Shown one piece after another: positions 1-64,000 of a stretch of DNA of 64,000 bases; the first letter of the stretch is position 1, and every line of letters begins with the position of its first letter. Both the position numbers and the translations under genes were made by a program. Source of the stretch: an uncultured Cohaesibacter sp. (GTDB lineage: Bacteria > Pseudomonadota > Alphaproteobacteria > Rhizobiales > Cohaesibacteraceae); NCBI RefSeq assembly GCF_963676275.1, contig NZ_OY781091.1, forward strand, positions 1,900,775 through 1,964,774, written 5' to 3'. Below the pieces are notes generated by a model that was given only the letters and a program-made list of their open reading frames with translations, ran no database searches and had not been told where the DNA came from.

Positions 1-202
1 CTGATGTGACTGAGTAGTCTTTTTCGGGGTAAAGTTGTCAAAATTGGGCAATATTACTCATTCGGAAGCAGGATGTGTTCTAGCAGGGAGGCTGAACCAC
101 CAGAATGTTTCCAGACAGGTTTTCCCCTGTATTCATTGGCGAGATGGCTGGTGTCGGCAAAGCGATTCAATTCTCAAAGGACCGACACAAGGGGGAGAGA
201 TC

Positions 203-895
203 ATGCTGCTGCTCGACGATATTGGAGGCGAGGTACGTCGCGGATTGGGACATTCAGCCGAACAGGGCTCTGTCACATACCGCACGGTCGTCTTGGCCGA
301 ACCGCATCCCATCTTTACAGAATGCCTGCTCAATATGCTCGGCATCAAACGCGAATATACTCCGGTACTGGACTGCGCTGGACTTGAACAGCTCCTCAGT
401 GCAGCACCGGACAGAGAAGACACCTTGCTGGTTCTCAATCTTGACTCAACAAGCAGTCGAGGTTCAGCCGCTCTGAATGATGTCCGCAAATCCTACAAGC
501 ATGCGCGACTTGTTCTGATTTGTGATCATACCGACGACGGGCTTGCTCATTATGCCTTGGGCAACGGCGCTGACTGGGTGATCTACAAAACCGCTTCCGT
601 TACCGAACTTCGCTCCATTTCCAAACGCATCAAATCCGGCATTTCCGATGAATATGTCGTTGTGGAGAGCGACGAGGTGCTGGAACGCTCAGGCCTCTAT
701 TCAAAGCTCGCCAATCTAACGCCAAAGCAGATGACCATTCTACGTTATTTGCGTGATGGCCTTCTCAACAAGCAGATAGCCTATGAGTTGGGGCTGACCG
801 AAGCCACCGTCAAACACCATATCTCCCTGATCCTGAAGAAGCTTAACTGCTACAGACGGACACAGGCTGTGGCAATTGCAAACCGGATGATGTAA
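203..895 (+). CDS. LuxR/NarL-family regulator with degenerate receiver domain
   Basis: A 230-residue DNA-binding regulator. Residues about 27-140 resemble a response-regulator receiver and about 165-230 form a LuxR-type helix-turn-helix (LTPKQMTILRYLRDGL...NKQIAYELGL...TVKHHISLIL). The receiver looks unable to accept phosphate in the usual way. The paired acidic residues (normally DD before HP) are E33-P34, and the phosphoacceptor Asp is Asn79 in VLNLDSTSSRG; the conserved Lys (K129) is kept. I chose the ATG at 203 because GGGGGAGAG lies just upstream; the frame stays open back to 35 without a comparable ribosome site. It is monocistronic, followed by a terminator and two chemoreceptor genes. 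No cognate kinase is adjacent, so the input signal is unknown. Family assignment is secure; the pseudo-receiver reading is inference from manual alignment. Confidence 0.85.
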   Translation: MLLLDDIGGEVRRGLGHSAEQGSVTYRTVVLAEPHPIFTECLLNMLGIKREYTPVLDCAGLEQLLSAAPDREDTLLVLNLDSTSSRGSAALNDVRKSYKHARLVLICDHTDDGLAHYALGNGADWVIYKTASVTELRSISKRIKSGISDEYVVVESDEVLERSGLYSKLANLTPKQMTILRYLRDGLLNKQIAYELGLTEATVKHHISLILKKLNCYRRTQAVAIANRMM

Positions 896-965
896 TCGCC
901 AGCCCGCTTTCGAGATAGATCGAAGCAATGTGAAGTATATATTCAGATATTTTTCATTGTTTGCC

Positions 966-997
966 AAAATGGGGTGTGCCTTGTGCGCCCCATTTTT
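966..997 (+). terminator. Rho-independent terminator
   Basis: A-rich AAAATGGGG pairs with CCCCATTTT around a roughly 11-nt loop and is followed by a T run, 70 bases after the LuxR-type gene. The remaining spacer to 1160 is AT-rich and presumably holds the chemoreceptor promoter; no clear consensus was seen. Confidence 0.8.
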
Positions 998-1160
998 GTT
1001 ATTTGGGGTGTTTTAAGTGATTTTGATAAAAAATTGAACAATTGCACAAAGTTGGTTCAGTATTACCGCTCTTCTCTATCGAATTTTACGGATCAGATTT
1101 ACGTTTCTGAAACGCGAATAAGTCGACTATTGATACAAATTCATATTTTTGGGTATCGAT

Positions 1161-3305
1161 ATGCGACTTTTTCCAAAACGATTATCGTTAAAAATACCAA
1201 TTATCTTGGTTTCTTCAATAACCGTGACGGTTGCCGTTCTGGTTTCTCTTGCGATGTGGAAAGGGGAATCTACATCAGTGAAACTGACGGAGACTGCCCT
1301 GATGAACGCCGCCAAGGGGCGCGCCAGTACGGTCACTGTCTATATGACCCAACTGGGAAACAAGCTTCAGGACATGGCATCCCACACAACAACGGCCGAT
1401 GCCGCAACCGAATTGAATGGTGGCTGGGGCGTTCTCAAGGATGATGCCGCACGAACCTTGCGCGAAATTTACGTCGAAAAGAATCCAAACAATAAAGACG
1501 AGCGTTTCAAGCTGGCGGCGGGCGAAGACAGCTCGATTTATTATAACAAGATCCATGGCAAGCATCAGGAGCGCGTGCAAGCACTTCTGGCTGGTGATCT
1601 GTTCAGTGACATGATCCTCGTCAATAAAGAGGGAAATATCTATTACAGCTATCTTAAGGGTGACGAGTTCGGACGCAATATTGCTGAGCCCGGTGTATTG
1701 CCACAAACCCTGCAGGCAGAGCTGTTGCCCATCGTCAAACTGGCCAGTGAAGATCCCAAAGCGAATTTCGAGGGTGAAAATTTCACCGGCTTCATCGAAA
1801 GCAATGGCCGCGTAACAGCCTATATGGTGGCGCCTGTCCTCAAATGGGGGAAGATACTGGGTGCTGTTGCATTTGAAGTGAATACCAAGACACTTACAGA
1901 AATCATGTCCGACCCGTCAGGCTTGGGCAAGACGGGCTCGATTGAGCTTGTCTCCTCTGATCTCAAGGAGATCAGTCTGGGGCAGGATACGGTGGCCGAT
2001 CTTCCACCTTCCGTTGCCGCAATCGCTGAGAAGGCGCTCACAGGCAGCGTCTCTTCGGGTGACATTACTGAGAATGGTGAAGAAAACCGGGCGATCGCTG
2101 TGCCCATGACGGTGTTGGGCACAAAGTGGGTTGTTATCGCAAGGCAGAGCTATGAAGAGCTTCTGGCTCCGTCCCGTGATCAGGCCAATACCATGTTGCT
2201 GGCAGGTGTGATCCTGTTGCTGCTGATGGGCGGTGCAGGCTTTCTCTTCGTGCGTTCTTCCATGGCTCCGTTGCAGAAACTCAATGGCAGCGTCATGGAA
2301 ATTGCTCAGGGCAATTACGATGTAGATCTGCCCAGCGCCAATCATAAGGACGAGATCGGCGAACTGACCCAGTCTGTTGAAATATTGCGTGATAGCGCTC
2401 TGGAGCGTCTGCTTCTTCAGCAGGAGAGCGCGCAAGAACAGGAAAACAGAGAAAGACGCCAGCAACTTGTTGAAGAATTGATCGAAAGCTTCAGGGCGTC
2501 CTCTTCGCAGCTCCTGAGCGAAGTTTTCGTCAATATGGACAATATGCAACAAACCGCCGAAGTGCTTTCGGAAATTGCTGAGCAGACAGCGGTTAAGGCA
2601 AACAGCTCTGCCTCCGCCTCCGAAGTTGCGTCCGGCAATGTCCAGACGGTTGCTTCCGCTGCAGAAGAACTGGCAACATCCATTCAGGAGATCAAGCGGC
2701 AGGTTTCTGAAACAACCGGGGTTGTTTCTCAGGCGACGAAAGCAACCCATCAGACCACGGAAACCATTTCCGGCCTTTCGCAAGCTGCACAGAAAATTGG
2801 AGATGTCGTCTCGCTCATTCAGGCCATTGCAGAGCAGACAAACCTGCTGGCGCTCAACGCGACCATCGAAGCGGCGCGCGCTGGCGAACATGGGCGAGGC
2901 TTTGCTGTGGTTGCTGCTGAAGTCAAGGAGCTGGCAACCCAGACATCCAAGGCCACAGAAGATATCAGTGGCCAGATTGCGGGGATCCAGTCATCGACGC
3001 AGGACGCCGTGCAGGCGATTGAGGACATCGCAGCAACCATGGAAAAGGTCAATCAATATACGGCAACCATCTCTCAGGCTGTAGAAGAGCAGGGCAGCGC
3101 CACTTACGAGATCAGTGAGAATGTGGCCCAAGCTGCCAATGGTACTCAACATGTGGCTGGCAATATGTCAGATCTGTCCCACTCCGTATCGGAGACCACA
3201 CAGTCCGTCGGACAGGTCAAGATCAGCGCGCAGTCTGTCATGGAACAGGCCGAGCAACTCAAAGTGGAAGTGGATCGCTTCCTGCAAAATGTTGCTCAAG
3301 CCTGA
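1161..3305 (+). CDS. Methyl-accepting chemotaxis protein (first of a tandem pair)
   Basis: Transmembrane chemoreceptor of 714 residues. TM1 spans about residues 9-33, a periplasmic sensor of about 310 residues follows (probably a double-Cache/PDC type by size, not proven), TM2 is about 344-367, then a HAMP segment ([17 protein letters not shown]...[14 protein letters not shown]), then the cytoplasmic signalling rod. The hairpin tip is unmistakable ([20 protein letters not shown], then [13 protein letters not shown]). No C-terminal CheR-docking pentapeptide is visible. The ATG at 1161 is preferred over an in-frame TTG at 1149 because the next paralogue starts MQILPKRL, matching MRLFPKRL here. 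It is followed by its own terminator, so the two receptors are probably separately transcribed. The ligand is unknown. Confidence 0.93.
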
Positions 3306-3328
3306 TTTGCTGAAAATTCAAACTGAGA

Positions 3329-3354
3329 ACGGGGCCTTCGTGGCCCCGTTTTTA
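3329..3354 (+). terminator. Rho-independent terminator after first chemoreceptor gene
   Basis: ACGGGGCC pairs with GGCCCCGT around a 5-nt loop and runs into five T residues, 24 bases after the stop codon. Confidence 0.88.
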
Positions 3355-3567
3355 TATTCGGAAAGATTACTTGCGTCTGATTGCTTGGTCAAAACTGTCG
3401 CACCCGTATAAAATTTACGATTTTTCGTGCAATTTTGAAATCTCATTTCGCGGATCTGCAATTGTAGATTATTTCGCGCAAAGATTGTCTATTTTATTCT
3501 CGGTTTACGAATAAATAAGTTTGTTGCTTGAAAATTTGATCAACTATTCGGAGGTTCAAGGAATAAC

Positions 3568-5712
3568 ATGCAGATACTGCCTAAGCGTCTCGCTACCAAA
3601 ATTCCTGCAATTATGGTTGTTTCGGTAACATTACTTGTTGCTTTATTCGTTGTGGTTGCATCCTGGATGGGGGGAGAAACCTCCAGGAAGCTGACCGAGA
3701 ATGCATTGCTGAATGCGGCAAGGGGCAAAACAAGCACCGTAGAGGTCTATTTTCAACAAATTCAGGAAAAAATGGGATCGCTGTTGTCCCATACCACGAC
3801 AGCGGATGCCGCAACTGAAATGCTGAGTGGTTGGAAAACCCTCGGTGAAGATGCCACAGGCACGGCGCGTGATATCTTCATCAAGAACAATCCCAATTCT
3901 GCTGACGAACGCTATAAATATCTGCCAGAGTCGAAAGAGTTCAATCGCTATATTTCGGCTCACGCGAAATATCAGAACGAAATTGGAAAATTGCTTGATG
4001 GCGATATCTTCCGCGACATGATGATTTTCGACAAGGAAGGCAATCTCTATTATTCCTACAGAAAATCGGATGAATTCGGGCGGAATATCAATGCCGGCGG
4101 AAATTTCCAGTCCAAGCTTGTAGAGGCGGTCAATCCCATTCTGGAATCCGCCAAGCAAGATCCGAAGAAACCCATCGAAGGGGTCAACTTCACAGGCTTT
4201 CTGCTGCATGACGGCAAGATTTCCGGCTATCTGGTCGGGCCTGCATCAAAGTGGGGCCTTACTCTGGGCGCGATTGCGCTTGAGATCGATACAAGCCGTT
4301 TTTCTTCCATCCTGAGCGATCGAAGCGGGTTGGGTGAAACTGGCGGTGTCGAGATCGTGTCATCTGACATGGAACAGGTCGACTTCACTCATCACAGCAC
4401 CGGACAGCTGTCCGGAACCCAGAGCGAGCTGGTCGCCAAGACACTGGCCGGTGAGGTTGCTACCGGTGATGTCGATATGAATGGCAAAAAGACTCTTGCC
4501 ATTTCGGTTCCTGTTGAAGTGTTCGGCAAGCATTGGGCCGTCTATACCCATCAGGCCTATAGCGAGCTTCTCGAGCCTGCAAACAAACTGACCAACAGTC
4601 TGCTCATTCTGGGCGTTGTCAGCCTTGTTTTGATGGGCGGCGCCGTGATCTGGTTCATCCGTCATTCTCTTGCGCCATTGCAGCAGCTTAATCAGGGCGT
4701 GATGGAAATCGCCAACCAGAATCTGGATGTCGAGCTTCCGAGCGCGGAACGTCAGGATGAAATTGGAGAATTGACCCGTTCGGTCGAAGTCCTGCGCAGC
4801 AACGCTCTGGAACGTCGTCAGCTACAAGAGCAGAGCCAGCGCGAACATACCGAGCGAGAAGCCCGTCAGAAGGCGATTGAAGGCATGATCGATGGCTTCA
4901 GAACATCGTCTACCGATCTGCTCAATACGGTTTCCGGCAATATGGAAAATATGCAGCGTGCGGCCAAGATCCTGTCTGAAGTGGCAGATCAGACCGCCGA
5001 CAAGGCAGGCAGCTCCGCCGCCGCGTCCGAAGTCGCATCCGGCAATGTCCAGACCGTGGCATCGGCAGCAGAAGAGCTTTCCGCTTCCATTGAGGAAATC
5101 AAGCGTCAGGTGGATGAAACCTCGCAGGTCGTGCACAAGGCCACTGCGGCCACGCGCGAAACCACGGAAACCGTTTCCGGCCTGTCTCATTCGGCCCAGA
5201 AAATCGGGGATGTCGTCTCCCTTATTCAGGCCATTGCCGAACAGACCAACCTGCTTGCGCTCAACGCCACCATCGAGGCTGCGCGCGCTGGTGAACATGG
5301 CAAGGGCTTTGCGGTTGTTGCCGCTGAGGTCAAGGAACTGGCAAACCAGACCTCAAAGGCAACCGAAGAGATCTCTTCCCAGATCCAGGGCATTCAGGCC
5401 GCAACAGATCAGGCCGTCTCGGCCATTCAGGGCATCGCGGATACGATGGAAAAGGTCAACGAATATACCTCGACCATTTCTCTCGCCGTTGATGAGCAGG
5501 GCAGTGCTACCTATGAGATCAGCCGCAATGTGGCTCAGGCCGCAAGCGGAACTCAGGAAGTGGCTGGCAACATGTCCGACCTCTCGGTCTCCATCACCCA
5601 GACGACCCAGTCTGTTGATGAAGTCGAGAAGAGCTCTTCCGACGTGGCCCAGCGCACCGTGCAGCTTCGCAACGAGGTTGATACTTTCCTCAGAAATGTT
5701 GCAAGCGCCTGA
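3568..5712 (+). CDS. Methyl-accepting chemotaxis protein (second of a tandem pair)
   Basis: A 714-residue chemoreceptor, the same length and layout as the one upstream: TM1 about residues 10-32, a periplasmic sensor to about 340, TM2 about 343-367, HAMP ([21 protein letters not shown]...[14 protein letters not shown]), then the methyl-accepting signalling domain with the same tip ([20 protein letters not shown]). GGAGG (3550-3554) sits upstream of the ATG. The signalling halves of the two receptors are nearly identical while the sensor halves are clearly more divergent. This fits a local duplication followed by sensor divergence, so the two may detect related ligands. Signals pass to CheA/CheW encoded elsewhere. 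Confidence 0.93.
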
Positions 5713-5737
5713 TCCGGTGAAAAAGCAATCGACGATG

Positions 5738-5762
5738 ACAGGGCCCGCTGGGCCCTGTTTTC
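5738..5762 (+). terminator. Rho-independent terminator after second chemoreceptor gene
   Basis: CAGGGCCC pairs with GGGCCCTG around a GCT loop and is followed by TTTT, about 27 bases after the stop codon. Confidence 0.88.
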
Positions 5763-5856
5763 ATTTGTAGGAGAGATTTTCAGCTTTGCTCGGCTGTTGT
5801 CGCCTCTGACCATATTCCCCCTTGTCGCGGCATCAGAAATGAGCTAAACCGAAACC

Positions 5857-5907
5857 ATGTTGATATTTGCTGCACAAAATTCTGGTTGGTGGTGGCAGAC
5901 GCGATAA
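5857..5907 (+). CDS. trpL: trp leader peptide (attenuation control of trpE(G))
   Basis: A 16-codon open frame, MLIFAAQNSGWWWQTR, with three consecutive TGG codons at 5887-5895, ending at TAA 5905-5907. It lies 174 bases upstream of trpE(G) and is followed by a terminator hairpin at 5951-5974. A short leader with three tandem Trp codons is the arrangement known from rhizobial trpE(G) attenuators: ribosome stalling at the Trp codons when charged tRNA-Trp is scarce favours the antiterminator. No strong ribosome-binding site is evident, which leaves some doubt about the exact start, but the WWW run plus position makes the call strong. It is too short for ordinary gene calling. Confidence 0.88.
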   Translation: MLIFAAQNSGWWWQTR

Positions 5908-5950
5908 CGGCGGCTGACCCCTGAACTATGTGCAACAGAATTGGGAACAA

Positions 5951-5974
5951 GCCGTCGGTCTTCCGGCGGCTTTT
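5951..5974 (+). terminator. trp attenuator (intrinsic terminator in the trpE(G) leader)
   Basis: GCCGTCGG pairs with CCGGCGGC (8 bp including one G-U) around a TCTT loop, followed at once by TTTT. It lies 43 bases after the trpL stop and 107 bases before trpE(G), where a transcription attenuator belongs. The GC-rich segment just after the Trp codons (from about 5907) could form the competing antiterminator; I did not fold this rigorously. Confidence 0.85.
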
Positions 5975-6081
5975 GTGTATCCGATAGGCTTTGCACAGGA
6001 CCCGCCCGAAAGAAGGCGGAATGAGCAACCAACAGGTCAAGGCTTCACAAGCGATCACGAGCCATGACAGTGAGGAACAAG

Positions 6082-8283
6082 ATGAGCAAAGAAGATTTTT
6101 ACCCTGGCAACGCCGAAATCGATTTTATTCCCGATGAAGATTACATAACCGAAGGCGGCATCGAAATTGTGCGTCAGTCTGGCGAAGATGATTTCGCGAC
6201 GGCCATGAAGACCTGCCTCAAACAGCTGGACAGCCAGCGCGGTGTCGTTCTCTCGTCCAATTACGAATATCCCGGTCGCTATACCCGCTGGGAACTCGGC
6301 TTCGTCAATCCACCGCTTGTGGTGACTGCCCGCGGCAGGGCGATGGCCATCGAAGCGCTCAACGATCGTGGTGTCGTGCTCATTCCCGCCCTTCACAAGA
6401 GATTGAAAGATCTTTTCATTCTCAAGCATTACGAGGCCGATGAAACGAGCATCCGCCTTGAGGTGAAAGAACCTCATGGCAGCTTCACCGAAGAAGAGCG
6501 TAGCCGGGTACCGAGCGTTTTCTCCGTTGTGCGTGAAATTGTCGGCCTCTTCAAATCGGGGCAGGACAGCACTTTGGGGCTTTATGGTGCCTTTGGCTAT
6601 GATCTCGCCTTCCAGTTCGATGCGATTGATCTGAAGCTGGAGCGCCCTGAAGACCAGCGCGATATGGTGCTTTACCTGCCGGACGAAATCATCGTCAACG
6701 ACCTCTATGCGCAGGAAACCATCCGTTATCGCTATGATTTCGCCTTTGAGGGCAACACCACCGAGGGCATGGAGCGCGTGCCCAATATCGATCCCTTCAA
6801 ACGATCCGATGTGACACCGCCAGCCGGTGACCACAAGAAGGGGGAATATGCCGGCATCGTGCGGCAGGCAGTTGATTATTTCAAACGCGGCGATCTGTTC
6901 GAATGTGTGCCCGGCCAGACTTTCTATGAAACCGTAAAAAGTGAACCCTCCGCCATTTCCCAGCGTCTGCAACAGGTGAACCCGTCTCCCTACGGCTTTT
7001 TCATCAATCTGGGCCAGCAGGAATATCTGATCGGGGCCAGCCCGGAAATGTTCGTCAAGGTCAGCAATGGCGATCTGGTTGAGACCTGTCCGATTTCAGG
7101 CACCATCAAGCGCGGGGCTGATCCGATCGAGGATAGCGCCCAGATCCTCAAGCTGCTCAACTCCAAGAAGGACGAGAGCGAGCTGACCATGTGCTCCGAC
7201 GTTGACCGAAACGACAAGAGCCGTGTCTGTGTTCCCGGCTCTGTACGGGTCAAGGGACGTCGCCAGATCGAACTCTACTCCAGACTGATCCACACGGTCG
7301 ATCACATCGAAGGCCGCCTGAGAGAAGGGCTGGACGCCATGGATGCGTTCCTGTCGCACGCATGGGCCGTAACGGTGACCGGTGCGCCCAAATTGTGGGC
7401 CATGGATTTCATCGAGAAGCACGAGAAATCTCCGCGCGCATGGTATGGCGGCGCTATCGGGGCCATCGGTTTTGATGGCAACATGAATACCGGCCTGACC
7501 CTGCGCACGATCCGCATCAAGAATGGCATTGCCGAAGTGAGGGCAGGGGCAACATTGCTCTATGATTCCGACCCGGAGGCGGAAGAGGCGGAAACCGAAC
7601 TGAAGGCATCGGCCTTGCGGGCTGCTGTGCGCGATGCGGCCAATCCGGAAATACTCGCCGAGAGCGCCGAGGTGAAAAAGCCCGGAGAGGGCATCAAGAT
7701 CCTGCTGGTCGATCATCAGGACAGCTTTGTGCATACATTGGCCAACTATTTCCGCCAGACCGGTGCCGAGGTGCTCACCGTCCGCACGCCGGTCGCCGAT
7801 GAGATTTTCGACAAGGTCAAACCGGACCTGATGGTCATGTCGCCCGGACCGGGCTCGCCCGAGCATTTCAACACCAAGGCGACCATCGCCCAGGCACGCA
7901 AGCGTGGTATTGCCATCTTCGGTGTCTGTCTGGGGTTGCAGGCTCTTGCCGAAGCTTTCGGCGGTTCCTTGCGACAGCTTGGCGTGCCGATGCATGGCAA
8001 GCCTTCTCGTATTCGCCTGCAACAGGGACGTCTCTTTAAAGGGCTGCCAAAACAAGTGGTTGTAGGTCGCTATCATTCGCTCTTTGCCGATCCGGTGACC
8101 CTGCCAAAGGATTTCGAGATCACCGCCGATACAGAAGATGGCGTGATTATGGCAATCGAGCATTCCTCCGAGCCGATCAGTGCCGTTCAGTTCCATCCGG
8201 AATCGATCATGACGCTGGGAGGCAATGCCGGAATGACCATGATCGAGAATGTGATCGAAAGCGTCAAAACGCGCAGAAAATAA
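6082..8283 (+). CDS. trpE(G): Fused anthranilate synthase, components I and II
   Basis: Catalyses the first committed step of tryptophan synthesis: chorismate plus glutamine to anthranilate. The 733-residue protein carries the chorismate-binding TrpE part in residues about 1-530 ([42 protein letters not shown]) and the TrpG glutamine amidotransferase in about 540-733, with nucleophile [11 protein letters not shown] and the HPE motif in [10 protein letters not shown]. The fusion is the form typical of Rhizobiales. The ATG at 6082 follows GAGGA; an in-frame ATG at 6064 has a weaker ribosome site. Control is very probably by the trpL attenuator upstream, plus the feedback inhibition known for this family. 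A terminator closes the unit and no other trp gene adjoins. Confidence 0.96.
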
Positions 8284-8300
8284 GTCCTTTATGGAACCTT

Positions 8301-8335
8301 CAGAGGGGCGGCTCATCTGCCCCTCTGACATTTTT
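8301..8335 (+). terminator. Rho-independent terminator after trpE(G)
   Basis: CAGAGGGGC pairs with GCCCCTCTG (9 bp) around a 9-nt loop, followed by a T-rich stretch. Confidence 0.85.
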
Positions 8336-8495
8336 CCCCAGTCCCCTATACTCTGTTTTTCCGCCTGCGACGAATGGGCGACAAGACAGATTTTTGCCGT
8401 TAACATAGCCGCGAAAAATCTGATCATATCGATCTCGCCGTCTGATTGACCGATGAATGATATGCTATCCCTCTTTGCGTCAATCGGAGTTGACC

Positions 8496-9860
8496 ATGGC
8501 CGTAACCGGAACGATCGCAGCAACAAAACAGGCTCTGGAAAGTGGTGAGACGACGTCTGTCGAGCTTGTCAGCGAGGCCTTCAGCGAAATTGAAAGGGAG
8601 GAGGGCGAAGGCGACAGCATTTTCGTCCGCACCTTCAAGAATAGCGCCATCACGCAAGCCGCAGCGGCCGATGCCATGCGAAAAATGGGTATCCCGCTCG
8701 GGCCTTTGTCTGGCATTCCCATTTCGGTCAAGGATCTGTTCGATGTGGAAGGCGCCATGACGACCGCAGGCTCTGCCGCGCTGGCCGAAAGTGCCGAACC
8801 GGCAGCGCACGATGCCATCGTGATCGAGCGCCTGCGCGCCGCTGGGGGCATTTTCATCGGCCACACCAACATGACTGAGTTTGCCTATTCTGGTCTTGGC
8901 ATCAATCCCCATTTCGGTACGCCACTCAATGTGTGGGACCGTGAAGTGGGGCGAGTGCCCGGCGGATCATCATCCGGAGCGGCGCTGTCTGTCGTGGAGA
9001 ATATGGCTGTTGTGGCCATTGGCAGCGATACCGGCGGCTCTGTGCGCATTCCTGCGGCCTTCAACGGCATTTATGGCTTCAAGCCGACAACCGGGCGTCA
9101 TCCGATGGATGGTGTTTTCCCGCTTTCCTCCACGCTCGACACACCCGGTCCTCTGGCGCGCTCAATGAATTGCTGCCGGATCATCGATCATATCATGGCA
9201 GGGGAGCCGGTTCCCGAACCCAATATCAGGTCCATGAACGGCTTGCGCTTCGGCATATTGGAGACGGTTGCTCTTGATGGGCTCGATATGGAAGTTGCCG
9301 GCGCATTTGTTCGCGCTCTTGAGAATATCGCCAAGGCCGGAGCCCGTCTGGAGCGGATCAAGGTCGATGTCATGAAAAATTACGATCAGATTGCCAAGCT
9401 GGGTAGTCTGGCCGGACCGGAGGCCTATCATCTGCATCGCCATTTTGTCGCTTTCCGTGGAAGCCGGATGGATCCGCGCGTGCTGTCGCGGATTGAGGCT
9501 GCTGCCGATATTTCCGCTGCTGACTATATCGAGATGTTGGCTCTGCGTAAGGAAATGATGGAGCAGTCTCATCTGGCCACGCGCAATTATGATGCCATTC
9601 TGATGCCGACGGTGGCGATCGTCCCGCCGGAGATCAAGCCGCTTCAGGAATCCGATACGCTCTATGCCGAAGCCAATGTCAAATCCCTGCGCAACACTGT
9701 GCTGGTCAATCTGCTCGGGCGGCCTGCTGCAACCATTCCAGTTGGCGCGAAAAATGGGCCTCCAGTCGGGCTCATGATTGTTGGCGAGATCGGGGCGGAT
9801 GCCGCCGTTCAGGACCTCGCGGAATCCATCGATATCTGCATTCGGTCCAGCCGAGAATGA
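8496..9860 (+). CDS. Amidase-signature-family amidohydrolase
   Basis: A 454-residue enzyme of the amidase signature (AS) family, which hydrolyses carboxamides with a Ser-cisSer-Lys triad. Lys79 lies in PISVKDLFDV, the glycine/serine loop GGSSSG is at 156-161, and the nucleophile is probably Ser182 in DTGGSVRIPAAFNG. Length is normal for stand-alone amidases. The ATG at 8496 follows GGAG (8486-8489); an in-frame ATG at 8457 would add 13 residues without a good ribosome site. It is monocistronic. The AS fold covers GatA, indoleacetamide hydrolase and many others. Without GatB/GatC nearby a tRNA-amidotransferase role is unlikely, and the substrate cannot be named. Confidence 0.88.
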   Translation: MAVTGTIAATKQALESGETTSVELVSEAFSEIEREEGEGDSIFVRTFKNSAITQAAAADAMRKMGIPLGPLSGIPISVKDLFDVEGAMTTAGSAALAESAEPAAHDAIVIERLRAAGGIFIGHTNMTEFAYSGLGINPHFGTPLNVWDREVGRVPGGSSSGAALSVVENMAVVAIGSDTGGSVRIPAAFNGIYGFKPTTGRHPMDGVFPLSSTLDTPGPLARSMNCCRIIDHIMAGEPVPEPNIRSMNGLRFGILETVALDGLDMEVAGAFVRALENIAKAGARLERIKVDVMKNYDQIAKLGSLAGPEAYHLHRHFVAFRGSRMDPRVLSRIEAAADISAADYIEMLALRKEMMEQSHLATRNYDAILMPTVAIVPPEIKPLQESDTLYAEANVKSLRNTVLVNLLGRPAATIPVGAKNGPPVGLMIVGEIGADAAVQDLAESIDICIRSSRE

Positions 9861-10368
9861 ATCAGGCGCTGATGAAAAGAAACTGCTTCGCAGAGATGTA
9901 AAGTTAGTACGATATCGTATAAATTATCTAACATATATACGAAAATATGCAAATTTTGTTATAACAACTCTGCGGGCAAGTATTCTTCTTTGGAAGGCTT
10001 CTGACAATAAATGCCGGAAATTACAGTAAAAATTGCTCTTACGGATGTTTCTGGCAGTAAAATTAACTGATATTGTTTATCGCAGACTAAAATAAAAGTC
10101 TGCCATTTTCTGGTGGTGTAAACGTTTACCACTATCCACAGAATAGTAGAATGAGTACATCTCGAAATATTTTGCTATATGAGAGAAGCTTTGCGTTTCT
10201 TTTGCCTGCTTTTGGTGGCTCATACGAAATTTACTTGTTACAATTACCTAGTGTAACGCTTGGGAATTGAAATTTTTTGTGTTTTGTTTATTCGAAAGTA
10301 TAAAACTTTTGATAGGTGCTATTGATAAAGATAGTTAAATTGAATACCCATCATGACAGATTCATGAC
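9861..10368 (+). other. AT-rich non-coding spacer
   Basis: About 508 bases without a credible gene, markedly more AT-rich than its flanks. It holds a 7-bp hairpin (GCAGACT/AGTCTGC, 10082-10103) and a LacI-type palindrome just after it (10118-10129). The stretch beyond 10130 is AT-rich and presumably contains the promoter of the Lrp-type gene; no confident -35/-10 pair was found. Confidence 0.6.
10118..10129. promoter_or_regulatory. LacI/GalR-type operator palindrome
   Basis: GTAAACGTTTAC is a perfect 12-bp palindrome with the central CG typical of LacI/GalR-family operators. It lies about 240 bases upstream of the Lrp-type gene and differs from the CAAAGCGCTTTG palindromes of the agl locus, so it is probably read by another regulator. 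Function is inferred from motif shape only. Confidence 0.45.
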
Positions 10369-10830
10369 GTGAGCATCCCTATGGTAGATGAAACAGATAG
10401 ACGCCTGTTGGCACTGCTTCAGAAGGATGGACGCAGAGCGAGTGCAGACCTTGCCAGGGAGATTGGCCTGTCGGTTTCGGCAACCAATGACCGCGTGCGA
10501 AAGTTGCTCGACTCCGGTGCTGTCAAATCGATCGAGGCCATTGTTGAACCAGCGACAGTCGGCTTTGGGGTGACAGCATTCATCTATGTGGATCTCGACT
10601 ATGCGAGTAGTGAAGATGCGTTTGTTTCTGAAGTGACGGCAATCGACCAGGTGCTTGAAGTTCATCACGTGACAGGGACACATTCATATCTGCTTAAGGT
10701 GCGCGAGCGCACCAATCAGGACCTGAATATGTTCATGGCAACCCGCTTGAAGCGGTTGCCGGCAGTCAAACGGACCGAAACACTGATATCGTTGGAGACA
10801 CTCAAAGAAACCTTGAGTTTGCCTTTATGA
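10369..10830 (+). CDS. Lrp/AsnC-family transcriptional regulator
   Basis: A 153-residue leucine-responsive-type regulator. The N-terminal helix-turn-helix covers about residues 5-60 (DETDRRLLALLQKDGRRASADLAREIGLS...NDRVRKLLDSG) and the RAM/AsnC effector domain follows, with the usual HHVTGTHSYLLKV stretch. Length is standard. The frame opens with GTG at 10369; an ATG at 10381 would remove four residues and is equally possible, since neither has a strong ribosome site. These proteins typically sense amino acids and control transport or catabolism, but no amino-acid gene is adjacent. A structured RNA and terminator follow on the same strand. Confidence 0.88.
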   Translation: MSIPMVDETDRRLLALLQKDGRRASADLAREIGLSVSATNDRVRKLLDSGAVKSIEAIVEPATVGFGVTAFIYVDLDYASSEDAFVSEVTAIDQVLEVHHVTGTHSYLLKVRERTNQDLNMFMATRLKRLPAVKRTETLISLETLKETLSLPL

Positions 10831-10879
10831 GGGTGTGCGTATTTGTGATGCGGCAACTGTACCCTGAATTGAGGCAATA

Positions 10880-11040
10880 AGAGCGGACAGTGAATGAAGT
10901 GCGGCCAGTCCCCCACATATAGAGTCGCAGCTGAAAAAGCGACATTCCCTGTGCGTCGGCCCTCGGGCCAACCGTAGATCGCATGATCTACATTTGGTCG
11001 TCGTTGTCCCCCGCAGCGACGACCATTCTGGCAAAAGGCA
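10880..11040 (+). ncRNA. ssrS: Candidate 6S RNA (RNA polymerase regulator)
   Basis: A non-coding stretch with strong secondary structure and a 6S-like core. GCGGCCAGTCCCC (10901-10913) closely matches the GCGGGCCAGTCCCC block of E. coli 6S RNA. The closing stem is supported by GTGAATG (10890-10896) facing CATTC (11024-11028) and GCGG (10901-10904) facing CCGC (11011-11014). Inside are hairpins GTCGC/GCGAC (10924-10943) and GTAGATC/GATCTAC (10974-10991). GGTCGTCG/CGACGACC (10996-11024) offers an alternative 3' hairpin like the rearrangement known for 6S RNA. Ends are approximate. 6S RNA binds the housekeeping RNA polymerase holoenzyme in stationary phase. The call rests on one sequence block and manual folding; another small RNA remains possible. 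Confidence 0.55.
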
Positions 11041-11080
11041 CCCCCGTGCCATGTTGCTCTGCGCTTTGCGCAAACTGTAT

Positions 11081-11108
11081 GAGGCAGCCTTGATGGCTGC
11101 CTCTTTTT
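11081..11108 (+). terminator. Rho-independent terminator after the candidate 6S RNA
   Basis: GAGGCAGCC pairs perfectly with GGCTGCCTC around TTGAT, followed by TTTTT. Two more hairpins lie just upstream (GGCAC/GTGCC at 11037-11050 and GCGC/GCGC at 11061-11071). It lies 250 bases past the Lrp-type gene and close to the convergent glucosidase gene, so it most likely ends the small-RNA transcript. Confidence 0.85.
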
Positions 11109-11128
11109 CTTTGTTGTCAGGGCTAGAT

Positions 11129-12493
11129 CTATGCCCCCGCAAGCATCGCCTTCAGGGCATGGAAGGAGGCTTTGGGGGTGCGGGCCAGCGTTTCGAAATC
11201 GACATGGACGAGCCCGAAGCGCTTGTCAAAACCCAATGCCCATTCAAAATTATCCATCAGCGACCAGACGAAATAGGCCTTGAGCGGCACTCCATTTTCA
11301 ATGGCTGACAGCGCTTGCTTGAAATGGGCGTCCAGATAGGCAATGCGCTCCTGATCATCCACTTTTCCATCAACCACGAAATCCTTGTTGGCCATGCCAT
11401 TTTCCGTGATGGCAAGTGGCAGCTCGCCGGTGTAATTATCCTTGATCCAGTTGAGCAGATAGCCGAGCCCTTCAGGATAGACTTCCCAATCCATCTCGGT
11501 GCGCGGCAGTGGTCCCTTGTTGCCGATCATGGCAGGCAAACCGGCGCCCTTGTCGGTTTTTCCAGCGGAAACCAGATTACGGGTATAGTAATTGATGCCG
11601 AGCCAGTCGAGCGGAGCGCTGATCGCTTCCATATCCTGTTGCCAGCCCTTGGGCATATGTGGCTCAAGATGGCTCAAGACGTCGTCTGGATAGGCCCCCT
11701 TGAATAGTCCACCCAGAAACCAGCGATTATAAATGCCTTCGGTCAGCTTGGCTGCCTTGGCGGATTCCTCTGTTTCATCAAATGGGCTGACATGCTCGAA
11801 ATTGAGAACGATGCCGAGATTCTTCTGCCCCAATGCGCGCAGCGCCGCCAGTGCCTTGCCATGGGCGAGGGGCACCAGATGAGCGGCGCGGCTGACGGCC
11901 CGAATGTCTCTGAGGCCGGGCGCATGGGCACCGTGAAAATGGCTATACCAGGTGATGCACCATGGTTCATTGAAGGTGACCACGCTTGAGAGCCGGTCGC
12001 CCAGTCGCTTGACCACGATTTCTGCATAATCGGCAAACAGGTCGGTGACATCCTTGTTGCGCCAACCGCCAATATCGGAAAGGGCATTAGGCAATTCCCA
12101 ATGATAGAGGGTCAGATTGGGCTGAAGGCCACGCTCCAGCATGCCATCGACCAGCTTGTCATAAAAATCGAGGCCTTCCTCGTTGACCTGACCACGCCCT
12201 TCCGGCTGAATGCGTGCCCAGGACGTGGAGAAGCGATAGGCCGAGACGCCAAGCGACTGCATGAGGTCCAGATCCTGCTGCCAGTGATGGATATGATCGC
12301 AGGCAATGGAGCCATTCTCGCAGCGCACCACATTGCCTTCTGTGGCCGAAAAGCTGTCCCAGTGACAAGGACCGCAGCCGCCAAAGGAGCTGCCCTCGAT
12401 CTGATAGGCCGACGTGGATGTGCCGAAAACGAAGTCTTGCGGGAAATCAGACCGTTTGACAGTGAAATGGGGCTGTCTTGAAAGTGCTGGCAT
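11129..12493 (-). CDS. GH1 beta-glucosidase
   Basis: A 454-residue glycoside hydrolase family 1 enzyme that cleaves terminal beta-D-glucosides in the cytoplasm by a retaining mechanism. The acid/base is Glu176 in TFNEPW and the nucleophile is the Glu of ITENG near residue 360. The N-terminal signature DFVFGTSTSAYQIEG and the HWELP segment are also present. There is no signal peptide. The ATG at 12493 gives MPALSRQPHFTVKRSDFP, the normal GH1 beginning; the frame runs 31 residues further back without family support. It follows the LacI-type regulator gene on the same strand with a 93-base gap and is probably co-regulated with it and the divergent alpha-glucoside operon. Specificity for cellobiose or aryl-glucosides cannot be told. 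Confidence 0.93.
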   Translation of the reverse strand: MPALSRQPHFTVKRSDFPQDFVFGTSTSAYQIEGSSFGGCGPCHWDSFSATEGNVVRCENGSIACDHIHHWQQDLDLMQSLGVSAYRFSTSWARIQPEGRGQVNEEGLDFYDKLVDGMLERGLQPNLTLYHWELPNALSDIGGWRNKDVTDLFADYAEIVVKRLGDRLSSVVTFNEPWCITWYSHFHGAHAPGLRDIRAVSRAAHLVPLAHGKALAALRALGQKNLGIVLNFEHVSPFDETEESAKAAKLTEGIYNRWFLGGLFKGAYPDDVLSHLEPHMPKGWQQDMEAISAPLDWLGINYYTRNLVSAGKTDKGAGLPAMIGNKGPLPRTEMDWEVYPEGLGYLLNWIKDNYTGELPLAITENGMANKDFVVDGKVDDQERIAYLDAHFKQALSAIENGVPLKAYFVWSLMDNFEWALGFDKRFGLVHVDFETLARTPKASFHALKAMLAGA

Positions 12494-12586
12494 GGCTCGA
12501 TCTCGTGAGGTTATGTGTGGTTTTGTTTTAAGCGGGGCAGGGCCCATCCAGTGAACGAAGCTTGAAATTGTTATGGTTGGCCGCAA

Positions 12587-13609
12587 TCAGCTGCGGCGTG
12601 GTCCTGTTGATTGCCCGACGACCAGATCGGTTTCCCAAAGTTCCTGCACAGGAGGTTGGCCGGGATTGTCAATCTGCTCAAGCAGGATTTCTGCCAGTCG
12701 CCGTCCGGCATTCATGATTGAAGAGCGCACGGATGTAAAAAGCGGCACACCCGGATATTGCAGGAAGGACAGCTCATCGTCAAATGTGATCACAGAGAGG
12801 TCCTTGCCAATCTGCAGGCCACATTCCTGCGCCGCGCGCACCACCCCCAAAGCGGTAAGAACCGAAGAGGTGACGAGGGCGGTTGGGGCATTCTCCATCT
12901 TGAGCAGGCTCTTGGTGACATCATACCCATATGGCTCGATCATGTCGGAAGAGAAGATCAGCTCCGGATCCACCTCGATGCCATGCTGGGAGAGGGCCGC
13001 TTCATAACCAAGCCGTCTGCGATAGGCAAAATCCATTTCCTCGACACCGTTCAGAAGCGCAATCCGTTCATGCCCGAGATCAAGCAGAAAATTGGTGGCC
13101 CGTTTGAAGCTGCTGCGGTTGTTGACATCGAGCCATGAATAGCCTGAATAATCGGTCTCCGTGCGCCCGTGAACGACGAAGGGCATTTCCAGGCTCTGCA
13201 ACAATTCTATGCGGGTGTCTTCCTTGTAGGGGCCGTGGACGATGACGCCGTCAACGCGCTTTGAACGTGCCAGCTCACGATAGCATTTTTCCTGCTCGTC
13301 ATGGGGAACGACGGAAATCAGCATCTCGAAACCGAAACGGGCATAGGTGGAACCAGCCCCGGCGATGAAATCCGAGAAATGCGGGTTGATCATCGAGTGT
13401 TTCGGGCTTTGCGGGACAACATGCGCCACGGCATGAGACTTGCCCATGGCAAGCCGCTTGGCCGAATAGGAGGGGTGGTAATTATATTTTCGCGCCGCTT
13501 CAATGACGCGGGCGCGCGTTTTCTCTCCAACCTCGGGATACCCGTTCAGAGCCCGGCTGACCGTAGTTTGAGACAGATTCAGCTTGTTGGAAAGTTCCTT
13601 AAGATTCAC
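12587..13609 (-). CDS. aglR: LacI-family repressor, probable AglR
   Basis: A 340-residue LacI/GalR-type repressor. The N-terminal helix-turn-helix reads NLKELSNKLNLSQTTVSRALNGYPEV, followed by a periplasmic-binding-protein-like sugar domain (AHVVPQ..., VDGVIVHGP, PTALVTSSVLTALGV, SVITFDDE). The GTG at 13609 has GAGG eight bases upstream; an in-frame GTG at 13618 adds three residues with a poorer ribosome site. It is divergent from aglEFGAK and upstream of the GH1 gene, matching the placement of aglR in rhizobial alpha-glucoside loci. It probably represses both directions by binding the CAAAGC-type palindromes at 13719 and 13918 and releases on an alpha-glucoside. The name is by synteny and family. 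Confidence 0.88.
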   Translation of the reverse strand: MNLKELSNKLNLSQTTVSRALNGYPEVGEKTRARVIEAARKYNYHPSYSAKRLAMGKSHAVAHVVPQSPKHSMINPHFSDFIAGAGSTYARFGFEMLISVVPHDEQEKCYRELARSKRVDGVIVHGPYKEDTRIELLQSLEMPFVVHGRTETDYSGYSWLDVNNRSSFKRATNFLLDLGHERIALLNGVEEMDFAYRRRLGYEAALSQHGIEVDPELIFSSDMIEPYGYDVTKSLLKMENAPTALVTSSVLTALGVVRAAQECGLQIGKDLSVITFDDELSFLQYPGVPLFTSVRSSIMNAGRRLAEILLEQIDNPGQPPVQELWETDLVVGQSTGPRRS

Positions 13610-13718
13610 AGTCGTCACCTCGAGCTCAAGCTACCTACAGTCGATAGTATGAGCTTATTCAACTTTATGCGCTTGCTCCGCCTGTGCTACTATAGGCCGA
13701 GGACGGTCCTCCGCAAGC

Positions 13719-13730
13719 CAAAGCCCTTTG
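13719..13730. promoter_or_regulatory. Imperfect LacI-type operator near aglR
   Basis: CAAAGCCCTTTG differs at one base from the perfect palindrome at 13918. It lies about 110 bases upstream of aglR, where a LacI-type autoregulatory site would be expected. Confidence 0.5.
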
Positions 13731-13917
13731 AAAGTCTGGCTGCATCTTAGGCACAAACCAAGTTAAACCGCAATCCTGTTATATCATCAAGCGTCATTTT
13801 TCAAAATTGGATGCTTATGATTTATGCTTGGAAATATAGAAAAACTGCCGGATTTAACCGGTTTGCATCAAATTCATCCTTGACTCTTGTATGCAACCAA
13901 AGCATGCTCGTCACATT

Positions 13918-13929
13918 CAAAGCGCTTTG
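13918..13929. promoter_or_regulatory. LacI-type operator upstream of aglE (probable AglR site)
   Basis: CAAAGCGCTTTG is a perfect palindrome with the central GC of LacI-family operators, 72 bases before the aglE start. A TTGACT element at 13880-13885 lies just upstream and could be a -35 box, which would place the operator over or just beyond the promoter. Together with the near-copy at 13719 it suggests AglR control of both divergent units. Confidence 0.65.
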
Positions 13930-14001
13930 GATAAAGCGCGACTATTGTTTAATAACGACAGGGTGCCGCCAGCGAAGTCGGCATTCTTGGGAGGTTCGCA
14001 A

Positions 14002-15357
14002 ATGTTGAAAAAACTCATGCTCGGTGCTGCCCTTGCCGCTCTCTCCGTCGGGAGTCTTCAGGCCGCAGAGCTTAAGTTCAAGCCAGGTGAAGATGCCAAA
14101 TTCAACTGGGCTTCATATGAAGAATTTAAGAAAAATGTCGATCTGAGCGGGGAAACCTTGACCATTTCCGGTCCATGGCTTGGCGTTGACAAAGATCTCT
14201 TTATGAGTGTTGTGGCCTATTTTGAAGACGCAACCGGTGCCAAGGTTCAATATGCCGGTTCGGACTCCTTCGAACAACAGATCGTTATTGACACCGGCGC
14301 AGGTTCCGCACCGAACGTTGCTGTCTTCCCGCAGCCCGGTCTTGCTGCCGATCTGGCAAGCAAGGGCTATCTGGTGCCTCTGGGGGATGAGACACGGGAT
14401 TGGCTGAAGGAAAATTATGCTGCCGGACAGTCCTGGGTAGATCTTGGAACTTACAAGAGCAAGGACGGCGAACCCACATTCTATGGCTTCCCATACAAGG
14501 CCGACCTGAAGTCTCTGGTATGGTATGTGCCTGAAAACTTTGAAGATGCCGGTTATGAAGTGCCCGAAACCATGGAAGATCTGAAAGCTCTGACAGAGCA
14601 GATCGTTGCCGACGGTGGCACGCCATGGTGCATTGGTCTGGGGTCCGGTGCCGCAACCGGCTGGCCAGCAACCGACTGGGTTGAAGACATGATGCTGCGT
14701 ACCGCATCTCCTGACACCTATGACAAATGGGTCACCAACGAAATTCCGTTCAATGATCCTGCTGTTGTGACCGCTATCGAAGAATTCGGCTGGTTCGCAC
14801 GCAACGATGCTTTCGTTGATGGCGGCGCAGGTGCTGTTGCCACCACTGACTTCCGCGATGCTCCGAAAGGCCTCTTCACCTCTCCGCCAAAATGCTATCT
14901 GCATAAAATGGCAAGCTTCATTCCTTCCTTCTTCCCGGAAGGGACCGAGCTTGGTGTCGATGCTGACTTCTTCTACTTCCCCGCTTATGCAGGCAAGGAT
15001 CTTGGTAAGCCGGTTCTGGGTGCAGGCACACTCTTTGCCATCACCAAGGATTCCAAAGCTGCACAGGCCTTCATCCAGTTCCTCGAAACCCCGATTTCTC
15101 ATGAAATCTGGATGGCTCAGTCTGGTCTGCTGACTGCATATAAGGGCGTCAATCTCGATGCCTATGCAAACAGCACCCTGCATAAACAGGGCGAAATCCT
15201 GCTCAACGCAACGACCTTCCGCTTTGATGGTTCCGACCTGATGCCCGGCAAGATCGGTGCAGGCTCCTTCTGGACCGGCATGGTTGACTATGCTGGTGGC
15301 AAGGACGCCAAGGATGTCGCAAGCGAAATTCAGAAATCCTGGGATGCTCTGAAATAA
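14002..15357 (+). CDS. aglE: Alpha-glucoside ABC transporter, periplasmic binding protein
   Basis: A 451-residue solute-binding protein that captures alpha-glucosides such as sucrose, maltose or trehalose in the periplasm for AglFG-AglK. The signal peptide MLKKLMLGAALAALSVGSLQA is cleaved near residue 21. The mature part resembles the family 1 extracellular binding proteins of carbohydrate importers (LSGETLTISGPWLG, GGTPWCIGLGSGAATGWPATDW). GGGAGG at 13989-13994 fixes the ATG at 14002, although the frame is open 37 codons further up, across the operator. First gene of the operon, separated from aglF by 391 bases that include a stable hairpin. The name follows the S. meliloti aglEFGAK order. 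Confidence 0.93.
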   Translation: MLKKLMLGAALAALSVGSLQAAELKFKPGEDAKFNWASYEEFKKNVDLSGETLTISGPWLGVDKDLFMSVVAYFEDATGAKVQYAGSDSFEQQIVIDTGAGSAPNVAVFPQPGLAADLASKGYLVPLGDETRDWLKENYAAGQSWVDLGTYKSKDGEPTFYGFPYKADLKSLVWYVPENFEDAGYEVPETMEDLKALTEQIVADGGTPWCIGLGSGAATGWPATDWVEDMMLRTASPDTYDKWVTNEIPFNDPAVVTAIEEFGWFARNDAFVDGGAGAVATTDFRDAPKGLFTSPPKCYLHKMASFIPSFFPEGTELGVDADFFYFPAYAGKDLGKPVLGAGTLFAITKDSKAAQAFIQFLETPISHEIWMAQSGLLTAYKGVNLDAYANSTLHKQGEILLNATTFRFDGSDLMPGKIGAGSFWTGMVDYAGGKDAKDVASEIQKSWDALK

Positions 15358-15385
15358 GTTCAGATGCATTTCGAAAGTGACCAAG

Positions 15386-15410
15386 CCGGTTCCCGATTGT
15401 CGGGGACCGG
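15386..15410 (+). terminator. Intercistronic hairpin downstream of aglE
   Basis: CCGGTTCCC pairs with GGGGACCGG (9 bp, one G-U) around a 7-nt loop, 29 bases after the aglE stop, with no T run. Such structures after binding-protein genes usually stabilise the upstream message or cause partial termination, giving more binding protein than membrane subunits. The rest of the 391-base spacer to aglF shows no gene. Confidence 0.55.
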
Positions 15411-15748
15411 TAAAGTCTGGGCGGTCTAAAAGTTACGCATTGGCCTGAAGCTGGCGAATGAATGATCGCGATGAAATCGCAAACTAAAATCTTTCGATCA
15501 GGCTTGCTTAGACCTAAAGCGAATGTCTGAAAGCACAAATTGATAACAGAATGGGCCAACATGGATGGGCCTCAAGACGTTGTCTGGTGCGAGAGCTTGC
15601 AAGTCATCTTGCTGCTGTTTGCTCAATGTCTGCAAGGATCGAAAACTCAAACCGAGACCGGAGACTGGTAGCCTCCACGCTGAGGGGACAAGCTTTCAGC
15701 ACGAAAATTCTACCGATTTCCGGATAATATAAGGTGGAGCGTGACTAA

Positions 15749-16759
15749 ATGGAGCAACTAGTATCTGCAGTGGGAACCGTGGTTGTCGGGGTTCTTGCCT
15801 GCGTGGCTTATTTCTATGGCTCGAACTGGCTCCTGGATCGTATTTTTCCAGCAAATGCTGCAACTGCCGAAAAAGGGATCAAGAATCTACAGATCGCACA
15901 CGCCGTGCGGCCATGGCTGTTTCTTGGACCGGCACTTCTGGCGTTGGGTCTTTATCTGGTTTATCCCGCTATCGATTCAATCAGGCTGTCCTTTTACAAT
16001 GGTGACAGCAGCCGCTTCGTCGGTTTGGACAATTATGTCTGGCTCTGGTTTGACGAAGGCTTCCGCCAGTCCATGTTCAACAACATGCTCTGGCTCATTT
16101 TCGTTCCTGCCATGTCGACCTTCTTCGGTCTGATCATTGCAGCCCTGACCGACCGGATCTGGTGGGGGAATATCGCAAAGTCCCTGATTTTCATGCCGAT
16201 GGCGATTTCCTTCATCGGTGCTTCGATCATCTGGAAATTCGTTTACGAATATCGCGGTGAGGGGTCTGCCCAGATTGGTATCGTCAATGCGGTCGTTGAA
16301 GCGTTGGGCGGAACGCCGCAGGCATGGATCACCATTCCTTTCTGGAACAATTTCTTTCTGATGATCATCCTGATCTGGATCCAGACCGGCTTTGCCATGG
16401 TGATCCTTTCAGCGGCCTTGCGTGGTATTCCCGAAGAAACGATTGAAGCGGCAACGATCGATGGCGCCAACGGCGTCCAGATCTTTTTCCTGATCATGGT
16501 GCCGCAGATCTGGAAAACCATCGCCGTTGTCTGGACGACCATCACGATCACCGTTCTCAAGGTGTTCGATATCGTCTTTGCCATGACGAACGGTCAATGG
16601 GATACGCAGGTGCTCGCCAACTACATGTATGACTGGATGTTCCGCGGTGGCGGAGACTTTGGGCGCGGTGCCACCATCGCCGTCATCATCATGTTGCTCG
16701 TCGTTCCGATCATGATCTGGAACATTCGTTCGGCTACCAAAGATTCTAAAGGGCACTAG
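15749..16759 (+). CDS. aglF: Alpha-glucoside ABC transporter permease AglF
   Basis: A 336-residue inner-membrane permease of the MalF/UgpA type. There is an extra N-terminal membrane segment (about residues 5-25), then the core of about six helices beginning near residue 55 (WLFLGPALLALGLYLVYP). The EAA loop that contacts the ATPase reads EAATIDGANGVQIFFLIMVP. GGTGGAG lies upstream of the ATG. Pairs with AglG; the stop codon is two bases from the aglG start, so the two are translationally linked. Confidence 0.93.
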   Translation: MEQLVSAVGTVVVGVLACVAYFYGSNWLLDRIFPANAATAEKGIKNLQIAHAVRPWLFLGPALLALGLYLVYPAIDSIRLSFYNGDSSRFVGLDNYVWLWFDEGFRQSMFNNMLWLIFVPAMSTFFGLIIAALTDRIWWGNIAKSLIFMPMAISFIGASIIWKFVYEYRGEGSAQIGIVNAVVEALGGTPQAWITIPFWNNFFLMIILIWIQTGFAMVILSAALRGIPEETIEAATIDGANGVQIFFLIMVPQIWKTIAVVWTTITITVLKVFDIVFAMTNGQWDTQVLANYMYDWMFRGGGDFGRGATIAVIIMLLVVPIMIWNIRSATKDSKGH

Positions 16760-16761
16760 AA

Positions 16762-17919
16762 ATGATCGCTGGATCCAAAACAAAATCGCCCTTGCTGTGG
16801 GTTGTACATCTGTCTGTCTTCATGCTGGTCCTGTTATGGACCATGCCAACCATCGGTCTGTTTGTATCTTCCATCAGGGACAAGGACCAGTTGGCCGTAT
16901 CCGGCTGGTGGACTGCTCTCTTTTCTTCCGAACAGAATGTGATTGGTCGCTCTGTTGATCCTGAAGCCCAGATTGTCAGGGATGGTCTCTATATCCTGCA
17001 AGGCAATGTCATGGAGCAGGATGGAACCAAGGGTACCTTGCTGGCCTTTGGCTGGCGCGCTCAGGAGCCCGATGCCTTCAAGGCCGGGGAAAAGGCGGAT
17101 CTGAAAAATGACCGCACCATGACCGTCAACAGCGATGGCAGTTATGAGATCACCCAGCCGGAAGAATGGACCGGAAAACGCGGTGTACGCATTTTCTACA
17201 CCATTGAGACCCCGCCAATCTTCACTCTCGACAACTATCGCGAGGTGCTGACGGCGGAAGGCATCGGCCAATCCTTCATCAACTCGCTGACGGTCACCAT
17301 TCCCTCGACCATCATCCCGATCCTGATTGCGGCCTTCGCCGCCTATGCGCTGGCATGGATGCAGTTTCCGGGCAGGGCGGTGTTGATCGCGGTGGTCGTT
17401 GGTCTGCTCGTTGTGCCGCTGCAAATGTCACTCATTCCGTTGCTGCGACTTTACAACGGTGTCGGCACGGCCTTTGGTGTGCCCGCCAAGACCTATCTGG
17501 GCATTTGGCTGGCGCATACCGGCTTTGGTCTCCCGCTGGCGGTCTATCTGCTGCGCAACTATATTTCCGAGCTGCCAAGAGAAATCATCGAGTCTGCCCG
17601 CGTGGACGGGGCCAGCCATTTTGATATCTTCATGAAGATCATTCTGCCCCTGTCTTTCCCGGCTCTGGCATCCTTTGCGATTTTCCAGTTCCTCTGGGTC
17701 TGGAACGATCTGCTCGTCGCCATGGTGTTCCTTGGCAACACGGAGGATCAACTGGTGCTTACCGGGCGCTTGCGTGAAATGCTCGGCTCCCGTGGTGGCA
17801 ACTGGGAAATCCTGACGGCATCCGCCTTCATTACAATTATTGTGCCTCTGGGTGTCTTCTTCACCCTGCAGCGCTATCTGGTACGTGGTCTTCTGGCCGG
17901 TTCGGTCAAGGGCGGCTAA
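16762..17919 (+). CDS. aglG: Alpha-glucoside ABC transporter permease AglG
   Basis: A 385-residue permease of the MalG type, longer than the usual 280 or so residues. The extra length is a periplasmic domain of about 110 residues (roughly 45-155) between the first membrane helix and the core (TM2 starts near residue 165). This enlarged loop is a known trait of AglG proteins. The cytoplasmic EAA-like loop reads ESARVDGASHFDIFMKIILP. Starts at ATG 16762, two bases after aglF, and precedes aglA by 55 bases. Confidence 0.93.
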   Translation: MIAGSKTKSPLLWVVHLSVFMLVLLWTMPTIGLFVSSIRDKDQLAVSGWWTALFSSEQNVIGRSVDPEAQIVRDGLYILQGNVMEQDGTKGTLLAFGWRAQEPDAFKAGEKADLKNDRTMTVNSDGSYEITQPEEWTGKRGVRIFYTIETPPIFTLDNYREVLTAEGIGQSFINSLTVTIPSTIIPILIAAFAAYALAWMQFPGRAVLIAVVVGLLVVPLQMSLIPLLRLYNGVGTAFGVPAKTYLGIWLAHTGFGLPLAVYLLRNYISELPREIIESARVDGASHFDIFMKIILPLSFPALASFAIFQFLWVWNDLLVAMVFLGNTEDQLVLTGRLREMLGSRGGNWEILTASAFITIIVPLGVFFTLQRYLVRGLLAGSVKGG

Positions 17920-17974
17920 GGCGTTCATCCGCCAGCCCGAACTTTGACCTCCAAGCAATAGAACTGGATACTCT

Positions 17975-19618
17975 ATGATAGAGAAAAAAATCGACAAGGA
18001 CTGGTGGCGTGGTGGCGTAATCTACCAGATCTATCCCCGGTCTTATCAGGACACAAATGGCGATGGCGTGGGTGATCTCAACGGGATCACCAGCCGCTTG
18101 CCCTATATCGCTTCCCTCGGTGTGGACGCGATCTGGATTTCTCCATTCTTTACTTCGCCCATGCTGGATTTCGGCTACGACGTCTCCGATTATTGCGATG
18201 TCGACCCCATGTTCGGCACATTGGCTGATTTTGACAAGCTGATTTCCGTCGCCCATGAGTTGGGGCTGAAGGTGATGATCGACCTTGTTCTCTCGCACAC
18301 CTCGGATCAGCATCCATGGTTTGCAGAAAGCCGTAAAGATCATACCAATCCCAAGTCTGACTGGTATGTCTGGGCCGATGCCAAACCGGATGGCACACCG
18401 CCCAACAACTGGCTTTCGATCTTTGGCGGCTCCTCATGGCAGTGGGATAGCCGGCGCAGACAATATTATCTGCACAACTTCCTCAAGACCCAGCCTGACC
18501 TCAATTTCCACAATCGGGATGTTCAGGACGCTCTGCTGGATGTGACCCGCTTCTGGCTCGATCGCGGCGTTGACGGTTTCCGTCTGGATACCATCAATTT
18601 CTATTTCCATAGCCAGAGCCTCAAGGACAATCCGGCGCTGCCGCCCGAAGAGCAGAAATACAATACGGCACCGAGCGTCAATCCCTACAGCTATCAGTCT
18701 CATCTCTATGACAAGAGCCAACCGGAAAATCTGGCCTTCCTGAAGCGCTTCCGGGCGTTGCTGGATGAATATCCCGCAGCCGCTGCCGTTGGTGAGGTGG
18801 GCGACGAGGAAAAAGGCCTCAAGATCCTTGCCGACTATACCTCCGGCGGGGACAAGATGCATATGTGTTATGCCTTCGATTTTCTCGGACCAAACGCGCC
18901 GACGCCTCAAAATGTCTTCAAGGCCTTCTCCGATCTGCAAAGCGAAGCTCCGGATGCATGGGCCTGCTGGGCCTTTTCAAACCATGATGTGGTTCGGTAT
19001 GCCAGCCGCTGGCCGGTCAAGCCTGCTCTTCAGGATAGCGCCAACCGTCAGCATGCCGCTCTTCTCCTTTCCATGCGAGGCTCTGCCTGCCTCTATCAGG
19101 GCGAAGAGCTAGGATTGCAGGAGGCCGACGTTCCTTACGAGGATTTGCAGGATCCTTATGGCAAGGAATTCTGGCCTGATTTCAAGGGCCGCGATGGCTG
19201 CCGCACACCGATGGTCTGGCAAGCCGGAGCCGTCAATGCCGGCTTCTCCTCAGGCAAGCCATGGCTACCGATCCCGTCCGATCATGCAGCGACCACTGTC
19301 GATGTCGAAGAGCAGAATAATGCTTCCCTGCTCAATCACTATCGCGACATGCTGGCATTCAGAAAGATGCATCCAGCCCTTTCAAAGGGAGCGATCGACT
19401 TTGTTACCAGGGAAGAAGAGGGCGATGTTCTGGTCTTCATTCGCGAGAGCGATGGTGACCGCATTCTCTGCATCTTCAATCTTTGTGACCAGGAACGCAC
19501 CGTGCCATTCAGCTATGAGAATGTCGAGCAGCTTGAACTGGCTGCATTTGACAGCGTCTTGAAGGACGGAGAGCTGCATTTGCCCCCATATGGTGCATAT
19601 TTCGGGGCGATGAAGTGA
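17975..19618 (+). CDS. aglA: GH13 alpha-glucosidase AglA
   Basis: A 547-residue glycoside hydrolase family 13 enzyme hydrolysing imported alpha-glucosides in the cytoplasm. The triad is visible: nucleophile Asp205 in GFRLDTINFY, acid/base Glu274 in AVGEVGDEE, and transition-state Asp338 in FSNHDVVRY. The N-terminal WWRGGVIYQIYPRSYQDTNG is typical of oligo-1,6-glucosidase/alpha-glucosidase subfamilies. No signal peptide, normal length. It sits between aglG and aglK as in other rhizobial agl operons, 52 bases before aglK. Sucrose, maltose, isomaltose and trehalulose-type substrates are all plausible. Confidence 0.94.
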   Translation: MIEKKIDKDWWRGGVIYQIYPRSYQDTNGDGVGDLNGITSRLPYIASLGVDAIWISPFFTSPMLDFGYDVSDYCDVDPMFGTLADFDKLISVAHELGLKVMIDLVLSHTSDQHPWFAESRKDHTNPKSDWYVWADAKPDGTPPNNWLSIFGGSSWQWDSRRRQYYLHNFLKTQPDLNFHNRDVQDALLDVTRFWLDRGVDGFRLDTINFYFHSQSLKDNPALPPEEQKYNTAPSVNPYSYQSHLYDKSQPENLAFLKRFRALLDEYPAAAAVGEVGDEEKGLKILADYTSGGDKMHMCYAFDFLGPNAPTPQNVFKAFSDLQSEAPDAWACWAFSNHDVVRYASRWPVKPALQDSANRQHAALLLSMRGSACLYQGEELGLQEADVPYEDLQDPYGKEFWPDFKGRDGCRTPMVWQAGAVNAGFSSGKPWLPIPSDHAATTVDVEEQNNASLLNHYRDMLAFRKMHPALSKGAIDFVTREEEGDVLVFIRESDGDRILCIFNLCDQERTVPFSYENVEQLELAAFDSVLKDGELHLPPYGAYFGAMK

Positions 19619-19670
19619 TGATTACAAGTTTGAGTGAAAGAACAAGTAACATATTTCTCGGGAGGACAGG

Positions 19671-20783
19671 ATGGCAAGCCTGAAGCTCACCAATATTGAA
19701 AAGGCCTATGGCGCTACCAAGGTTCTCAAGAATATCAATCTTGAAATCGAGCAGGGCGAATTCATCGTTTTCGTTGGCCCCTCTGGATGCGGCAAATCAA
19801 CCCTTCTGCGCATGATTGCCGGACTGGAAGACATTTCCGGCGGCGATTTGCAGATTGATGGCCAGCGCATGAATGAAGTGCCGCCATCCAAGCGCGGCAT
19901 CGCAATGGTTTTCCAGACCTATGCCCTTTATCCGCATATGTCGGTTTACGACAATATGGCCTTCGGCATGAAAATCGCCAAGGCTTCCAAGGCGGAGATC
20001 CATGAGCGCGTTTCCAAGGCTGCTGAAATCCTGCAACTGACGCCCTATCTGGAGCGCTTGCCAAAGGCGCTCTCGGGTGGCCAGCGCCAGCGCGTTGCCA
20101 TCGGTCGCGCCATCGTGCGCAATCCCAAGGTCTTCCTGTTCGATGAACCGCTGTCGAACCTTGATGCCGCCCTGCGCGTGGCAACCCGCATCGAGATTGC
20201 CCAGCTCAATGAAAGCATGCCGGACACGACGATGATCTATGTGACCCACGATCAGGTCGAGGCCATGACATTGGCAGACCGGATTGTCGTGCTTTCAACA
20301 AAGGGCATCATCGAGCAGTGCGGGGCTCCCATGGAGCTCTACGAAGATCCCAAGAATGTTTTCGTAGCCCGCTTCATCGGCTCGCCTGCCATGAATGTTT
20401 ACGAATGCAAGGTCATGGAAACGGGTGATGCGACCCGTGTAGCCTTCGAAGAGGGTGGGCATAGCTTCACGGTCAATGTGGCGTCTACCGCCGAGCATCT
20501 CGGCAAGACCGCCAAATTTGGCGTGCGGCCAGAAGATCTGCGTTTGTGTGAGGAAGGGGAAGAGCCGCTCTATAATTGCGAAGTACGCATCGTTGAGAAG
20601 CTCGGCGAAGTTACCCTGCTTTATCTTGAGCCACCACATCAGGGCGAGGAACCCCTGATCGCCAAGATTCCCGGCACCCATGATTTCGTCCGTGGTGAGA
20701 AAGTCACCCTGACCGCAGATGACGACAAGCGCCATCTCTTCAATGAGGAAGACATCTCCTATCGCTGGATTGGCAAGGAATAA
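19671..20783 (+). CDS. aglK: Alpha-glucoside ABC transporter ATPase AglK
   Basis: A 370-residue ATPase of the MalK/UgpC group. Walker A is GPSGCGKST (36-44), the signature LSGGQRQRVAIGRA, Walker B VFLFDEPLSNLDA, and the H-loop VTHDQVEAMTLADR. The C-terminal third is the regulatory TOBE/OB region (FGVRPEDLRL). GGGAGG lies just before the ATG. Last gene of the operon, closed by a strong terminator. MalK-type ATPases may serve more than one importer, but the linkage makes AglEFG the main partner. Confidence 0.95.
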   Translation: MASLKLTNIEKAYGATKVLKNINLEIEQGEFIVFVGPSGCGKSTLLRMIAGLEDISGGDLQIDGQRMNEVPPSKRGIAMVFQTYALYPHMSVYDNMAFGMKIAKASKAEIHERVSKAAEILQLTPYLERLPKALSGGQRQRVAIGRAIVRNPKVFLFDEPLSNLDAALRVATRIEIAQLNESMPDTTMIYVTHDQVEAMTLADRIVVLSTKGIIEQCGAPMELYEDPKNVFVARFIGSPAMNVYECKVMETGDATRVAFEEGGHSFTVNVASTAEHLGKTAKFGVRPEDLRLCEEGEEPLYNCEVRIVEKLGEVTLLYLEPPHQGEEPLIAKIPGTHDFVRGEKVTLTADDDKRHLFNEEDISYRWIGKE

Positions 20784-20808
20784 CACCTTCCAGACTGGCA
20801 GCTCGGAA

Positions 20809-20842
20809 GGCCTGAATGCCCCTCGCATTCGGGCCTTTTTTG
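20809..20842 (+). terminator. Rho-independent terminator of the agl operon
   Basis: GGCCTGAATGC pairs with GCATTCGGGCC (11 bp, one G-U) around a 5-nt loop, followed by a T run, 25 bases after aglK. Confidence 0.9.
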
Positions 20843-20881
20843 TTTTTGCTTTTCAGACGTGAAACCGGGTCTGCGCGCATG

Positions 20882-20908
20882 AAAAAGGCCAGCGAATTTT
20901 GCTGGCCT
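20882..20908 (-). terminator. Rho-independent terminator of the aminotransferase gene
   Basis: Read on the minus strand, AGGCCAGC pairs with GCTGGCCT around a 7-nt loop and is followed by TTTTT. It lies 34 bases beyond the aminotransferase stop, back to back with the agl terminator. Confidence 0.88.
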
Positions 20909-20941
20909 CATTGTCTCGCGTTGAGCAAAGCCGGTAAGGGC

Positions 20942-22270
20942 CTAGTCGATCTCGGCGATAACCTCGGCAACCACGCTGAAGAGCTGATCGATATGGCTTT
21001 TCTCGATGCATAATGGTGGCGAAAGCGCGATGATATCTCCGGTCACGCGGATCATTGCGCCTTTCTCCCAGGCCTTGATCATGGCCTGCATGCCTCTGGC
21101 CCCCGGTGCGCCTTCGCGCGGTGCCAGCTCGATGCCTGCGACAAGGCCAAGATTGCGCAAATCGATGACATTGCGTCCGCCCTTGAGGCTGTGCACGGCG
21201 TCTTCCCAATAGGATGAGAGCGCAGCCGCATTCTCGAACAGGCCATCCTGCGCATAGGTGTCCAGCGTGGCAAGGCCCGCAGCGGCAGCCATCGGGTGGC
21301 CGGAATAGGTATAGCCGTGGAACAGCTCGATGGCAGCGTCGGCATGATCCATCGCGGACTGATAGATCGCATTGGAAACGATCACGGCACCGGCCGGAAT
21401 GACCGCATTGGTCAACCCCTTGGCGGTGGTGATGATATCCGGTGTGACGCCGAAATATTCCGACGCACTGGCCTTGCCCAGACGGCCATAGCCGGTGATA
21501 ACTTCGTCAAAGATCAGCAGGATGCCATATTGCGTGCAGATCTCGCGCAGGCGCTGCAGATAGCCCTTGGGAGGCATCAGGACGCCGGTAGAGCCAGCCA
21601 TCGGCTCCACGATGACCGCCGCAATGGTGGAAGGATCATGCAGCGCGATGATGTCTAGCAGCGCGTTGGCCTTCTCCAGACCGCCATGCTCCGGGCAGCC
21701 GCGCGAATAGGCATTCTTTGAAAGATCGTGGGTGTGGGGCAGGTGGTCAACGCCGGTCAGCAGGGAGCCGAAATGCATCCGGTTTTTGGAAATGCCACCA
21801 ACCGAAATGCCGCCAAAGCCCGTGCCGTGATAGCCGCGTTCGCGACCGATGAGGCGTGTCCGGGCGGCATCCCCGCGCGCGCGATGATAATGCAGCGCGA
21901 TCTTCAGGGCCGTATCGACAGATTCCGAGCCGGAGTTGGTGAAGAAGACATGATCCATCCCCTCGGGGAAAAGTTCCGCTACGCGTGAGGCAAATTCGAA
22001 GGCCTTGGGGTGGCCGAACTGGAAGTTCGGCGCATAGTCCATTTCCGCGACCTGCTTCTGAACAGCTTCGACGATCCGCGGCACATTATGGCCCGCATTG
22101 ACGCACCAAAGACCGGCTGTCCCATCGAGAATATCGCGCCCATCCGCGCTCTTGTAGAACATGCCGTCCGCAGAGACCACCATGCGCGGATCTTCCTTGA
22201 AGCCGCGATTATGGGTGAAGGGCATCCAGAAACTGGATAAGTCATTTGGCATTTTGCTTTGGGAGTTCAT
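20942..22270 (-). CDS. Class III PLP aminotransferase (omega-amino acid:pyruvate type)
   Basis: A 442-residue fold-type I aminotransferase related to beta-alanine:pyruvate and other omega-amino-acid transaminases. SFWMPFTHNRGFK and DGTAGLWCVNAGH are typical of that group. The cofactor-binding FTNSGSESVDTALK, the YHG segment, the Asp of IFDEVITGYGRLG and the Schiff-base Lys of TTAKGLTNAVIPAG are all present. AGAGG lies before the ATG. It is divergent from an XRE-cupin regulator, a frequent partner of polyamine, taurine or beta-alanine catabolic genes, which probably controls it. The exact amino donor cannot be read from sequence. Confidence 0.9.
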   Translation of the reverse strand: MNSQSKMPNDLSSFWMPFTHNRGFKEDPRMVVSADGMFYKSADGRDILDGTAGLWCVNAGHNVPRIVEAVQKQVAEMDYAPNFQFGHPKAFEFASRVAELFPEGMDHVFFTNSGSESVDTALKIALHYHRARGDAARTRLIGRERGYHGTGFGGISVGGISKNRMHFGSLLTGVDHLPHTHDLSKNAYSRGCPEHGGLEKANALLDIIALHDPSTIAAVIVEPMAGSTGVLMPPKGYLQRLREICTQYGILLIFDEVITGYGRLGKASASEYFGVTPDIITTAKGLTNAVIPAGAVIVSNAIYQSAMDHADAAIELFHGYTYSGHPMAAAAGLATLDTYAQDGLFENAAALSSYWEDAVHSLKGGRNVIDLRNLGLVAGIELAPREGAPGARGMQAMIKAWEKGAMIRVTGDIIALSPPLCIEKSHIDQLFSVVAEVIAEID

Positions 22271-22447
22271 GAGGACCTCTTTGGGGAAAGTGATTATATT
22301 TATCGGGCAAGTTTGCTGCGCCAGTGAAAATTGAACAAGTCTTTATTTTGCTCGCCATAACCTATTGAAAATACGTAGATCGATAGTAAAGTGTTTGGAA
22401 TATTGAACGGCTGAACAGCCGCGCTTTGAAGCTGGAGAGGAAAGAGC

Positions 22448-23056
22448 ATGGTGATGTCCAACAATCCTCATTCCGATTTGCCCAAAATCGGAGGGAATGA
22501 CGCGGAAATCGGAGCCGATATCGGCGAACGTCTGCGTCAGGTGCGTCTGGCCTATGGTCTGTCGCAGCGTGCTCTGGCCAAGAAGACCGGCGTGGCAAAT
22601 GCCACCATTTCGCAGATCGAGAGCGGTCAGTCCAATCCCTCCGTTGGCGCCCTGAAAAGGATCCTTGATGGCCTTGATATGGACCTTGCCCGTTTCTTCT
22701 CCTTCGAGCTGTCTCAGGAAGAGCGCTATTTCTACAAGGCCAGCGACCTCAAGGAGATCGGACGAGGCAAATTGTCCTTCCGGTTGGTCGGGGCAGACAG
22801 GCCGGAAAAGAGCATTCAGATGCTGCACGAAACCCTCATGCCCGGCGCAGATACAGGTCGCGTGGCCCTTAGCCACAAGGGGGAGGAATGCGGGATCGTT
22901 ATTTCCGGCAGTCTGGAGGTCACCATCGGGGAAGAGCGTCAGATCTTGCGTCCGGGCGACGCATGGTATTTTGAAAGCGCTCTGCCGCACAGATTCCGCA
23001 ATACCGGAGCCGAGGCCTGCATCTGCATCAGTGCCTGCTCGCCGCCTACCTTCTAG
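22448..23056 (+). CDS. XRE-family regulator with C-terminal cupin sensor
   Basis: A 202-residue regulator. The helix-turn-helix is at about residues 27-82 (IGERLRQVRLAYGLSQRALAKKTGVANATISQIESG) and a cupin_2 small-molecule domain lies at about 120-200 (GEECGIVISGSLEVTIGEERQILRPGDAWYFESALPHRFRNTG). This PuuR-like layout is used by regulators of polyamine and amino-acid degradation. It is divergent from the class III aminotransferase with 177 bases between them, so that gene is the likely target. ATGs at 22448 and 22454 are both possible after GAGGAAAG. Confidence 0.9.
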   Translation: MVMSNNPHSDLPKIGGNDAEIGADIGERLRQVRLAYGLSQRALAKKTGVANATISQIESGQSNPSVGALKRILDGLDMDLARFFSFELSQEERYFYKASDLKEIGRGKLSFRLVGADRPEKSIQMLHETLMPGADTGRVALSHKGEECGIVISGSLEVTIGEERQILRPGDAWYFESALPHRFRNTGAEACICISACSPPTF

Positions 23057-23176
23057 TGTCTGGCAAGAGGGAGATCGGCTCGCATGGCGAAGGTTGATGC
23101 GCCAATCTGAAAAGGGCTGATTTGCTCAAGGCTGAGAGGCGACCAGAGGCAGGTCGAGAGCCTTTCAGACAGTCAT

Positions 23177-23205
23177 GGGAAGGGCATAGAATGCCATTCC
23201 CTTTC
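23177..23205 (+). terminator. Probable terminator between the XRE-cupin and BASS genes
   Basis: GGGAAGGGCAT pairs with ATGCCATTCCC (one mismatch) around a 3-nt loop, followed by a pyrimidine tail. The convergent position makes a shared terminator plausible, but the T run is weak. Confidence 0.5.
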
Positions 23206-23280
23206 TCTGATTTCATCATCGGCTGATGCGATGGCCGGGATTTGTTGTCCGGGGCTACGCCCCAGACCAATTGCCCGAAC

Positions 23281-24171
23281 TTATTGATTGTCGTGCGCTT
23301 CGCTCTTGGCTTCGGAGAGCTTGTTACCCGCCGCAATCAGGATCAGAACCGACACATTCATGACCAGCGCATAGATAGAAGATGGCACCATGAAACGGCC
23401 TTCACCCATGAATTGCGAAATGACCAGCGCCAGCGCCACATTCTGCAATCCGCACTCAATGGCAATCGTCAGTGCCTGCTGGGCATTGAGGCCAAACATA
23501 CGGCTAAAGAGCAACGCCGAGCCGATGGCGGCGAGGTTAAGCAGAACGACAGCCGGGCCAACCGTGCTCCAGTGCGACATGATGCTGTTCCACTCGCTGT
23601 AGAAGGAATTCACAACGATCGCGGCAAAAATGGCGGAGGCGATGAATTTTGCCGGCTTTTCAATGCGCATCGCGAAGCGGGGCAGGAAGCGGCAGATCAG
23701 CATGCCGATGGCAAGCGGCAGTGCCGAGATCGCCAGAACCTTCATGGCGGTTTCACCAAATGGCAGAGCATAAAGCTCGCTGCTGCTTGGCCCCTCAAGG
23801 CCGGATCCGCTGAAAATGACAAAGGCGATGGAAAGCACCGTCGGGATGGTGATGAAGGCAACCAGATTGGTGACAATGGTCAGCGAGATCGACAGCGCCG
23901 TCTTGCCGCGCGCCAGAACCGTGAGCAGGTTGGAAGAAATCCCGCCCGGAGCAGAGGCCAGAATGATAAGGCCGATGGCATAAACCGTATCAAGGCGGGT
24001 AATCAGTGCAACGCACAGGGCGATCAACGGCAGGAAGACCAACTGGGCCAGCAGACCGGCCCCAACAGCATTCCATTGCTTCGGCAGAGCCTTGAAATCA
24101 GAAAGACGAACGGAAAGGCCGACTGTCATCATGATGAGAGCCAGACCAATAGGGATAAGGGGTGTATTCAC
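23281..24171 (-). CDS. Bile acid:sodium symporter (BASS) family transporter
   Basis: A 296-residue integral membrane protein with about nine to ten hydrophobic segments. The family hallmarks are LASAPGGISSNLLTVLARG near residues 70-90 and the later IECGLQNVALALVI, which form the sodium/substrate region. BASS proteins import organic anions (bile acids, pantoate, pyruvate, sulfonates) with sodium. No catabolic neighbour points to a substrate, though a sodium-coupled carrier suits a marine organism. Transcribed alone; the 284-base spacer to the PCuAC gene contains both promoters. Confidence 0.88.
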   Translation of the reverse strand: MNTPLIPIGLALIMMTVGLSVRLSDFKALPKQWNAVGAGLLAQLVFLPLIALCVALITRLDTVYAIGLIILASAPGGISSNLLTVLARGKTALSISLTIVTNLVAFITIPTVLSIAFVIFSGSGLEGPSSSELYALPFGETAMKVLAISALPLAIGMLICRFLPRFAMRIEKPAKFIASAIFAAIVVNSFYSEWNSIMSHWSTVGPAVVLLNLAAIGSALLFSRMFGLNAQQALTIAIECGLQNVALALVISQFMGEGRFMVPSSIYALVMNVSVLILIAAGNKLSEAKSEAHDNQ

Positions 24172-24455
24172 AGATGGACCTTTTCATTATTTCGGCCAAT
24201 GAGGAAAAGTCGACTAGGAGCAGCATCTGGCGCTATTGGCGAAAGATCGTCCCTTCTGGTTTGCATTTTTCGACTTTGGAAATAATCATAATGACCTAAG
24301 TTGTCTCACTTAGATTGATAGTTTAATGAACAAGGCAGCAATAATAAAGTAGGTGAGAGTGGCTAATTTCGCGATTTCGCGGTAGCTCAGGGCTCTCGTG
24401 AGTGCATTTTATGAAAACACAAGCCAAATTAGGACTTTAGTGGGGAGGGGATATC

Positions 24456-24914
24456 ATGAAGAAAATTCTTGCAGGGGTGATTTTTCTGGGCATGTCGTTG
24501 GTGGCCGCTCAGGCTGAAGAATGGAAAGTGGGATCCATCACCATATCGGCTCCTTTTGCCAGAGCTTCGGCGGGCATGGCCAATGCCGGTGGTGGCTTCA
24601 TGCAGATCAGCAATGAAGGCGAGGCAGACCGGTTGATCGCGGCAAGCGCTGATGTCGGCCATATGACCGAATTGCATACCCACATCAAGGAAGGTGATGT
24701 CATGCGCATGCGGGCTGTCGAAGCCATCGATGTGCCTGCCAATGGCGAAGTGGCGCTTAAACCGGGAAGCTTTCATGTGATGTTCATGAAGCTGAAGGCA
24801 CCGCTCAAGGAAGGGGAGAGCTTTCCGCTCGAACTGACATTCGAGCATGCCGGCAAAGTGACGATTGAGATGCCTGTCGCCGGTGTCGGAGCGATGAACG
24901 CCCCCAAAATGTAG
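24456..24914 (+). CDS. Periplasmic PCuAC-type copper chaperone
   Basis: A 152-residue exported protein with signal peptide MKKILAGVIFLGMSLVAAQA. The DUF461/PCuAC copper site is visible as spaced Met and His residues: GHMTELHTHIKEGDVMRMR followed about twenty residues on by GSFHVMFM. PCuAC proteins deliver Cu(I) to the CuA or CuB centre of cytochrome oxidases, usually alongside Sco/SenC, which is not nearby. Start ATG 24456 with GGGGAGGGG upstream. Monocistronic. Confidence 0.9.
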   Translation: MKKILAGVIFLGMSLVAAQAEEWKVGSITISAPFARASAGMANAGGGFMQISNEGEADRLIAASADVGHMTELHTHIKEGDVMRMRAVEAIDVPANGEVALKPGSFHVMFMKLKAPLKEGESFPLELTFEHAGKVTIEMPVAGVGAMNAPKM

Positions 24915-24931
24915 TCTTGGGAAACCAAAAT

Positions 24932-24960
24932 GCTGCGCCGGATCAAAGGTCCGGTGCAGC
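24932..24960. terminator. Hairpin between the convergent PCuAC and UbiA-family genes
   Basis: GCTGCGCCGGA pairs with TCCGGTGCAGC (11 bp, one G-U) around a 7-nt loop. It lies between convergent genes and could end both transcripts, though neither side has a good T run. Confidence 0.6.
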
Positions 24961-25024
24961 GCCGAGCGCAAGATCGGACGGAACCGGATCCAGCTTCCGC
25001 AGGGGCCCGCCATGGGCCATGTCT

Positions 25025-25951
25025 TCAGCTCAGCAGCATGATGATCACGAAGGCGACCAGCCATTGCAGCTGAAACACCGAGGTTCCCAGCAGACAGCGA
25101 TTTTGCAGTGTGGCGGTGTCTGCCAGAAAGAAACGTCTGATCGGCAAAGCCAACGCAAAGACCATCACGATGGCGGTAACGATGAGGCTGGCCATGCTGA
25201 GTGTACCGGGATGCAGAAGACTGTTCACATGCACCAGCCCGACGCAGGAAAACAGCATCAAAATGGCATAGAGGCGCTTGGCGGCCTTGGGGCCGATCTG
25301 GATTACCAGCGTGCGGCGTCCACCCTTTTCATCGCCCACCCGATCCCGGTAATTATTGACCACCAGAACCGCAGCGGCGGGCAATCCGATATAGAAGCCA
25401 GCCCAGAAGCTCACCTCCGACCATGTGCCGGTCAGCAGATAGGCGCTGCCCATGACGGCCATGATACCGAAGAAGATGATGACGAAGACTTCGCCATAGG
25501 GAGAACCCGATATCGGGTAGGGGCCGGAAGAATAGCCAAAGGCGCAGATAATGCCCACAATGCCGATGAGCAGAATGGGCCAGCCGCCAACATAGACGAG
25601 ATACAGCCCGCAGAGCGCGGCCAGCAGCAGGAAAAGAAACGCCGCAAGGCGCACGTGCCAAGCCTTGAGCAGGCCAAGGCTGGTAGCCCTTGGCGGCCCC
25701 AGCCGCTCGGAGGCCTGATCGAGACCGGATGAGGCGTCGGCGGCATCATTCCACAGATTGGTTGCAATCTGGATGCTCACGGACGAGAGAATGATAATGG
25801 GAAAGACGAGCCAGTCGGCACTGAAATCCATTCCAAATACAATGAGACCGGCGAGCAGGACTGGACTGAGAGAAAGCAGAAGCGTCTTGGGACGCATCGC
25901 GGTCAACCAAATGGAAGACCGACTGGCCTTCTTGCCAAATTGCCCGGCCAT
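25025..25951 (-). CDS. menA: UbiA-superfamily prenyltransferase, MenA-like
   Basis: A 308-residue membrane prenyltransferase with about eight to nine helices. The first Asp-rich motif is NLWNDAADASSGLD and the second NNYRDRVGDEKGGRRTL. Both match 1,4-dihydroxy-2-naphthoate polyprenyltransferase (MenA), which makes demethylmenaquinone, better than UbiA. WLTAMRPKTL at the N-terminus is also MenA-like. The ATG at 25951 has GGAG about ten bases upstream; an in-frame TTG at 25972 is unlikely. No other men genes adjoin. Most alphaproteobacteria use ubiquinone only, so a MenA here is notable; an alternative aromatic prenylation role is possible. Confidence 0.8.
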   Translation of the reverse strand: MAGQFGKKASRSSIWLTAMRPKTLLLSLSPVLLAGLIVFGMDFSADWLVFPIIILSSVSIQIATNLWNDAADASSGLDQASERLGPPRATSLGLLKAWHVRLAAFLFLLLAALCGLYLVYVGGWPILLIGIVGIICAFGYSSGPYPISGSPYGEVFVIIFFGIMAVMGSAYLLTGTWSEVSFWAGFYIGLPAAAVLVVNNYRDRVGDEKGGRRTLVIQIGPKAAKRLYAILMLFSCVGLVHVNSLLHPGTLSMASLIVTAIVMVFALALPIRRFFLADTATLQNRCLLGTSVFQLQWLVAFVIIMLLS

Positions 25952-26240
25952 ATTCAAATCTGCTCCAGCCAAAAGGGACCTCTCTGCGGCTCGTCTGCGG
26001 GGGCTTCAGGTTCTGCCGATGCGGCTTGCCGACCGAGCGAACCAAAAGCTATCCAGATGCGTTGCTACACTACTTTTGGTCTAAATAAAATTCCATAATG
26101 AAAAAACACCTATGGATTTGGTTGCTTTGGCCGAAATAGTGAATAAAGGACATCAATTCGGCAACCAGAGCAGGTGGTGCAGCAAGAATACATGCTCACC
26201 GCCTGGTACGGTGGCTAGGGCAGCCGCAAATGAGCCGGAA

Positions 26241-26864
26241 CTAATCGAGATAGACGACCGACTTCTTTTCAAGGCTCATGTCGGACCTGATGGACTGAAT
26301 GGCTTCGATCAGAAGCTGATCGTCGATCTGGTCGATCACATGGTAAAGCGCTTCGTCACTCATGCCAGAGAGGATCTCTTGCAAAAGAGAGACAAATGTC
26401 TCTTCCGAGCATTTGTCGCGCAACTCGATAGCGTGAAAGCGGATGAAAACCAGACCATTGAGATCTTCGAGCAATTGCGCCCGACCATCGCGGCTATTTG
26501 CCCGGCCTTCCAGAAGATAGCGGACCGTGGTGCAGTCCTTTTCATCATAACCATTGGCGGCCAAGATCTTGCAAAGCTTGTCAGCGCTATGCCTGCGTTG
26601 GTTATCTGCGAGCAAAATAGGATCTTGCTGGGCTGCCGGATCCTCTTCTCTTTCTACAAATAACCAGCTTTCAAGCTGCTGACCACGGGCTGCAATCTTG
26701 ACGAGATCATCGGCCATGGGGGCAAAATCCTGACAGGCAAGGCTCATGCGGAAGCCTCTGAGCAGGTCTGCTGGCACCGCCGCAGTGCCTTGCGGTGCGA
26801 TCATCCGGGGATCCTGCGCATTCAACTGGTCAATGATTTCCAGAATTTCGTCGAGCGTGGCCAT
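26241..26864 (-). CDS. Hypothetical protein (unrecognised, 207 residues)
   Basis: A 207-residue soluble, acidic, largely helical protein with no signal peptide, membrane segment or motif I recognise. It begins MATLDEILEIIDQLNAQDP and ends SLEKKSVVYLD. It is Leu/Asp/Gln rich and contains a patch (NGYDEKDCTTVRYLLEGRANSRDG) suggesting helical repeats. Codon use resembles its neighbours and opposite-frame alternatives are less gene-like, so I judge it real. It stands alone between menA and the histidine kinase, with a 269-base spacer downstream toward menA that shows no gene. Confidence 0.6.
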   Translation of the reverse strand: MATLDEILEIIDQLNAQDPRMIAPQGTAAVPADLLRGFRMSLACQDFAPMADDLVKIAARGQQLESWLFVEREEDPAAQQDPILLADNQRRHSADKLCKILAANGYDEKDCTTVRYLLEGRANSRDGRAQLLEDLNGLVFIRFHAIELRDKCSEETFVSLLQEILSGMSDEALYHVIDQIDDQLLIEAIQSIRSDMSLEKKSVVYLD

Positions 26865-27057
26865 GGTTGCTTCCGTTGATTGGAATGGAAAGAGGCGGAT
26901 TGTGGATTGCTTGATTCTGTTCGAATTGAGAAAAACTATAAAGAAAAGCTGTTCGATATGGCATTTTCAAACCGGAGATAAAGTCGTTTATAAGCAAATT
27001 TCTTGCAAAATACGAAATTTTACTTAGCAGTTTTACTGTATAATTCATTGAAATATT

Positions 27058-27080
27058 TGCATATTTCGTGCGAATATGCA
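27058..27080. promoter_or_regulatory. Inverted repeat upstream of the hybrid kinase gene
   Basis: TGCATATT and AATATGCA form perfect 8-bp arms around a 7-base centre, 73 bases before the kinase start. The shape fits a dimeric regulator site; the binding protein is unknown. Its presence supports starting the kinase at 27153 rather than at 27003, where the frame opens. Confidence 0.5.
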
Positions 27081-27152
27081 GATCTCTGTATATTGCAAGA
27101 CCATCAATCCGGGGTTGGCGACACAGACCCTTGGCATGAATATGTGAGTATT

Positions 27153-28955
27153 ATGTACCTTCTCGATGCATTCAGGAAGCCTCTGCCGAAGCATTCCGTT
27201 CATGAACATGTGAATGTGTTTTTGAAGACGCCGGACTCCATTTATCTCGGGCACATCACCAGCGCCTCTGTGCTCATATATATCGCCAGCAGTAACCCTC
27301 ATGTCTATACATGGTTTCTTGTTCTCTGGGGCATATTGGAAATCATTTTCTATCCCTTGCTGATGGAAGTCTGGCGCCGAAGCTATATAAGGCTGTCGCC
27401 CGAGCGCAAGGCTCCCTATCTCTGGATCCGGCTGATGGATTATCTGAGTTTTCTCGTCGGTGCCAGTTGGGGGGTGATGACCTATGTCAGCCTCAATGCC
27501 GACAATGTGGCCCATTTTGCCATTCAGATGTCGATTGCAGCAGGCGCCACGGCGGCGGCCGTTCGCTCTCTTGCCGTTTTTCCGCGCTCCTTTGCTCTCT
27601 ATGCCGTTCCCTATCTCGGTCTGCTCGCCTTGCGGCTGATGTTGATGGGAAATGAATTCATATTGCTGGGCGGGCTGGTCCTTATTTTCCTGTCGATGAT
27701 GCTTCGTTTTGGGCATGATACGCTGGAATCGGTGTCGCAATATATCCAGATGAGCAACGAAAATCTTGAGTTGGCGCAGCGATATCGGGATGCCGCTGAA
27801 GCGGCCCGACACGCCAATCGCGAGAAAACACGCCTGCTGGCTGCTGCCAGTCATGATTTGCGCCAACCGTTGCATGCGATTGGCCTGCATATCGAGACCC
27901 TGCCATTGAAGGAAATGAGCGAGAAGAGCAGGGAGACCCTGAACCGGATCCGGACATCACTCCAGACCCTTTCCAAGCTGTTCAATTCACTTCTTGATGT
28001 CAGTCTTCTCGACAGTGGCAAGGTTCAGGTTCGGCCCATGGTTTTTGATCTGGAAAACATGCTCAACCATGTGCTGGATGATTATGAACCACTGGCTGAA
28101 ATAGCCCATGTCACCTTGATGATCGAGTGCCCCAAGGTTGGTATCATGGGGGATGCAATTCTGGTCCGGCGGATGGTTCAGAATCTGCTCTCCAATGCAA
28201 TCCGCCATTCTGGTGGCGGTTTCGCCCGGATCGTGGTGGAGACACAGGACGGAGAATTGAGCATATCGGTCTGTGATGACGGGCCGGGGATTCCCGAAGA
28301 GCATCAATCGATCATTTTTGAGGAATTCACCCAGATCAAGCAACGTTCCAATCGCGTGATGCCGAATATCGACAATACCGACCGGGTGGAGAAAGGTCTC
28401 GGACTGGGGCTTGCCATTGTCAGACGTCTGGCCGATTTGCAAAATCTCACCCTGAAGCTGGATACCGGTCCATCGGGCACGAATATCAGCATCTGCGGTT
28501 TCGCCGTTGCACCTCTGGCCAAACAGCCGGAAGTCTCCAGCCGGTCATTTGACCGGATTGCCTCCCTGTTTGATCAGAAGCATGTCCTTGTCGTTGATGA
28601 TGACGAAGAAACACGGCAGGCTACTGCCAGCCTCCTTCAGACATGGGGCTGCAAGCTATCATCCGCCGAAAGCCTTGAGGAAATGGAACAGATCGACGCC
28701 CCGATTGATCTCATCATTTCCGACTACTCATTTCCAGCCAACTATACCGGGCTCGAAATTATCGACACGGCGCGCAAGCGTTATGGCAAGGATCTCAAGG
28801 CACTGATCATTTCGGGAGACTTGACCGAAGATGTGCAGCAGCGGGTCAGTCAGGCAAAGCTGTTGCTGATCCACAAGCCTGTTCAGCCGGTGCAACTGCG
28901 ATCTGCCATGCTGGGGCTGTTTTCAAGCGCCGACAATGCTCAGGTCATCTCCTGA
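27153..28955 (+). CDS. Hybrid sensor histidine kinase with C-terminal receiver
   Basis: A 600-residue membrane kinase. The N-terminal half has about five hydrophobic segments between residues 30 and 185, with no large periplasmic domain, so it probably senses within or near the membrane. A short coiled coil leads into HisKA, with phospho-accepting His234 in AASHDLRQPLHAIGLH. The HATPase_c boxes follow (NLLSNAIRHSGGG, VCDDGPGIPEEH, GLGLGLAIVRRLADL), then a receiver with VLVVDDDEET and phosphoacceptor Asp524 in LIISDYSFP. The start codon is uncertain: the frame opens at 27003, but the upstream part has AT-rich non-coding character. It converges on a NarL-type response regulator 47 bases away, its likely partner. 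Confidence 0.88.
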   Translation: MYLLDAFRKPLPKHSVHEHVNVFLKTPDSIYLGHITSASVLIYIASSNPHVYTWFLVLWGILEIIFYPLLMEVWRRSYIRLSPERKAPYLWIRLMDYLSFLVGASWGVMTYVSLNADNVAHFAIQMSIAAGATAAAVRSLAVFPRSFALYAVPYLGLLALRLMLMGNEFILLGGLVLIFLSMMLRFGHDTLESVSQYIQMSNENLELAQRYRDAAEAARHANREKTRLLAAASHDLRQPLHAIGLHIETLPLKEMSEKSRETLNRIRTSLQTLSKLFNSLLDVSLLDSGKVQVRPMVFDLENMLNHVLDDYEPLAEIAHVTLMIECPKVGIMGDAILVRRMVQNLLSNAIRHSGGGFARIVVETQDGELSISVCDDGPGIPEEHQSIIFEEFTQIKQRSNRVMPNIDNTDRVEKGLGLGLAIVRRLADLQNLTLKLDTGPSGTNISICGFAVAPLAKQPEVSSRSFDRIASLFDQKHVLVVDDDEETRQATASLLQTWGCKLSSAESLEEMEQIDAPIDLIISDYSFPANYTGLEIIDTARKRYGKDLKALIISGDLTEDVQQRVSQAKLLLIHKPVQPVQLRSAMLGLFSSADNAQVIS

Positions 28956-29002
28956 CTAAGCGCAATTTTCTGGTATCGATGGTTGCGTGTGCTTTCTTGG
29001 CG

Positions 29003-29626
29003 TCAATTCAGCCCATAGCTTGCCGCAATGGCAGATGCCGCCGCCCGGTTTGATACGCCCAGATTCTTCATCAGGGCCGAAACATGACTGCGCACGGTGA
29101 AGGGCGAAAGATCCAGCTCTCTGGCGATTTCCTTGTTGGAAAGGCCGTGGCGGAGCAGTTTGAGTATCTCAATCTGACGCGGCGTCAATTCGCTCAGAGC
29201 AGGCTTGATCAATCCCTGAATTTCCGGAGAAAAACCCTCCTCGCTCAGGCGCACTTCGATATGGCCCTGCATCACATTCTGCACAGCCTCCAGCATCTGA
29301 TCGGATGGCACCGACTTGGAGACATAGCCATTGACCCCCAGAGCCATGATATGATCCACCTCGTTTGGATCATTCATCATCGACACCGCGATGATCGGAC
29401 ACAGGGAAAAGGTCTGTCTCAGCCTTTTAAGGTCGCGCATATAGTCGAAGCCGGGGAAGAGCAAATCGGAGATGATCAGATCCGGCCCGGGTTGAGCTGA
29501 GATCTGAGCATCGAGCGCCCGCGCATCTCCGGCTTCATCAATTGTCGCATCCGGATACAGCCCCAAAAGCATCTGTTTCATGCCGGTGCGATACAAGGGA
29601 TGGTCGTCTGCCAAAATTATCCGCAT
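29003..29626 (-). CDS. NarL/FixJ-family response regulator
   Basis: A 207-residue response regulator. The receiver has an intact acidic pair D7-D8 (LADDHPLYRTG), phosphoacceptor Asp54 (LIISDLLFPG) and the conserved Lys in GYVSKSVPSD. The C-terminal LuxR helix-turn-helix reads LTPRQIEILKLLRHGLSNKEIARELDLSPFTVRSHVSALMKNLGV. GGGGAGA lies before the ATG at 29626; the frame extends 17 codons further without support. It is tail to tail with the hybrid kinase, whose receiver domain could phosphorylate it directly or through a histidine phosphotransferase. Target genes are unknown. Confidence 0.9.
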   Translation of the reverse strand: MRIILADDHPLYRTGMKQMLLGLYPDATIDEAGDARALDAQISAQPGPDLIISDLLFPGFDYMRDLKRLRQTFSLCPIIAVSMMNDPNEVDHIMALGVNGYVSKSVPSDQMLEAVQNVMQGHIEVRLSEEGFSPEIQGLIKPALSELTPRQIEILKLLRHGLSNKEIARELDLSPFTVRSHVSALMKNLGVSNRAAASAIAASYGLN

Positions 29627-29757
29627 CTGGAGATCTCCCCGAGAATCATTTGGGTTGCTGTCTGCGCTGGGGGACAAAAAGAAGTTACACCCGAAAGTGT
29701 CTTATGCTGGCATCAAACTGTCCAGAGCTACATCTGTACAAGCTGTAAGAATTACCG

Positions 29758-30096
29758 TTAATGATCTGATTTCGTTGCGAAATGATGATCAAGGCCGGTA
29801 TCATACTCAAGCCCTTCACGCGTCAGCACAATCGGCGGAACATTCTTGTCCGCAACCAGTCCCTTGCGCGCAAGCGCGGCCCAGACGCCACGGTTATTAA
29901 AGCCGGTTGCGTCAGCGCTGCTAACCACATATTCGCCCACATGGAGATGATCACCATGGGCATGCGGCAGACGCAGTATCGTAATGGTGCCATCCTTGTT
30001 CCATGCTTCATCGGGCTGCGACCGCGCCAGAATCTGGGTCAGGACAAGAGTTTTTAATTGCAGATTATTGAGTTTGAGCGGATTGGCACGCGCCAT
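29758..30096 (-). CDS. Conserved hypothetical small protein
   Basis: A 112-residue soluble protein beginning MARANPLKLNNLQLKTLVL. It contains a His-rich patch (LPHAHGDHLHVGEYVVSS) that could bind metal, then a short region ending GLDHHFATKSDH. AAAGG sits before the ATG at 30096. The pattern LKLNxLQLKTLxLxQxLA looks like a conserved alphaproteobacterial family of unknown function, but I cannot name it. Monocistronic, upstream of the response regulator on the same strand. Confidence 0.6.
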   Translation of the reverse strand: MARANPLKLNNLQLKTLVLTQILARSQPDEAWNKDGTITILRLPHAHGDHLHVGEYVVSSADATGFNNRGVWAALARKGLVADKNVPPIVLTREGLEYDTGLDHHFATKSDH

Positions 30097-30247
30097 TGGG
30101 TAACCTTTCAGAAAAACGCCGGTCGCAGGAGAACCTGCTCGCGGAGGATTGCCGCTGGGGCAAATATGGCCGGACATGCAGGGCCCGGCCAGAATTTCTA
30201 TGTCTTATCAAAACCAGAGAGAAGCGTAAACGCCATTGCTGGCTTTG

Positions 30248-30712
30248 CTAGCCGTTGTTTTTGAAATGGCCGGTAATGCTGGCCGAAGCGATCTGATTGC
30301 GCATGATATTGAAGCGCACATAGGCCCCGGTCATGCCTTCAGGCTCGATTGCATCCAAACTGAGCGCATGCAGGGTGAAGATATAACGATGGGCCGGATC
30401 ATCTGCTGGCGGGTAGGCGCCGGTGTAATTTTCTGTTCCTGCATCATTGAGAGCGCTCTTGGCGCTGGCGGGCAGGGTGGCGCTGGAAATTTCGCCCGTC
30501 TCGGAGACCGGGATATTGGTAATGATCATGTGCCAGAAGCCCGAGCCGGTGGGGGCGTCGGGGTCATAGCATGTCAGGGCAAGGCTCTTGGCCTCTGCTG
30601 GCACGTCGCTCCATTGCAGAAGGGGAGAAAGATCTTCTCCACCCAGACCCCTGGATACGCATTTGTTGGGCAGGAGATCGCCGTCTTTGAAATCGGGACT
30701 GATAAGTTGCAT
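30248..30712 (-). CDS. YbhB/YbcL-family (PEBP) Raf-kinase-inhibitor-like protein
   Basis: A 154-residue cytoplasmic protein of the phosphatidylethanolamine-binding-protein superfamily. The ligand-pocket motifs are DLSPLLQW, CYDPDAPTGSGFWHMIITNIP, and the later YTGAYPPADDPAHRYIFTLHAL. AGGAGG precedes the ATG at 30712, which settles the start over an upstream in-frame codon. Bacterial members have no firm function. It stands alone next to phnF. Confidence 0.9.
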   Translation of the reverse strand: MQLISPDFKDGDLLPNKCVSRGLGGEDLSPLLQWSDVPAEAKSLALTCYDPDAPTGSGFWHMIITNIPVSETGEISSATLPASAKSALNDAGTENYTGAYPPADDPAHRYIFTLHALSLDAIEPEGMTGAYVRFNIMRNQIASASITGHFKNNG

Positions 30713-30966
30713 GAATAAATCCTCCTGAATAATGCCTTGTGCGCGCAAACCAGAAGACGCGCACCTGCTTATTATGAAATACAAACGGAGCTTGTTTCCG
30801 AGCCTTTATAATGCCAGTCGTGGACCTTGATGGAAAGAACCGCAAGGTCACCTTCCAGACTAGGCGGATTGAGCCGGAATTCAAGGATTTCAGAACCAGT
30901 CGCGACCAAACGGCTCTGTAATGATCAGCTTTATCTCTGCCATTGTGGACAGTCGAGCGACAGGGA

Positions 30967-31731
30967 TCAATCCTGCTTGAACGGATCCAGTTCGATTTGC
31001 AGGCTCACCCTGTCCGCTGCAAAGCGGGTCTTGGAAAATTGCACCGGGCGGCCTTGCAGATCGGCATTGATCGCCAGTGTCACAAGGACAATGGAGCCGG
31101 GAGAGAGGCGCAGGATCTCTATGTCATCCAGCGTGGCGTGATAGGCCTCCACCATCGTCGATTTGCGCAAATAATCATCCAGTCCGCAGGCCGCAAATGC
31201 CTTTGTAACCGAGCCGAAACGCGCAAGATTATCGGCCATTTGGGGAAACCGATGACAATCGAACCAGGCTGTCGTTCGGCTGATGGGAGTTTCGCCGCCA
31301 ATGCCAACGGAGCGGATCTGCAACACCGGAGCCTCAGTCTCAAGCGCCAGTGCCTTGGCGACTTCTGCCGAGGCTGGAATGATATCACTGGACATGATGC
31401 GGGCCTCGCCCTTCTGGCCCTGCTCGGCGAGACTGGCTGAAAAGCGCGTGCGCTTGGAAATCGGATAGGTGAGGCGCTCGGGGCGAATAATGAACGTTCC
31501 GCGCCCCTGTTCGGCGCGCAGGATGCCATCGCTGACCAGAGCGGAAATGGCCGAGCGGACCGTATGCCGGTTGACGCCAAATTGTTCGGCCAGTTCTGTT
31601 TCCGGTGGCAATTTGCCATTCTCGTCTCCGAGCCCGGAGGAAATGCCGGCCCGGATGGCATCTGCAATCTGTCGCCAAAGGGCAATTCCGGTGCGACGTC
31701 CGATGTCACTTCTTATGATGTCTGAAGCCAT
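30967..31731 (-). CDS. phnF: GntR-family phosphonate regulator PhnF
   Basis: A 254-residue HutC-subfamily regulator. The winged helix covers about residues 14-80 (ALWRQIADAIRAGISSG...LAEQFGVNRHTVRSAISALVSDGILRAEQGRGTFI) and a UTRA effector domain runs from about 95 to the end (PVLQIRSVGIGGETPISRTTAWFD). AAGGAG lies nine bases before the ATG at 31731; the open frame continues about 60 codons upstream but is probably not translated. It is divergent from phnG, as in other rhizobial C-P lyase clusters, and probably represses the phn genes through the palindrome at 31961. Confidence 0.92.
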   Translation of the reverse strand: MASDIIRSDIGRRTGIALWRQIADAIRAGISSGLGDENGKLPPETELAEQFGVNRHTVRSAISALVSDGILRAEQGRGTFIIRPERLTYPISKRTRFSASLAEQGQKGEARIMSSDIIPASAEVAKALALETEAPVLQIRSVGIGGETPISRTTAWFDCHRFPQMADNLARFGSVTKAFAACGLDDYLRKSTMVEAYHATLDDIEILRLSPGSIVLVTLAINADLQGRPVQFSKTRFAADRVSLQIELDPFKQD

Positions 31732-31915
31732 GGGGCGACACTCCTTCGAGCGATTGAGCCGATCAACCTTCATTTCGCATATGCTTGCCTGATTCGCTTT
31801 GAGATCGCCATTCTCTTGCGCCTTCAGTGCTTTGTTGCTTGCTCGTTCCGATGCGTCTGGCGGGTTCGGTTTGCTCTTTTCAGATTTCACATTTGAACCT
31901 TTGAAATTCACCTGC

Positions 31916-31933
31916 CTGTCACAAGGGCGTCAT
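31916..31933 (+). promoter_or_regulatory. PHO box upstream of phnG
   Basis: CTGTCAC and GCGTCAT are two 7-mers separated by four bases (11-bp period), matching the PhoB direct-repeat consensus CTGTCAT-N4-CTGTCAT at 6/7 and 5/7. It is 113 bases before phnG. It points to activation of the C-P lyase operon by PhoB under phosphate starvation. Confidence 0.65.
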
Positions 31934-31960
31934 GCTTTGCAGATAGAGGATTGCTAAGTT

Positions 31961-31978
31961 TAGTTGTCTATATAACTA
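31961..31978. promoter_or_regulatory. Probable PhnF operator
   Basis: TAGTTGTCTATATAACTA is an 18-bp imperfect palindrome with perfect 5-bp arms, in the phnF-phnG intergenic region between the PHO box and phnG. HutC-type GntR regulators bind short palindromes of this kind. The 315-base region contains no gene. Confidence 0.55.
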
Positions 31979-32046
31979 TACAAATATATTAGCAAGTCAG
32001 TTCCTGCCTCTAGAATGTTGCAGGCAAGACCGCACTGCGAAGGCGA

Positions 32047-32559
32047 ATGCAAACCGGGATGGTCCCTATGCAAGATACATATTCACAACAGACGGATGCT
32101 GCCTCAGCTCTGTCTCCTCAGCAACAGGTGCGACAGCACCGAATGTCTGTTCTGGCCAATGCGCCCAAAGCCGAACTGATCAGGCTCTGGAACGATCTTG
32201 ATCTTGATCCCGGCTGCGAGCTGCTGCGCGGACCGGAAACCGGTTTGGTTGCCCTAAGGGGACGCATTGGCGGTGGCGGTGCGCCCTTCAATTTCGGTGA
32301 AGCCACGATTACCCGGGCGACGGTGCGGATGGAAAATGGCGTGATTGGCCATGCTCTCATGCTGGGCCGCGACCATGGCAAGGCCAAGCTTGCCGCCGTC
32401 ATTGATGCGATGGCCAGTGATCCGGCCATGTCCGAACGGGTCGAGACATCGATAATTGCGCCACTTCATGAACTGGCGGAAAGGGAAGCACGCAAACAAG
32501 GCGCAGAAACACAAGCCACCCGCGTCAATTTCTTCACTATGGTCAGGGGAGACGACTGA
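32047..32559 (+). CDS. phnG: C-P lyase subunit PhnG
   Basis: A 170-residue subunit of the carbon-phosphorus lyase core complex (PhnGHIJ), which with PhnI couples phosphonate to ATP-derived ribose. The conserved opening QHRMSVLANAPKAELIRLWNDL and ending ASDPAMSERVETSIIAPL...ATRVNFFTMVRGDD match E. coli PhnG. ATGs at 32047, 32059 and 32068 are all in frame; the first gives a slightly long N-terminus. The stop overlaps the phnH start by one base. Confidence 0.95.
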   Translation: MQTGMVPMQDTYSQQTDAASALSPQQQVRQHRMSVLANAPKAELIRLWNDLDLDPGCELLRGPETGLVALRGRIGGGGAPFNFGEATITRATVRMENGVIGHALMLGRDHGKAKLAAVIDAMASDPAMSERVETSIIAPLHELAEREARKQGAETQATRVNFFTMVRGDD

Positions 32560-33224
32560 TGCCAGCACAGACAAATGGAATTTCCCACTCGGAAAACGCA
32601 AATCGAGCGATGATGGGTGGCTTGAGCAATCCGGTCTTTCAAAGTCAGACGATTTTTCGCGCCGTCATGAATGCCATGGCACGGCCCGGTACAATTCACG
32701 CTCTTGCCGTGGATGCGCAACCGCCAGCCCCGATGATGCCGCTCACTGCTGGCCTGCTGGCAACATTGGCAGATGCGGACTCGCCGCTCTGGCTGGGCGA
32801 GCAAATGTCCGCCAGTAAGGCGCTCACCGACTGGTTGACATTTCATGTCGGCACCCCCTTTGCCGCCGAGCCGCTTGATGCCGCTTTTGCCATTCTGCCC
32901 GGCGATGCTGGCAGGCTGGCGCTCGATATATTCTCAAAAGGGGTGCAGGACTATCCGGACCGGTCAGCCACGCTGATTATCGAGGTGGAGAGCCTCAGCA
33001 ACAAGGCCGACTGGTTTCTGTCCGGGCCGGGTATCAGGCATCATCAAGCCCTTTCCGTTTCTGGATTGTCGCCACTGTTTCTCTCCCAATGGCAGGAGAA
33101 CCAGAAACTGTTCCCGCGCGGTGTGGATGTCATTTTCGTCGAGGAAGGGGCCATTGCCTGCCTGCCGCGCACAACGGCCATTACCTTATCTGCCCCCGAT
33201 TGCGCCAAAGACGAGGAGCGTTGA
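32559..33224 (+). CDS. phnH: C-P lyase subunit PhnH
   Basis: A 221-residue C-P lyase core-complex subunit. Recognised by NPVFQSQTIFRAVMNAMARPGTIH near the N-terminus, LALDIFSKGVQDYPDRSATLIIE and SGPGIRHHQALSVSGL. The start is coupled to the phnG stop (TGATG) and the stop lies one base before the phnI ATG. Length is slightly above the E. coli homologue's 194 residues. Confidence 0.95.
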   Translation: MPAQTNGISHSENANRAMMGGLSNPVFQSQTIFRAVMNAMARPGTIHALAVDAQPPAPMMPLTAGLLATLADADSPLWLGEQMSASKALTDWLTFHVGTPFAAEPLDAAFAILPGDAGRLALDIFSKGVQDYPDRSATLIIEVESLSNKADWFLSGPGIRHHQALSVSGLSPLFLSQWQENQKLFPRGVDVIFVEEGAIACLPRTTAITLSAPDCAKDEER

Positions 33225-33225
33225 T

Positions 33226-34365
33226 ATGTATGTTGCCGTTAAGGGCGGAGAAGCCGCCATTCGCGCCGCGCATGAATTGCTCGCAGACCGCCGCAGGGGA
33301 GACCGCACCCTGCCAGCCATTTCGCTGGATCAGATTTCCGAGCAAATGGCGCTTGCCGTGGATCGGGTGATGAGCGAGGGGGCGCTCTATGACAGGGAAC
33401 TGGCGGCGCTTGCCATCAAGCAGGCAAGGGGCGACATGATCGAAGCGATCTTCCTGATGCGTGCCTACCGCACGACGCTGCCCCGCATGGGCTATTCCGA
33501 ACCGGTCGATACCGGCGAGATGAAGATCCAGCGTCGCATATCAGCCACGTTCAAGGATCTGCCCGGCGGACAGATTCTTGGCCCCACCTTCGATTACACC
33601 CACCGCTTGCTCGATCCTTCTCTGGCCAAAGATGAAGAGGTGCCTGCGCCGCAAAGCTGTGAGCATGACCTCTCGGGCGAAAAGCAAACCATGCCCCGTG
33701 TTTCCGATCTGATCGCAGGGGAAGGGCTCATGGAGCCGGACAGTGCCCCGCCCGATGCCGAGGGGGATTGGCAGGAGCCGGGAGATCTGACCCGCAAGCC
33801 GATGCAATTTCCCATGAGCCGGGACTTGCGCCTACAGGCTCTTTCGCGCGGAGACGAGGGCTTCCTGCTCTCCCTTGGCTATTCCACCCAGCGCGGTTTT
33901 GGCCGCAGTCATCCCTTCGCCGGAGAAATTCGCATAGGCGAGGTGGATGTCAGAATGGAAGTGCCCGAATTGGGCTTTGATGTCTCGGTCGGGCATATTC
34001 AGGTCAGCGAGTGCCAGATGGTCAACCAGTTCAAGGGCTCCAAAAGCGTTCCGCCGCAATTCACCCGTGGCTACGGTCTGGTCTTTGGCCAGTCTGAGCG
34101 CAAATCCATGTCGATGGCCCTGTGCGACCGGGCTTTGCGTGCCAGAGAATTGGAAGAAGATATCACCGCACCGGCACAGGACGAGGAATTCGTCATTTCC
34201 CATGCCGACAATGTTCAGGCCACCGGCTTCGTAGAGCATCTCAAGCTGCCCCACTATGTCGATTTTCAGGCCGAGCTCAAGCTGGTGCGCCGCATGCAGG
34301 CGGAATTCCATGCCAATCATCCGCAAGAGAAAGCTAAAGATCAGCAACAGGAGGCGGCTCAATGA
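33226..34365 (+). CDS. phnI: C-P lyase subunit PhnI
   Basis: A 379-residue subunit that, with PhnG/H/L, replaces adenine of ATP by phosphonate to give a ribose-triphosphate phosphonate. MYVAVKGGEAAIRAAHELLADRRRGD is the characteristic start, and LRAYRTTLPRMGYSEPVDT-type and MKIQRRISATFKDLPGGQILGPTFDYTHRLLD segments are conserved. The frame opens 35 codons earlier inside phnH, but the ATG at 33226 immediately after the phnH stop is clearly right. The end overlaps phnJ by four bases (ATGA). Confidence 0.96.
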   Translation: MYVAVKGGEAAIRAAHELLADRRRGDRTLPAISLDQISEQMALAVDRVMSEGALYDRELAALAIKQARGDMIEAIFLMRAYRTTLPRMGYSEPVDTGEMKIQRRISATFKDLPGGQILGPTFDYTHRLLDPSLAKDEEVPAPQSCEHDLSGEKQTMPRVSDLIAGEGLMEPDSAPPDAEGDWQEPGDLTRKPMQFPMSRDLRLQALSRGDEGFLLSLGYSTQRGFGRSHPFAGEIRIGEVDVRMEVPELGFDVSVGHIQVSECQMVNQFKGSKSVPPQFTRGYGLVFGQSERKSMSMALCDRALRARELEEDITAPAQDEEFVISHADNVQATGFVEHLKLPHYVDFQAELKLVRRMQAEFHANHPQEKAKDQQQEAAQ

Positions 34366-35309
34366 CGCAGGCATCCCTCAAGAATATCGAGGCTCAAGAG
34401 AGCCCGATTGCCGACTATAACTTCGCCTATCTGGATGAACAGACCAAGCGCATGATTCGCCGGGCGATCCTCAAGGGGATCGCCATTCCCGGCTATCAGG
34501 TGCCCTTTGCCAGCCGTGAAATGCCCATGCCCTATGGCTGGGGCACCGGCGGCGTTCAGGTCACGGCAAGCATCATCGGCCCCGACGACACGCTCAAGGT
34601 CATCGATCAGGGGGCGGATGACACCACCAATGCGGTCTCCATTCGCGCCTTCTTTGCCAGAATGGCCAGAGTGAAGACAACGACCCACACCTCAGATGCC
34701 ACCGTCATCCAGACGCGTCACCGCATCCCGGAAGAGCCGCTGCATGAAGGGCAGGTGATCGTCTTTCAGGTGCCGATCCCCGAACCCTTGCGTTTTCTTG
34801 AGCCACGCGAGACCGAAACCCGCAAGATGCATGCCGTAGAAGATTACGGCCTGATGCATGTAAAGCTCTATGAGGATATCGCCCAGAAGGGCCATATCGC
34901 CACCAACTATGCCTATCCGGTCAAGGTCAAGGGGCGCTATATCATGGATCCGTCGCCGACCCCGAAATTCGACAATCCGAAAATGCACCGCTCGGAAGCC
35001 TTGCAGCTTTACGGTGCCGGACGTGAAATGCGCATCTATGCCATCCCGCCCCATACCGACGTCGTGAGCCTTGATTTCGAAGACTATCCCTTCGAAGTGC
35101 AGCAATTCGAAGAGCCTTGCGCGCTTTGCGGCGGGACCGGCGTTTTTCTCGACGAAGTCATTCTCGATGATCAGGGCGGACGGATGTTCGTCTGCTCCGA
35201 TAGCGATTATTGCGAAGACCGCCGCGCGAAAGGACATAGCGGAGCAATGTCCGCAGATATCTATCAAGGCGCAACAAAATCCGTAACCGAGGAAGGAACC
35301 GGCGCATGA
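34362..35309 (+). CDS. phnJ: C-P lyase radical-SAM subunit PhnJ
   Basis: The catalytic radical SAM enzyme that breaks the carbon-phosphorus bond of ribose-1-phosphonate 5-phosphate. The 315-residue protein has the unusual C-terminal cysteine set in CALCGGTGVFLDEV and VCSDSDYCEDR, as in E. coli PhnJ, where three Cys hold the 4Fe-4S cluster and another forms the thiyl radical. The N-terminal YNFAYLDEQTKRMIRRAILKGIAIPGYQVPFASREMPMPYGWGTGG region is highly conserved. Overlaps phnI and phnK by four bases each. Confidence 0.97.
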   Translation: MTQASLKNIEAQESPIADYNFAYLDEQTKRMIRRAILKGIAIPGYQVPFASREMPMPYGWGTGGVQVTASIIGPDDTLKVIDQGADDTTNAVSIRAFFARMARVKTTTHTSDATVIQTRHRIPEEPLHEGQVIVFQVPIPEPLRFLEPRETETRKMHAVEDYGLMHVKLYEDIAQKGHIATNYAYPVKVKGRYIMDPSPTPKFDNPKMHRSEALQLYGAGREMRIYAIPPHTDVVSLDFEDYPFEVQQFEEPCALCGGTGVFLDEVILDDQGGRMFVCSDSDYCEDRRAKGHSGAMSADIYQGATKSVTEEGTGA

Positions 35310-36160
35310 ACAGGATTATGGACAAGCCGATGGCGCGCAATCAGCTGCCGGATTCATCTCTCGTTCCGCCCCGTCCAATGGACTTGGCAGACAAGCCGTT
35401 GCTTCAGGTTCGTTCGGTCAGCAAATATTACGGCCGCCGTGTGGGCTGCGAGGATATCAGTTTTGATCTCTGGCCCGGAGAGGTTCTGGCCATCGTTGGA
35501 GAATCCGGATCTGGTAAGACAACGCTGCTCGATTGCATCTCGACGCGCATGACCCCGACCTCCGGCATGGTCAATTACCGCATGCGTGATGGCTCCATGC
35601 GTGAGGTTTTCCGGCTGGGCGAGGCAGAGAAGCGCTTCCTGATGCGCACCGACTGGGGCTTCGTGCATCAGAATCCCGCCGATGGATTGCGCATGACGGT
35701 TTCCGCTGGCGCCAATGTCGGCGAACGGCTGATGGCGATTGGCCAGCGCCATTATGGCGATATCCGCCAAACCGCTTCCGACTGGCTTGAGCAGGTGGAG
35801 ATTGCCAAAGACCGCATTGACGATCAGCCCCGCGCCTTTTCCGGCGGCATGCGGCAGCGCCTGCAGATTGCGCGCAATCTGGTGACTGGTCCGCGTCTGG
35901 TCTTCATGGACGAGCCGACCGGCGGGCTGGATGTCTCTGTTCAGGCGCGCCTGCTCGACCTGTTGCGCGGGCTGGTGGCCGAGCTGGGACTTGCGGCGAT
36001 CGTCGTTACCCATGATCTGGCTGTTGCCCGGTTGCTGTCCCATCGCATGGTCGTCATGAAGGAGGGCAGGGTCATCGAGACGGGCCTGACGGATCGAGTA
36101 CTGGATGATCCGCAGGCACCCTATACCCAACTCCTTATCTCATCCATTCTTCAGGTTTAG
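35306..36160 (+). CDS. phnK: C-P lyase accessory ATPase PhnK
   Basis: A 284-residue ABC-type ATPase that docks on the PhnGHIJ core rather than serving as a transporter. Walker A is VGESGSGKTT, the signature FSGGMRQRLQIARNL, Walker B LVFMDEPTGGLDVSVQ, and the H-loop VTHDLAVAR. QNPADGLRMTVSAGANVGERLM is typical of PhnK. About 25 additional N-terminal residues precede the domain; ATG 35318 is an alternative start. Overlaps phnJ. Confidence 0.95.
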   Translation: MNRIMDKPMARNQLPDSSLVPPRPMDLADKPLLQVRSVSKYYGRRVGCEDISFDLWPGEVLAIVGESGSGKTTLLDCISTRMTPTSGMVNYRMRDGSMREVFRLGEAEKRFLMRTDWGFVHQNPADGLRMTVSAGANVGERLMAIGQRHYGDIRQTASDWLEQVEIAKDRIDDQPRAFSGGMRQRLQIARNLVTGPRLVFMDEPTGGLDVSVQARLLDLLRGLVAELGLAAIVVTHDLAVARLLSHRMVVMKEGRVIETGLTDRVLDDPQAPYTQLLISSILQV

Positions 36161-36170
36161 GGCTATCGTG

Positions 36171-36944
36171 ATGCCAGATACTTTGTCTTCCATTGTAGAA
36201 ACCACACCCGTCATCCTCACCGATGTCGCCAAGAGCTTCGTCATGCATTTGCGCGGCTCGGTGACCATTCCAGTCGTTGCCGGAGTCAATTTTGCCCTGC
36301 GTGCAGGAGAATGCGCCGTGCTGGGTGGGCCGTCAGGCGTCGGCAAAAGCTCCATTCTCAAAATGATCTACGGCAATTACAGCGCCAACTGCGGACAGAT
36401 CATGGTGGCCCATCGCGGCACCATGGTGGATATTGCCACAGCAGATCCGCGCACCATTCTCGCCGTGCGCCGCGAAGCGGTGGGCTATGTCAGCCAGTTT
36501 CTGCGCGCCATGCCCCGCGTTCCCGCGCTCGATGTTGCCGCCGAAGTGCTGGTCGAGCAGGGCGAAGCGGTGGCGGCTGCAAGAGAAAAGGCCGGAGCGA
36601 TGTTCGCACGCCTCAATCTGCCGGAAAAGCTCTGGCAATTGCCACCCGCCACCTTTTCGGGTGGCGAGCAGCAGAGGGTCAACATCGCCAGAGGCTTTCT
36701 GACCGATCATCCCATCCTTCTGCTCGATGAACCAACCGCTTCTCTCGATGCGGCCAATCGCGCTGTCGTGATCGATCTCATTCGGGAGAAAAAGAAAAAC
36801 GGCACAGCCATGCTGGGAATCTTCCATGATGAAGATGTGCGCGAAGAGATCGCCGATAGCATCATCGATGTTGCCCACTTCGCCCAGTCTGCCCGCCAGA
36901 AGAGCGAGCGGCAGGCCCGCATGAATGCCATGGCCACAGGATGA
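36171..36944 (+). CDS. phnL: C-P lyase accessory ATPase PhnL
   Basis: A 257-residue ABC-type ATPase needed with PhnG/H/I for the first C-P lyase step. Walker A is GGPSGVGKSS, the signature FSGGEQQRVNIARGF, Walker B ILLLDEPTASLDAAN, with a His-containing switch (LGIFHDEDVREEIAD). ATG 36171 lies ten bases after phnK; a GTG directly before it is also possible. Followed by 67 bases to the hexapeptide transferase gene. Confidence 0.95.
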   Translation: MPDTLSSIVETTPVILTDVAKSFVMHLRGSVTIPVVAGVNFALRAGECAVLGGPSGVGKSSILKMIYGNYSANCGQIMVAHRGTMVDIATADPRTILAVRREAVGYVSQFLRAMPRVPALDVAAEVLVEQGEAVAAAREKAGAMFARLNLPEKLWQLPPATFSGGEQQRVNIARGFLTDHPILLLDEPTASLDAANRAVVIDLIREKKKNGTAMLGIFHDEDVREEIADSIIDVAHFAQSARQKSERQARMNAMATG

Positions 36945-37011
36945 ACCTGACGGCATAATGAAGCCAATCATTCACATTTCATCACCAGAACCAAATTAGC
37001 AGGCATAGAGC

Positions 37012-37683
37012 ATGAGCAAGGAACAGCAAGCCTCTGCATCCGGAGGGGCCGAGAATAGCAAAGGTCCATGCAAGCTGGGGATTGCACCGACCATCCACCC
37101 CAGCGCGACCGTGACAGACTCCGAAATGGGCAGATATACCGAAGTCGGTGACAGGACACTGATCGTGGAAAGCTCCATGGGCGACTATTCCTATATCGAG
37201 CGTGATGGCAATATCTGGTGCTCGACGATTGGAAAATTCGCCAATATCGCCCAATCGGTTCGCATCAACGCGCCGAACCATCCCCACTGGCGCGCCACCC
37301 TGCATCACTTCACCTATCGGGCGAACAATTATTTCGATGATTGCGAACAGGAAGAGGAATTCATCGACTGGCGCCGCGATCACCGGGTGGTCATCGGCCA
37401 TGATGTCTGGATAGGGCATGGTGCGACCATCCTTCCCGGCGTCACCATAGGAGACGGAGCCATCATCGGCTCCGGAGCGGTGGTCAGTCGCGATGTGCCC
37501 GATTACATGATCGTTGGTGGCGTGCCGGCCCGTCCCATCCGGTCACGCTTTTCTCCCCAAATTGCGCAGGATCTCAAGGAGCTGGCCTGGTGGGACTGGT
37601 CCCATGAAGCCTTGCGCTCTGCGCTGGATGATTTTCGTCATCTTCAGGTGGAAGCCTTCGTTGAAAAGTATAAAGGCAAGTAA
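37012..37683 (+). CDS. Phosphonate-cluster hexapeptide-repeat transferase
   Basis: A 223-residue left-handed beta-helix acyltransferase of the family found in C-P lyase operons of alphaproteobacteria (transferase hexapeptide repeat, phosphonate-metabolism type). Hexapeptide turns appear as [19 protein letters not shown], and the C-terminal coil [53 protein letters not shown] is textbook; catalytic His lies in the INAPNHPHW region. It may acetylate aminophosphonates, replacing PhnO, which is absent here; that role is inferred. A 217-base spacer to phnC holds a PHO box. Confidence 0.9.
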
Positions 37684-37749
37684 TTTCAATATTTTGAAGA
37701 AAAATTGCAGCTTGTAACAAGATTACATTTTTTCTCTGAAAAACAGTGT

Positions 37750-37767
37750 TTGTCACAGAACTGAAAT
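37750..37767 (+). promoter_or_regulatory. PHO box upstream of phnC
   Basis: TTGTCAC and CTGAAAT are two 7-mers with a 4-base spacer, matching the PhoB direct repeat CTGTCAT-N4-CTGTCAT at 5/7 each, about 135 bases before phnC. It suggests a second phosphate-starvation promoter for the transport half of the cluster. Weaker than the phnG box. Confidence 0.5.
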
Positions 37768-37900
37768 AACGCGGACAAGCACATGTCACATAAGATGCGT
37801 AATCCTTCGCGGAGCAGAAATTGATGCCCGGAGCTGGCCATAAATAGGCCGATCAAGCAATGCGGGTTCAAGCAGATTGAGCCGCGAAGGAGAAAGCCTG

Positions 37901-38770
37901 ATGTTGGAATTGATGAATGTGACGCGCCGCTTTGGCGGTAACACTGCCGTGGACTCGGTCACTCTCTCTATTCCTCAAGGCCAGATGGTCGGCATCATCG
38001 GCCGTTCCGGCGCAGGCAAATCGACCCTCTTGCGCATGATCAACAGACTGATCGATCCGTCAGATGGCGCCATCGGCTTTGGCGACAAGAAGGTCTCCAC
38101 CATCAGGGGGCGGGAATTGCGCGACTGGCAGCGCGATTGCGCCATGATATTCCAGCAATTCAATCTCGTGCCGCGCCTCGATGTCTTGACCAATGTCTTG
38201 CTTGGTCGTCTCAATCATCGCAATACCATTCTCAATCTGCTCAATATTTTCTCGGCTCAGGAACGCGCTCAGGCGCTGATGGCGCTGGAGCGCCTCGGCA
38301 TCGAACAGACTGCCTTGCAGCGGGCAGGGACCTTGTCCGGTGGCCAGCAGCAGCGTGTGGCGATTGCCCGCGCTCTGATGCAGAGCCCGAAGGTCATTCT
38401 GGCTGACGAGCCGATTGCCTCGCTGGATCCGCTCAATGCCAAGATCGTGATGGACAGCCTCAAGGATATCAATGAGCGCGACGGCATCACCGTCGTCACC
38501 AACCTGCATACATTGGACACTGCCCGGGCCTATTGCGAACGGGTCATCGGCATGTATCACGGCAAGGTCGTCTTTGACGGGCCAGCATCCGAGCTGACCA
38601 GTGACGCAGTGAAAATGATCTACGGCTCGACGGCGGAAAACGAGATTTCAGAATCCATCACCTCGACCGCAATCCGGCAATCATCTGAGACGGAAGCAGC
38701 CCCAACCTCGGCCCCGGCCCCAGACTCGGCAATGCCTTTGGCTTCCGCAGAGATCGCTCAGCCAGCGTAA
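37901..38770 (+). CDS. phnC: Phosphonate ABC transporter ATPase PhnC
   Basis: A 289-residue ATPase energising phosphonate import through PhnE. Walker A is GRSGAGKST, the signature [15 protein letters not shown], Walker [17 protein letters not shown], and the H-loop [14 protein letters not shown]. The ATG at 37901 follows GAAGGAGAA. A C-terminal tail of about 35 residues is low-complexity (Ser/Ala/Pro/Thr rich), unusual for PhnC and probably unstructured. First gene of the importer set, 93 bases before phnD. Confidence 0.95.
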
Positions 38771-38863
38771 ATGGCCCCCTTTTGAAGACCACCTAACCAA
38801 AATCTAGTCAAATCTCAAATTGAATGAGGCTGGCAAAGACCGGCTGATATCAGGAGACGTTAC

Positions 38864-39778
38864 ATGTTCAAGAAAATTGTTCTCGCCGCAGTGTCTGTGG
38901 CAGCCCTCGTTGCCGGTGCTGCTGCTCCGTCTTTCGCGGCTGAAAAAGAATTCCGCATCGGCATTCTAGGCGGCGAAAATGAAGCTGACCGTCTGCGTAA
39001 CTTCCAGTGCATGGTCGATCAGCTGCCAGCCGCTCTGGGCGTTGAGAAAGTATCCCTGTTCCCGTCCGCAGACTATGATGGCACCATTCAGGGCCTGCTT
39101 GGCGGTACGCTGGATTATGCCGAGCTGGGCGCTTCGGGCTATGCCAAAACCTACCTGACCAATCCTGAAGCTGTCGAGCCGATCCTGACCACCGTTCAGA
39201 TGGACGGCTCCACCGGCTACCATTCCGTCATGGTTGCCCGCAAGGATTCCGGCATGACCGACGTCAAGGAAATGAAGGGCAAGAAACTGGGCTTTGCCGA
39301 TCCTGACTCCACATCCGGTTTTCTCGTTCCTTCCGTTACCCTGCCGGAAGCCGTTGGCGCACCGGTTGAAGAATTCTTCGGTTCCACCGGCTTTGGCGGC
39401 GGCCACGAGAATCTCGTTCTGGAAGTTGTCAAAGGCACCTTCGATGCCGGAACCACCTGGGCTTCAGGCGTTGGCAAATTTGAAGACGGCTATTCTTCCG
39501 GCAACCTGCGCAAGATGGTCGACAAGGGCATTCTCGACATGAATGATCTGGTTCAGCTCTGGATTTCTCCGCTGATCCCGAACGGCCCGGTCGTGGTCCG
39601 CTCCACGCTGGATCCTGAAGTGAAGGCTAAGTTCAAGGACTTCATGATGAAGCTGCCAGAATCCGATCCGGCCTGCTTCTCTGCCATTCAGGGCGGCGAT
39701 TACAAAGGCTTCGTTGAAGTCAACGCCGATTTCTACAAAGCCATCATTGCTGCCCGCAAGGCAAAAATCGGCTCCTGA
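38864..39778 (+). CDS. phnD: Phosphonate ABC transporter binding protein PhnD
   Basis: A 304-residue periplasmic phosphonate-binding protein with signal peptide MFKKIVLAAVSVAALVAG, cleaved near the SFA-A junction around residue 26. Conserved ligand-site segments are RIGILGGENEADRLRNFQCM, SGYAKTYL and GFADPDSTSGFLVPS. CAGGAGA precedes the ATG. Delivers phosphonates, and perhaps phosphate esters or phosphite, to PhnE1/E2. Followed by 177 bases before phnE1, with no gene. Confidence 0.95.
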   Translation: MFKKIVLAAVSVAALVAGAAAPSFAAEKEFRIGILGGENEADRLRNFQCMVDQLPAALGVEKVSLFPSADYDGTIQGLLGGTLDYAELGASGYAKTYLTNPEAVEPILTTVQMDGSTGYHSVMVARKDSGMTDVKEMKGKKLGFADPDSTSGFLVPSVTLPEAVGAPVEEFFGSTGFGGGHENLVLEVVKGTFDAGTTWASGVGKFEDGYSSGNLRKMVDKGILDMNDLVQLWISPLIPNGPVVVRSTLDPEVKAKFKDFMMKLPESDPACFSAIQGGDYKGFVEVNADFYKAIIAARKAKIGS

Positions 39779-39955
39779 TCCGTCCGCGCTTTTATAAATG
39801 CTTGCCACAGATGGCCCGGCCTTGCCGGGTCATCTCATCATTGAAACCAGCAAAGCCCAACCCTTCTCTTGCTATCGACCTGATCATGTCGGCGTCTGCT
39901 CCGCGATGGTCATCTCAATGGCAATGGAACAGCTGTTTTGGGAAGAAAGAGGAAT

Positions 39956-40918
39956 ATGATGAAAACACCCGTTGAACTGTCTCCCGCTTGCGAGGCAACG
40001 GAGCGGCACTGGCAGGAGCTGAGCCGCAAGAGACGCTTCTACAGCCTTCTTTCAATTGCCATTTTGCTCATTACTCTGTTCGGCTCGCTCTGGTTCGCCA
40101 ATGAGACCAATGCCGGGAAATTCTTTGATCGACTTCCCTATTTCTTTGACTTTTTCGGCGACATGATCCCGCGCGATGGTTGGGAAATCTGGCGGGCGCT
40201 GTTTGATTTGCCATCGCCCTATTTCGATGGCAGCCTGAAATTCAATTATCCCGATGGCCGGGTCTATCTGATCGGCTCGCTCTATATGCCCGAATATGTC
40301 TACAAGATGCTGGAAACGATCAATATCGCGATCTTCTCTACGCTCATCGGTTTCGGACTTGGCTTCGTGCTCTGCTTTCTGGCAGCGAGTAACATGACCA
40401 CCAGAAAATGGCTTCGCTTCACCGTGCGCCGCATTCTGGAAATCCTGCGCGCCTTTCCGGAAATCGTGATTGCCGGTTTCTTTGTGGCTGTACTCACCAT
40501 CGGTGCGGTGCCTGCCATGATCGCTGTGGCCATTCACACCATTGGCTCGCTTGGCAAAATGTTTTTCGAAGTCGTCGAGAATGCCGACATGAAAGCCGAC
40601 GAGGGGCTACAGGCCGTGGGCGCCAATTGGGTCGAGCGGGTATGGTTCGGCATTGTGCCGCAGGTGTTGCCAAATTTCCTTTCCTACGCCCTGCTGCGCC
40701 TTGAAATCAATGTGCGCGCCTCAACCATCATCGGTGCCGTTGGCGGCGGCGGGATCGGCGAAGCCTTGCGTCTTTCCATCTCGCGCGGTCATGAAGCCAA
40801 GACCCTTGCCATTGTGCTGCTGCTGTTCGTGACCATCATCGCCATCGATCAACTCTCGGCCTGGCTGCGCAAGAAAATCGTCGGCAATCAGGCCTTTGCC
40901 TTTGGCGCAAGTGCATAA
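39956..40918 (+). CDS. phnE1: Phosphonate ABC transporter permease PhnE (first)
   Basis: A 320-residue inner-membrane permease with TM1 at about residues 30-52, a periplasmic loop of about 70 residues, then the permease core with the EAA-like loop (VGANWVERVWFGIVPQVLPNF) and a conserved end (RASTIIGAVGGGGIGEALR). GAGG lies just upstream of two adjacent ATGs at 39956 and 39959. It ends 13 bases before phnE2; the two probably form a heterodimer in the membrane. Confidence 0.93.
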   Translation: MMKTPVELSPACEATERHWQELSRKRRFYSLLSIAILLITLFGSLWFANETNAGKFFDRLPYFFDFFGDMIPRDGWEIWRALFDLPSPYFDGSLKFNYPDGRVYLIGSLYMPEYVYKMLETINIAIFSTLIGFGLGFVLCFLAASNMTTRKWLRFTVRRILEILRAFPEIVIAGFFVAVLTIGAVPAMIAVAIHTIGSLGKMFFEVVENADMKADEGLQAVGANWVERVWFGIVPQVLPNFLSYALLRLEINVRASTIIGAVGGGGIGEALRLSISRGHEAKTLAIVLLLFVTIIAIDQLSAWLRKKIVGNQAFAFGASA

Positions 40919-40931
40919 GGGGAGAACCATC

Positions 40932-42524
40932 ATGAACACGATTGCTGCTCCAAATATGCAAAGCGCCATGCAGGTTGACATGGAGGACATGATCGCCCGC
41001 TATCCGGCTGTCTTCAAGCCGAGCTTCTTCAAGCGGTTTCGCGGTCTGATCATTTTTGTCGCGGTGATTGTCTATGCCTTCTTCGGTTCCAGTTTCCTGC
41101 ATATCGGCAAGACATTTTCCAATGGCAACTGGGATATCGCGGGTGCCTATCTCGCTGACTGGATCTCCTATGAAGCCCGCCCGGATGTCAAATTCCAGAA
41201 TGAATATCTGACCATCGAGTTTCCGCGCTTCTCGCCGCTGGGCAATGATCCGCATCCCGACTGGATCGTGGAAAGCATGGAGACGAAGGAAATCACTCCC
41301 GAGCTGGAGCAATATCAGTCTGCGGCACCAGCTCAGACTTTCTCCTTCATGGCACCGGATGCCCCAACCGCTGAGAAGCCCGCAGAGACGCCTGCCAAAG
41401 AGGCAAAACCATCTTCAAGCTTCAGCTTCATGGCCCCCGATGCGCCTACAGCGGACAATCCTGCCGATGTCGGCAAAGCGGAAAGTGTGACAAAGTCGGA
41501 AATCAAGACCGTGACCACGAAGGCAGAGATTTCAATCGGCTCTGGCCATGTGAGCGTGGAACCCGGCCTCGTGACGATCACGAAGGGACATGAAACGCTG
41601 GTGATCGATGTCGAGCGCGACAAGGCCGTTCATCCGCGCGGTGCACTGCCCAGTTGGGCGCAGCAGAAATACGAGAATGAAAAGGTCGTCGCCCGGTTCG
41701 GATTTGACGGTCGCGTCGAGGTTCAGAATTACAAGGTCAAGATCCATCACCGCTTTCTTGGCTGGGAGAATTTCATCTTCGATACCAATTCTCCCTTCTG
41801 GAACAAGAGTGCGGGCGAGGTGTGGCATATGATTGTCGCTGGCGATCGCATCGATCCAGAGCGGTCCAACTTCATGCTGGCGCTGGATAATATCCTCAAT
41901 AACGCCGAATGGCAGCATGGCGATGTCTGGATAAAGCTGATGCAGACCATTGTCATGGCCTTTGTCGGTACCCTTTTTGCCTCGCTGATTGCCTTTCCCT
42001 TGTCCTTCCTTGCTGCCCGTAATGTGACGCCAAACCGCCTCGTGAACCAGTTCGTCAAACGCTTCTTTGATTTTCAGCGCTCTGTCGATATGCTGATCTG
42101 GGCGCTGTTCTTCACCCGTGCTTTCGGTCCGGGGCCGCTGGCCGGTATTTCGGCGATCTTTTTCACCGATACCGGAACTCTGGGCAAACTGAATGCCGAG
42201 ACGCTGGAAAATATTGATGACAAGCAGCGCGAAGGCGTCAAATCTCTGGGGGCCGGTCCGGTTCTGGTCCAGCGCTATGGTGTTGTGCCGCAAGTGCTGC
42301 CGGTTTTCCTCTCCCAGTCGCTCTATTTCTGGGAATCCAACACCCGCTCGGCCACGATCATCGGTGCAGTCGGCGCTGGCGGTATCGGTCTGAAATTGTG
42401 GGAAGCCATGCGCACCAATCAGGATTGGGAAAATGTCTTCTATATGGTGATCCTCATTCTGATCGTCGTCTATGTCTTTGATACGATTTCGAACAAGTTG
42501 CGCACCAAACTGACCAAGGGCTGA
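40932..42524 (+). CDS. phnE2: Phosphonate ABC transporter permease PhnE (second, with large periplasmic insertion)
   Basis: A 530-residue permease, much larger than ordinary PhnE (about 260-320). TM1 is at about residues 32-52. An insertion of about 280 residues follows before the second helix (near 340), then a normal core ending in VGAGPVLVQRYGVVPQVLPVF and SATIIGAVGAGGIGLK. The insertion contains an imperfect 27-residue repeat, FSFMAPDAPTA at 137 and 164, in a Pro/Ala/Lys-rich linker, then a beta-rich stretch (SIGSGHVSVEPGLVTITKGHETLVIDVE) that may fold as a small periplasmic domain. The frame is uninterrupted. Enlarged PhnE proteins exist in rhizobia, but this repeat-bearing linker is odd. 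GGGGAGA precedes the ATG. Confidence 0.9.
   Translation: MNTIAAPNMQSAMQVDMEDMIARYPAVFKPSFFKRFRGLIIFVAVIVYAFFGSSFLHIGKTFSNGNWDIAGAYLADWISYEARPDVKFQNEYLTIEFPRFSPLGNDPHPDWIVESMETKEITPELEQYQSAAPAQTFSFMAPDAPTAEKPAETPAKEAKPSSSFSFMAPDAPTADNPADVGKAESVTKSEIKTVTTKAEISIGSGHVSVEPGLVTITKGHETLVIDVERDKAVHPRGALPSWAQQKYENEKVVARFGFDGRVEVQNYKVKIHHRFLGWENFIFDTNSPFWNKSAGEVWHMIVAGDRIDPERSNFMLALDNILNNAEWQHGDVWIKLMQTIVMAFVGTLFASLIAFPLSFLAARNVTPNRLVNQFVKRFFDFQRSVDMLIWALFFTRAFGPGPLAGISAIFFTDTGTLGKLNAETLENIDDKQREGVKSLGAGPVLVQRYGVVPQVLPVFLSQSLYFWESNTRSATIIGAVGAGGIGLKLWEAMRTNQDWENVFYMVILILIVVYVFDTISNKLRTKLTKG
41340..41465 (+). repeat. Imperfect 81-bp tandem repeat inside phnE2
   Basis: Two copies of a segment encoding FSFMAPDAPTA followed by E/D, K/N and PA begin at 41340 and 41421, 81 bases apart. 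The repeat keeps the reading frame. Third-position differences (for example GCACCG versus GCCCCC) show it is not a very recent duplication. Confidence 0.8.
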
Positions 42525-42632
42525 TTGCCCTGACAAATTCCATAAAGAGCCATTTGGGACAGCTTGAAAATTGCCCCAAATGGCCAGCAGAGTAGATGCT
42601 CTGTTTCAAGCCCCCTTCAAAGGAAACTCTCC

Positions 42633-43322
42633 GTGCCCCGTTACGCCATCTTTTTCGCCCCCCTTGCCAATGACCCGCTGAACAAGCTTGCTGCCCAATG
42701 GCTGGGACGGGATGTCTTCACCGGCGCTCGGGTGGACCGTGCTTCGCTGGTGGAAGGGCTTTCGCTGCAACAATTTGACGAACTGACATCATCGGCCCGG
42801 CGCTATGGTTTTCACGGCACTTTGAAAGCTCCCTTTGCGCTGGCCGAGGGAAAAAGCATCGAAGAACTGGAACAGGCACTCAAGGCCTATGCCGAACAGG
42901 CCACGTCCTTTTCATTGCCTCGTTTCACCATTGGCCAATTGGGATCATTCTTTGCGCTGCGCCCGAGCGAGCCGTCTGCGCCGCTCAAGGCACTGGCATC
43001 CGATCTGGTCCGCACCTTTGACGATTTCCGTGCGCCACTGGAAGAGAAAGACATTGTCCGGCGCAATCCCGAAAAACTCACCGAGCGCCAAAGGCAGAAT
43101 CTGTTCGACTGGGGCTATCCATATATTTTCGAGGATTTTCGTTTCCACATGACCTTGACCAATCCGGTGCCGGATCCGCTGGCTAGCGCCTTTCAGGCCG
43201 CACTGGAGGTCCATTTTGCGCAAGCCATCATGGAGCCGCAGGAGGTCAGATCGCTTTGCCTATATGAAGAAGCAGACGCTGGCGGGCCCTTTGTGGTGCG
43301 CCAACAATTCCGGCTGGGTTAA
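42633..43322 (+). CDS. DUF1045 phosphonate-operon protein, 2H phosphoesterase-like
   Basis: A 229-residue protein of the DUF1045 family that accompanies C-P lyase operons. Two HxT motifs, GFHGTLKAPF (near residue 53) and FRFHMTLTNP (near residue 172), are the hallmark of 2H phosphoesterases, so it may open a cyclic phosphate such as a C-P lyase by-product; this is inferred. AAAGGA before the GTG at 42633 and the family start (PRYAIFFAP) favour that start; the frame opens at 42564. It reads into phnM after 37 bases. Confidence 0.88.
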   Translation: MPRYAIFFAPLANDPLNKLAAQWLGRDVFTGARVDRASLVEGLSLQQFDELTSSARRYGFHGTLKAPFALAEGKSIEELEQALKAYAEQATSFSLPRFTIGQLGSFFALRPSEPSAPLKALASDLVRTFDDFRAPLEEKDIVRRNPEKLTERQRQNLFDWGYPYIFEDFRFHMTLTNPVPDPLASAFQAALEVHFAQAIMEPQEVRSLCLYEEADAGGPFVVRQQFRLG

Positions 43323-43359
43323 AGGGCTGCCCGGCGGCAACGAAGGATTACCAAGACAT

Positions 43360-44514
43360 ATGAAAAAGAACCTGCTTTTGAAAAATGCCTGTATCGTGAT
43401 GCATGACGAGATCGTGGATGGCTGCATTCATGTCAAGGATGGCATGATTGACGATATCACTGCGGGGGCGCCAAGTGCGGCGCTGGAGCGCATTGCCGAA
43501 GATATGGACGGCGACTATCTGCTGCCCGGATTTGTCGAGCTGCATACCGATCATGTCGAGGGCCATTATGCGCCGCGACCAAAGGTGCGCGGGAGCGCCA
43601 TGGCGGCGGTTCTTTCCCATGATGCCCAGATCGCCACATCGGGTATCACCACCGTATTTGACGCCTTGCGTGTCGGCATCGATCATGACGCGGATCTGAC
43701 CTATGACGACATGAAAACCATGGCCGATGCGTTCCAGCGTGGGGTGGAGGAAGAAACCCTGCGCGCCGACCATTTCATTCATCTGCGCTGCGAAGTCTCT
43801 GCCGACGATTGCCTGACCGCCTTTCACCAGTTTGACAAATATGATCTGGTCAAGCTGGTCTCCGTCATGGACCATGCGCCCGGTCAGCGCCAGTTTGTCG
43901 ATATCGATCAATATGCGATCTATTACAAGGGCAAGCTGAAAATGTCCGATCAGGATTTTCGCACCATGTGTGAGCGACGGCTTGCCGCGTCAGCCCGCAA
44001 TTCGGACCGGCACCGCACGGAAATTGCCAATATCTGCCGTGAGCGCGGCGTCATTCTGGCCTCTCATGATGATGCCACCATCGCCCATGTCGAGGAATCC
44101 GTCCGTCATGATGTCCATGTCGCCGAGTTTCCAACCACCATCGAGGCAGCCAAGGCTTCTCATAAGGCCGGACTTGCCGTATTGATGGGAGCGCCGAATA
44201 TTGTGCGCGGTGGTTCTCATTCTGGCAATATTGCCGCCAGCGATCTGGTCGATCTGGGTGTGCTGGACATCCTTTCCTCGGACTATATTCCATTCTCGCT
44301 GGTGCAGGCCGTTTTCAGGCTGGCAGATCAGGATCACAAACTGAGCCTGCCGCAAGCGGTCAGGCTGATTTCGGCAACACCGGCGCATGCTGTCGGGCTG
44401 GATGATCGCGGCATCATCGAGGTCGGGCGCAGAGCCGATCTGGTACAGGTGCGCAAATCGCGCAACACGCCGGTGATCCGTCAGGTCTGGCGCTGCGGGG
44501 CACGGGTGGCCTGA
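43360..44514 (+). CDS. phnM: Ribophosphonate triphosphate hydrolase PhnM
   Basis: A 384-residue amidohydrolase-superfamily enzyme that removes pyrophosphate from ribose-1-phosphonate 5-triphosphate before PhnJ acts. The metal-binding motif ELHTDHVEGHY, the VMDHAPGQRQF stretch, SHDDATIAHVEE and NIVRGGSHSGN are all characteristic. The ATG at 43360 follows GAAGGA; the open frame begins inside the upstream gene. 55 bases before phnN. Confidence 0.96.
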   Translation: MKKNLLLKNACIVMHDEIVDGCIHVKDGMIDDITAGAPSAALERIAEDMDGDYLLPGFVELHTDHVEGHYAPRPKVRGSAMAAVLSHDAQIATSGITTVFDALRVGIDHDADLTYDDMKTMADAFQRGVEEETLRADHFIHLRCEVSADDCLTAFHQFDKYDLVKLVSVMDHAPGQRQFVDIDQYAIYYKGKLKMSDQDFRTMCERRLAASARNSDRHRTEIANICRERGVILASHDDATIAHVEESVRHDVHVAEFPTTIEAAKASHKAGLAVLMGAPNIVRGGSHSGNIAASDLVDLGVLDILSSDYIPFSLVQAVFRLADQDHKLSLPQAVRLISATPAHAVGLDDRGIIEVGRRADLVQVRKSRNTPVIRQVWRCGARVA

Positions 44515-44569
44515 AGGTACAAGGCTGTTCACTTGCTCTTGCGTGGGCATAATATCGGGGGAATGAAGA

Positions 44570-45220
44570 ATGATCACAAGCGGCAGCAATGAGCAGGCAG
44601 GTGTCGCAATGGGGACTTTCATTCTGCTTGTCGGGCCAAGTGGTTCCGGCAAGGACAGCCTGTTGGCCTATGCGCGCGAGCAACTTGCGCAAGACAGGCG
44701 CATTCTCTTCGTGCGCCGCTGCATCACGCGCGAGGCTGGGGATCCGAGCGAGGATCACCTAAGCATGTCCGTTACCGATTTCCAGAGAGCCGAAATGCAG
44801 GGGCAGTTTGTCATTTCATGGGGTGCGCACGGTCTTTATTATGGTCTTCCCGCCAGCATGCTCGATCATTTGCAAGGTGGAGGCGTGGCCATAGCCAATG
44901 GCTCTCGCAAGACAATACCGCTACTAAAAGAACGCTTTGCGCGCCTCAAGGTCATCAATCTGACCGTTGAGCCGGAGATACTTGCCCGGCGACTGGCAAA
45001 GCGCGGCCGGGAAAGCGCCGAGGAAATTGAACTGCGCCTTGCCCGCACGAGGGAAATATCCTCTGATGGGCTTTTCGGCGAGGACACCATCCATCTGGAC
45101 AATTCCGGCGATCTGTCGAGGGCAGGGGCGGCGTTGGTCGCGCTGTTGCGCTCCTGTGCCGATGAGGGGGCTATTGTGCCGTCTGGCAAGTCCATACTTC
45201 AGACGAAAATTGCTCGATAA
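44570..45220 (+). CDS. phnN: Ribose 1,5-bisphosphokinase PhnN
   Basis: A 216-residue guanylate-kinase-like enzyme converting ribose 1,5-bisphosphate to PRPP, linking phosphonate breakdown to nucleotide synthesis. Walker A is VGPSGSGKDS, followed by RRCITREAGDPSEDH and ISWGAHGLYYGLP. GGGGGA lies upstream of the ATG at 44570; ATG 44609 would drop 13 residues. Its last 50 bases overlap the end of a convergent gene, so no room is left for a separate terminator. Last phn gene seen. Confidence 0.93.
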   Translation: MITSGSNEQAGVAMGTFILLVGPSGSGKDSLLAYAREQLAQDRRILFVRRCITREAGDPSEDHLSMSVTDFQRAEMQGQFVISWGAHGLYYGLPASMLDHLQGGGVAIANGSRKTIPLLKERFARLKVINLTVEPEILARRLAKRGRESAEEIELRLARTREISSDGLFGEDTIHLDNSGDLSRAGAALVALLRSCADEGAIVPSGKSILQTKIAR

Positions 45221-45773
45221 TGGCAGCCTTGATCGTCTCGGCGTTGTCGAGCGCGCGCAGAATGATGGTCCCCACGGGATCCATGCTATCAAGCAATTCC
45301 TTATGCTCGAATGTCAATTCCATATCATGCACCAATCCGTTGGGATGCAGCGAGATGTTGGAGAGCCGATAGTCGGCCTTGTTCACCAGCAGGCGCTTTG
45401 AATAGTCAGGTATGACGATCAGCTTCTTGTTGGTCAGCGCATAACAGATCTGGCGGGAATTGTCGCTATGAACCAGAATCTCGAAATATTTGCGCGTCAA
45501 GCGGAGCCATATATAGCCAGTGATCCAGAAGGCGATGACCATCAAGGCGACAGCAAATGGGCGATCAGTCGCACCGTCTCTGAGAGCGGGGCTCCCGATG
45601 ACAAGCAGGATAGAGCCGAGGCTGGAGAGAATGGTCAGAAGCAGGAGAAACCGAAATACACGCTTGCAGCGGGGAAATTCGGCCAGTTCCCAATTGGGAG
45701 ACCCGCGCCATTCCAGATGCTCATCTCCGGAGAGACTGGCCTGTATCGGGTCTCTGTAATGTGTGCTTGTCAT
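45171..45773 (-). CDS. Membrane protein with PH-like C-terminal region
   Basis: A 200-residue protein with two membrane helices (about residues 43-63 and 74-94) and a cytoplasmic C-terminal part. The stretch ILVHSDNSRQICYALTNKKLIVIPDYSKR resembles bacterial pleckstrin-homology-type (DUF304-like) domains. GAGGAAA lies directly before the ATG at 45773. Function unknown. It ends within phnN on the other strand (50-base overlap), so the transcripts must be convergent and antisense there. Confidence 0.72.
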   Translation of the reverse strand: MTSTHYRDPIQASLSGDEHLEWRGSPNWELAEFPRCKRVFRFLLLLTILSSLGSILLVIGSPALRDGATDRPFAVALMVIAFWITGYIWLRLTRKYFEILVHSDNSRQICYALTNKKLIVIPDYSKRLLVNKADYRLSNISLHPNGLVHDMELTFEHKELLDSMDPVGTIILRALDNAETIKAAIIEQFSSEVWTCQTAQ

Positions 45774-46637
45774 TTTCCTCTCGATGGTGAACGGTGGCTC
45801 GCTGCTATTTGGACGACATATAGCAGCAGTCTGCTTCATGAAGCCTGCGTCAGGATTTTGCTGATGTCATTCAGCTTGAAACGGCGTGAACCTGTTACGG
45901 ATATAGTAATTTTTACAATGGTGAAACCGGGGAGGGCGAATTTGTCCACGCCTGCTCACAAAGCGATGCAAATTATGCAAATATTAGAATTCCAAGTTAA
46001 GTGATAATTCTCCTCCTGTGAGTAAGTCTCTGCTTTACAAGGTAAAATAGTTGTAAGGGGCAACGGCTTTTCGCTCCTGTTGGCTGTTTTCGCCCGTTAT
46101 ATGCCCACTTTCACAGAGCGATCTGAACTGAAGCTGGGCAGACCTCGAAATTTCCAGTGATTCCGCCAACTGTCATCTGGCATGGTTATTCTGGCGCAAT
46201 TTTGACCAGAATTGAAACCTATCTGACAAATCGCAGAAAAATATTTTGAGACTAAGGTGATCCTTCTATTCTGTGTTTCATCCAAGAAGGCCTTCGAATG
46301 CTTCGCGGTGAGAAGGGGGGAAGCCAGCAGGTAAACAAGCTTTCCACATTTCGTCATGGAGTGTCGGCGGTTGCGATGAAAGCAATATTCTGATCATTCC
46401 ATCAGTTCTTTCTATCATTTTCCCGGTTTGGCGCGGTTCAATGTCGAGGTCTGGCCCATCATTTTGCCGCTCGAAAGCGGCTTTCAAAAGCCTGTGTCTG
46501 GAATGCAGGCTTTACCGCTAGAACAGCAAGGCTTCTTTCTTGACATCCAGTTATCTGTATGACAGAAATTGAAATTAATATGACAGAAAGCAAGCCTATG
46601 CCTGAAGCTCGGCGGTTTGCATCATGGGAGGAGCCAC
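45774..46637 (+). other. Long AT-rich non-coding spacer
   Basis: About 860 bases between the membrane-protein gene and the peptide-type ABC operon. Short frames on both strands lack ribosome sites and family features, so I call no gene. It holds hairpins GCCGCT/AGCGGC (46466-46481) and AAAGCCTG/CAGGCTTT (46487-46513), and the regulator-like palindrome at 46555 with a half-site at 46579. The rest shows nothing I can interpret. Confidence 0.55.
46555..46589 (+). promoter_or_regulatory. Probable FCD-GntR operator before the ABC operon
   Basis: CTGTATGACAG at 46555-46565 is a perfect CTGT-N3-ACAG palindrome. TATGACAGAAA recurs at 46558 and 46579, 21 bases (two helical turns) apart. It lies 73 bases upstream of the first permease gene and resembles sites at 53065 and 54462 in front of linked genes. 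The FadR-type consensus TNGTNNNACNA fits. The binder is proposed to be the GntR protein encoded at 54925. Confidence 0.55.
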
Positions 46638-47660
46638 ATGATCGCCTACAGGAGCCAGGTAAGAGCGGCTGTGTCCAAAATCGGCACAATCGCTGTTACC
46701 CTATTGGGTCTACTTACGCTCACATTCATCATTGGCAGGGTCATGCCTAACGACCCGGTGCGCGCTATTGTGGGAGAGGAAGCCACGCGCGAAGTTTATG
46801 AGAATGTCTATCGGCAACTCGGCCTTGATCGCCCCATGTGGGAGCAGTTCTATATGTATCTACATGACGTGATCACGCTGGATCTGGGCAATTCGGTGCG
46901 CACAGGGCAGCCTGTTCTGGAAGATATCATTCACGTCATGCCGGCAACCATCGAGCTGGCGCTGTTTGCCATCATCATCAGCGCGACCCTTGGGGTGACG
47001 CTCGGCATGATTGCGGCCGTCAACAAGGACCGCTGGCCCGATCATCTTATCCGTGTCTTCAGCCTGATGGGCCATTCCATGCCGATTTTCTGGACCGGCA
47101 TGATCGCCCTGATCGTATTCTATGCCAAACTGGGCTGGGTCGGCGGCTCTGGTCGCATGAGCCAATTCTATATCGGGCTTGAACCCAATGTAACGGGCTT
47201 CCTGCTAATCGATAGTGCCATCACCGGAGAGTGGGAGATATTCCGCAGCGCCCTGCAGCATATCATTCTGCCGGCATCGCTTCTGGGCTATTCGTCCGCC
47301 GCTTTCATCACCCGCATGACCCGCAGTTTCATGCTTGATCAGATCAATCAGGAATATATCACCACAGCCCGCGTAAAGGGGCTGAGCCAGTGCCAGACCA
47401 TCTGGTTCCACGCCTTCATTAATATCCGTGTTCAGCTGATCACGATTGTGGCTCTCGCCTTCGGAACCCTGCTGGAAGGCTCGATCCTGATCGAGACGGT
47501 TTTCGCATGGCCCGGTTTCGGCTCCTATCTGGTTGGCAACCTGATGATCGGGGACATGAATTCCCTGATGACCTGTGTGCTGATCGTCGGTCTCATCTTC
47601 ACCACGCTGAACCTGATTTCCGACATTCTCTATCGTGTGTTCGACCCGAGGACCCGCTAA
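46638..47660 (+). CDS. Dipeptide/oligopeptide-type ABC transporter permease (DppB-like)
   Basis: A 340-residue permease of the DppB/OppB family with six membrane helices. TM1 is at about residues 13-33 (TIAVTLLGLLTLTFIIGRVMPNDPVRAIVG), followed by the typical periplasmic segment EVYENVYRQLGLDRPMWEQFYMYL. The EAA loop reads YITTARVKGLSQCQTIWFHAF. GGGAGGAG precedes ATG 46638. First gene of a four-gene unit (permease, permease, ATPase, ATPase). The binding protein is probably the family-5 protein encoded at 51398 on the other strand. Confidence 0.93.
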   Translation: MIAYRSQVRAAVSKIGTIAVTLLGLLTLTFIIGRVMPNDPVRAIVGEEATREVYENVYRQLGLDRPMWEQFYMYLHDVITLDLGNSVRTGQPVLEDIIHVMPATIELALFAIIISATLGVTLGMIAAVNKDRWPDHLIRVFSLMGHSMPIFWTGMIALIVFYAKLGWVGGSGRMSQFYIGLEPNVTGFLLIDSAITGEWEIFRSALQHIILPASLLGYSSAAFITRMTRSFMLDQINQEYITTARVKGLSQCQTIWFHAFINIRVQLITIVALAFGTLLEGSILIETVFAWPGFGSYLVGNLMIGDMNSLMTCVLIVGLIFTTLNLISDILYRVFDPRTR

Positions 47661-47662
47661 TC

Positions 47663-48565
47663 ATGACAGATCTCAACCTGACACCGGACATCAAGCAGGA
47701 TGCCACGAAGCCGCAATGGCTCATCTCCGCACAGAATCTCATCCTGTTTCTCCTCAAGAATCCGACCTCTGCCTATGGTCTTCTGGTTCTGGCGCTCCTG
47801 ATCATTCTGGCGATGATCGGACCGCTGCTGGCAACGCATGATCCCTATATTCAGGATTTGCAGAATGCCTTGCAGGCCCCCAGTGCAGAGCATTATTTCG
47901 GCACAGACGAACTGGGGCGGGATATCTATAGTCGCCTGCTTTACGGAACGCGTATCTCGCTGACCATCATCGGCATCGTCTCTGTCATCGTTGGCCCGAT
48001 AGGCCTGACGATCGGAACTGTCTCGGGCTATCTCGGGGGCAGGGTCGATACGGTCCTGATGCGGATCACCGACATTTTCCTCTCTTTCCCCTCGCTCATC
48101 CTGTCGCTGGCCTTTGTTGCCGCGCTGGGGCCAAGTCTTTATAACGCCATCATCGCGATTTCGCTTACCGCCTGGCCGCCAATTGCGCGTCTGGCGCGCG
48201 CCGAAACGCTGACCTTCCGCCAGACAGACTATATCGCGGCGGCGCGTTTGCAGGGGGCATCAAGCTTCCGCATCATCTGGCGTTCCATCGTGCCGATGTG
48301 TCTGCCATCGGTGATCATCCGCCTGACGCTGAATATGGCCGTGGTGATCCTGACCGCCGCCGGGCTTGGCTTTCTGGGTCTGGGTGCCCAGCCGCCGCTG
48401 CCTGAATGGGGGGCGATGATCGCCACGGGGCGGCGCTATATGATCGATAGCTGGTGGGTCGTGACCTTCCCCGGCATCGCAATCTTCTGCGTTTCCCTTG
48501 GCTTCAACCTGCTGGGCGACGGCCTGCGCGATGCGCTTGATCCAAAACAGCTGAACCGGAGGTAA
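47663..48565 (+). CDS. Dipeptide/oligopeptide-type ABC transporter permease (DppC-like)
   Basis: A 300-residue DppC/OppC-family permease. The conserved LLATHDPYIQDLQNALQAPSAEHYFGTDELGRDIYSRLLYGTRISL opening follows TM1 (about residues 28-52), and the EAA loop reads YIAAARLQGASSFRIIWRSIVP. The end, GFNLLGDGLRDALDP, is standard. ATG 47663 is two bases after the upstream stop. Four bases separate it from the ATPase gene. Confidence 0.93.
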   Translation: MTDLNLTPDIKQDATKPQWLISAQNLILFLLKNPTSAYGLLVLALLIILAMIGPLLATHDPYIQDLQNALQAPSAEHYFGTDELGRDIYSRLLYGTRISLTIIGIVSVIVGPIGLTIGTVSGYLGGRVDTVLMRITDIFLSFPSLILSLAFVAALGPSLYNAIIAISLTAWPPIARLARAETLTFRQTDYIAAARLQGASSFRIIWRSIVPMCLPSVIIRLTLNMAVVILTAAGLGFLGLGAQPPLPEWGAMIATGRRYMIDSWWVVTFPGIAIFCVSLGFNLLGDGLRDALDPKQLNRR

Positions 48566-48569
48566 CAGG

Positions 48570-49424
48570 ATGCAACAGATGAATTCCGACACCATTCTAT
48601 CGGTCGAGAATCTGTCGATCCGATATCGCGGCACCCCGGCAGATGCGGTGCGCAATGTGAGTTTCAATCTCGGCAAGGAACGACTTGGCATCGTCGGCGA
48701 GAGCGGCTCGGGCAAATCCACGGTCGGTCGCGCCTTGCTCAAGCTGCTGCCAACGGCGGACATCAAGGCCGACCGCATGCAGTTTCGTGATATCGATCTG
48801 CTCAACACACCGGAAAGGGAAATGCTCAAGGTTCGCGGCAAGCGGATTTCCATGATCCTGCAAGACCCGAAATTCTCGCTCAATCCGATCCTAAAATGCG
48901 GTCCGCAGGTGGCCGAGGCTTACAGCAATCATATGCGTTGCAGCAAGCGGGAGGCAAAAGAGCGGACCCTGACCATGCTGGAAGCCGTGCAGATCCGCGA
49001 TCCCGAACGGGTCTACGGGCTTTATCCGCACGAGGTTTCCGGCGGCATGGGGCAGCGTATCATGATTGCCATGATGCTGCTCACCGATCCCGATGTCGTG
49101 ATCGCAGATGAGCCGACGTCGGCGCTCGACGTTACGGTTCGCCTTCAGGTGCTTGATATTCTCGACGCCTTGGTGCGCGACAAGGGCATTGGCCTGATCA
49201 TGATTTCGCACGATCTCAATCTGGTGCGCAATTTCTGCGACCGCGTGCTGATCATGTATGCCGGGCAGGTGGTGGAATCGCTCAATGCCAGCGAAATGCA
49301 TATGGCCCAGCATCCCTATACCAAGGGACTTCTGGCCGCCCAGCCCCATATTGGCGGTCCGCGCCAGCCTTTGCCAGTGCTCGAACGGCGCTCCGAATGG
49401 CTTGAAGATGTGAAGGTAGTCTGA
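48570..49424 (+). CDS. Peptide-type ABC transporter ATPase (DppD-like)
   Basis: A 284-residue ATPase. Walker A is GESGSGKST, the signature VSGGMGQRIMIAMML, Walker B VVIADEPTSALDVTV, and the H-loop ISHDLNLVRNFCDR. The peptide-importer C-terminal HPYTKGLLAAQP is present, but the Cys-rich iron-sulfur motif of some OppD/DppD proteins is not. Ile-Met in the signature replaces the usual Val-Ala, a minor oddity. GGAGG precedes ATG 48570. The stop overlaps the next gene by one base. Confidence 0.93.
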   Translation: MQQMNSDTILSVENLSIRYRGTPADAVRNVSFNLGKERLGIVGESGSGKSTVGRALLKLLPTADIKADRMQFRDIDLLNTPEREMLKVRGKRISMILQDPKFSLNPILKCGPQVAEAYSNHMRCSKREAKERTLTMLEAVQIRDPERVYGLYPHEVSGGMGQRIMIAMMLLTDPDVVIADEPTSALDVTVRLQVLDILDALVRDKGIGLIMISHDLNLVRNFCDRVLIMYAGQVVESLNASEMHMAQHPYTKGLLAAQPHIGGPRQPLPVLERRSEWLEDVKVV

Positions 49425-50173
49425 TGAAACCAATTTCGATTGAATCTCTCAGAATCAAGCTTGGTTCTGCGCTCATCCTGCCCGATGTCAGTTTTGACGT
49501 GAAGGCGGGGGAATGCTTTGGTCTTGTCGGCGAAAGCGGCTCGGGCAAGTCGACCGTTCTGCGCTGCATGTCCTTGCTCTTCAATTCATGGAGCGGCACC
49601 ATTCGCATCGATGGAAAATCCGTGCGTGAGATGAGCCCGTTTGAACGCTGCCGAACATTCCAGATGGTGTTTCAGGATCCCTACGGTTCTCTTCATCCGC
49701 GCCACTCTGTGCGTACAACATTATCCGAGCCGTTGAAGATCCACAAGCTCGACAACCACATCGAGCGCATGGAGCAGGCGCTGATTGATGTGGGCCTGCC
49801 GGTTGATTTTCTCGATCGCTATCCGCATCAGCTTTCGGGCGGACAGCGGCAGAGGGTCGCCATCGCACGGTCTCTCATTCTTGATCCGGATATTCTGCTG
49901 CTTGATGAACCAACCTCGGCGCTGGATGTTTCCGTTCAGGCCGAGATCCTCAATCTGCTGGTGCGGTTGCGTGAAGAAAAGGGCTTCACCTATATTATCG
50001 TCAGTCATGATCTGGCCGTCGTCGACCATATGTGTGACCGTTTCGCGGTGATGCAGGGCGGACAGATTGTCGAAATTCTGCCGCGGGAGGCCATTCCCGG
50101 TAATGATGCCAGCATGCCCTATGCCCGCGAGCTGATCGGAGCGAGCCTCAAATATGAGCGGACCGTGGAATAA
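49424..50173 (+). CDS. Peptide-type ABC transporter ATPase (DppF-like)
   Basis: A 249-residue ATPase, the second of the pair. Walker A is GESGSGKST, FQDPYGSLHPRHSV is the DppF/OppF hallmark, the signature LSGGQRQRVAIARSL, Walker B ILLLDEPTSALDVSVQ, and the H-loop VSHDLAVVDHMCDR. It is short for DppF because the usual C-terminal extension is largely missing. Last gene of the unit, followed by a strong terminator. Confidence 0.93.
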   Translation: MKPISIESLRIKLGSALILPDVSFDVKAGECFGLVGESGSGKSTVLRCMSLLFNSWSGTIRIDGKSVREMSPFERCRTFQMVFQDPYGSLHPRHSVRTTLSEPLKIHKLDNHIERMEQALIDVGLPVDFLDRYPHQLSGGQRQRVAIARSLILDPDILLLDEPTSALDVSVQAEILNLLVRLREEKGFTYIIVSHDLAVVDHMCDRFAVMQGGQIVEILPREAIPGNDASMPYARELIGASLKYERTVE

Positions 50174-50202
50174 CGGTCGAAAATGACTAACCGACGTCTG
50201 AT

Positions 50203-50235
50203 AAAAGGCCCTTGCCTTTGGCAGGGGCCTTTTTA
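50203..50235. terminator. Bidirectional Rho-independent terminator
   Basis: A 14-bp stem, AAAAGGCCCTTGCC with GGCAGGGGCCTTTT (one G-U), around a TTT loop. A-rich on the left and T-rich on the right, it can serve both the ABC operon and the convergent DUF2332 gene, whose stop codon overlaps its right edge. Confidence 0.92.
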
Positions 50236-51219
50236 TGGGCGGTTTTCCGTCATTTGCGAGAGGGAACCGATCCAGTCCACGCTTTGCCCATGTGGGCCAG
50301 TCCAGGCCAGCGCCTCTCCATTTCGAGTGAGGAGAAAGCGGCCCGCTCCGTCAGATACAAGCCCGGACGAGAATTGCGGAAAGACACGGGGCGACTCATT
50401 GCAAAGCCAAACCGCATCCGACGCCATCATCTGACGGGCGAAGGCGTCACGCTGTGATTGCTCCCCAACATAGCTCAAAACCGCAGTATGGAAGACAACC
50501 AGCCGCGCGTCCTTCGGGGCTTCTTCGATCAAAGCGGGCAGATCCTTCAAAAGATTTCCCTCAAAGACGGGTGGCTTTTGTTGACGCGCGATAATCAATG
50601 CCTGCTTCAGCCTTTCAAGGCGATCTTCATGCTCTGGCCAGACAAGCGCTTGCAGCCAGTTGACATCCTCCTCCTTTGATATGTCCAGCGGATTGAGATC
50701 CAGTCCCGCGCGCCAGACAATGTCCGGGTGACGCATGGGGCGCGGAGTGTTCTGGGTGGCCTTGCAGGGAAAGACCGGCGCGGATTGGCCGAAGGCCTCA
50801 GGCGCTGCAAGGCGATGAGAGGTCCAGTCATATCCATAGCAATCGGGCAGCAGGCAAAGCCCGGCTGAAGCTCCAACCTCGATCAGTGCAATCGGACCTT
50901 CCAGTTGGCAAAGCGCGGGCATCAGGGCCGCACAACGGCCCGGCTCGTTGGTTTGCGTGGTTCGCGAGAGCATGATTGCAGCGATGGCTTCCTGATGCTG
51001 GTCAAGCATGGCCTCCAGCATGTCCCCAGACGTGGGAAGCCCGGCGGCCATGCGAACCGCTGCGAAAAGAAGATTGGGCTGCTGTCTTTCCTCAGGCAAT
51101 CGGGCCAGAAAGGAAAGGCATGGCGGCGAGTTGGCGATGTGAAGGGCGAGCTTTTCATAAAGTGGCGAGCGACCGGCAGCCTCGCTTCGGGCAAATCTCT
51201 CATATCGTTCGGCAATCAT
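50233..51219 (-). CDS. DUF2332 family protein
   Basis: A 328-residue cytoplasmic protein that fits DUF2332. Recognisable stretches are RYERFARSEAAGRSPLYEKLALHIANS near the start, the SAM-binding-like glycine motif LIEVGASAGLCLLPDCYGYDW in the middle, and WRAGLDLNPLDI later. The fold looks like a Rossmann methyltransferase, but no activity is known to me. Convergent with the ABC operon; linkage to it may be incidental. Confidence 0.8.
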   Translation of the reverse strand: MIAERYERFARSEAAGRSPLYEKLALHIANSPPCLSFLARLPEERQQPNLLFAAVRMAAGLPTSGDMLEAMLDQHQEAIAAIMLSRTTQTNEPGRCAALMPALCQLEGPIALIEVGASAGLCLLPDCYGYDWTSHRLAAPEAFGQSAPVFPCKATQNTPRPMRHPDIVWRAGLDLNPLDISKEEDVNWLQALVWPEHEDRLERLKQALIIARQQKPPVFEGNLLKDLPALIEEAPKDARLVVFHTAVLSYVGEQSQRDAFARQMMASDAVWLCNESPRVFPQFSSGLVSDGAGRFLLTRNGEALAWTGPHGQSVDWIGSLSQMTENRP

Positions 51220-51328
51220 TCACCCCTCCTGTTGATCATTGTCGCATGGAGGATAAAGGGTAAAGCGCGAAGATGACAGACCCGAGACAACGGAGAATAG
51301 CGCACGGTCTGAGAAGATAGGACACAAA

Positions 51329-51354
51329 CAAAAAAGAGCGCATTGAAAATGCGC
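51329..51354 (-). terminator. Rho-independent terminator after the peptide-type binding protein gene
   Basis: Read on the minus strand, GCGCATT pairs with AATGCGC around TTC and is followed by a T-rich run, 44 bases after the stop codon. Confidence 0.85.
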
Positions 51355-51397
51355 CCTTTCAGTTTTCGCTCTTTAATTATTGCTGCCTTGAGAGGAG

Positions 51398-53008
51398 CTA
51401 TTGAGATTTGGTGACATTCTCGAAACGGCAAACCCATGGATCGACGATCACATTCTTGACATTCGCCTGATAGGCCGCAGTAACAACGCGTTCGGAGAAT
51501 GGCTGAATGGACGGAATGATCTCCTTGTCCATCTTGACCTGTACCTCCTTGTAGAATGCGCTCTGTTTTTCCTGATCAGGTTCAACCAGAGCCTTTTCGA
51601 TAATATCGTTCAGCTCTTCGCTGAAGAAGCTGGTGCGCCAACCCTGATAGTTGGTGAGCTTTGCTTCGTCGGCATTGTCCGGATTATAGACCAGCGCCCT
51701 GAGGTTGCTGTCCGGATGCGGGAACTGGCCACCACCGCCGCGCCCAACCAGCAACTCGAATTCGCGATTGCGCATTGCGCCATAAATCTGGCTGCCGCCA
51801 CCGGTGATGATTTCCGCATTGATGCCAGCCTGCGCCAGAGTGGACTGGATCGCCGTGGCGGAATCGAGGAACTGCTGGGTCGAGATCACGCGGATGGTGG
51901 TGTCAAAGCCATCAGGATAACCAGCCTCGGCAAGCAGCGCCTTGGCCTTCTCGATATTCAGCTCATAGCCGGGATCTTCCATGGCCGAGAAGGCACCGGA
52001 ATTGATCGGGCGCTGCCGTTTGACGCCGAAGAAGGGCATGATGGTCGCATTGATGCCATCATAGTCGATCATGTAGCGCAGGGCTTCACGCACCTTCGGA
52101 TTGGCAAAGCGCTCGTCTTTCATGGAGACGGCAAGATAGTAGAAACCGGCGCTTGGCACCGTGGTGATGGTCAGATCGGATTTTTCCTTGAGGGCCTTGA
52201 GATCGGCAGCCGCAAGAGAGAAACCGACATCCAGATCGCCCTGTTCAAGGCCGAGGCGCTGGGTCTGGGATTCCGGCAGATGGCGCATCAGCACGCGCTT
52301 CATTTCCGGTGCACCGCCCCAGAAATTGTCATTGCGCCCGAGGATGACATATTCATTCGCACGCCATTTTGTCAGCGAAAAAGCGCCCGATCCGGCCGAA
52401 TTGTTGGTCAGCCAATCCTTGCCCATGTCGCCATCCTTCTCGTGGCTCATGACAAGTTTGGAATCAAGAATGGAGCCTGGGCCGGCCTGCGTCAGCACCA
52501 TGATGATGAGCTTGGGGTCATCCTGTTGGGGCAATGTCAGAACAAAGGTATGCTCGTCCTTGGCGACGAAATATTTGTCGACATCTTCCGATGTGAAACC
52601 ACGTGATTTCAGATAGGAAGCCTGTGCCAGATTGAGGGTCAGCAGACGCTTGAAGCTGAAGGCCACATCTTCCGCCGTGACCGGATTGCCTGATGCGAAT
52701 TTGGCATCCTGACGCAGCTTGAAGGTAACGGACATATTGTCCGGTGCAATCTCCCAGCTCTCGGCAAGGCGAGGCTTGAGCTGACGGCTTTCCGGGTCAA
52801 GCTGCGCAAGGCTGTCATAGACATTGTTCAGGATCTGAACAGCTTCGCCTCCTGTGATCGCTGCGGGATCCATCGTCAGCACATTATTCATGTTGAATGC
52901 AACAATGAGCTGGTCTTTTGGCGTTTCTGCCAGCGCGGCAGAATTGAAGCTTGCGGTGCCAGCCAGAAGCATGGCGCTGAAAGCAACGGTAGCGAGTAGT
53001 TTTTTCAT
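51398..53008 (-). CDS. Family-5 extracellular binding protein (peptide/opine type)
   Basis: A 536-residue exported binding protein with signal peptide MKKLLATVAFSAMLLAG... cleaved near SAALA-ETP (residue 27). The mature protein is a DppA/OppA-type ligand trap (LTMDPAAITGGEAVQILNNVYDSL, VTFKLRQDAKFASGNPVTAEDVAFSFKR, VREALRYMIDYDGIN). GGAGG precedes the ATG at 53008. It is the natural partner of the permease/ATPase set at 46638-50173, from which it is separated by the DUF2332 gene and inverted. An NTGTnnnACAN site lies 57 bases upstream. Ligand unknown; family members bind peptides, opines, nickel, glycosides or others. Confidence 0.92.
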   Translation of the reverse strand: MKKLLATVAFSAMLLAGTASFNSAALAETPKDQLIVAFNMNNVLTMDPAAITGGEAVQILNNVYDSLAQLDPESRQLKPRLAESWEIAPDNMSVTFKLRQDAKFASGNPVTAEDVAFSFKRLLTLNLAQASYLKSRGFTSEDVDKYFVAKDEHTFVLTLPQQDDPKLIIMVLTQAGPGSILDSKLVMSHEKDGDMGKDWLTNNSAGSGAFSLTKWRANEYVILGRNDNFWGGAPEMKRVLMRHLPESQTQRLGLEQGDLDVGFSLAAADLKALKEKSDLTITTVPSAGFYYLAVSMKDERFANPKVREALRYMIDYDGINATIMPFFGVKRQRPINSGAFSAMEDPGYELNIEKAKALLAEAGYPDGFDTTIRVISTQQFLDSATAIQSTLAQAGINAEIITGGGSQIYGAMRNREFELLVGRGGGGQFPHPDSNLRALVYNPDNADEAKLTNYQGWRTSFFSEELNDIIEKALVEPDQEKQSAFYKEVQVKMDKEIIPSIQPFSERVVTAAYQANVKNVIVDPWVCRFENVTKSQ

Positions 53009-53064
53009 GTTTCCTCCCAATAGTAACCATGAATTACTCATGCTCTGTACGACCGGTTGGATAT

Positions 53065-53075
53065 GTGTCTGACAA
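53065..53075. promoter_or_regulatory. Probable FCD-GntR operator before the binding protein gene
   Basis: GTGTCTGACAA keeps the TGT-N3-ACA core of the sites at 46555 and 54462; with its left flank it matches the 46553 site at 10 of 12 bases. It lies 57-67 bases before the binding-protein start. Confidence 0.45.
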
Positions 53076-53117
53076 TTACTGCAAGACAATAGACAGGGCC
53101 ATACAAGAAACCGGATG

Positions 53118-53164
53118 CAGAAACCTCTTCTCCTCCATTAGGTGATCTTCCCGCGAGGTTTCTG
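53118..53164. other. Inverted repeat between enolase and binding-protein genes
   Basis: CAGAAACCTC and GAGGTTTCTG form perfect 10-bp arms with a 27-base loop, downstream of the enolase-family gene and upstream of the binding-protein gene on the same strand. No T run follows. It could be an intercistronic stabiliser, a weak terminator or a protein site. Confidence 0.5.
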
Positions 53165-53230
53165 GCTCACCCCTGTTCGGGGGCGAAAAGATCGGGGAGG
53201 GGCGGCGACAGGCAACCCCTCCAAGCGCAT

Positions 53231-54379
53231 TTATCGAACGCGATTATTCTCGATGAAATCGAGGTCAATATCCTCTCCAAGTCCGGGACGATCGGGCACA
53301 TGCACCAGACCATTCTCGTCCATCGGATCGGAAAGCGACTTAAGATAGTCAAAGCCGTCATCATATTCGAGGAAAGGATGCAGCAGGCCGCGCTCATACC
53401 AGCGGCAATTTTTCGAGGCTGCGACCACATGCAGATTCATCGCCGTATTGCCATGCACTTCGCAATTCATGCCGAAGCATTCAGCCATCCGCATGGTCTT
53501 GATGGCAGGCGTGATGCCGCCGACGTCATTGACGCCGGTGCGCAGGATATCGCAAGCACCAAACCGGACCCATTCGGCCCGATGCCAATGCTTGCCAGCG
53601 GCGCTTTCGGGTCCCAGAACCGGAATGTCGAGATTCTCACTCAGCCATTTGTAGGAAGACAGGGACTGCTCATCGAGCGGCTCCTCGATCCAGTCGAAGC
53701 CGAGTTTTTCCAGTCCGCGTCCAAGCGCAAGGGCGTCGGTGCGGGAATACCAGTGGAAGGCATCGATCATCAGGCTGATATCCGGCCCGACCGCCTCGCG
53801 CACAGCAGCGCAGGCTTTCAGATCCATCTTGACGTCCGGTGCCCAGCTGACCGGTGGCATCCATGTATGCAGCTTGATGCCCTTATAGCCGCGCTTAACC
53901 AGCGTTTCGGCGAAATTGGCATAATCCTCGGGCGTGGCGAGACCACCCTCCAATTCGTCCCCGCACATGATGGAGCCATAAGCCGGCATCGTATCGCGAT
54001 AGCCGCCGAGCAACTTGTAGACAGGCTGGTTCAGCACTCTGCCAGCCAGATCCCACAGGGCACAATCGACCACTGCGAGGGTTCTGTCTGTCAGCTGGGC
54101 GGCTGAACCACGCTGCCAGTGTGCCAGATCATGCCAGAGCCGTTCGCGATCACGATGGTCCTGACCGATCAGAACCTTCTTGACGAATTTCTCCAACACA
54201 TGCGGGCGGACGATTTCCGGGGGACAAAAGGAGTAGCCTTTGTGGCCGTCTTCGGTGCTGATTGCCAGCATGGCCTGCTGAACCTGATGCGCTGGGCCGG
54301 GATGTCCATGACCGGCGCTGTCTGAATGGCGGCGTGTGGTGGTCAAAAAGACCGTGGCTGAGACATCGGTTATAATCAT
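53231..54379 (-). CDS. Mandelate racemase/muconate lactonizing (enolase superfamily) enzyme
   Basis: A 382-residue enolase-superfamily enzyme that should abstract the proton alpha to a carboxylate. Metal ligands are Asp206 (MIDAFHW), Glu232 (WIEEPLDE) and Glu258 (LGPES). Lys169/His171 in GIKLHTW and His309 in CEVHGNT are the candidate acid/base residues, placing it in the mandelate-racemase subgroup (racemases and acid-sugar dehydratases). GGAAGG precedes the ATG at 54379. It is encoded beside the regulator and the binding protein, so its substrate is probably related to the imported compound. A GGAGGGG/CCCCTCC hairpin just past the stop may terminate it. Confidence 0.9.
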   Translation of the reverse strand: MIITDVSATVFLTTTRRHSDSAGHGHPGPAHQVQQAMLAISTEDGHKGYSFCPPEIVRPHVLEKFVKKVLIGQDHRDRERLWHDLAHWQRGSAAQLTDRTLAVVDCALWDLAGRVLNQPVYKLLGGYRDTMPAYGSIMCGDELEGGLATPEDYANFAETLVKRGYKGIKLHTWMPPVSWAPDVKMDLKACAAVREAVGPDISLMIDAFHWYSRTDALALGRGLEKLGFDWIEEPLDEQSLSSYKWLSENLDIPVLGPESAAGKHWHRAEWVRFGACDILRTGVNDVGGITPAIKTMRMAECFGMNCEVHGNTAMNLHVVAASKNCRWYERGLLHPFLEYDDGFDYLKSLSDPMDENGLVHVPDRPGLGEDIDLDFIENNRVR

Positions 54380-54420
54380 ATTGAAAGACCTTCCCATAGC
54401 CCAGTGGGGCCATTATTCTA

Positions 54421-54474
54421 TATGACATATTGTTACGGAGAATTTGCGCGCTCGTCAATATTTGTCATACAGAT
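54421..54474. promoter_or_regulatory. Probable FCD-GntR operator region before the enolase-family gene
   Basis: TTGTCATACAG at 54462-54472 carries the TTGT-N3-ACAG arms; extended, it equals the minus-strand form of the site at 46553. A second TATGACA copy lies at 54421-54427 in inverted orientation, 42 bases away (twice 21). Both lie upstream of the enolase-family start and may also act on the regulator gene. Confidence 0.55.
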
Positions 54475-54924
54475 TATTTAAATTGTTCATATAGGTTTTG
54501 CCTGCTATATTGGTTGCAGAATAAAAATTGCGGATTTTGGCCAATTTGATTGAATTCATGAAGCGCAATATGGTTGCCGAATTGCACTAGCTGGGGGCTG
54601 GTAAGGCTCAGGCGAGGTTTTGACCGGCTTAAGAAGGCATAGGAATGAGCCGGTTAGAGCGTGCGGTTCTGTTGAATCTGGCGAAAAATATGATAAATAG
54701 TCATATTGATTGCAAATCAGGCATACAAATAAAGTGCCAGCTCTGCACTGCGTGGTCCGCAGATAGCATATATCGCGCGGCTGATGCTGCCAGTGGATCG
54801 CATGGTGCAACTGCCAGCATATTGATGGCGAATGGAATGACGGTCAGCCTGCAAATGGGAAGCACATGCCCTTGAAGCATATGTGATCGGACCAGAGCTG
54901 GACTGACCAGGGGAAAGGCAGACA
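54475..54924. other. Intergenic region upstream of the GntR gene
   Basis: About 450 bases with no credible gene. It contains an AATATGA/TCATATT inverted repeat with 7-base centre (54687-54707), a possible autoregulatory site of the GntR protein. Small frames here lack ribosome sites. Confidence 0.5.
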
Positions 54925-55680
54925 ATGGAAGCAGGACTTTCAGAGACCAGACAGAATAATGGCAAGGCCCAGACATTGGTCAGTCAGATCAGTGATCACC
55001 TGAGGCGCGAGATTGCAACGGCGAAATATGTGCCCGGCGATCGGCTGCCCAGCGAGGCAGAACTTGGGCGACGTTTCGAGGTCAGCCGTACTGTCGTCAG
55101 GGAAGCCATTGCCATTCTGCGCTCTGATGGTCTGGTCGAGGCGCGCAAGGGGGCCGGTGTCTTCATTCTTGATCCGCGCGAGGCGAGGCAGAAGCATCCC
55201 TTCGCCGATCTGTCATCGGACCGCATTTCCGAGGTGATCGAGTTGCTTGAAATGCGCTCCGCCTTTGAAATCCGCTCGGCCAGTCTGGCCGCAGCCCGGC
55301 GGTCATCAGCCCAACTTGAGAATATTCTCAAGGCCCACGCCGTGGTTGGTGAAGCCATGGTGGCCGAAGAATGGCCCTATGAAGCGGATTTCCAGTTTCA
55401 TTACGAGATCGCCGTCGCCACCCAGAACAAGAGATTTCCGCAATTTCTTGCCATGATCCGGCCCGGCATCATTCCGCGCAAGGATCTCTCGGTCGGCAAT
55501 GACCGCCGCAAGATCCATCCGAACCCGCACCTGCATCGCGAGCATGCGATTATTTTGCAGGCAATTGTCGATGGCGACTCCGAGGCCGCTGAAGCCGCAA
55601 TGAAAACCCATCTCGAAGGTGCCCTCTCGCGCTACAGGAACATGCTGCGGGAAAGCCTGACGAGCGACATCTCGGCCTAG
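54925..55680 (+). CDS. GntR-family regulator, FadR/FCD subfamily
   Basis: A 251-residue regulator. The winged helix is at about residues 17-80 (LVSQISDHLRREIATAKYVPGDRLPSEAELGRRFEVSRTVVREAIAILRSDGLVEARKGAGVFI), followed by an FCD all-helical effector domain (VIELLEMRSAFEIRSASLAAARR; DFQFHYEIAVATQN, whose Asp and His usually ligate a metal). These proteins respond to small carboxylates such as sugar acids, amino acids or lactate. It is divergent from the enolase gene and convergent with the long catabolic operon, the only regulator in the locus, and the likely reader of the NTGTnnnACAN sites. Confidence 0.92.
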   Translation: MEAGLSETRQNNGKAQTLVSQISDHLRREIATAKYVPGDRLPSEAELGRRFEVSRTVVREAIAILRSDGLVEARKGAGVFILDPREARQKHPFADLSSDRISEVIELLEMRSAFEIRSASLAAARRSSAQLENILKAHAVVGEAMVAEEWPYEADFQFHYEIAVATQNKRFPQFLAMIRPGIIPRKDLSVGNDRRKIHPNPHLHREHAIILQAIVDGDSEAAEAAMKTHLEGALSRYRNMLRESLTSDISA

Positions 55681-55735
55681 ACTGGTTGTCGGCTGTCCGG
55701 TGGTTATGTCCGGTGGCTATAGCGATCAAATAAGA

Positions 55736-55767
55736 ACAGCCCCGAATTGTCATCACTTCGGGGCTGT
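55736..55767. terminator. Hairpin terminator between GntR gene and SDR gene
   Basis: ACAGCCCCGAA pairs with TTCGGGGCTGT (11 bp) around a 10-nt loop between two convergent genes. The plus-strand tail is modestly T-rich; it probably terminates both. Confidence 0.75.
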
Positions 55768-55809
55768 GTCATTTTATCATTTGCCCCGATCAGGGCGAGG
55801 GGCAGGGGC

Positions 55810-56580
55810 TTACATACCCTTGATCATGCCACCGTCAACGCGGAGCATGGAGCCGGTGACGAAACTGGCCTGCTCCGAGCACAGGAAGGTCACCACCGCA
55901 CCGAATTCTTCCGGTTTGCCATAACGTCCTGCCGGAATGGTCGCGCGGGATGCAGCCTTCACATCTTCAACCGACTGACCGCTTTTCTTTGCCTTGCCCG
56001 CATCCAGTTCGGCCACGCGATCGGTAGCGATGCGGCCGGGCAGAACCATATTGACGGTGATACCGCTGGAGGCCACTTCGCTGGCCAAGGTCTTGGACCA
56101 GCCCGCAATGGCGCCGCGCACCCCGTTGGACAGCGCCAGATTGGGGATCGGGTTGACGATACCGGACGAACCGATGGTCACAACGCGGCCCCAGCCTTTT
56201 GCCGTCATGGCCTCAAGTGCCTTGTCGGTGATGGCAAAAATCGGTGTCGCCATGGCGTCAAAGGCAGCCTGCCAGGCGGCCACGCTTTGCCCCTTGGCCG
56301 GACCGGCTGCAGGTCCACCGCAGTTATTGACCAATATGTCCACCGGTTCCTTGTCCAGCAGTGCGATCACCTCATTGACTGAGGCCGCATCGGCCAGATC
56401 AAGCTTGACCGCGCTCACCCTGTCCTTGAGACCATCGGGCAATCCCGCTGGCAGCGTGCCCGAGCGTGATGCGGCAACAACCTGCGCTCCTTCTTCGGCC
56501 AGCAAAATGGCAGAAGCGGCACCCAGACCGCGACTTGCGCCCAGTACGAGCGCACGTTTTCCTTTCAAACCGAAATCCAT
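55810..56580 (-). CDS. SDR-family protein with altered catalytic residues
   Basis: A 256-residue short-chain dehydrogenase/reductase-fold protein. The NAD(P) motif GASRGLG (14-20) and NNCGG (85-89) are present, as is Ser138 in IGSSG. But where Tyr-xxx-Lys should follow, the sequence is LALSNGVRGAIAG: Ser151 replaces Tyr and Arg155 replaces Lys. A subgroup of SDRs annotated as 3-oxoacyl reductases shares this LSN..R pattern, and its activity is unclear. The start overlaps the upstream DapA-family stop by one base (TGATG). Last gene of the minus-strand operon. Confidence 0.88.
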   Translation of the reverse strand: MDFGLKGKRALVLGASRGLGAASAILLAEEGAQVVAASRSGTLPAGLPDGLKDRVSAVKLDLADAASVNEVIALLDKEPVDILVNNCGGPAAGPAKGQSVAAWQAAFDAMATPIFAITDKALEAMTAKGWGRVVTIGSSGIVNPIPNLALSNGVRGAIAGWSKTLASEVASSGITVNMVLPGRIATDRVAELDAGKAKKSGQSVEDVKAASRATIPAGRYGKPEEFGAVVTFLCSEQASFVTGSMLRVDGGMIKGM

Positions 56581-57506
56581 CAGCCAAGCTCCTTCAATCT
56601 TTTTTCCTGCCGAGCGATGATGCGATCAACCTCGACCTTTGCGGCAGCGGTCAGTCCCTTGCCCGGTTTGCGCATGGCTTCCGAGGCGATGACGCCGCGT
56701 TTCTGCAAGACATATTTGCGAACAGCAAGGCCAAGACCCGGCTGTTGTTCGTAGCATACCAGAGGGAGATAGGCATCATAAACATCCTGTGCGCGATCCA
56801 GCTCGCCTTTCTCGGCAAATGCGACCACGTCTCTGAGCATTTCGATATAGGCAAAGCCGGTCATCGCGCCATTTGCACCGCGTGCCATGGCTTCGGGCAG
56901 GAAGAGCGCACCGTTACCGCAAAGAATGGAGATCGGACGACGCCCGGCCTTCTCGGCTGCGCGCACGGCGGTGACTTTTTCAAGGCCCGGCCAGTCTTCA
57001 TGCTTGAGCATGACGATCTGCTCATTCTGCTCGATGATGCTGCCCAGAGTATCGGTGGAGATATTGACGCCGGTTGTCAGCGGGAAGTCCTGCAGGACCA
57101 CAGGCACGCCAGCACCAGCCGCGTCACAGGCATTGGCATAATAGGTGATGATCTGCTCATTGGTCTTCAGGTTGCCCGGAGGGGCAATCATGACCCCGGC
57201 AGCACCCAGATCCATTGCCTTTTTGGACAATTCGCCAATGGCCGCGAGACCCGGCGCGGAAACGCCGACCACAATCGGGGCACCATTGGCGCGCTTGATC
57301 ACGCGTTCGGCGATGGTGACCGCTTCGGCCTGCGTCATCTTGGGGGCTTCCCCCATCATGCCAAGCACGGTGATGCCGGTCGAACCCTTTTCCAGATAGA
57401 AATCGGTTGCGCGATCCAGACTATCGAAATCTATGGCACCCTGTTCGTTGAATGGTGTTACCGAAATGGCGAAAACACCCTTGGTGTCACTGGTGAGCAG
57501 CGTCAT
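56580..57506 (-). CDS. DapA-family (dihydrodipicolinate synthase/NAL-like) lyase
   Basis: A 308-residue class I aldolase-fold protein. The Schiff-base Lys168 lies in MLKHEDWPG. The usual GTTGE is GMMGE (near 49-53), and the YNxP tyrosine is replaced: the sequence reads VVLQDFPLTTG. It is therefore unlikely to be lysine-biosynthetic DapA and more likely to retro-aldolise or dehydrate a 2-oxo acid in the linked pathway. AAGGA precedes ATG 57506; the frame extends 10 codons more. 19 bases separate it from the upstream M24 gene. Confidence 0.88.
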   Translation of the reverse strand: MTLLTSDTKGVFAISVTPFNEQGAIDFDSLDRATDFYLEKGSTGITVLGMMGEAPKMTQAEAVTIAERVIKRANGAPIVVGVSAPGLAAIGELSKKAMDLGAAGVMIAPPGNLKTNEQIITYYANACDAAGAGVPVVLQDFPLTTGVNISTDTLGSIIEQNEQIVMLKHEDWPGLEKVTAVRAAEKAGRRPISILCGNGALFLPEAMARGANGAMTGFAYIEMLRDVVAFAEKGELDRAQDVYDAYLPLVCYEQQPGLGLAVRKYVLQKRGVIASEAMRKPGKGLTAAAKVEVDRIIARQEKRLKELG

Positions 57507-57525
57507 GTTCAGTCCTTTCTGACCA

Positions 57526-58656
57526 TTATTTGACAAAGAGCTTGCGGGGGAAATTGGTCAGTCTTTCATAGCCCGATTCGGTAATGGCGATGGTCTCGGA
57601 CATGCCGTATCCACTCGCCAGAAGGTAGGTGTGGAAGGTTTGACCCGGCTCGAAAGACCAAGTGCAGCTTGGTTCTGCCTCCAGTGGTTCGCCGCCATTG
57701 GGCTGAAGCAGAAGGCCGACAGAATAGAATGTCTTGTTGGTGTAGGTTTCGCGCAGGCCAGCCGAGAGGATACCATCGCGATAGATGCTGTCTGGCACCG
57801 TCGCCGCAACGCCCGGGCGCACTTCGGCAAGGGCGGCATCCTGAATGGCGATCAGCTTTTCAACGATTCTGTGATCGTCATCACGGGCCGGAGCAATGCG
57901 GATCGGGCGCATGAAACGGGCGTGATAATGGCGCACATTCGGTGTCACCTCAATCTGCACGATATCGCCTTCTTCCAGAATGCGGTCCGAATAGCCACCA
58001 TGCAGATGGAAGGCGCGTTCGCCCGAAGACATCACGCCCGGGCCGGGCAGGTCGGAACCGGCGCGGATCATGGCGGCGCAGATCTGGGCTGCCATTTCCC
58101 GCTCGCTGACACCAACTTCCGAGGCGTCAATCGCCGCCTGCATGCCTGCTTCGGCGGCCTTGGCTGCGCGGCGCTGATAGGCGATCTCGGCCGGTGTCTT
58201 GATCAGGCGCATGGTTGGCGCCATGTTGCTTTCATCCTGCCAACTGATGCCCGGAAGCGTGGATTTGAGATATTCGAACCGTCCGGCCGAGAGCGGCCAT
58301 GCCGAAAGCTCGATACCCAGTTTGGCGCTTGCGCCCATACGGCTGCGTATCGCTTCGGCTGCCACCTTCATCCGGTCGTCGCTATCCGTCCACATGACAC
58401 GGTCGGCAAAGACGCATGTGCTGTCGAGATAATATTCCTCGACATCGCGGCAAAAGAGGGTGGGCTCACCACTGGCCGGAATGATGGCAAACTGCAAGGT
58501 GCCATAGGCGCGGGTGAAATAGCCGGTAACCCAGGTAACCGTCTCCGGCAAAAAGGCAATTAGCCCATCCAGATCCCGTTTCTTTAATTCAGCCTGTATG
58601 CGTGACAGGCGGGCGAGATATTCCTCGCGCTCAAACCAATAAGCTGGTGTTGGCAT
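57526..58656 (-). CDS. M24-family (creatinase/aminopeptidase P-like) hydrolase, metal ligands missing
   Basis: A 376-residue pita-bread-fold protein with a creatinase-type N-terminal domain (about 1-150) and a C-terminal M24 domain. The canonical metal-site pattern GDxVxxDxG...GYxxDxTRT reads GDIVQIEVTPNVRHYHARFMR: Glu236 and Arg247 replace the two Asp ligands, and the later His and Glu positions (GLLLQPNG, QTFHTYLL) are also changed. A metal-free mechanism, as in creatinase or ectoine-hydrolase-like members, is therefore more likely than Xaa-Pro peptidase activity. AAGGAG precedes ATG 58656. The substrate is probably a small C-N compound. Confidence 0.88.
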   Translation of the reverse strand: MPTPAYWFEREEYLARLSRIQAELKKRDLDGLIAFLPETVTWVTGYFTRAYGTLQFAIIPASGEPTLFCRDVEEYYLDSTCVFADRVMWTDSDDRMKVAAEAIRSRMGASAKLGIELSAWPLSAGRFEYLKSTLPGISWQDESNMAPTMRLIKTPAEIAYQRRAAKAAEAGMQAAIDASEVGVSEREMAAQICAAMIRAGSDLPGPGVMSSGERAFHLHGGYSDRILEEGDIVQIEVTPNVRHYHARFMRPIRIAPARDDDHRIVEKLIAIQDAALAEVRPGVAATVPDSIYRDGILSAGLRETYTNKTFYSVGLLLQPNGGEPLEAEPSCTWSFEPGQTFHTYLLASGYGMSETIAITESGYERLTNFPRKLFVK

Positions 58657-58732
58657 TTCTATTCTCCTTGAGAAAGTCCGCGCATGGGCCATGCCGGATG
58701 CGAAGGCTTTTCTCAAAATCATGCAGGAAAGG

Positions 58733-58750
58733 GCCCCGAACGAGCGGGGC
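58733..58750 (-). terminator. Intra-operon hairpin after the amidotransferase gene
   Basis: On the minus strand GCCCCG pairs with CGGGGC around CTCGTT and is followed by CCTTTCC, 29 bases past the amidotransferase stop. Perhaps partial termination or an RNA-processing site in the 122-base gap before the M24 gene. Confidence 0.45.
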
Positions 58751-58778
58751 TGGTCAAATAGGTTGATTGAGCAGACCC

Positions 58779-59480
58779 TCAGCCATGAAGAACAAGTTCT
58801 GTAAAACGGGTCAGCATGGTCTTGGCTTCATCGGCTTCATGGGCGGAGGCTTTCAGTTCCTCGATATCGGCACCGTCCTTCTCCATGGTTTTCCGGTTCT
58901 GCTCGAACCAGAGAGGAGCCTGCGCCAGCGTGACTTCAGGATGGCCCTGAATGCCCCAGATATCTTCATCCTTGTAGCGCCAGACATGATTGGCGCAATC
59001 ATCCGAATAGGCCAGAATGGTCATGTCCGGATGGGAACCGAGCACCTCGTCATTATGCCAGACAAACATATGCACCGTTTCATGCAGATCCTTGGCAATC
59101 TTGTCCGTGCGGGCCGCCTCGGTCACCGGCAAATCCTTGTAGCCGATCTCGCAGCTGGTGCGCCGGAAAACCTGATCCTTGCCACAGAGGGCAGAAGCCA
59201 GAATCTGATGTCCGAAACAGACGCCGAGCATCGGGATTTTCAGTTCCGCAGCCTGCCGGATCAGGTCATGTTCGCGATGGATGAAGTCGATATCCTCATA
59301 AGCACCATGCGGGCTGCCGGACAGGAAGATGCCGTCATAGCCATCAAGCGTCAGTGGGAACTGGCCGTCATAGGCCCAGAAGCGATCGACATTGAGGCCC
59401 CATGTTTCAAACCGGTCATCGAGTTTGGCAACAGACTGCAAGGAGCGGCCATTGCCCAGATAGAGAAGTCTTTTCCCCAT
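58779..59480 (-). CDS. Stand-alone class I glutamine amidotransferase-like protein
   Basis: A 233-residue GATase1-fold protein. The nucleophile is Cys88 in GVCFGHQILA, with the His-Glu dyad in GIQGHPEV. GIFLSGSPHGAYEDIDF is the oxyanion-strand region. No synthetase domain is fused or adjacent, as in GuaA-like stand-alone amidotransferases and gamma-glutamyl hydrolases. In this operon it may hydrolyse a gamma-glutamyl or other amide; that is inference. Flanked by an intercistronic hairpin on each side. Confidence 0.88.
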   Translation of the reverse strand: MGKRLLYLGNGRSLQSVAKLDDRFETWGLNVDRFWAYDGQFPLTLDGYDGIFLSGSPHGAYEDIDFIHREHDLIRQAAELKIPMLGVCFGHQILASALCGKDQVFRRTSCEIGYKDLPVTEAARTDKIAKDLHETVHMFVWHNDEVLGSHPDMTILAYSDDCANHVWRYKDEDIWGIQGHPEVTLAQAPLWFEQNRKTMEKDGADIEELKASAHEADEAKTMLTRFTELVLHG

Positions 59481-59514
59481 GTCAGAGGATATTCCTTTTG
59501 TTATGGCAGGGCTT

Positions 59515-59538
59515 GCCTGAGCCTGTAACGGCTCGGGC
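59515..59538 (-). other. Intra-operon hairpin after the second M24 gene
   Basis: GCCTGAGCC pairs with GGCTCGGGC (9 bp, one G-U) around a 6-nt loop in the 87-base gap between the M24-like gene and the amidotransferase gene. No T run; probably a message-stability element. Confidence 0.45.
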
Positions 59539-59567
59539 AGTCCTTGCTCTCAATAGCGGTGTCTGGC

Positions 59568-60785
59568 TCAGCAGCGGAACAGCTCGATGGGCAGATCGGA
59601 GAAGACCTCCGGCTCGCCATTTTCGCGAATGGCGAAGGTCTGGCCGATACCGGCAACAAGGCCCGTATCCGTGTCAGGGATCATGATATGGACAAAGAAC
59701 ACCATACCCGGCTGCATCACGAGCGGATTGCCCGAATAGATCATCGGCGGCACATCCATCCATGTCGGCTTGAAGGTGCAACCCAGCGCATAGCCGCAGG
59801 CCGCATAGCGGGCCTTGGCAAAGCCGCCCTTGTCCAGCACCCGGCGGTGAATGTCGTCCAGCGTGCCAAGCTCGCGGCCGGGCAGGGCATTGGCCTTGAT
59901 TTCCTCGATCGCATCGCGCGCGACGCCCATCTGGCGCTCCTGTCGCGGATCGACCGGGCCGAGGGTCAGGGTATTTTCAATGCAGACATGATAGCGGCAA
60001 TGGGACCCTGCCAGCTCCACCAGCACCTGATCTTGTTCCTCGATGATATGGGCAATGCCGGAATCCCTGCCGAACAGAGCCGCCGCGCCCGCATTGATCA
60101 TCGGTCCACCAGAAGGGGTGTCACCGCCACGGGTGACCATCGCGTCAAAGGCTGCACCGATCAGGGCGCTGTCGGGGATGCCCGGCTTGACGCGTTCGAT
60201 GGTGGCACGCACCGCTGCGTCGGCCAGTTTACCGGCAATGCGCACATGCTCCAGCTCTGCCGGAGACTTGATCAGGCGCAGGCCACGAATGATCCATGAG
60301 CCGTCAGCGGTTTCGCAGAAACCTTCAAGAGCCTTGTCGACCATTTTGCCATGAAAGGCCGTGAGACCATAGCTGGCATATTCGATGCCGACCTTTTTGC
60401 CTTTGAGGCCCTTTTCTTCCAGAATCCCGCGCAAATCCATGGCAGGGTTGGCATCCTCGGCATTCAGCCAGATGCGGACCTCGTCATAGAGCGAGGCCAC
60501 CTCGGCCTGCCGCTTGTCCGGTGTACGGGTGAGGATCACAGTCGGGCTTTCATCGGCGGTGATCACTCCTGCCTGAAAGAAGACAAAACCCGCCGTATCA
60601 AAGCCGGTCAGCCAATAGTGGCTTTCCTGTGAAAAGACGAGAAGGGCGTCGAGCCCTTCCTCGCGCATCCGCTTGCGGGCCGCAGCCAGACGGGCAGCAT
60701 ATTCCTCTGGCGGAAATCTGAGCAGGACATCGCGCCCTGCCGGGGTTTTTGCCTTATATTCCTTTGGCACAAACATTTCTGTCAC
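59568..60785 (-). CDS. M24-family creatinase-like hydrolase (second copy)
   Basis: A 405-residue protein with the two-domain creatinase layout (N-terminal domain to about 165, then the pita-bread fold). The metal-binding segment reads VELAGSHCRYHVCIENTLTLG, lacking both Asp ligands. Later positions are GYALGCTFKPTWMD and MVFFVHIMIPD where His and Glu ligands would be. It most resembles metal-independent members such as creatinase and ectoine-hydrolase-like proteins. Start GTG 60785 has GGAG eight bases upstream and lies five bases after the upstream stop; ATG 60776 is an alternative. Confidence 0.85.
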   Translation of the reverse strand: MTEMFVPKEYKAKTPAGRDVLLRFPPEEYAARLAAARKRMREEGLDALLVFSQESHYWLTGFDTAGFVFFQAGVITADESPTVILTRTPDKRQAEVASLYDEVRIWLNAEDANPAMDLRGILEEKGLKGKKVGIEYASYGLTAFHGKMVDKALEGFCETADGSWIIRGLRLIKSPAELEHVRIAGKLADAAVRATIERVKPGIPDSALIGAAFDAMVTRGGDTPSGGPMINAGAAALFGRDSGIAHIIEEQDQVLVELAGSHCRYHVCIENTLTLGPVDPRQERQMGVARDAIEEIKANALPGRELGTLDDIHRRVLDKGGFAKARYAACGYALGCTFKPTWMDVPPMIYSGNPLVMQPGMVFFVHIMIPDTDTGLVAGIGQTFAIRENGEPEVFSDLPIELFRC

Positions 60786-60790
60786 GTGAC

Positions 60791-62011
60791 TTACTCCATC
60801 TCGCAAATATCGGCCATGGTCATCAGATAGACGCGGATCATGTCGAGATAATCGACAATCTCTACGCGCTCATCCGGCATGGTATTGAATTTTCCACCCG
60901 GTCCGCAGACGACGCCTTCCATGCCGCCGACGGCCCAGAGATGTCCGGCATCGGTGCCGAAATAGGCTGGCGGGGCAATCGCGCCGGTTGGCTGCTCCTC
61001 ACCGCGCACGGCCTTGTAGGCTGCGTTGAGTGCTGTGACGATGCGGGCATCCTTGGCCACTTCAAAGGCGGGCATGGTCGGCTGGCCCTTGCGCGTTTCC
61101 GGCGTAACGGTTGCCTTGAGGCCGGGAAAGCGGGCCTCAAGCTCGTCAAGCTTTCTGCGCATGTCCATGACAGCATTATCGCGGCTCTGTCCGGGGCCAT
61201 AACGGCCCGATCCCTTGATGCGGACATAATCGGCCACCTGCGGCGGGCGCCATTCATGCAGATCCTTGCCAAGCGCCCCATGGACCACGCCCACATGCAC
61301 CCGGTTGACCGAGCGATGCTCCTCGGAAGGCGCATCCGAGAAGGTCATTTCGTTAAGCTCGGGAATAAGGGCACAGGCCGCCATGATGGCATCAACCCCG
61401 GCTTCGCGCTTGGAGAGATGGCGGGTGATGCCTTCCAGCTCGATAGTAAAGGTGAAGGCGGCCGCATGCATGGTGATGGCTTGCAGATCTGACGGTTCGG
61501 AATTGATGAAATAATCCGCTCGCAGACCGGAATTGACTGCAGCCAGCGTACCGATCCCGCCCTGCAATTCGCCAATCACATAGGTGAGAATGACGTCACC
61601 CTTGAGCCGCTTGCCATTGTCTATGAGGGTCTTGACCGCGCACAGCGAAGCCATGTCACCGGCCTTCATGTTCGAGACGCCGATGCCATAGATGAATTCG
61701 TCATCGACCAGCCCGCCCCATGGATCGACCGTCCAGCCTTCGGTGACCGGGTTGGTATCAAGATGGCCGTTGAACAGCAGGCTCTTGCCACCACCCGTGC
61801 CGCGCCAACGCCCGATGGCGTTGACACGGTCGCCCACCACAGGCATCAGTTCCACTTCCAGCCCCATCTTTTCCATGATCGAGGCGACATGTTCGGCGAG
61901 CTTGCGCTCACCTTCGGTTTCCGAATAGCTCTTGTGGCTGACAATGTCGGACAGGATATCCAGACAGGCTTTGCTGTCGAGATTCTGCGTCAGGCTGAGG
62001 GCATCAGACAT
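60791..62011 (-). CDS. M20-family peptidase/deacylase-like protein with altered metal site
   Basis: A 406-residue protein of the M20 (ArgE/DapE/CPG2) family. The first ligand His83 and Asp85 are in NGHLDTNPV, and the catalytic Glu148 is in VIGELQGGIGT. But the bridging Asp is Asn114 (VSNMKAG), the second Glu is Leu149, and the C-terminal His is Asn376 (GPGGKFNTMPDE). Glu172 (SEPSD) and dimer-domain His198 are retained. A normal two-zinc site looks impossible, so it may be a one-metal enzyme or have another role. The ATG overlaps the upstream ATPase gene by eight bases. Confidence 0.88.
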   Translation of the reverse strand: MSDALSLTQNLDSKACLDILSDIVSHKSYSETEGERKLAEHVASIMEKMGLEVELMPVVGDRVNAIGRWRGTGGGKSLLFNGHLDTNPVTEGWTVDPWGGLVDDEFIYGIGVSNMKAGDMASLCAVKTLIDNGKRLKGDVILTYVIGELQGGIGTLAAVNSGLRADYFINSEPSDLQAITMHAAAFTFTIELEGITRHLSKREAGVDAIMAACALIPELNEMTFSDAPSEEHRSVNRVHVGVVHGALGKDLHEWRPPQVADYVRIKGSGRYGPGQSRDNAVMDMRRKLDELEARFPGLKATVTPETRKGQPTMPAFEVAKDARIVTALNAAYKAVRGEEQPTGAIAPPAYFGTDAGHLWAVGGMEGVVCGPGGKFNTMPDERVEIVDYLDMIRVYLMTMADICEME

Positions 62012-63716
62012 TTTCTTGTTCCGTTTCATATGCATTGAGCGAAACCTGAACGGGCACAGCGTCGAGTAGGGCTCTGGTGTAAGAATGGCGATCTTCAGCA
62101 TCGGCTGCGTCGCGATCAAACAGATCGACCAGCTTGCCATGCTGCATCACTGCGATACGATGGGCGATCTGTCGGATCAGATTGAGATCATGAGTGATGA
62201 AGATACAGGCCGTGCCGGTATCCTTTTGCAGCTTGACCAGCAGTTCGGTCACCGAAGCCTGAACGGATACGTCCAGCGCGGCCGTCACCTCATCGCAGAT
62301 CACCAGATCCGGTTCGGCCGCAAAGGCGCGGGCAATGGCAACGCGCTGCTTCTCGCCGCCGGAAAGCTGATGCGGATAACGGTCTGCATAATCGGCAGGC
62401 AAACGCACCAGTTCAAGCAGTTCGCCAATCCGTGCCTTGATCTGATCGGCGGGGACAACATCATAAAGATGCAGCGGGCGCGATAGGATCGTTCCGATGG
62501 TCTGGCGCGGATTGAGCGAAGCATCGGGATGCTGGAAAACAATCTGCATCTTGCGGCGATAGTTGCGCGTAATCTGCTTGCGGCCAGAAATCTCGATGTC
62601 ACCGAATTTCACCGTACCGGAGAAATCATTAAGCCCCGTCAGGGCCTTGGCGATTGTCGATTTGCCCGAGCCACTTTCGCCAACGACCCCGAGCAATTCA
62701 CCCGGACGGACCGAAAGCGAAACATCCTTGGCCCCCCAGAAGATATCCTTCTCATCGGGTTCGACCTTGAACAGCTTTTCCTTGAGGGACTGTGGCGAAT
62801 AGCGGACGCAGACCTTGTCGAGCGAGAGCAGAGGCTCTGTCTTGTCCGGTTTGGCCACACCAAGCCAGCGATCCGGATGCGGCACAGCACCGATCAGACG
62901 CTTGGTATAGTCATGTTGCGGATTGTTGAAGACCGCATCAACCGTACCATGTTCGACCAGATCGCCATGATGCAGCACAGAGACCTTGTCGGCAATGCGG
63001 GAAACCAGCCCCAGATCATGGGAGATATAGAGCGCGGAAACCTTCGTTTCTTCCCGCAGGCGGTTGAACAGATCGAGGATCTGGCGTGCCGTGAGAATAT
63101 CGAGCGCCGTTGTCGGCTCGTCGAAAATGATCAGTTCCGGCTCGCAGGCAAAGGCTGTGGCGATGACCACGCGCTGCTTCTCGCCGCCCGATGCTTCATG
63201 CGGATAGCGCCCGAGCATTTCTCTGGGGCGTGTGATGCCGGTGCGGGCCAGAGCCGCCTCGGCTTCTTGGCGTGCCTGCGCCTTGCTGAGACCGCGATGG
63301 GCCATCAACACTTCGGTAATCTGGTCACCGATCCGCATGGTCGGATTGAGCGAGGTGGACGGATCCTGAAAGACCATCGAAATGCGCTGACCGCGAATAT
63401 CGATCATCTGTTTTGGCGACATTTCCAGCAGTTCCTGCCCGGCCAGACGGATCGCCCCATGGGTCTCGATGGCGTTGCTTGGCAGATAGCGCATGATCGA
63501 CCAGGCCATGGAGGATTTGCCCGAGCCGCTTTCGCCCACAAGACCATGGGTCTCGCCTGCGGCAATTTCCAGATTGATATTGCTGAGCGCTTTGACAGGT
63601 CCGTTGCTGGTTGCATAGGAAAGCGAATAGTTCCTGATGGCGAGGCGAGGGGCTTTGGCATCAAAAATGGCCGCCTTCTGCCGCGCCGGATGGGTGTTGA
63701 CATGAGATGCTGACAT
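62004..63716 (-). CDS. Fused two-domain peptide-type ABC transporter ATPase
   Basis: A 570-residue protein joining DppD- and DppF-like ATPases. Each half has Walker A GESGSGKSS/GESGSGKST, a signature (ASGGEKQRVVIATAF and [15 protein letters not shown]), Walker B (LIIFDEPTTALD and LVICDEVTAALD) and an H-loop (ISHDLGLVSR and ITHDLNLIRQ). The Val in the second Walker B (DEVTAALD) is unusual but conservative. It follows the permease gene with a TGATG overlap (ATG 63716). The binding protein and first permease of this system lie beyond the window edge. Confidence 0.95.
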   Translation of the reverse strand: MSASHVNTHPARQKAAIFDAKAPRLAIRNYSLSYATSNGPVKALSNINLEIAAGETHGLVGESGSGKSSMAWSIMRYLPSNAIETHGAIRLAGQELLEMSPKQMIDIRGQRISMVFQDPSTSLNPTMRIGDQITEVLMAHRGLSKAQARQEAEAALARTGITRPREMLGRYPHEASGGEKQRVVIATAFACEPELIIFDEPTTALDILTARQILDLFNRLREETKVSALYISHDLGLVSRIADKVSVLHHGDLVEHGTVDAVFNNPQHDYTKRLIGAVPHPDRWLGVAKPDKTEPLLSLDKVCVRYSPQSLKEKLFKVEPDEKDIFWGAKDVSLSVRPGELLGVVGESGSGKSTIAKALTGLNDFSGTVKFGDIEISGRKQITRNYRRKMQIVFQHPDASLNPRQTIGTILSRPLHLYDVVPADQIKARIGELLELVRLPADYADRYPHQLSGGEKQRVAIARAFAAEPDLVICDEVTAALDVSVQASVTELLVKLQKDTGTACIFITHDLNLIRQIAHRIAVMQHGKLVDLFDRDAADAEDRHSYTRALLDAVPVQVSLNAYETEQENV

Positions 63717-64000
63717 CAATGGCTCCTTCTGGGGTCAAGGCTGTCGCGCAAGGCATCGCCAAACAGGTTGAAACCAAGGGCTGACATGGCAATGAAAATG
63801 CCGGGAATGGCCACGCACCATGGATTGCGGAACATGAACTGACGGGCTTCGGCAACCATCAGTCCCCATTCGGTGCTGGGAGGCTGGGCGCCAAGGCCGA
63901 GAAAGCCGAGCGTTGCGCCGATCATGATGGCAAAGGATACGCGGATGGTGGATTCCACGATGATCGGGCCGAGCGCATTGGGAAGCACTTCGCGCACAAC
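63716..64000 (-). CDS. Peptide-type ABC transporter permease (DppC-like), partial
   Basis: The C-terminal 94 residues of a DppC/OppC-family permease, truncated by the end of the window. The EAA-loop end (LPNALGPIIVESTIRVSFAIMIGATLGFLGLGAQPPSTEWGLMVAEAR) and the last helix ending GFNLFGDALRDSLDPRR are characteristic. The stop overlaps the ATPase start. Pairs with the fused ATPase downstream. Confidence 0.93.
   Translation of the reverse strand, partial: VVREVLPNALGPIIVESTIRVSFAIMIGATLGFLGLGAQPPSTEWGLMVAEARQFMFRNPWCVAIPGIFIAMSALGFNLFGDALRDSLDPRRSH

Follow-up and report, generated by a model that had tools for sequence, protein, structure and literature searches.

An operon coupling a peptide-type importer to enzymes with conserved replacements of metal residues appears to serve a peptide-like compound

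The window analysed here, a stretch of 64,000 nucleotides from an uncultured Cohaesibacter sp., carries towards its end an operon of hydrolase-fold proteins whose sequences depart from the canonical catalytic residues of their families, which raises the question of what these proteins do together and on which compound. Public annotation labels the operon genes as peptidases, metallo-hydrolases or acetylornithine deacetylase, and the residues speak against these labels. The operon appears to combine an importer with enzymes bearing fixed, conserved replacements of metal residues, for a peptide-like compound. A literature search of open papers found no report on this operon.

Operon layout and adjoining genes

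The operon lies on the minus strand (positions 55810–63719) and runs on beyond the window end. All the genes named in the sequence-only reading are present on that strand, but its start is not in the window: two permeases, the binding protein SBP1 and a third M24 protein (M24c) beyond the window end (locus L018) also belong to it. The gene order by transcription, as read from the sequence, is M24c, SBP1, two permeases, ATPase, M20a, M24a, GAT, M24b, a DapA-type protein and an SDR. The importer is of the peptide type (Opp/Dpp); its fused double ATPase (62004–63719, minus strand) contains two Pfam ABC_tran domains and oligo_HPY, and its subunits look ordinary. A divergent FCD-GntR gene (GntR2) is paired with the gene of M20b, an N-carbamoyl/allantoate-type M20 protein, and pxpABC genes adjoin the M24c operon/GntR2-M20b unit.

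A racemase-type enzyme and an FCD-GntR regulator had also been reported next to the operon. Both are real: the former is an enolase-superfamily enzyme (53231–54379, minus strand) closest to 1RVK/4HCD, and the regulator gene (54925–55680, plus strand) is divergent from it. Neither belongs to the conserved set; both were rejected as members because 80 related loci contained a single weak match to each (25% in L031 and 29% in L038, respectively), and neither was present in the two Cohaesibacter loci, with flanks of about 5 kb past the SDR gene. The likely regulator of the operon is GntR2, encoded outside the window.

Altered active sites and their solved relatives

M20a (60791–62011, minus strand; Pfam Peptidase_M20) lacks the canonical two-metal M20 site. 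With the Met at 62011 as residue 1, Asn114 replaces the bridging Asp and Leu149 the second Glu, as first noticed, while the terminal His aligns with Thr377 and not with Asn376, the residue before it, which had been proposed. All three replacements are invariant in 83/83 orthologues, and so are Glu148, His83, Asp85 and Glu172 (for His and Asp, the search pattern accounts for part of this); among 18 M20 matches of the host genome, only one shows the N114/L149/T377 pattern. Asn at the bridging position and the missing second Glu and terminal His are residues of the 5-nitroanthranilate aminohydrolase type (PDB 5K8M). M20a and 5K8M have in common His, Asp, Asn for the bridging Asp, a later Glu, Ile directly after Glu and an Arg preceding the dimer-domain His position, with the terminal His missing in the alignment; the Arg is followed by His in M20a, but by Tyr in 5K8M. 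The similarity is low (profile E = 9e-20); the solved structure that the M20a profile matches best is an ordinary DapE (7UOI, E = 3e-25), and the tree that groups M20a with 5K8M (support 95/88) carries a long-branch warning. As a further difference, no aromatic pathway genes were found among the scanned operon genes. M20a would act as a mononuclear-metal hydrolase of this type, and the operon provides a second group with this residue pattern. Part of the background on DoeA and 5K8M beyond the alignments comes from PMC5924519 and PMC10306065.

M24a (59568–60776) and M24b (57526–58656), both on the minus strand, had been noted to lack the Asp metal ligands; the alteration extends to all five prolidase ligand positions in both. 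In the prolidase-ligand alignment, M24a, M24b and M24c carry Glu at D209 and Tyr at H284, and D220, E313 and E327 are lost; the Glu and Tyr are invariant in 23/23 aligned sequences. The first His of the fold, which has a role in creatinase, is kept in M24b and replaced by Arg in M24a and M24c, whose last-Glu region reads G-Q or G-H. Structure-database comparison indicated ectoine hydrolase DoeA as the nearest solved relative of M24a and M24b (E = 2.4e-30 and 1.7e-26, respectively), and DoeA/EutD (PDB 6TWJ, 6TWK) shows the M24 fold with the same Glu/Tyr pair and ligand losses. Ectoine hydrolase is thought to cleave a C-N bond without metal, and the M24 proteins of the operon would do likewise. 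M24b retains the first His, as DoeA does; M24a and M24c, unlike DoeA, have Arg there and may not share its chemistry. The operon offers a subfamily of M24 proteins with this Arg replacement.

The relationship to DoeA, with ligand replacements of the same kind, would also suit a variant ectoine or hydroxyectoine catabolism with the M24 proteins as ectoine hydrolases, as would the lack, in this genome, of any match above the cut-off for ectoine hydrolase. M24a–c, however, reach 116–138 bits, far short of the 613 bits that TIGR02993 requires, an AstE-type deacetylase (EutE/DoeB) and a MocR-type regulator are absent among the operon genes scanned, and the DoeA system has other partners, another importer and another regulator type. 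Moreover, Rhizobium sp. SSA_523 has this operon plus a separate DoeA-clade M24/AstE/cyclodeaminase set about 5 kb past the DapA gene. Ectoine catabolism itself is probably not the pathway, and its variant is very improbable; scores, partners and the separate set near the operon in L107 led to its being dropped as the main reading.

A non-catalytic role for M20a, M24a and M24c, as pseudoenzymes binding the solute or scaffolding a complex while GAT, M24b and M20b carry out the chemistry, is also quite unlikely. M20a does keep only part of the two-metal site, and M24a and M24c combine Arg for the first His with the altered last-Glu region, but the invariance of Glu148, His83, Asp85 and Glu172 in M20a argues against this, and 5K8M, which has the pattern of M20a, is named an enzyme.

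The lone class I glutamine amidotransferase-like cysteine hydrolase GAT (58779–59480, minus strand) differs from its neighbours: the operon had been described as a set of proteins with lost catalytic residues, which fits the altered M20, M24, DapA-type and SDR proteins, but the Cys88/His180/Glu182 triad of GAT is complete and intact in 10/10 orthologues. Its nearest solved relative is gamma-glutamyl peptidase 1 (PDB 9K7I), and both this enzyme and PuuD share its class I glutamine amidotransferase fold and intact Cys-His-Glu; GAT has 20 NCBIfam matches and stays under the respective cut-off in all of them. The loci with GAT and those with M24b are the same (8 of 80), and so are the genomes of the class that carry them (2 of 385); on three other plasmids, an M24b relative is found close to an annotated gamma-glutamyl-GABA hydrolase gene (one tested). 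GAT would remove a gamma-glutamyl or similar amide.

The DHDPS-superfamily (DapA-type) protein (56580–57506, minus strand) has, as first noted, no YNxP tyrosine; Gln-Asp-Phe-Pro stands at this position, and Lys168 is kept in 18/18 orthologues. QDxP likewise replaces YNxP in 3DZ1, whose table entry gives only the name 'dihydrodipicolinate synthase', and in L-2-keto-3-deoxyarabonate (L-KDA) dehydratase (PDB 7C0C), a distant match (E = 8e-28). In the SDR (55810–56580, minus strand), the alignment confirmed Ser151 and Arg155 at the Tyr and Lys positions, with similar replacements in the solved structures 2Z1N and 5VPS. Both proteins would process the carbon skeleton. The idea of lost catalysis is weakened, since each substitution set is a conserved signature of its subfamily and has similar counterparts in relatives of solved structure. 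The named enzymes among these relatives are DoeA, 5-nitroanthranilate aminohydrolase and L-KDA dehydratase.

PxpB and PxpA score above their curated cut-offs; PxpC exceeds the TIGR00724 domain cut-off, with 240.6 bits against the equivalog cut-off of 500. These proteins would convert 5-oxoproline to glutamate. The Opp-type importer, the M24 and M20 folds and the 5-oxoprolinase might together indicate ordinary scavenging of oligopeptides, e.g., Xaa-Pro or pyroglutamyl peptides, and in public annotation the M24 genes carry the names Xaa-Pro peptidase or M24 peptidase; this is unlikely, given the five altered prolidase ligands, the absence of the residues of one metal site in M20a and the presence of a keto-acid-lyase-type protein and an SDR, which do not fit plain peptide hydrolysis.

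Conservation and distribution

The M20-M24 set recurs in other genomes, although patchily. Values of dN/dS were 0.027–0.088 in 26 comparisons, with all 13 genes tested under purifying selection, which, together with the invariant M20 substitutions, indicates that the operon genes are not decaying. The 80 related loci comprise 35 of type 1, 42 of type 2 and 3 unclassified (ORF clustering was mixed with antisense ORFs and was left out of the locus counts), and in 77 of them the fused ATPase gene is the same-strand neighbour of M20a. In type 1, M20a and M24a are adjacent in 29 loci and M24c and SBP1 in 28; in type 2, another M20 precedes SBP1 in 36 loci, and an M24 directly follows M20a in 23. 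A D-2-hydroxyacid dehydrogenase gene was found in 21/35 type 1 loci; the Cohaesibacter operons showed none. The type 1 loci contain pxpC in 3/35 and pxpA in 6/35 cases, counts that are low partly because the loci end there.

The system is patchy but widespread. M20a occurs in 9/385 sampled genomes of the class; the importer lies beside it in five of the eight other than the host, is absent in L024 and L025, and the contig ends in L026. One collection scan contained 552 relatives among its candidates, and 61 plasmid records carry M20a at E ≤ 1e-60, from habitats including sea water, soil and root nodules. Of these records, 38 belong to Rhizobium, Neorhizobium or Agrobacterium, some from a tumour or grapevine, and in type 2 an ArgE/DapE-type M20 precedes SBP1; one could thus consider catabolism of opines or N-acyl amino acids from plants or plant-associated bacteria, with the type 2 operons of Agrobacterium/Rhizobium plasmids as the core and type 1 as its elaboration. 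There is little likelihood of this, as M20a extends to Cohaesibacter, Rhodobacteraceae and Bosea as well as to 13 Pantoea plasmids, and no opine-annotated gene stands beside the operon in the regions read.

A candidate operator and the proposed pathway

The palindrome TGGTATACCA has 25 exact sites in the 34 loci with M24a/M24c and none in the 49 loci without them. Exact sites lie between GntR2 and M24c in 20 loci, before GAT in L039, L040, L055 and L107 (between divergent GAT and pxpA genes in the last two) and before pxpA in L028. In L107, the AstE-family gene stands with the separate DoeA-clade M24. Within one mismatch, the palindrome is missing at GAT in L041 and L046 and at M24c in L041, L069, L084, L092 and L093; nor was it found at the M24c-like gene of L134 or at L133, a TRAP-linked PxpABC/M20/D-2-hydroxyacid dehydrogenase/M24 cluster of the same genome. 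In the 5.03-Mb host genome, TGGTATACC[A/G] occurs in four places, two of which are the M24c/GntR2 and PxpB/PxpA intergenic spaces, where the sites have one mismatch each to the palindrome; across the host genome, the reversed control pattern is commoner (27 places). The exact palindrome ranks 25th by raw count among 1024 palindromic 10-mers, the top ones being GC-rich, so that the argument for an operator rests on placement and on the 0 sites in the 49 loci without M24a/M24c. A looser regular expression hit 20 of 25 promoter regions, compared with 4.4 expected from shuffling, and did not hit the host's own promoter. The generic GntR consensus TNGTNNNACNA was uninformative in the window (6 matches against 5.5 expected).

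The shared palindrome, found at the operon promoter and, among relatives, at the GAT-M24 unit and the 5-oxoprolinase genes, suggests a single regulon. Here PxpABC stands beside the solute operon and shares its candidate operator. A substrate-induced catabolic regulon, joining Opp-type uptake to metal-altered enzymes and ending at glutamate, is tentatively proposed from these sequences, with a confidence a little short of even. The solute taken in by the importer would be peptide-like and carry a cyclic amidine, a lactam or an N-substituted amide group, and M20b would remove a carbamoyl group. The best reading of the pathway, again almost an even call, is that a solute bearing an amide, lactam or amidine, perhaps in gamma-glutamyl linkage, is taken up and hydrolysed, with glutamate as the end point. 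It is doubtful, though conceivable, that M24a and M24c, two related metal-free pita-bread proteins, form one hetero-oligomer that, with a mononuclear M20, performs a C-N cleavage new to both families, the gamma-glutamyl or lactam part passing to glutamate via 5-oxoprolinase. The dedicated pathway for an amide-bearing or creatine/ectoine-like solute envisaged in the sequence-only reading gains from the recurrence, the selection, the operator and the DoeA-nearest M24 proteins; as stated there, no known route could be matched to the solute. The short candidate operator opens the regulon and its inducer to direct testing.

Layout, selection and distribution of the operon

The genes for a fused, double ABC ATPase, the M20-like protein M20a, the M24/creatinase-like protein M24a, the class I amidotransferase GAT, a second M24 protein (M24b), the DapA-family protein DAPA and the short-chain dehydrogenase-like protein SDR follow one another in that order on the minus strand, from window position 63719 down to 55810; in the ORF list, with the starts chosen, neighbouring genes overlap or are separated by gaps of at most about 120 bases. 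The operon extends upstream past the window with two permeases, the family-5 binding protein SBP1 and a third M24 protein, M24c, beyond which lie a divergent FCD-GntR regulator (GntR2) and an N-carbamoyl/allantoate-type M20 protein (M20b), followed by PxpC, PxpB and PxpA. The host genome is a single contig of 5.03 Mb, and the best named matches of M20a come from Cohaesibacter haloalkalitolerans (97%) and C. marisflavi (94%), making a Cohaesibacter the likeliest host. Comparison of 13 genes with these two species (26 comparisons) gave dN/dS ratios of 0.027–0.088, which are only rough because dS exceeds 1 in several comparisons. The operon is a real, selected catabolic system, and apparently a co-regulated one.

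An enolase-superfamily gene nearest to 1RVK and a family-5 binding protein gene (window 51398–54379, minus strand), together with two Opp-type permease and two ABC ATPase genes (46617–50173, plus strand), look like a separate uptake unit; a gene for an uncharacterised DUF2332 protein (50233–51219) sits between the two groups.

In an even sample of the class, M20a was found in nine of 385 genomes, the host counted; among the eight others, the importer adjoins it in five and is absent in L024 and L025, and locus L026 ends there. The best 80 of 552 relatives gave 80 loci, comprising 35 of type 1, 42 of type 2 and three unclassified, and the ATPase adjoins M20a in 77 of them. Type 1 loci, many of which end at a contig edge or at the 10-kb flank, show M20a–M24a adjacency in 29/35 and M24c–SBP1 adjacency in 28/35, and contain M20b (25/35), GntR2 (23/35), a D-2-hydroxyacid dehydrogenase (21/35), PxpB (18/35), DAPA (17/35, four of these on the opposite strand at 42–45%), GAT and M24b (8/35 each), PxpA (6/35), SDR (4/35) and PxpC (3/35). 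GAT and M24b occur in the identical eight of the 80 loci and the identical two of the 385 class genomes, the second of which carries GAT, M24b and DAPA within 4.2 kb. In type 2, a further M20 gene precedes SBP1 in 36/42 loci and an M24 gene directly follows M20a in 23/42.

Type 2 operons were also seen on plasmids of the plant-associated strains Agrobacterium vitis (L108), Neorhizobium sp. NCHU2750 (L122) and Rhizobium tumorigenes (L123). They hold genes for GntR, another M20 protein, an Opp-type importer and M20a, the last followed in L108 and L122 by an M24 or peptidase gene. The host genome has, in addition, a cluster (L133:4613-10937; G000:C1 about 1568600-1574900) of a second PxpABC, a D-2-hydroxyacid dehydrogenase, a carbamoylase-like M20 protein and a DoeA-like M24 protein, adjoining TRAP transporter genes and two GntR-like genes.

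Active sites of the encoded proteins

The active-site changes are signatures of subfamilies, and for some of these the relatives include named enzymes. In M20a (numbered from the Met at 62011; alignment outputs run one lower), the bridging Asp is replaced by Asn114, the second Glu by Leu149 and the terminal His by Thr377; the sequence-only reading had named the first two correctly and placed the third one column off, at Asn376. All three residues are invariant in 83/83 orthologues (the loci of the best 80 of 552 relatives plus L107, L108 and L112), and the invariance of the first His and Asp is partly by construction, since the patterns that retrieved the 80 loci contain both. Of the host genome's 18 M20 matches, only M20a shows the changes; in the remaining 17, the two aligned positions are still His and Glu. 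The 5-nitroanthranilate aminohydrolase 5K8M resembles M20a, with His, Asp, Asn, a Glu that has Ile directly after it, a later Glu and Arg, and the terminal His absent from the alignment; the two are joined in a tree (support 95/88, with a long-branch warning). Against this likeness counts the M20a profile search of solved structures, where the ordinary DapE 7UOI came top (E 3e-25) and outscored 5K8M (E 9e-20). The 5K8M enzyme is described in an excerpt of PMC10306065 as removing an amino group hydrolytically.

GAT retains the triad Cys88, His180 and Glu182 in 10/10 orthologues, and its closest solved relative is gamma-glutamyl peptidase 1. DAPA carries the motif QD(F/Y)P, and also Lys168, in 18/18 sequences, with 3DZ1 as its closest solved match (E 4e-102); L-2-keto-3-deoxyarabonate dehydratase likewise has QDxP. 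Ser151/Arg155 of SDR are present in 4/5 homologues, the fifth having Asp, Tyr and Lys in columns 151, 152 and 155, and the solved relatives 2Z1N and 5VPS share the Ser and Arg of SDR.

Relative to the metal ligands of Pyrococcus furiosus prolidase, which we take to be D209, D220, H284, E313 and E327, all three M24 proteins have Glu for D209 and Tyr for H284, Cys, Arg or Lys for D220, and Glu at neither E313 nor E327. In the ectoine hydrolase DoeA, and in the EutD of L107 (Rhizobium sp. SSA_523), these five positions are occupied by Glu, Pro, Tyr, Met and Thr. The first His is retained in M24b, DoeA and the aligned type 2 M24 proteins, and is Arg in M24a and M24c. A 45-row tree (every third M24a/M24c locus, M24b rows of at least 45% identity, one third of type 2 rows) gave one clade each for M24a, M24b, M24c and type 2, and placed M24a and M24c with a further host M24 protein in a single 100/100 group, with long-branch warnings.

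Substrate class

The operon's substrate class and order of reactions are what we infer. A gamma-glutamyl-type amide is suggested mainly because a relative of M24b accompanies, in other operons, a gene annotated as gamma-glutamyl-GABA hydrolase; the one such gene checked was nearest to PuuD and scored under the PuuD cut-off. Among similar operons, the hydrolase gene is absent in one, and a GAT relative stands in its place in another.

An ectoine route for the operon is unlikely, as M24a–c score far under the ectoine hydrolase cut-off and as a separate set coexists with the operon in Rhizobium sp. SSA_523. In that strain, an M24 gene that clusters with DoeA lies about 5 kb past the operon's DapA gene, together with genes of the AstE and ornithine cyclodeaminase families. 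DoeA turns over ectoine, according to an excerpt of PMC5924519. A portion of a 2026 ectoine cluster survey (PMC13188858) describes clusters in Thermodesulfobacteriota, labelled tentative, that contain two homologues of eutD, and that portion makes no mention of the operon's gene set.

Candidate operator

The palindrome TGGTATACCA, which we infer GntR2 to bind, has 25 sites in the 34 loci with M24a or M24c, all outside matched genes, and none in the 49 loci with neither. Twenty loci carry it in the GntR2–M24c gap; it stands ahead of GAT in L039, L040, L055 and L107, and ahead of pxpA in L028. GAT and pxpA are divergent in L055 and L107, with the site between them. This placement suggests a single regulon. 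Ten loci were checked with one mismatch allowed: M24c has a site in L033, L034, L037 and L046, pxpA has one in L027 and L046, and GAT in L037; L041, L069, L084 and L092 had none, and L093 had one only inside DAPA. The exact palindrome is absent from the host genome. The sequence TGGTATACCG occurs there at four places, two of them intergenic, in the M24c–GntR2 gap (L018:7159-7168; G000:C1:1969158-1969167) and the PxpB–PxpA gap (L018:11215-11224; G000:C1:1973214-1973223); of the remaining two, one is within a long ORF and one upstream of a binding-protein-like ORF.

A further sequence, TGGAATACCA, one mismatch from the candidate operator, was observed near position 7113 in L109, L111 and L126 (M24b-type operons on three plasmids), between the two divergent GntR genes that head the ABC operon.
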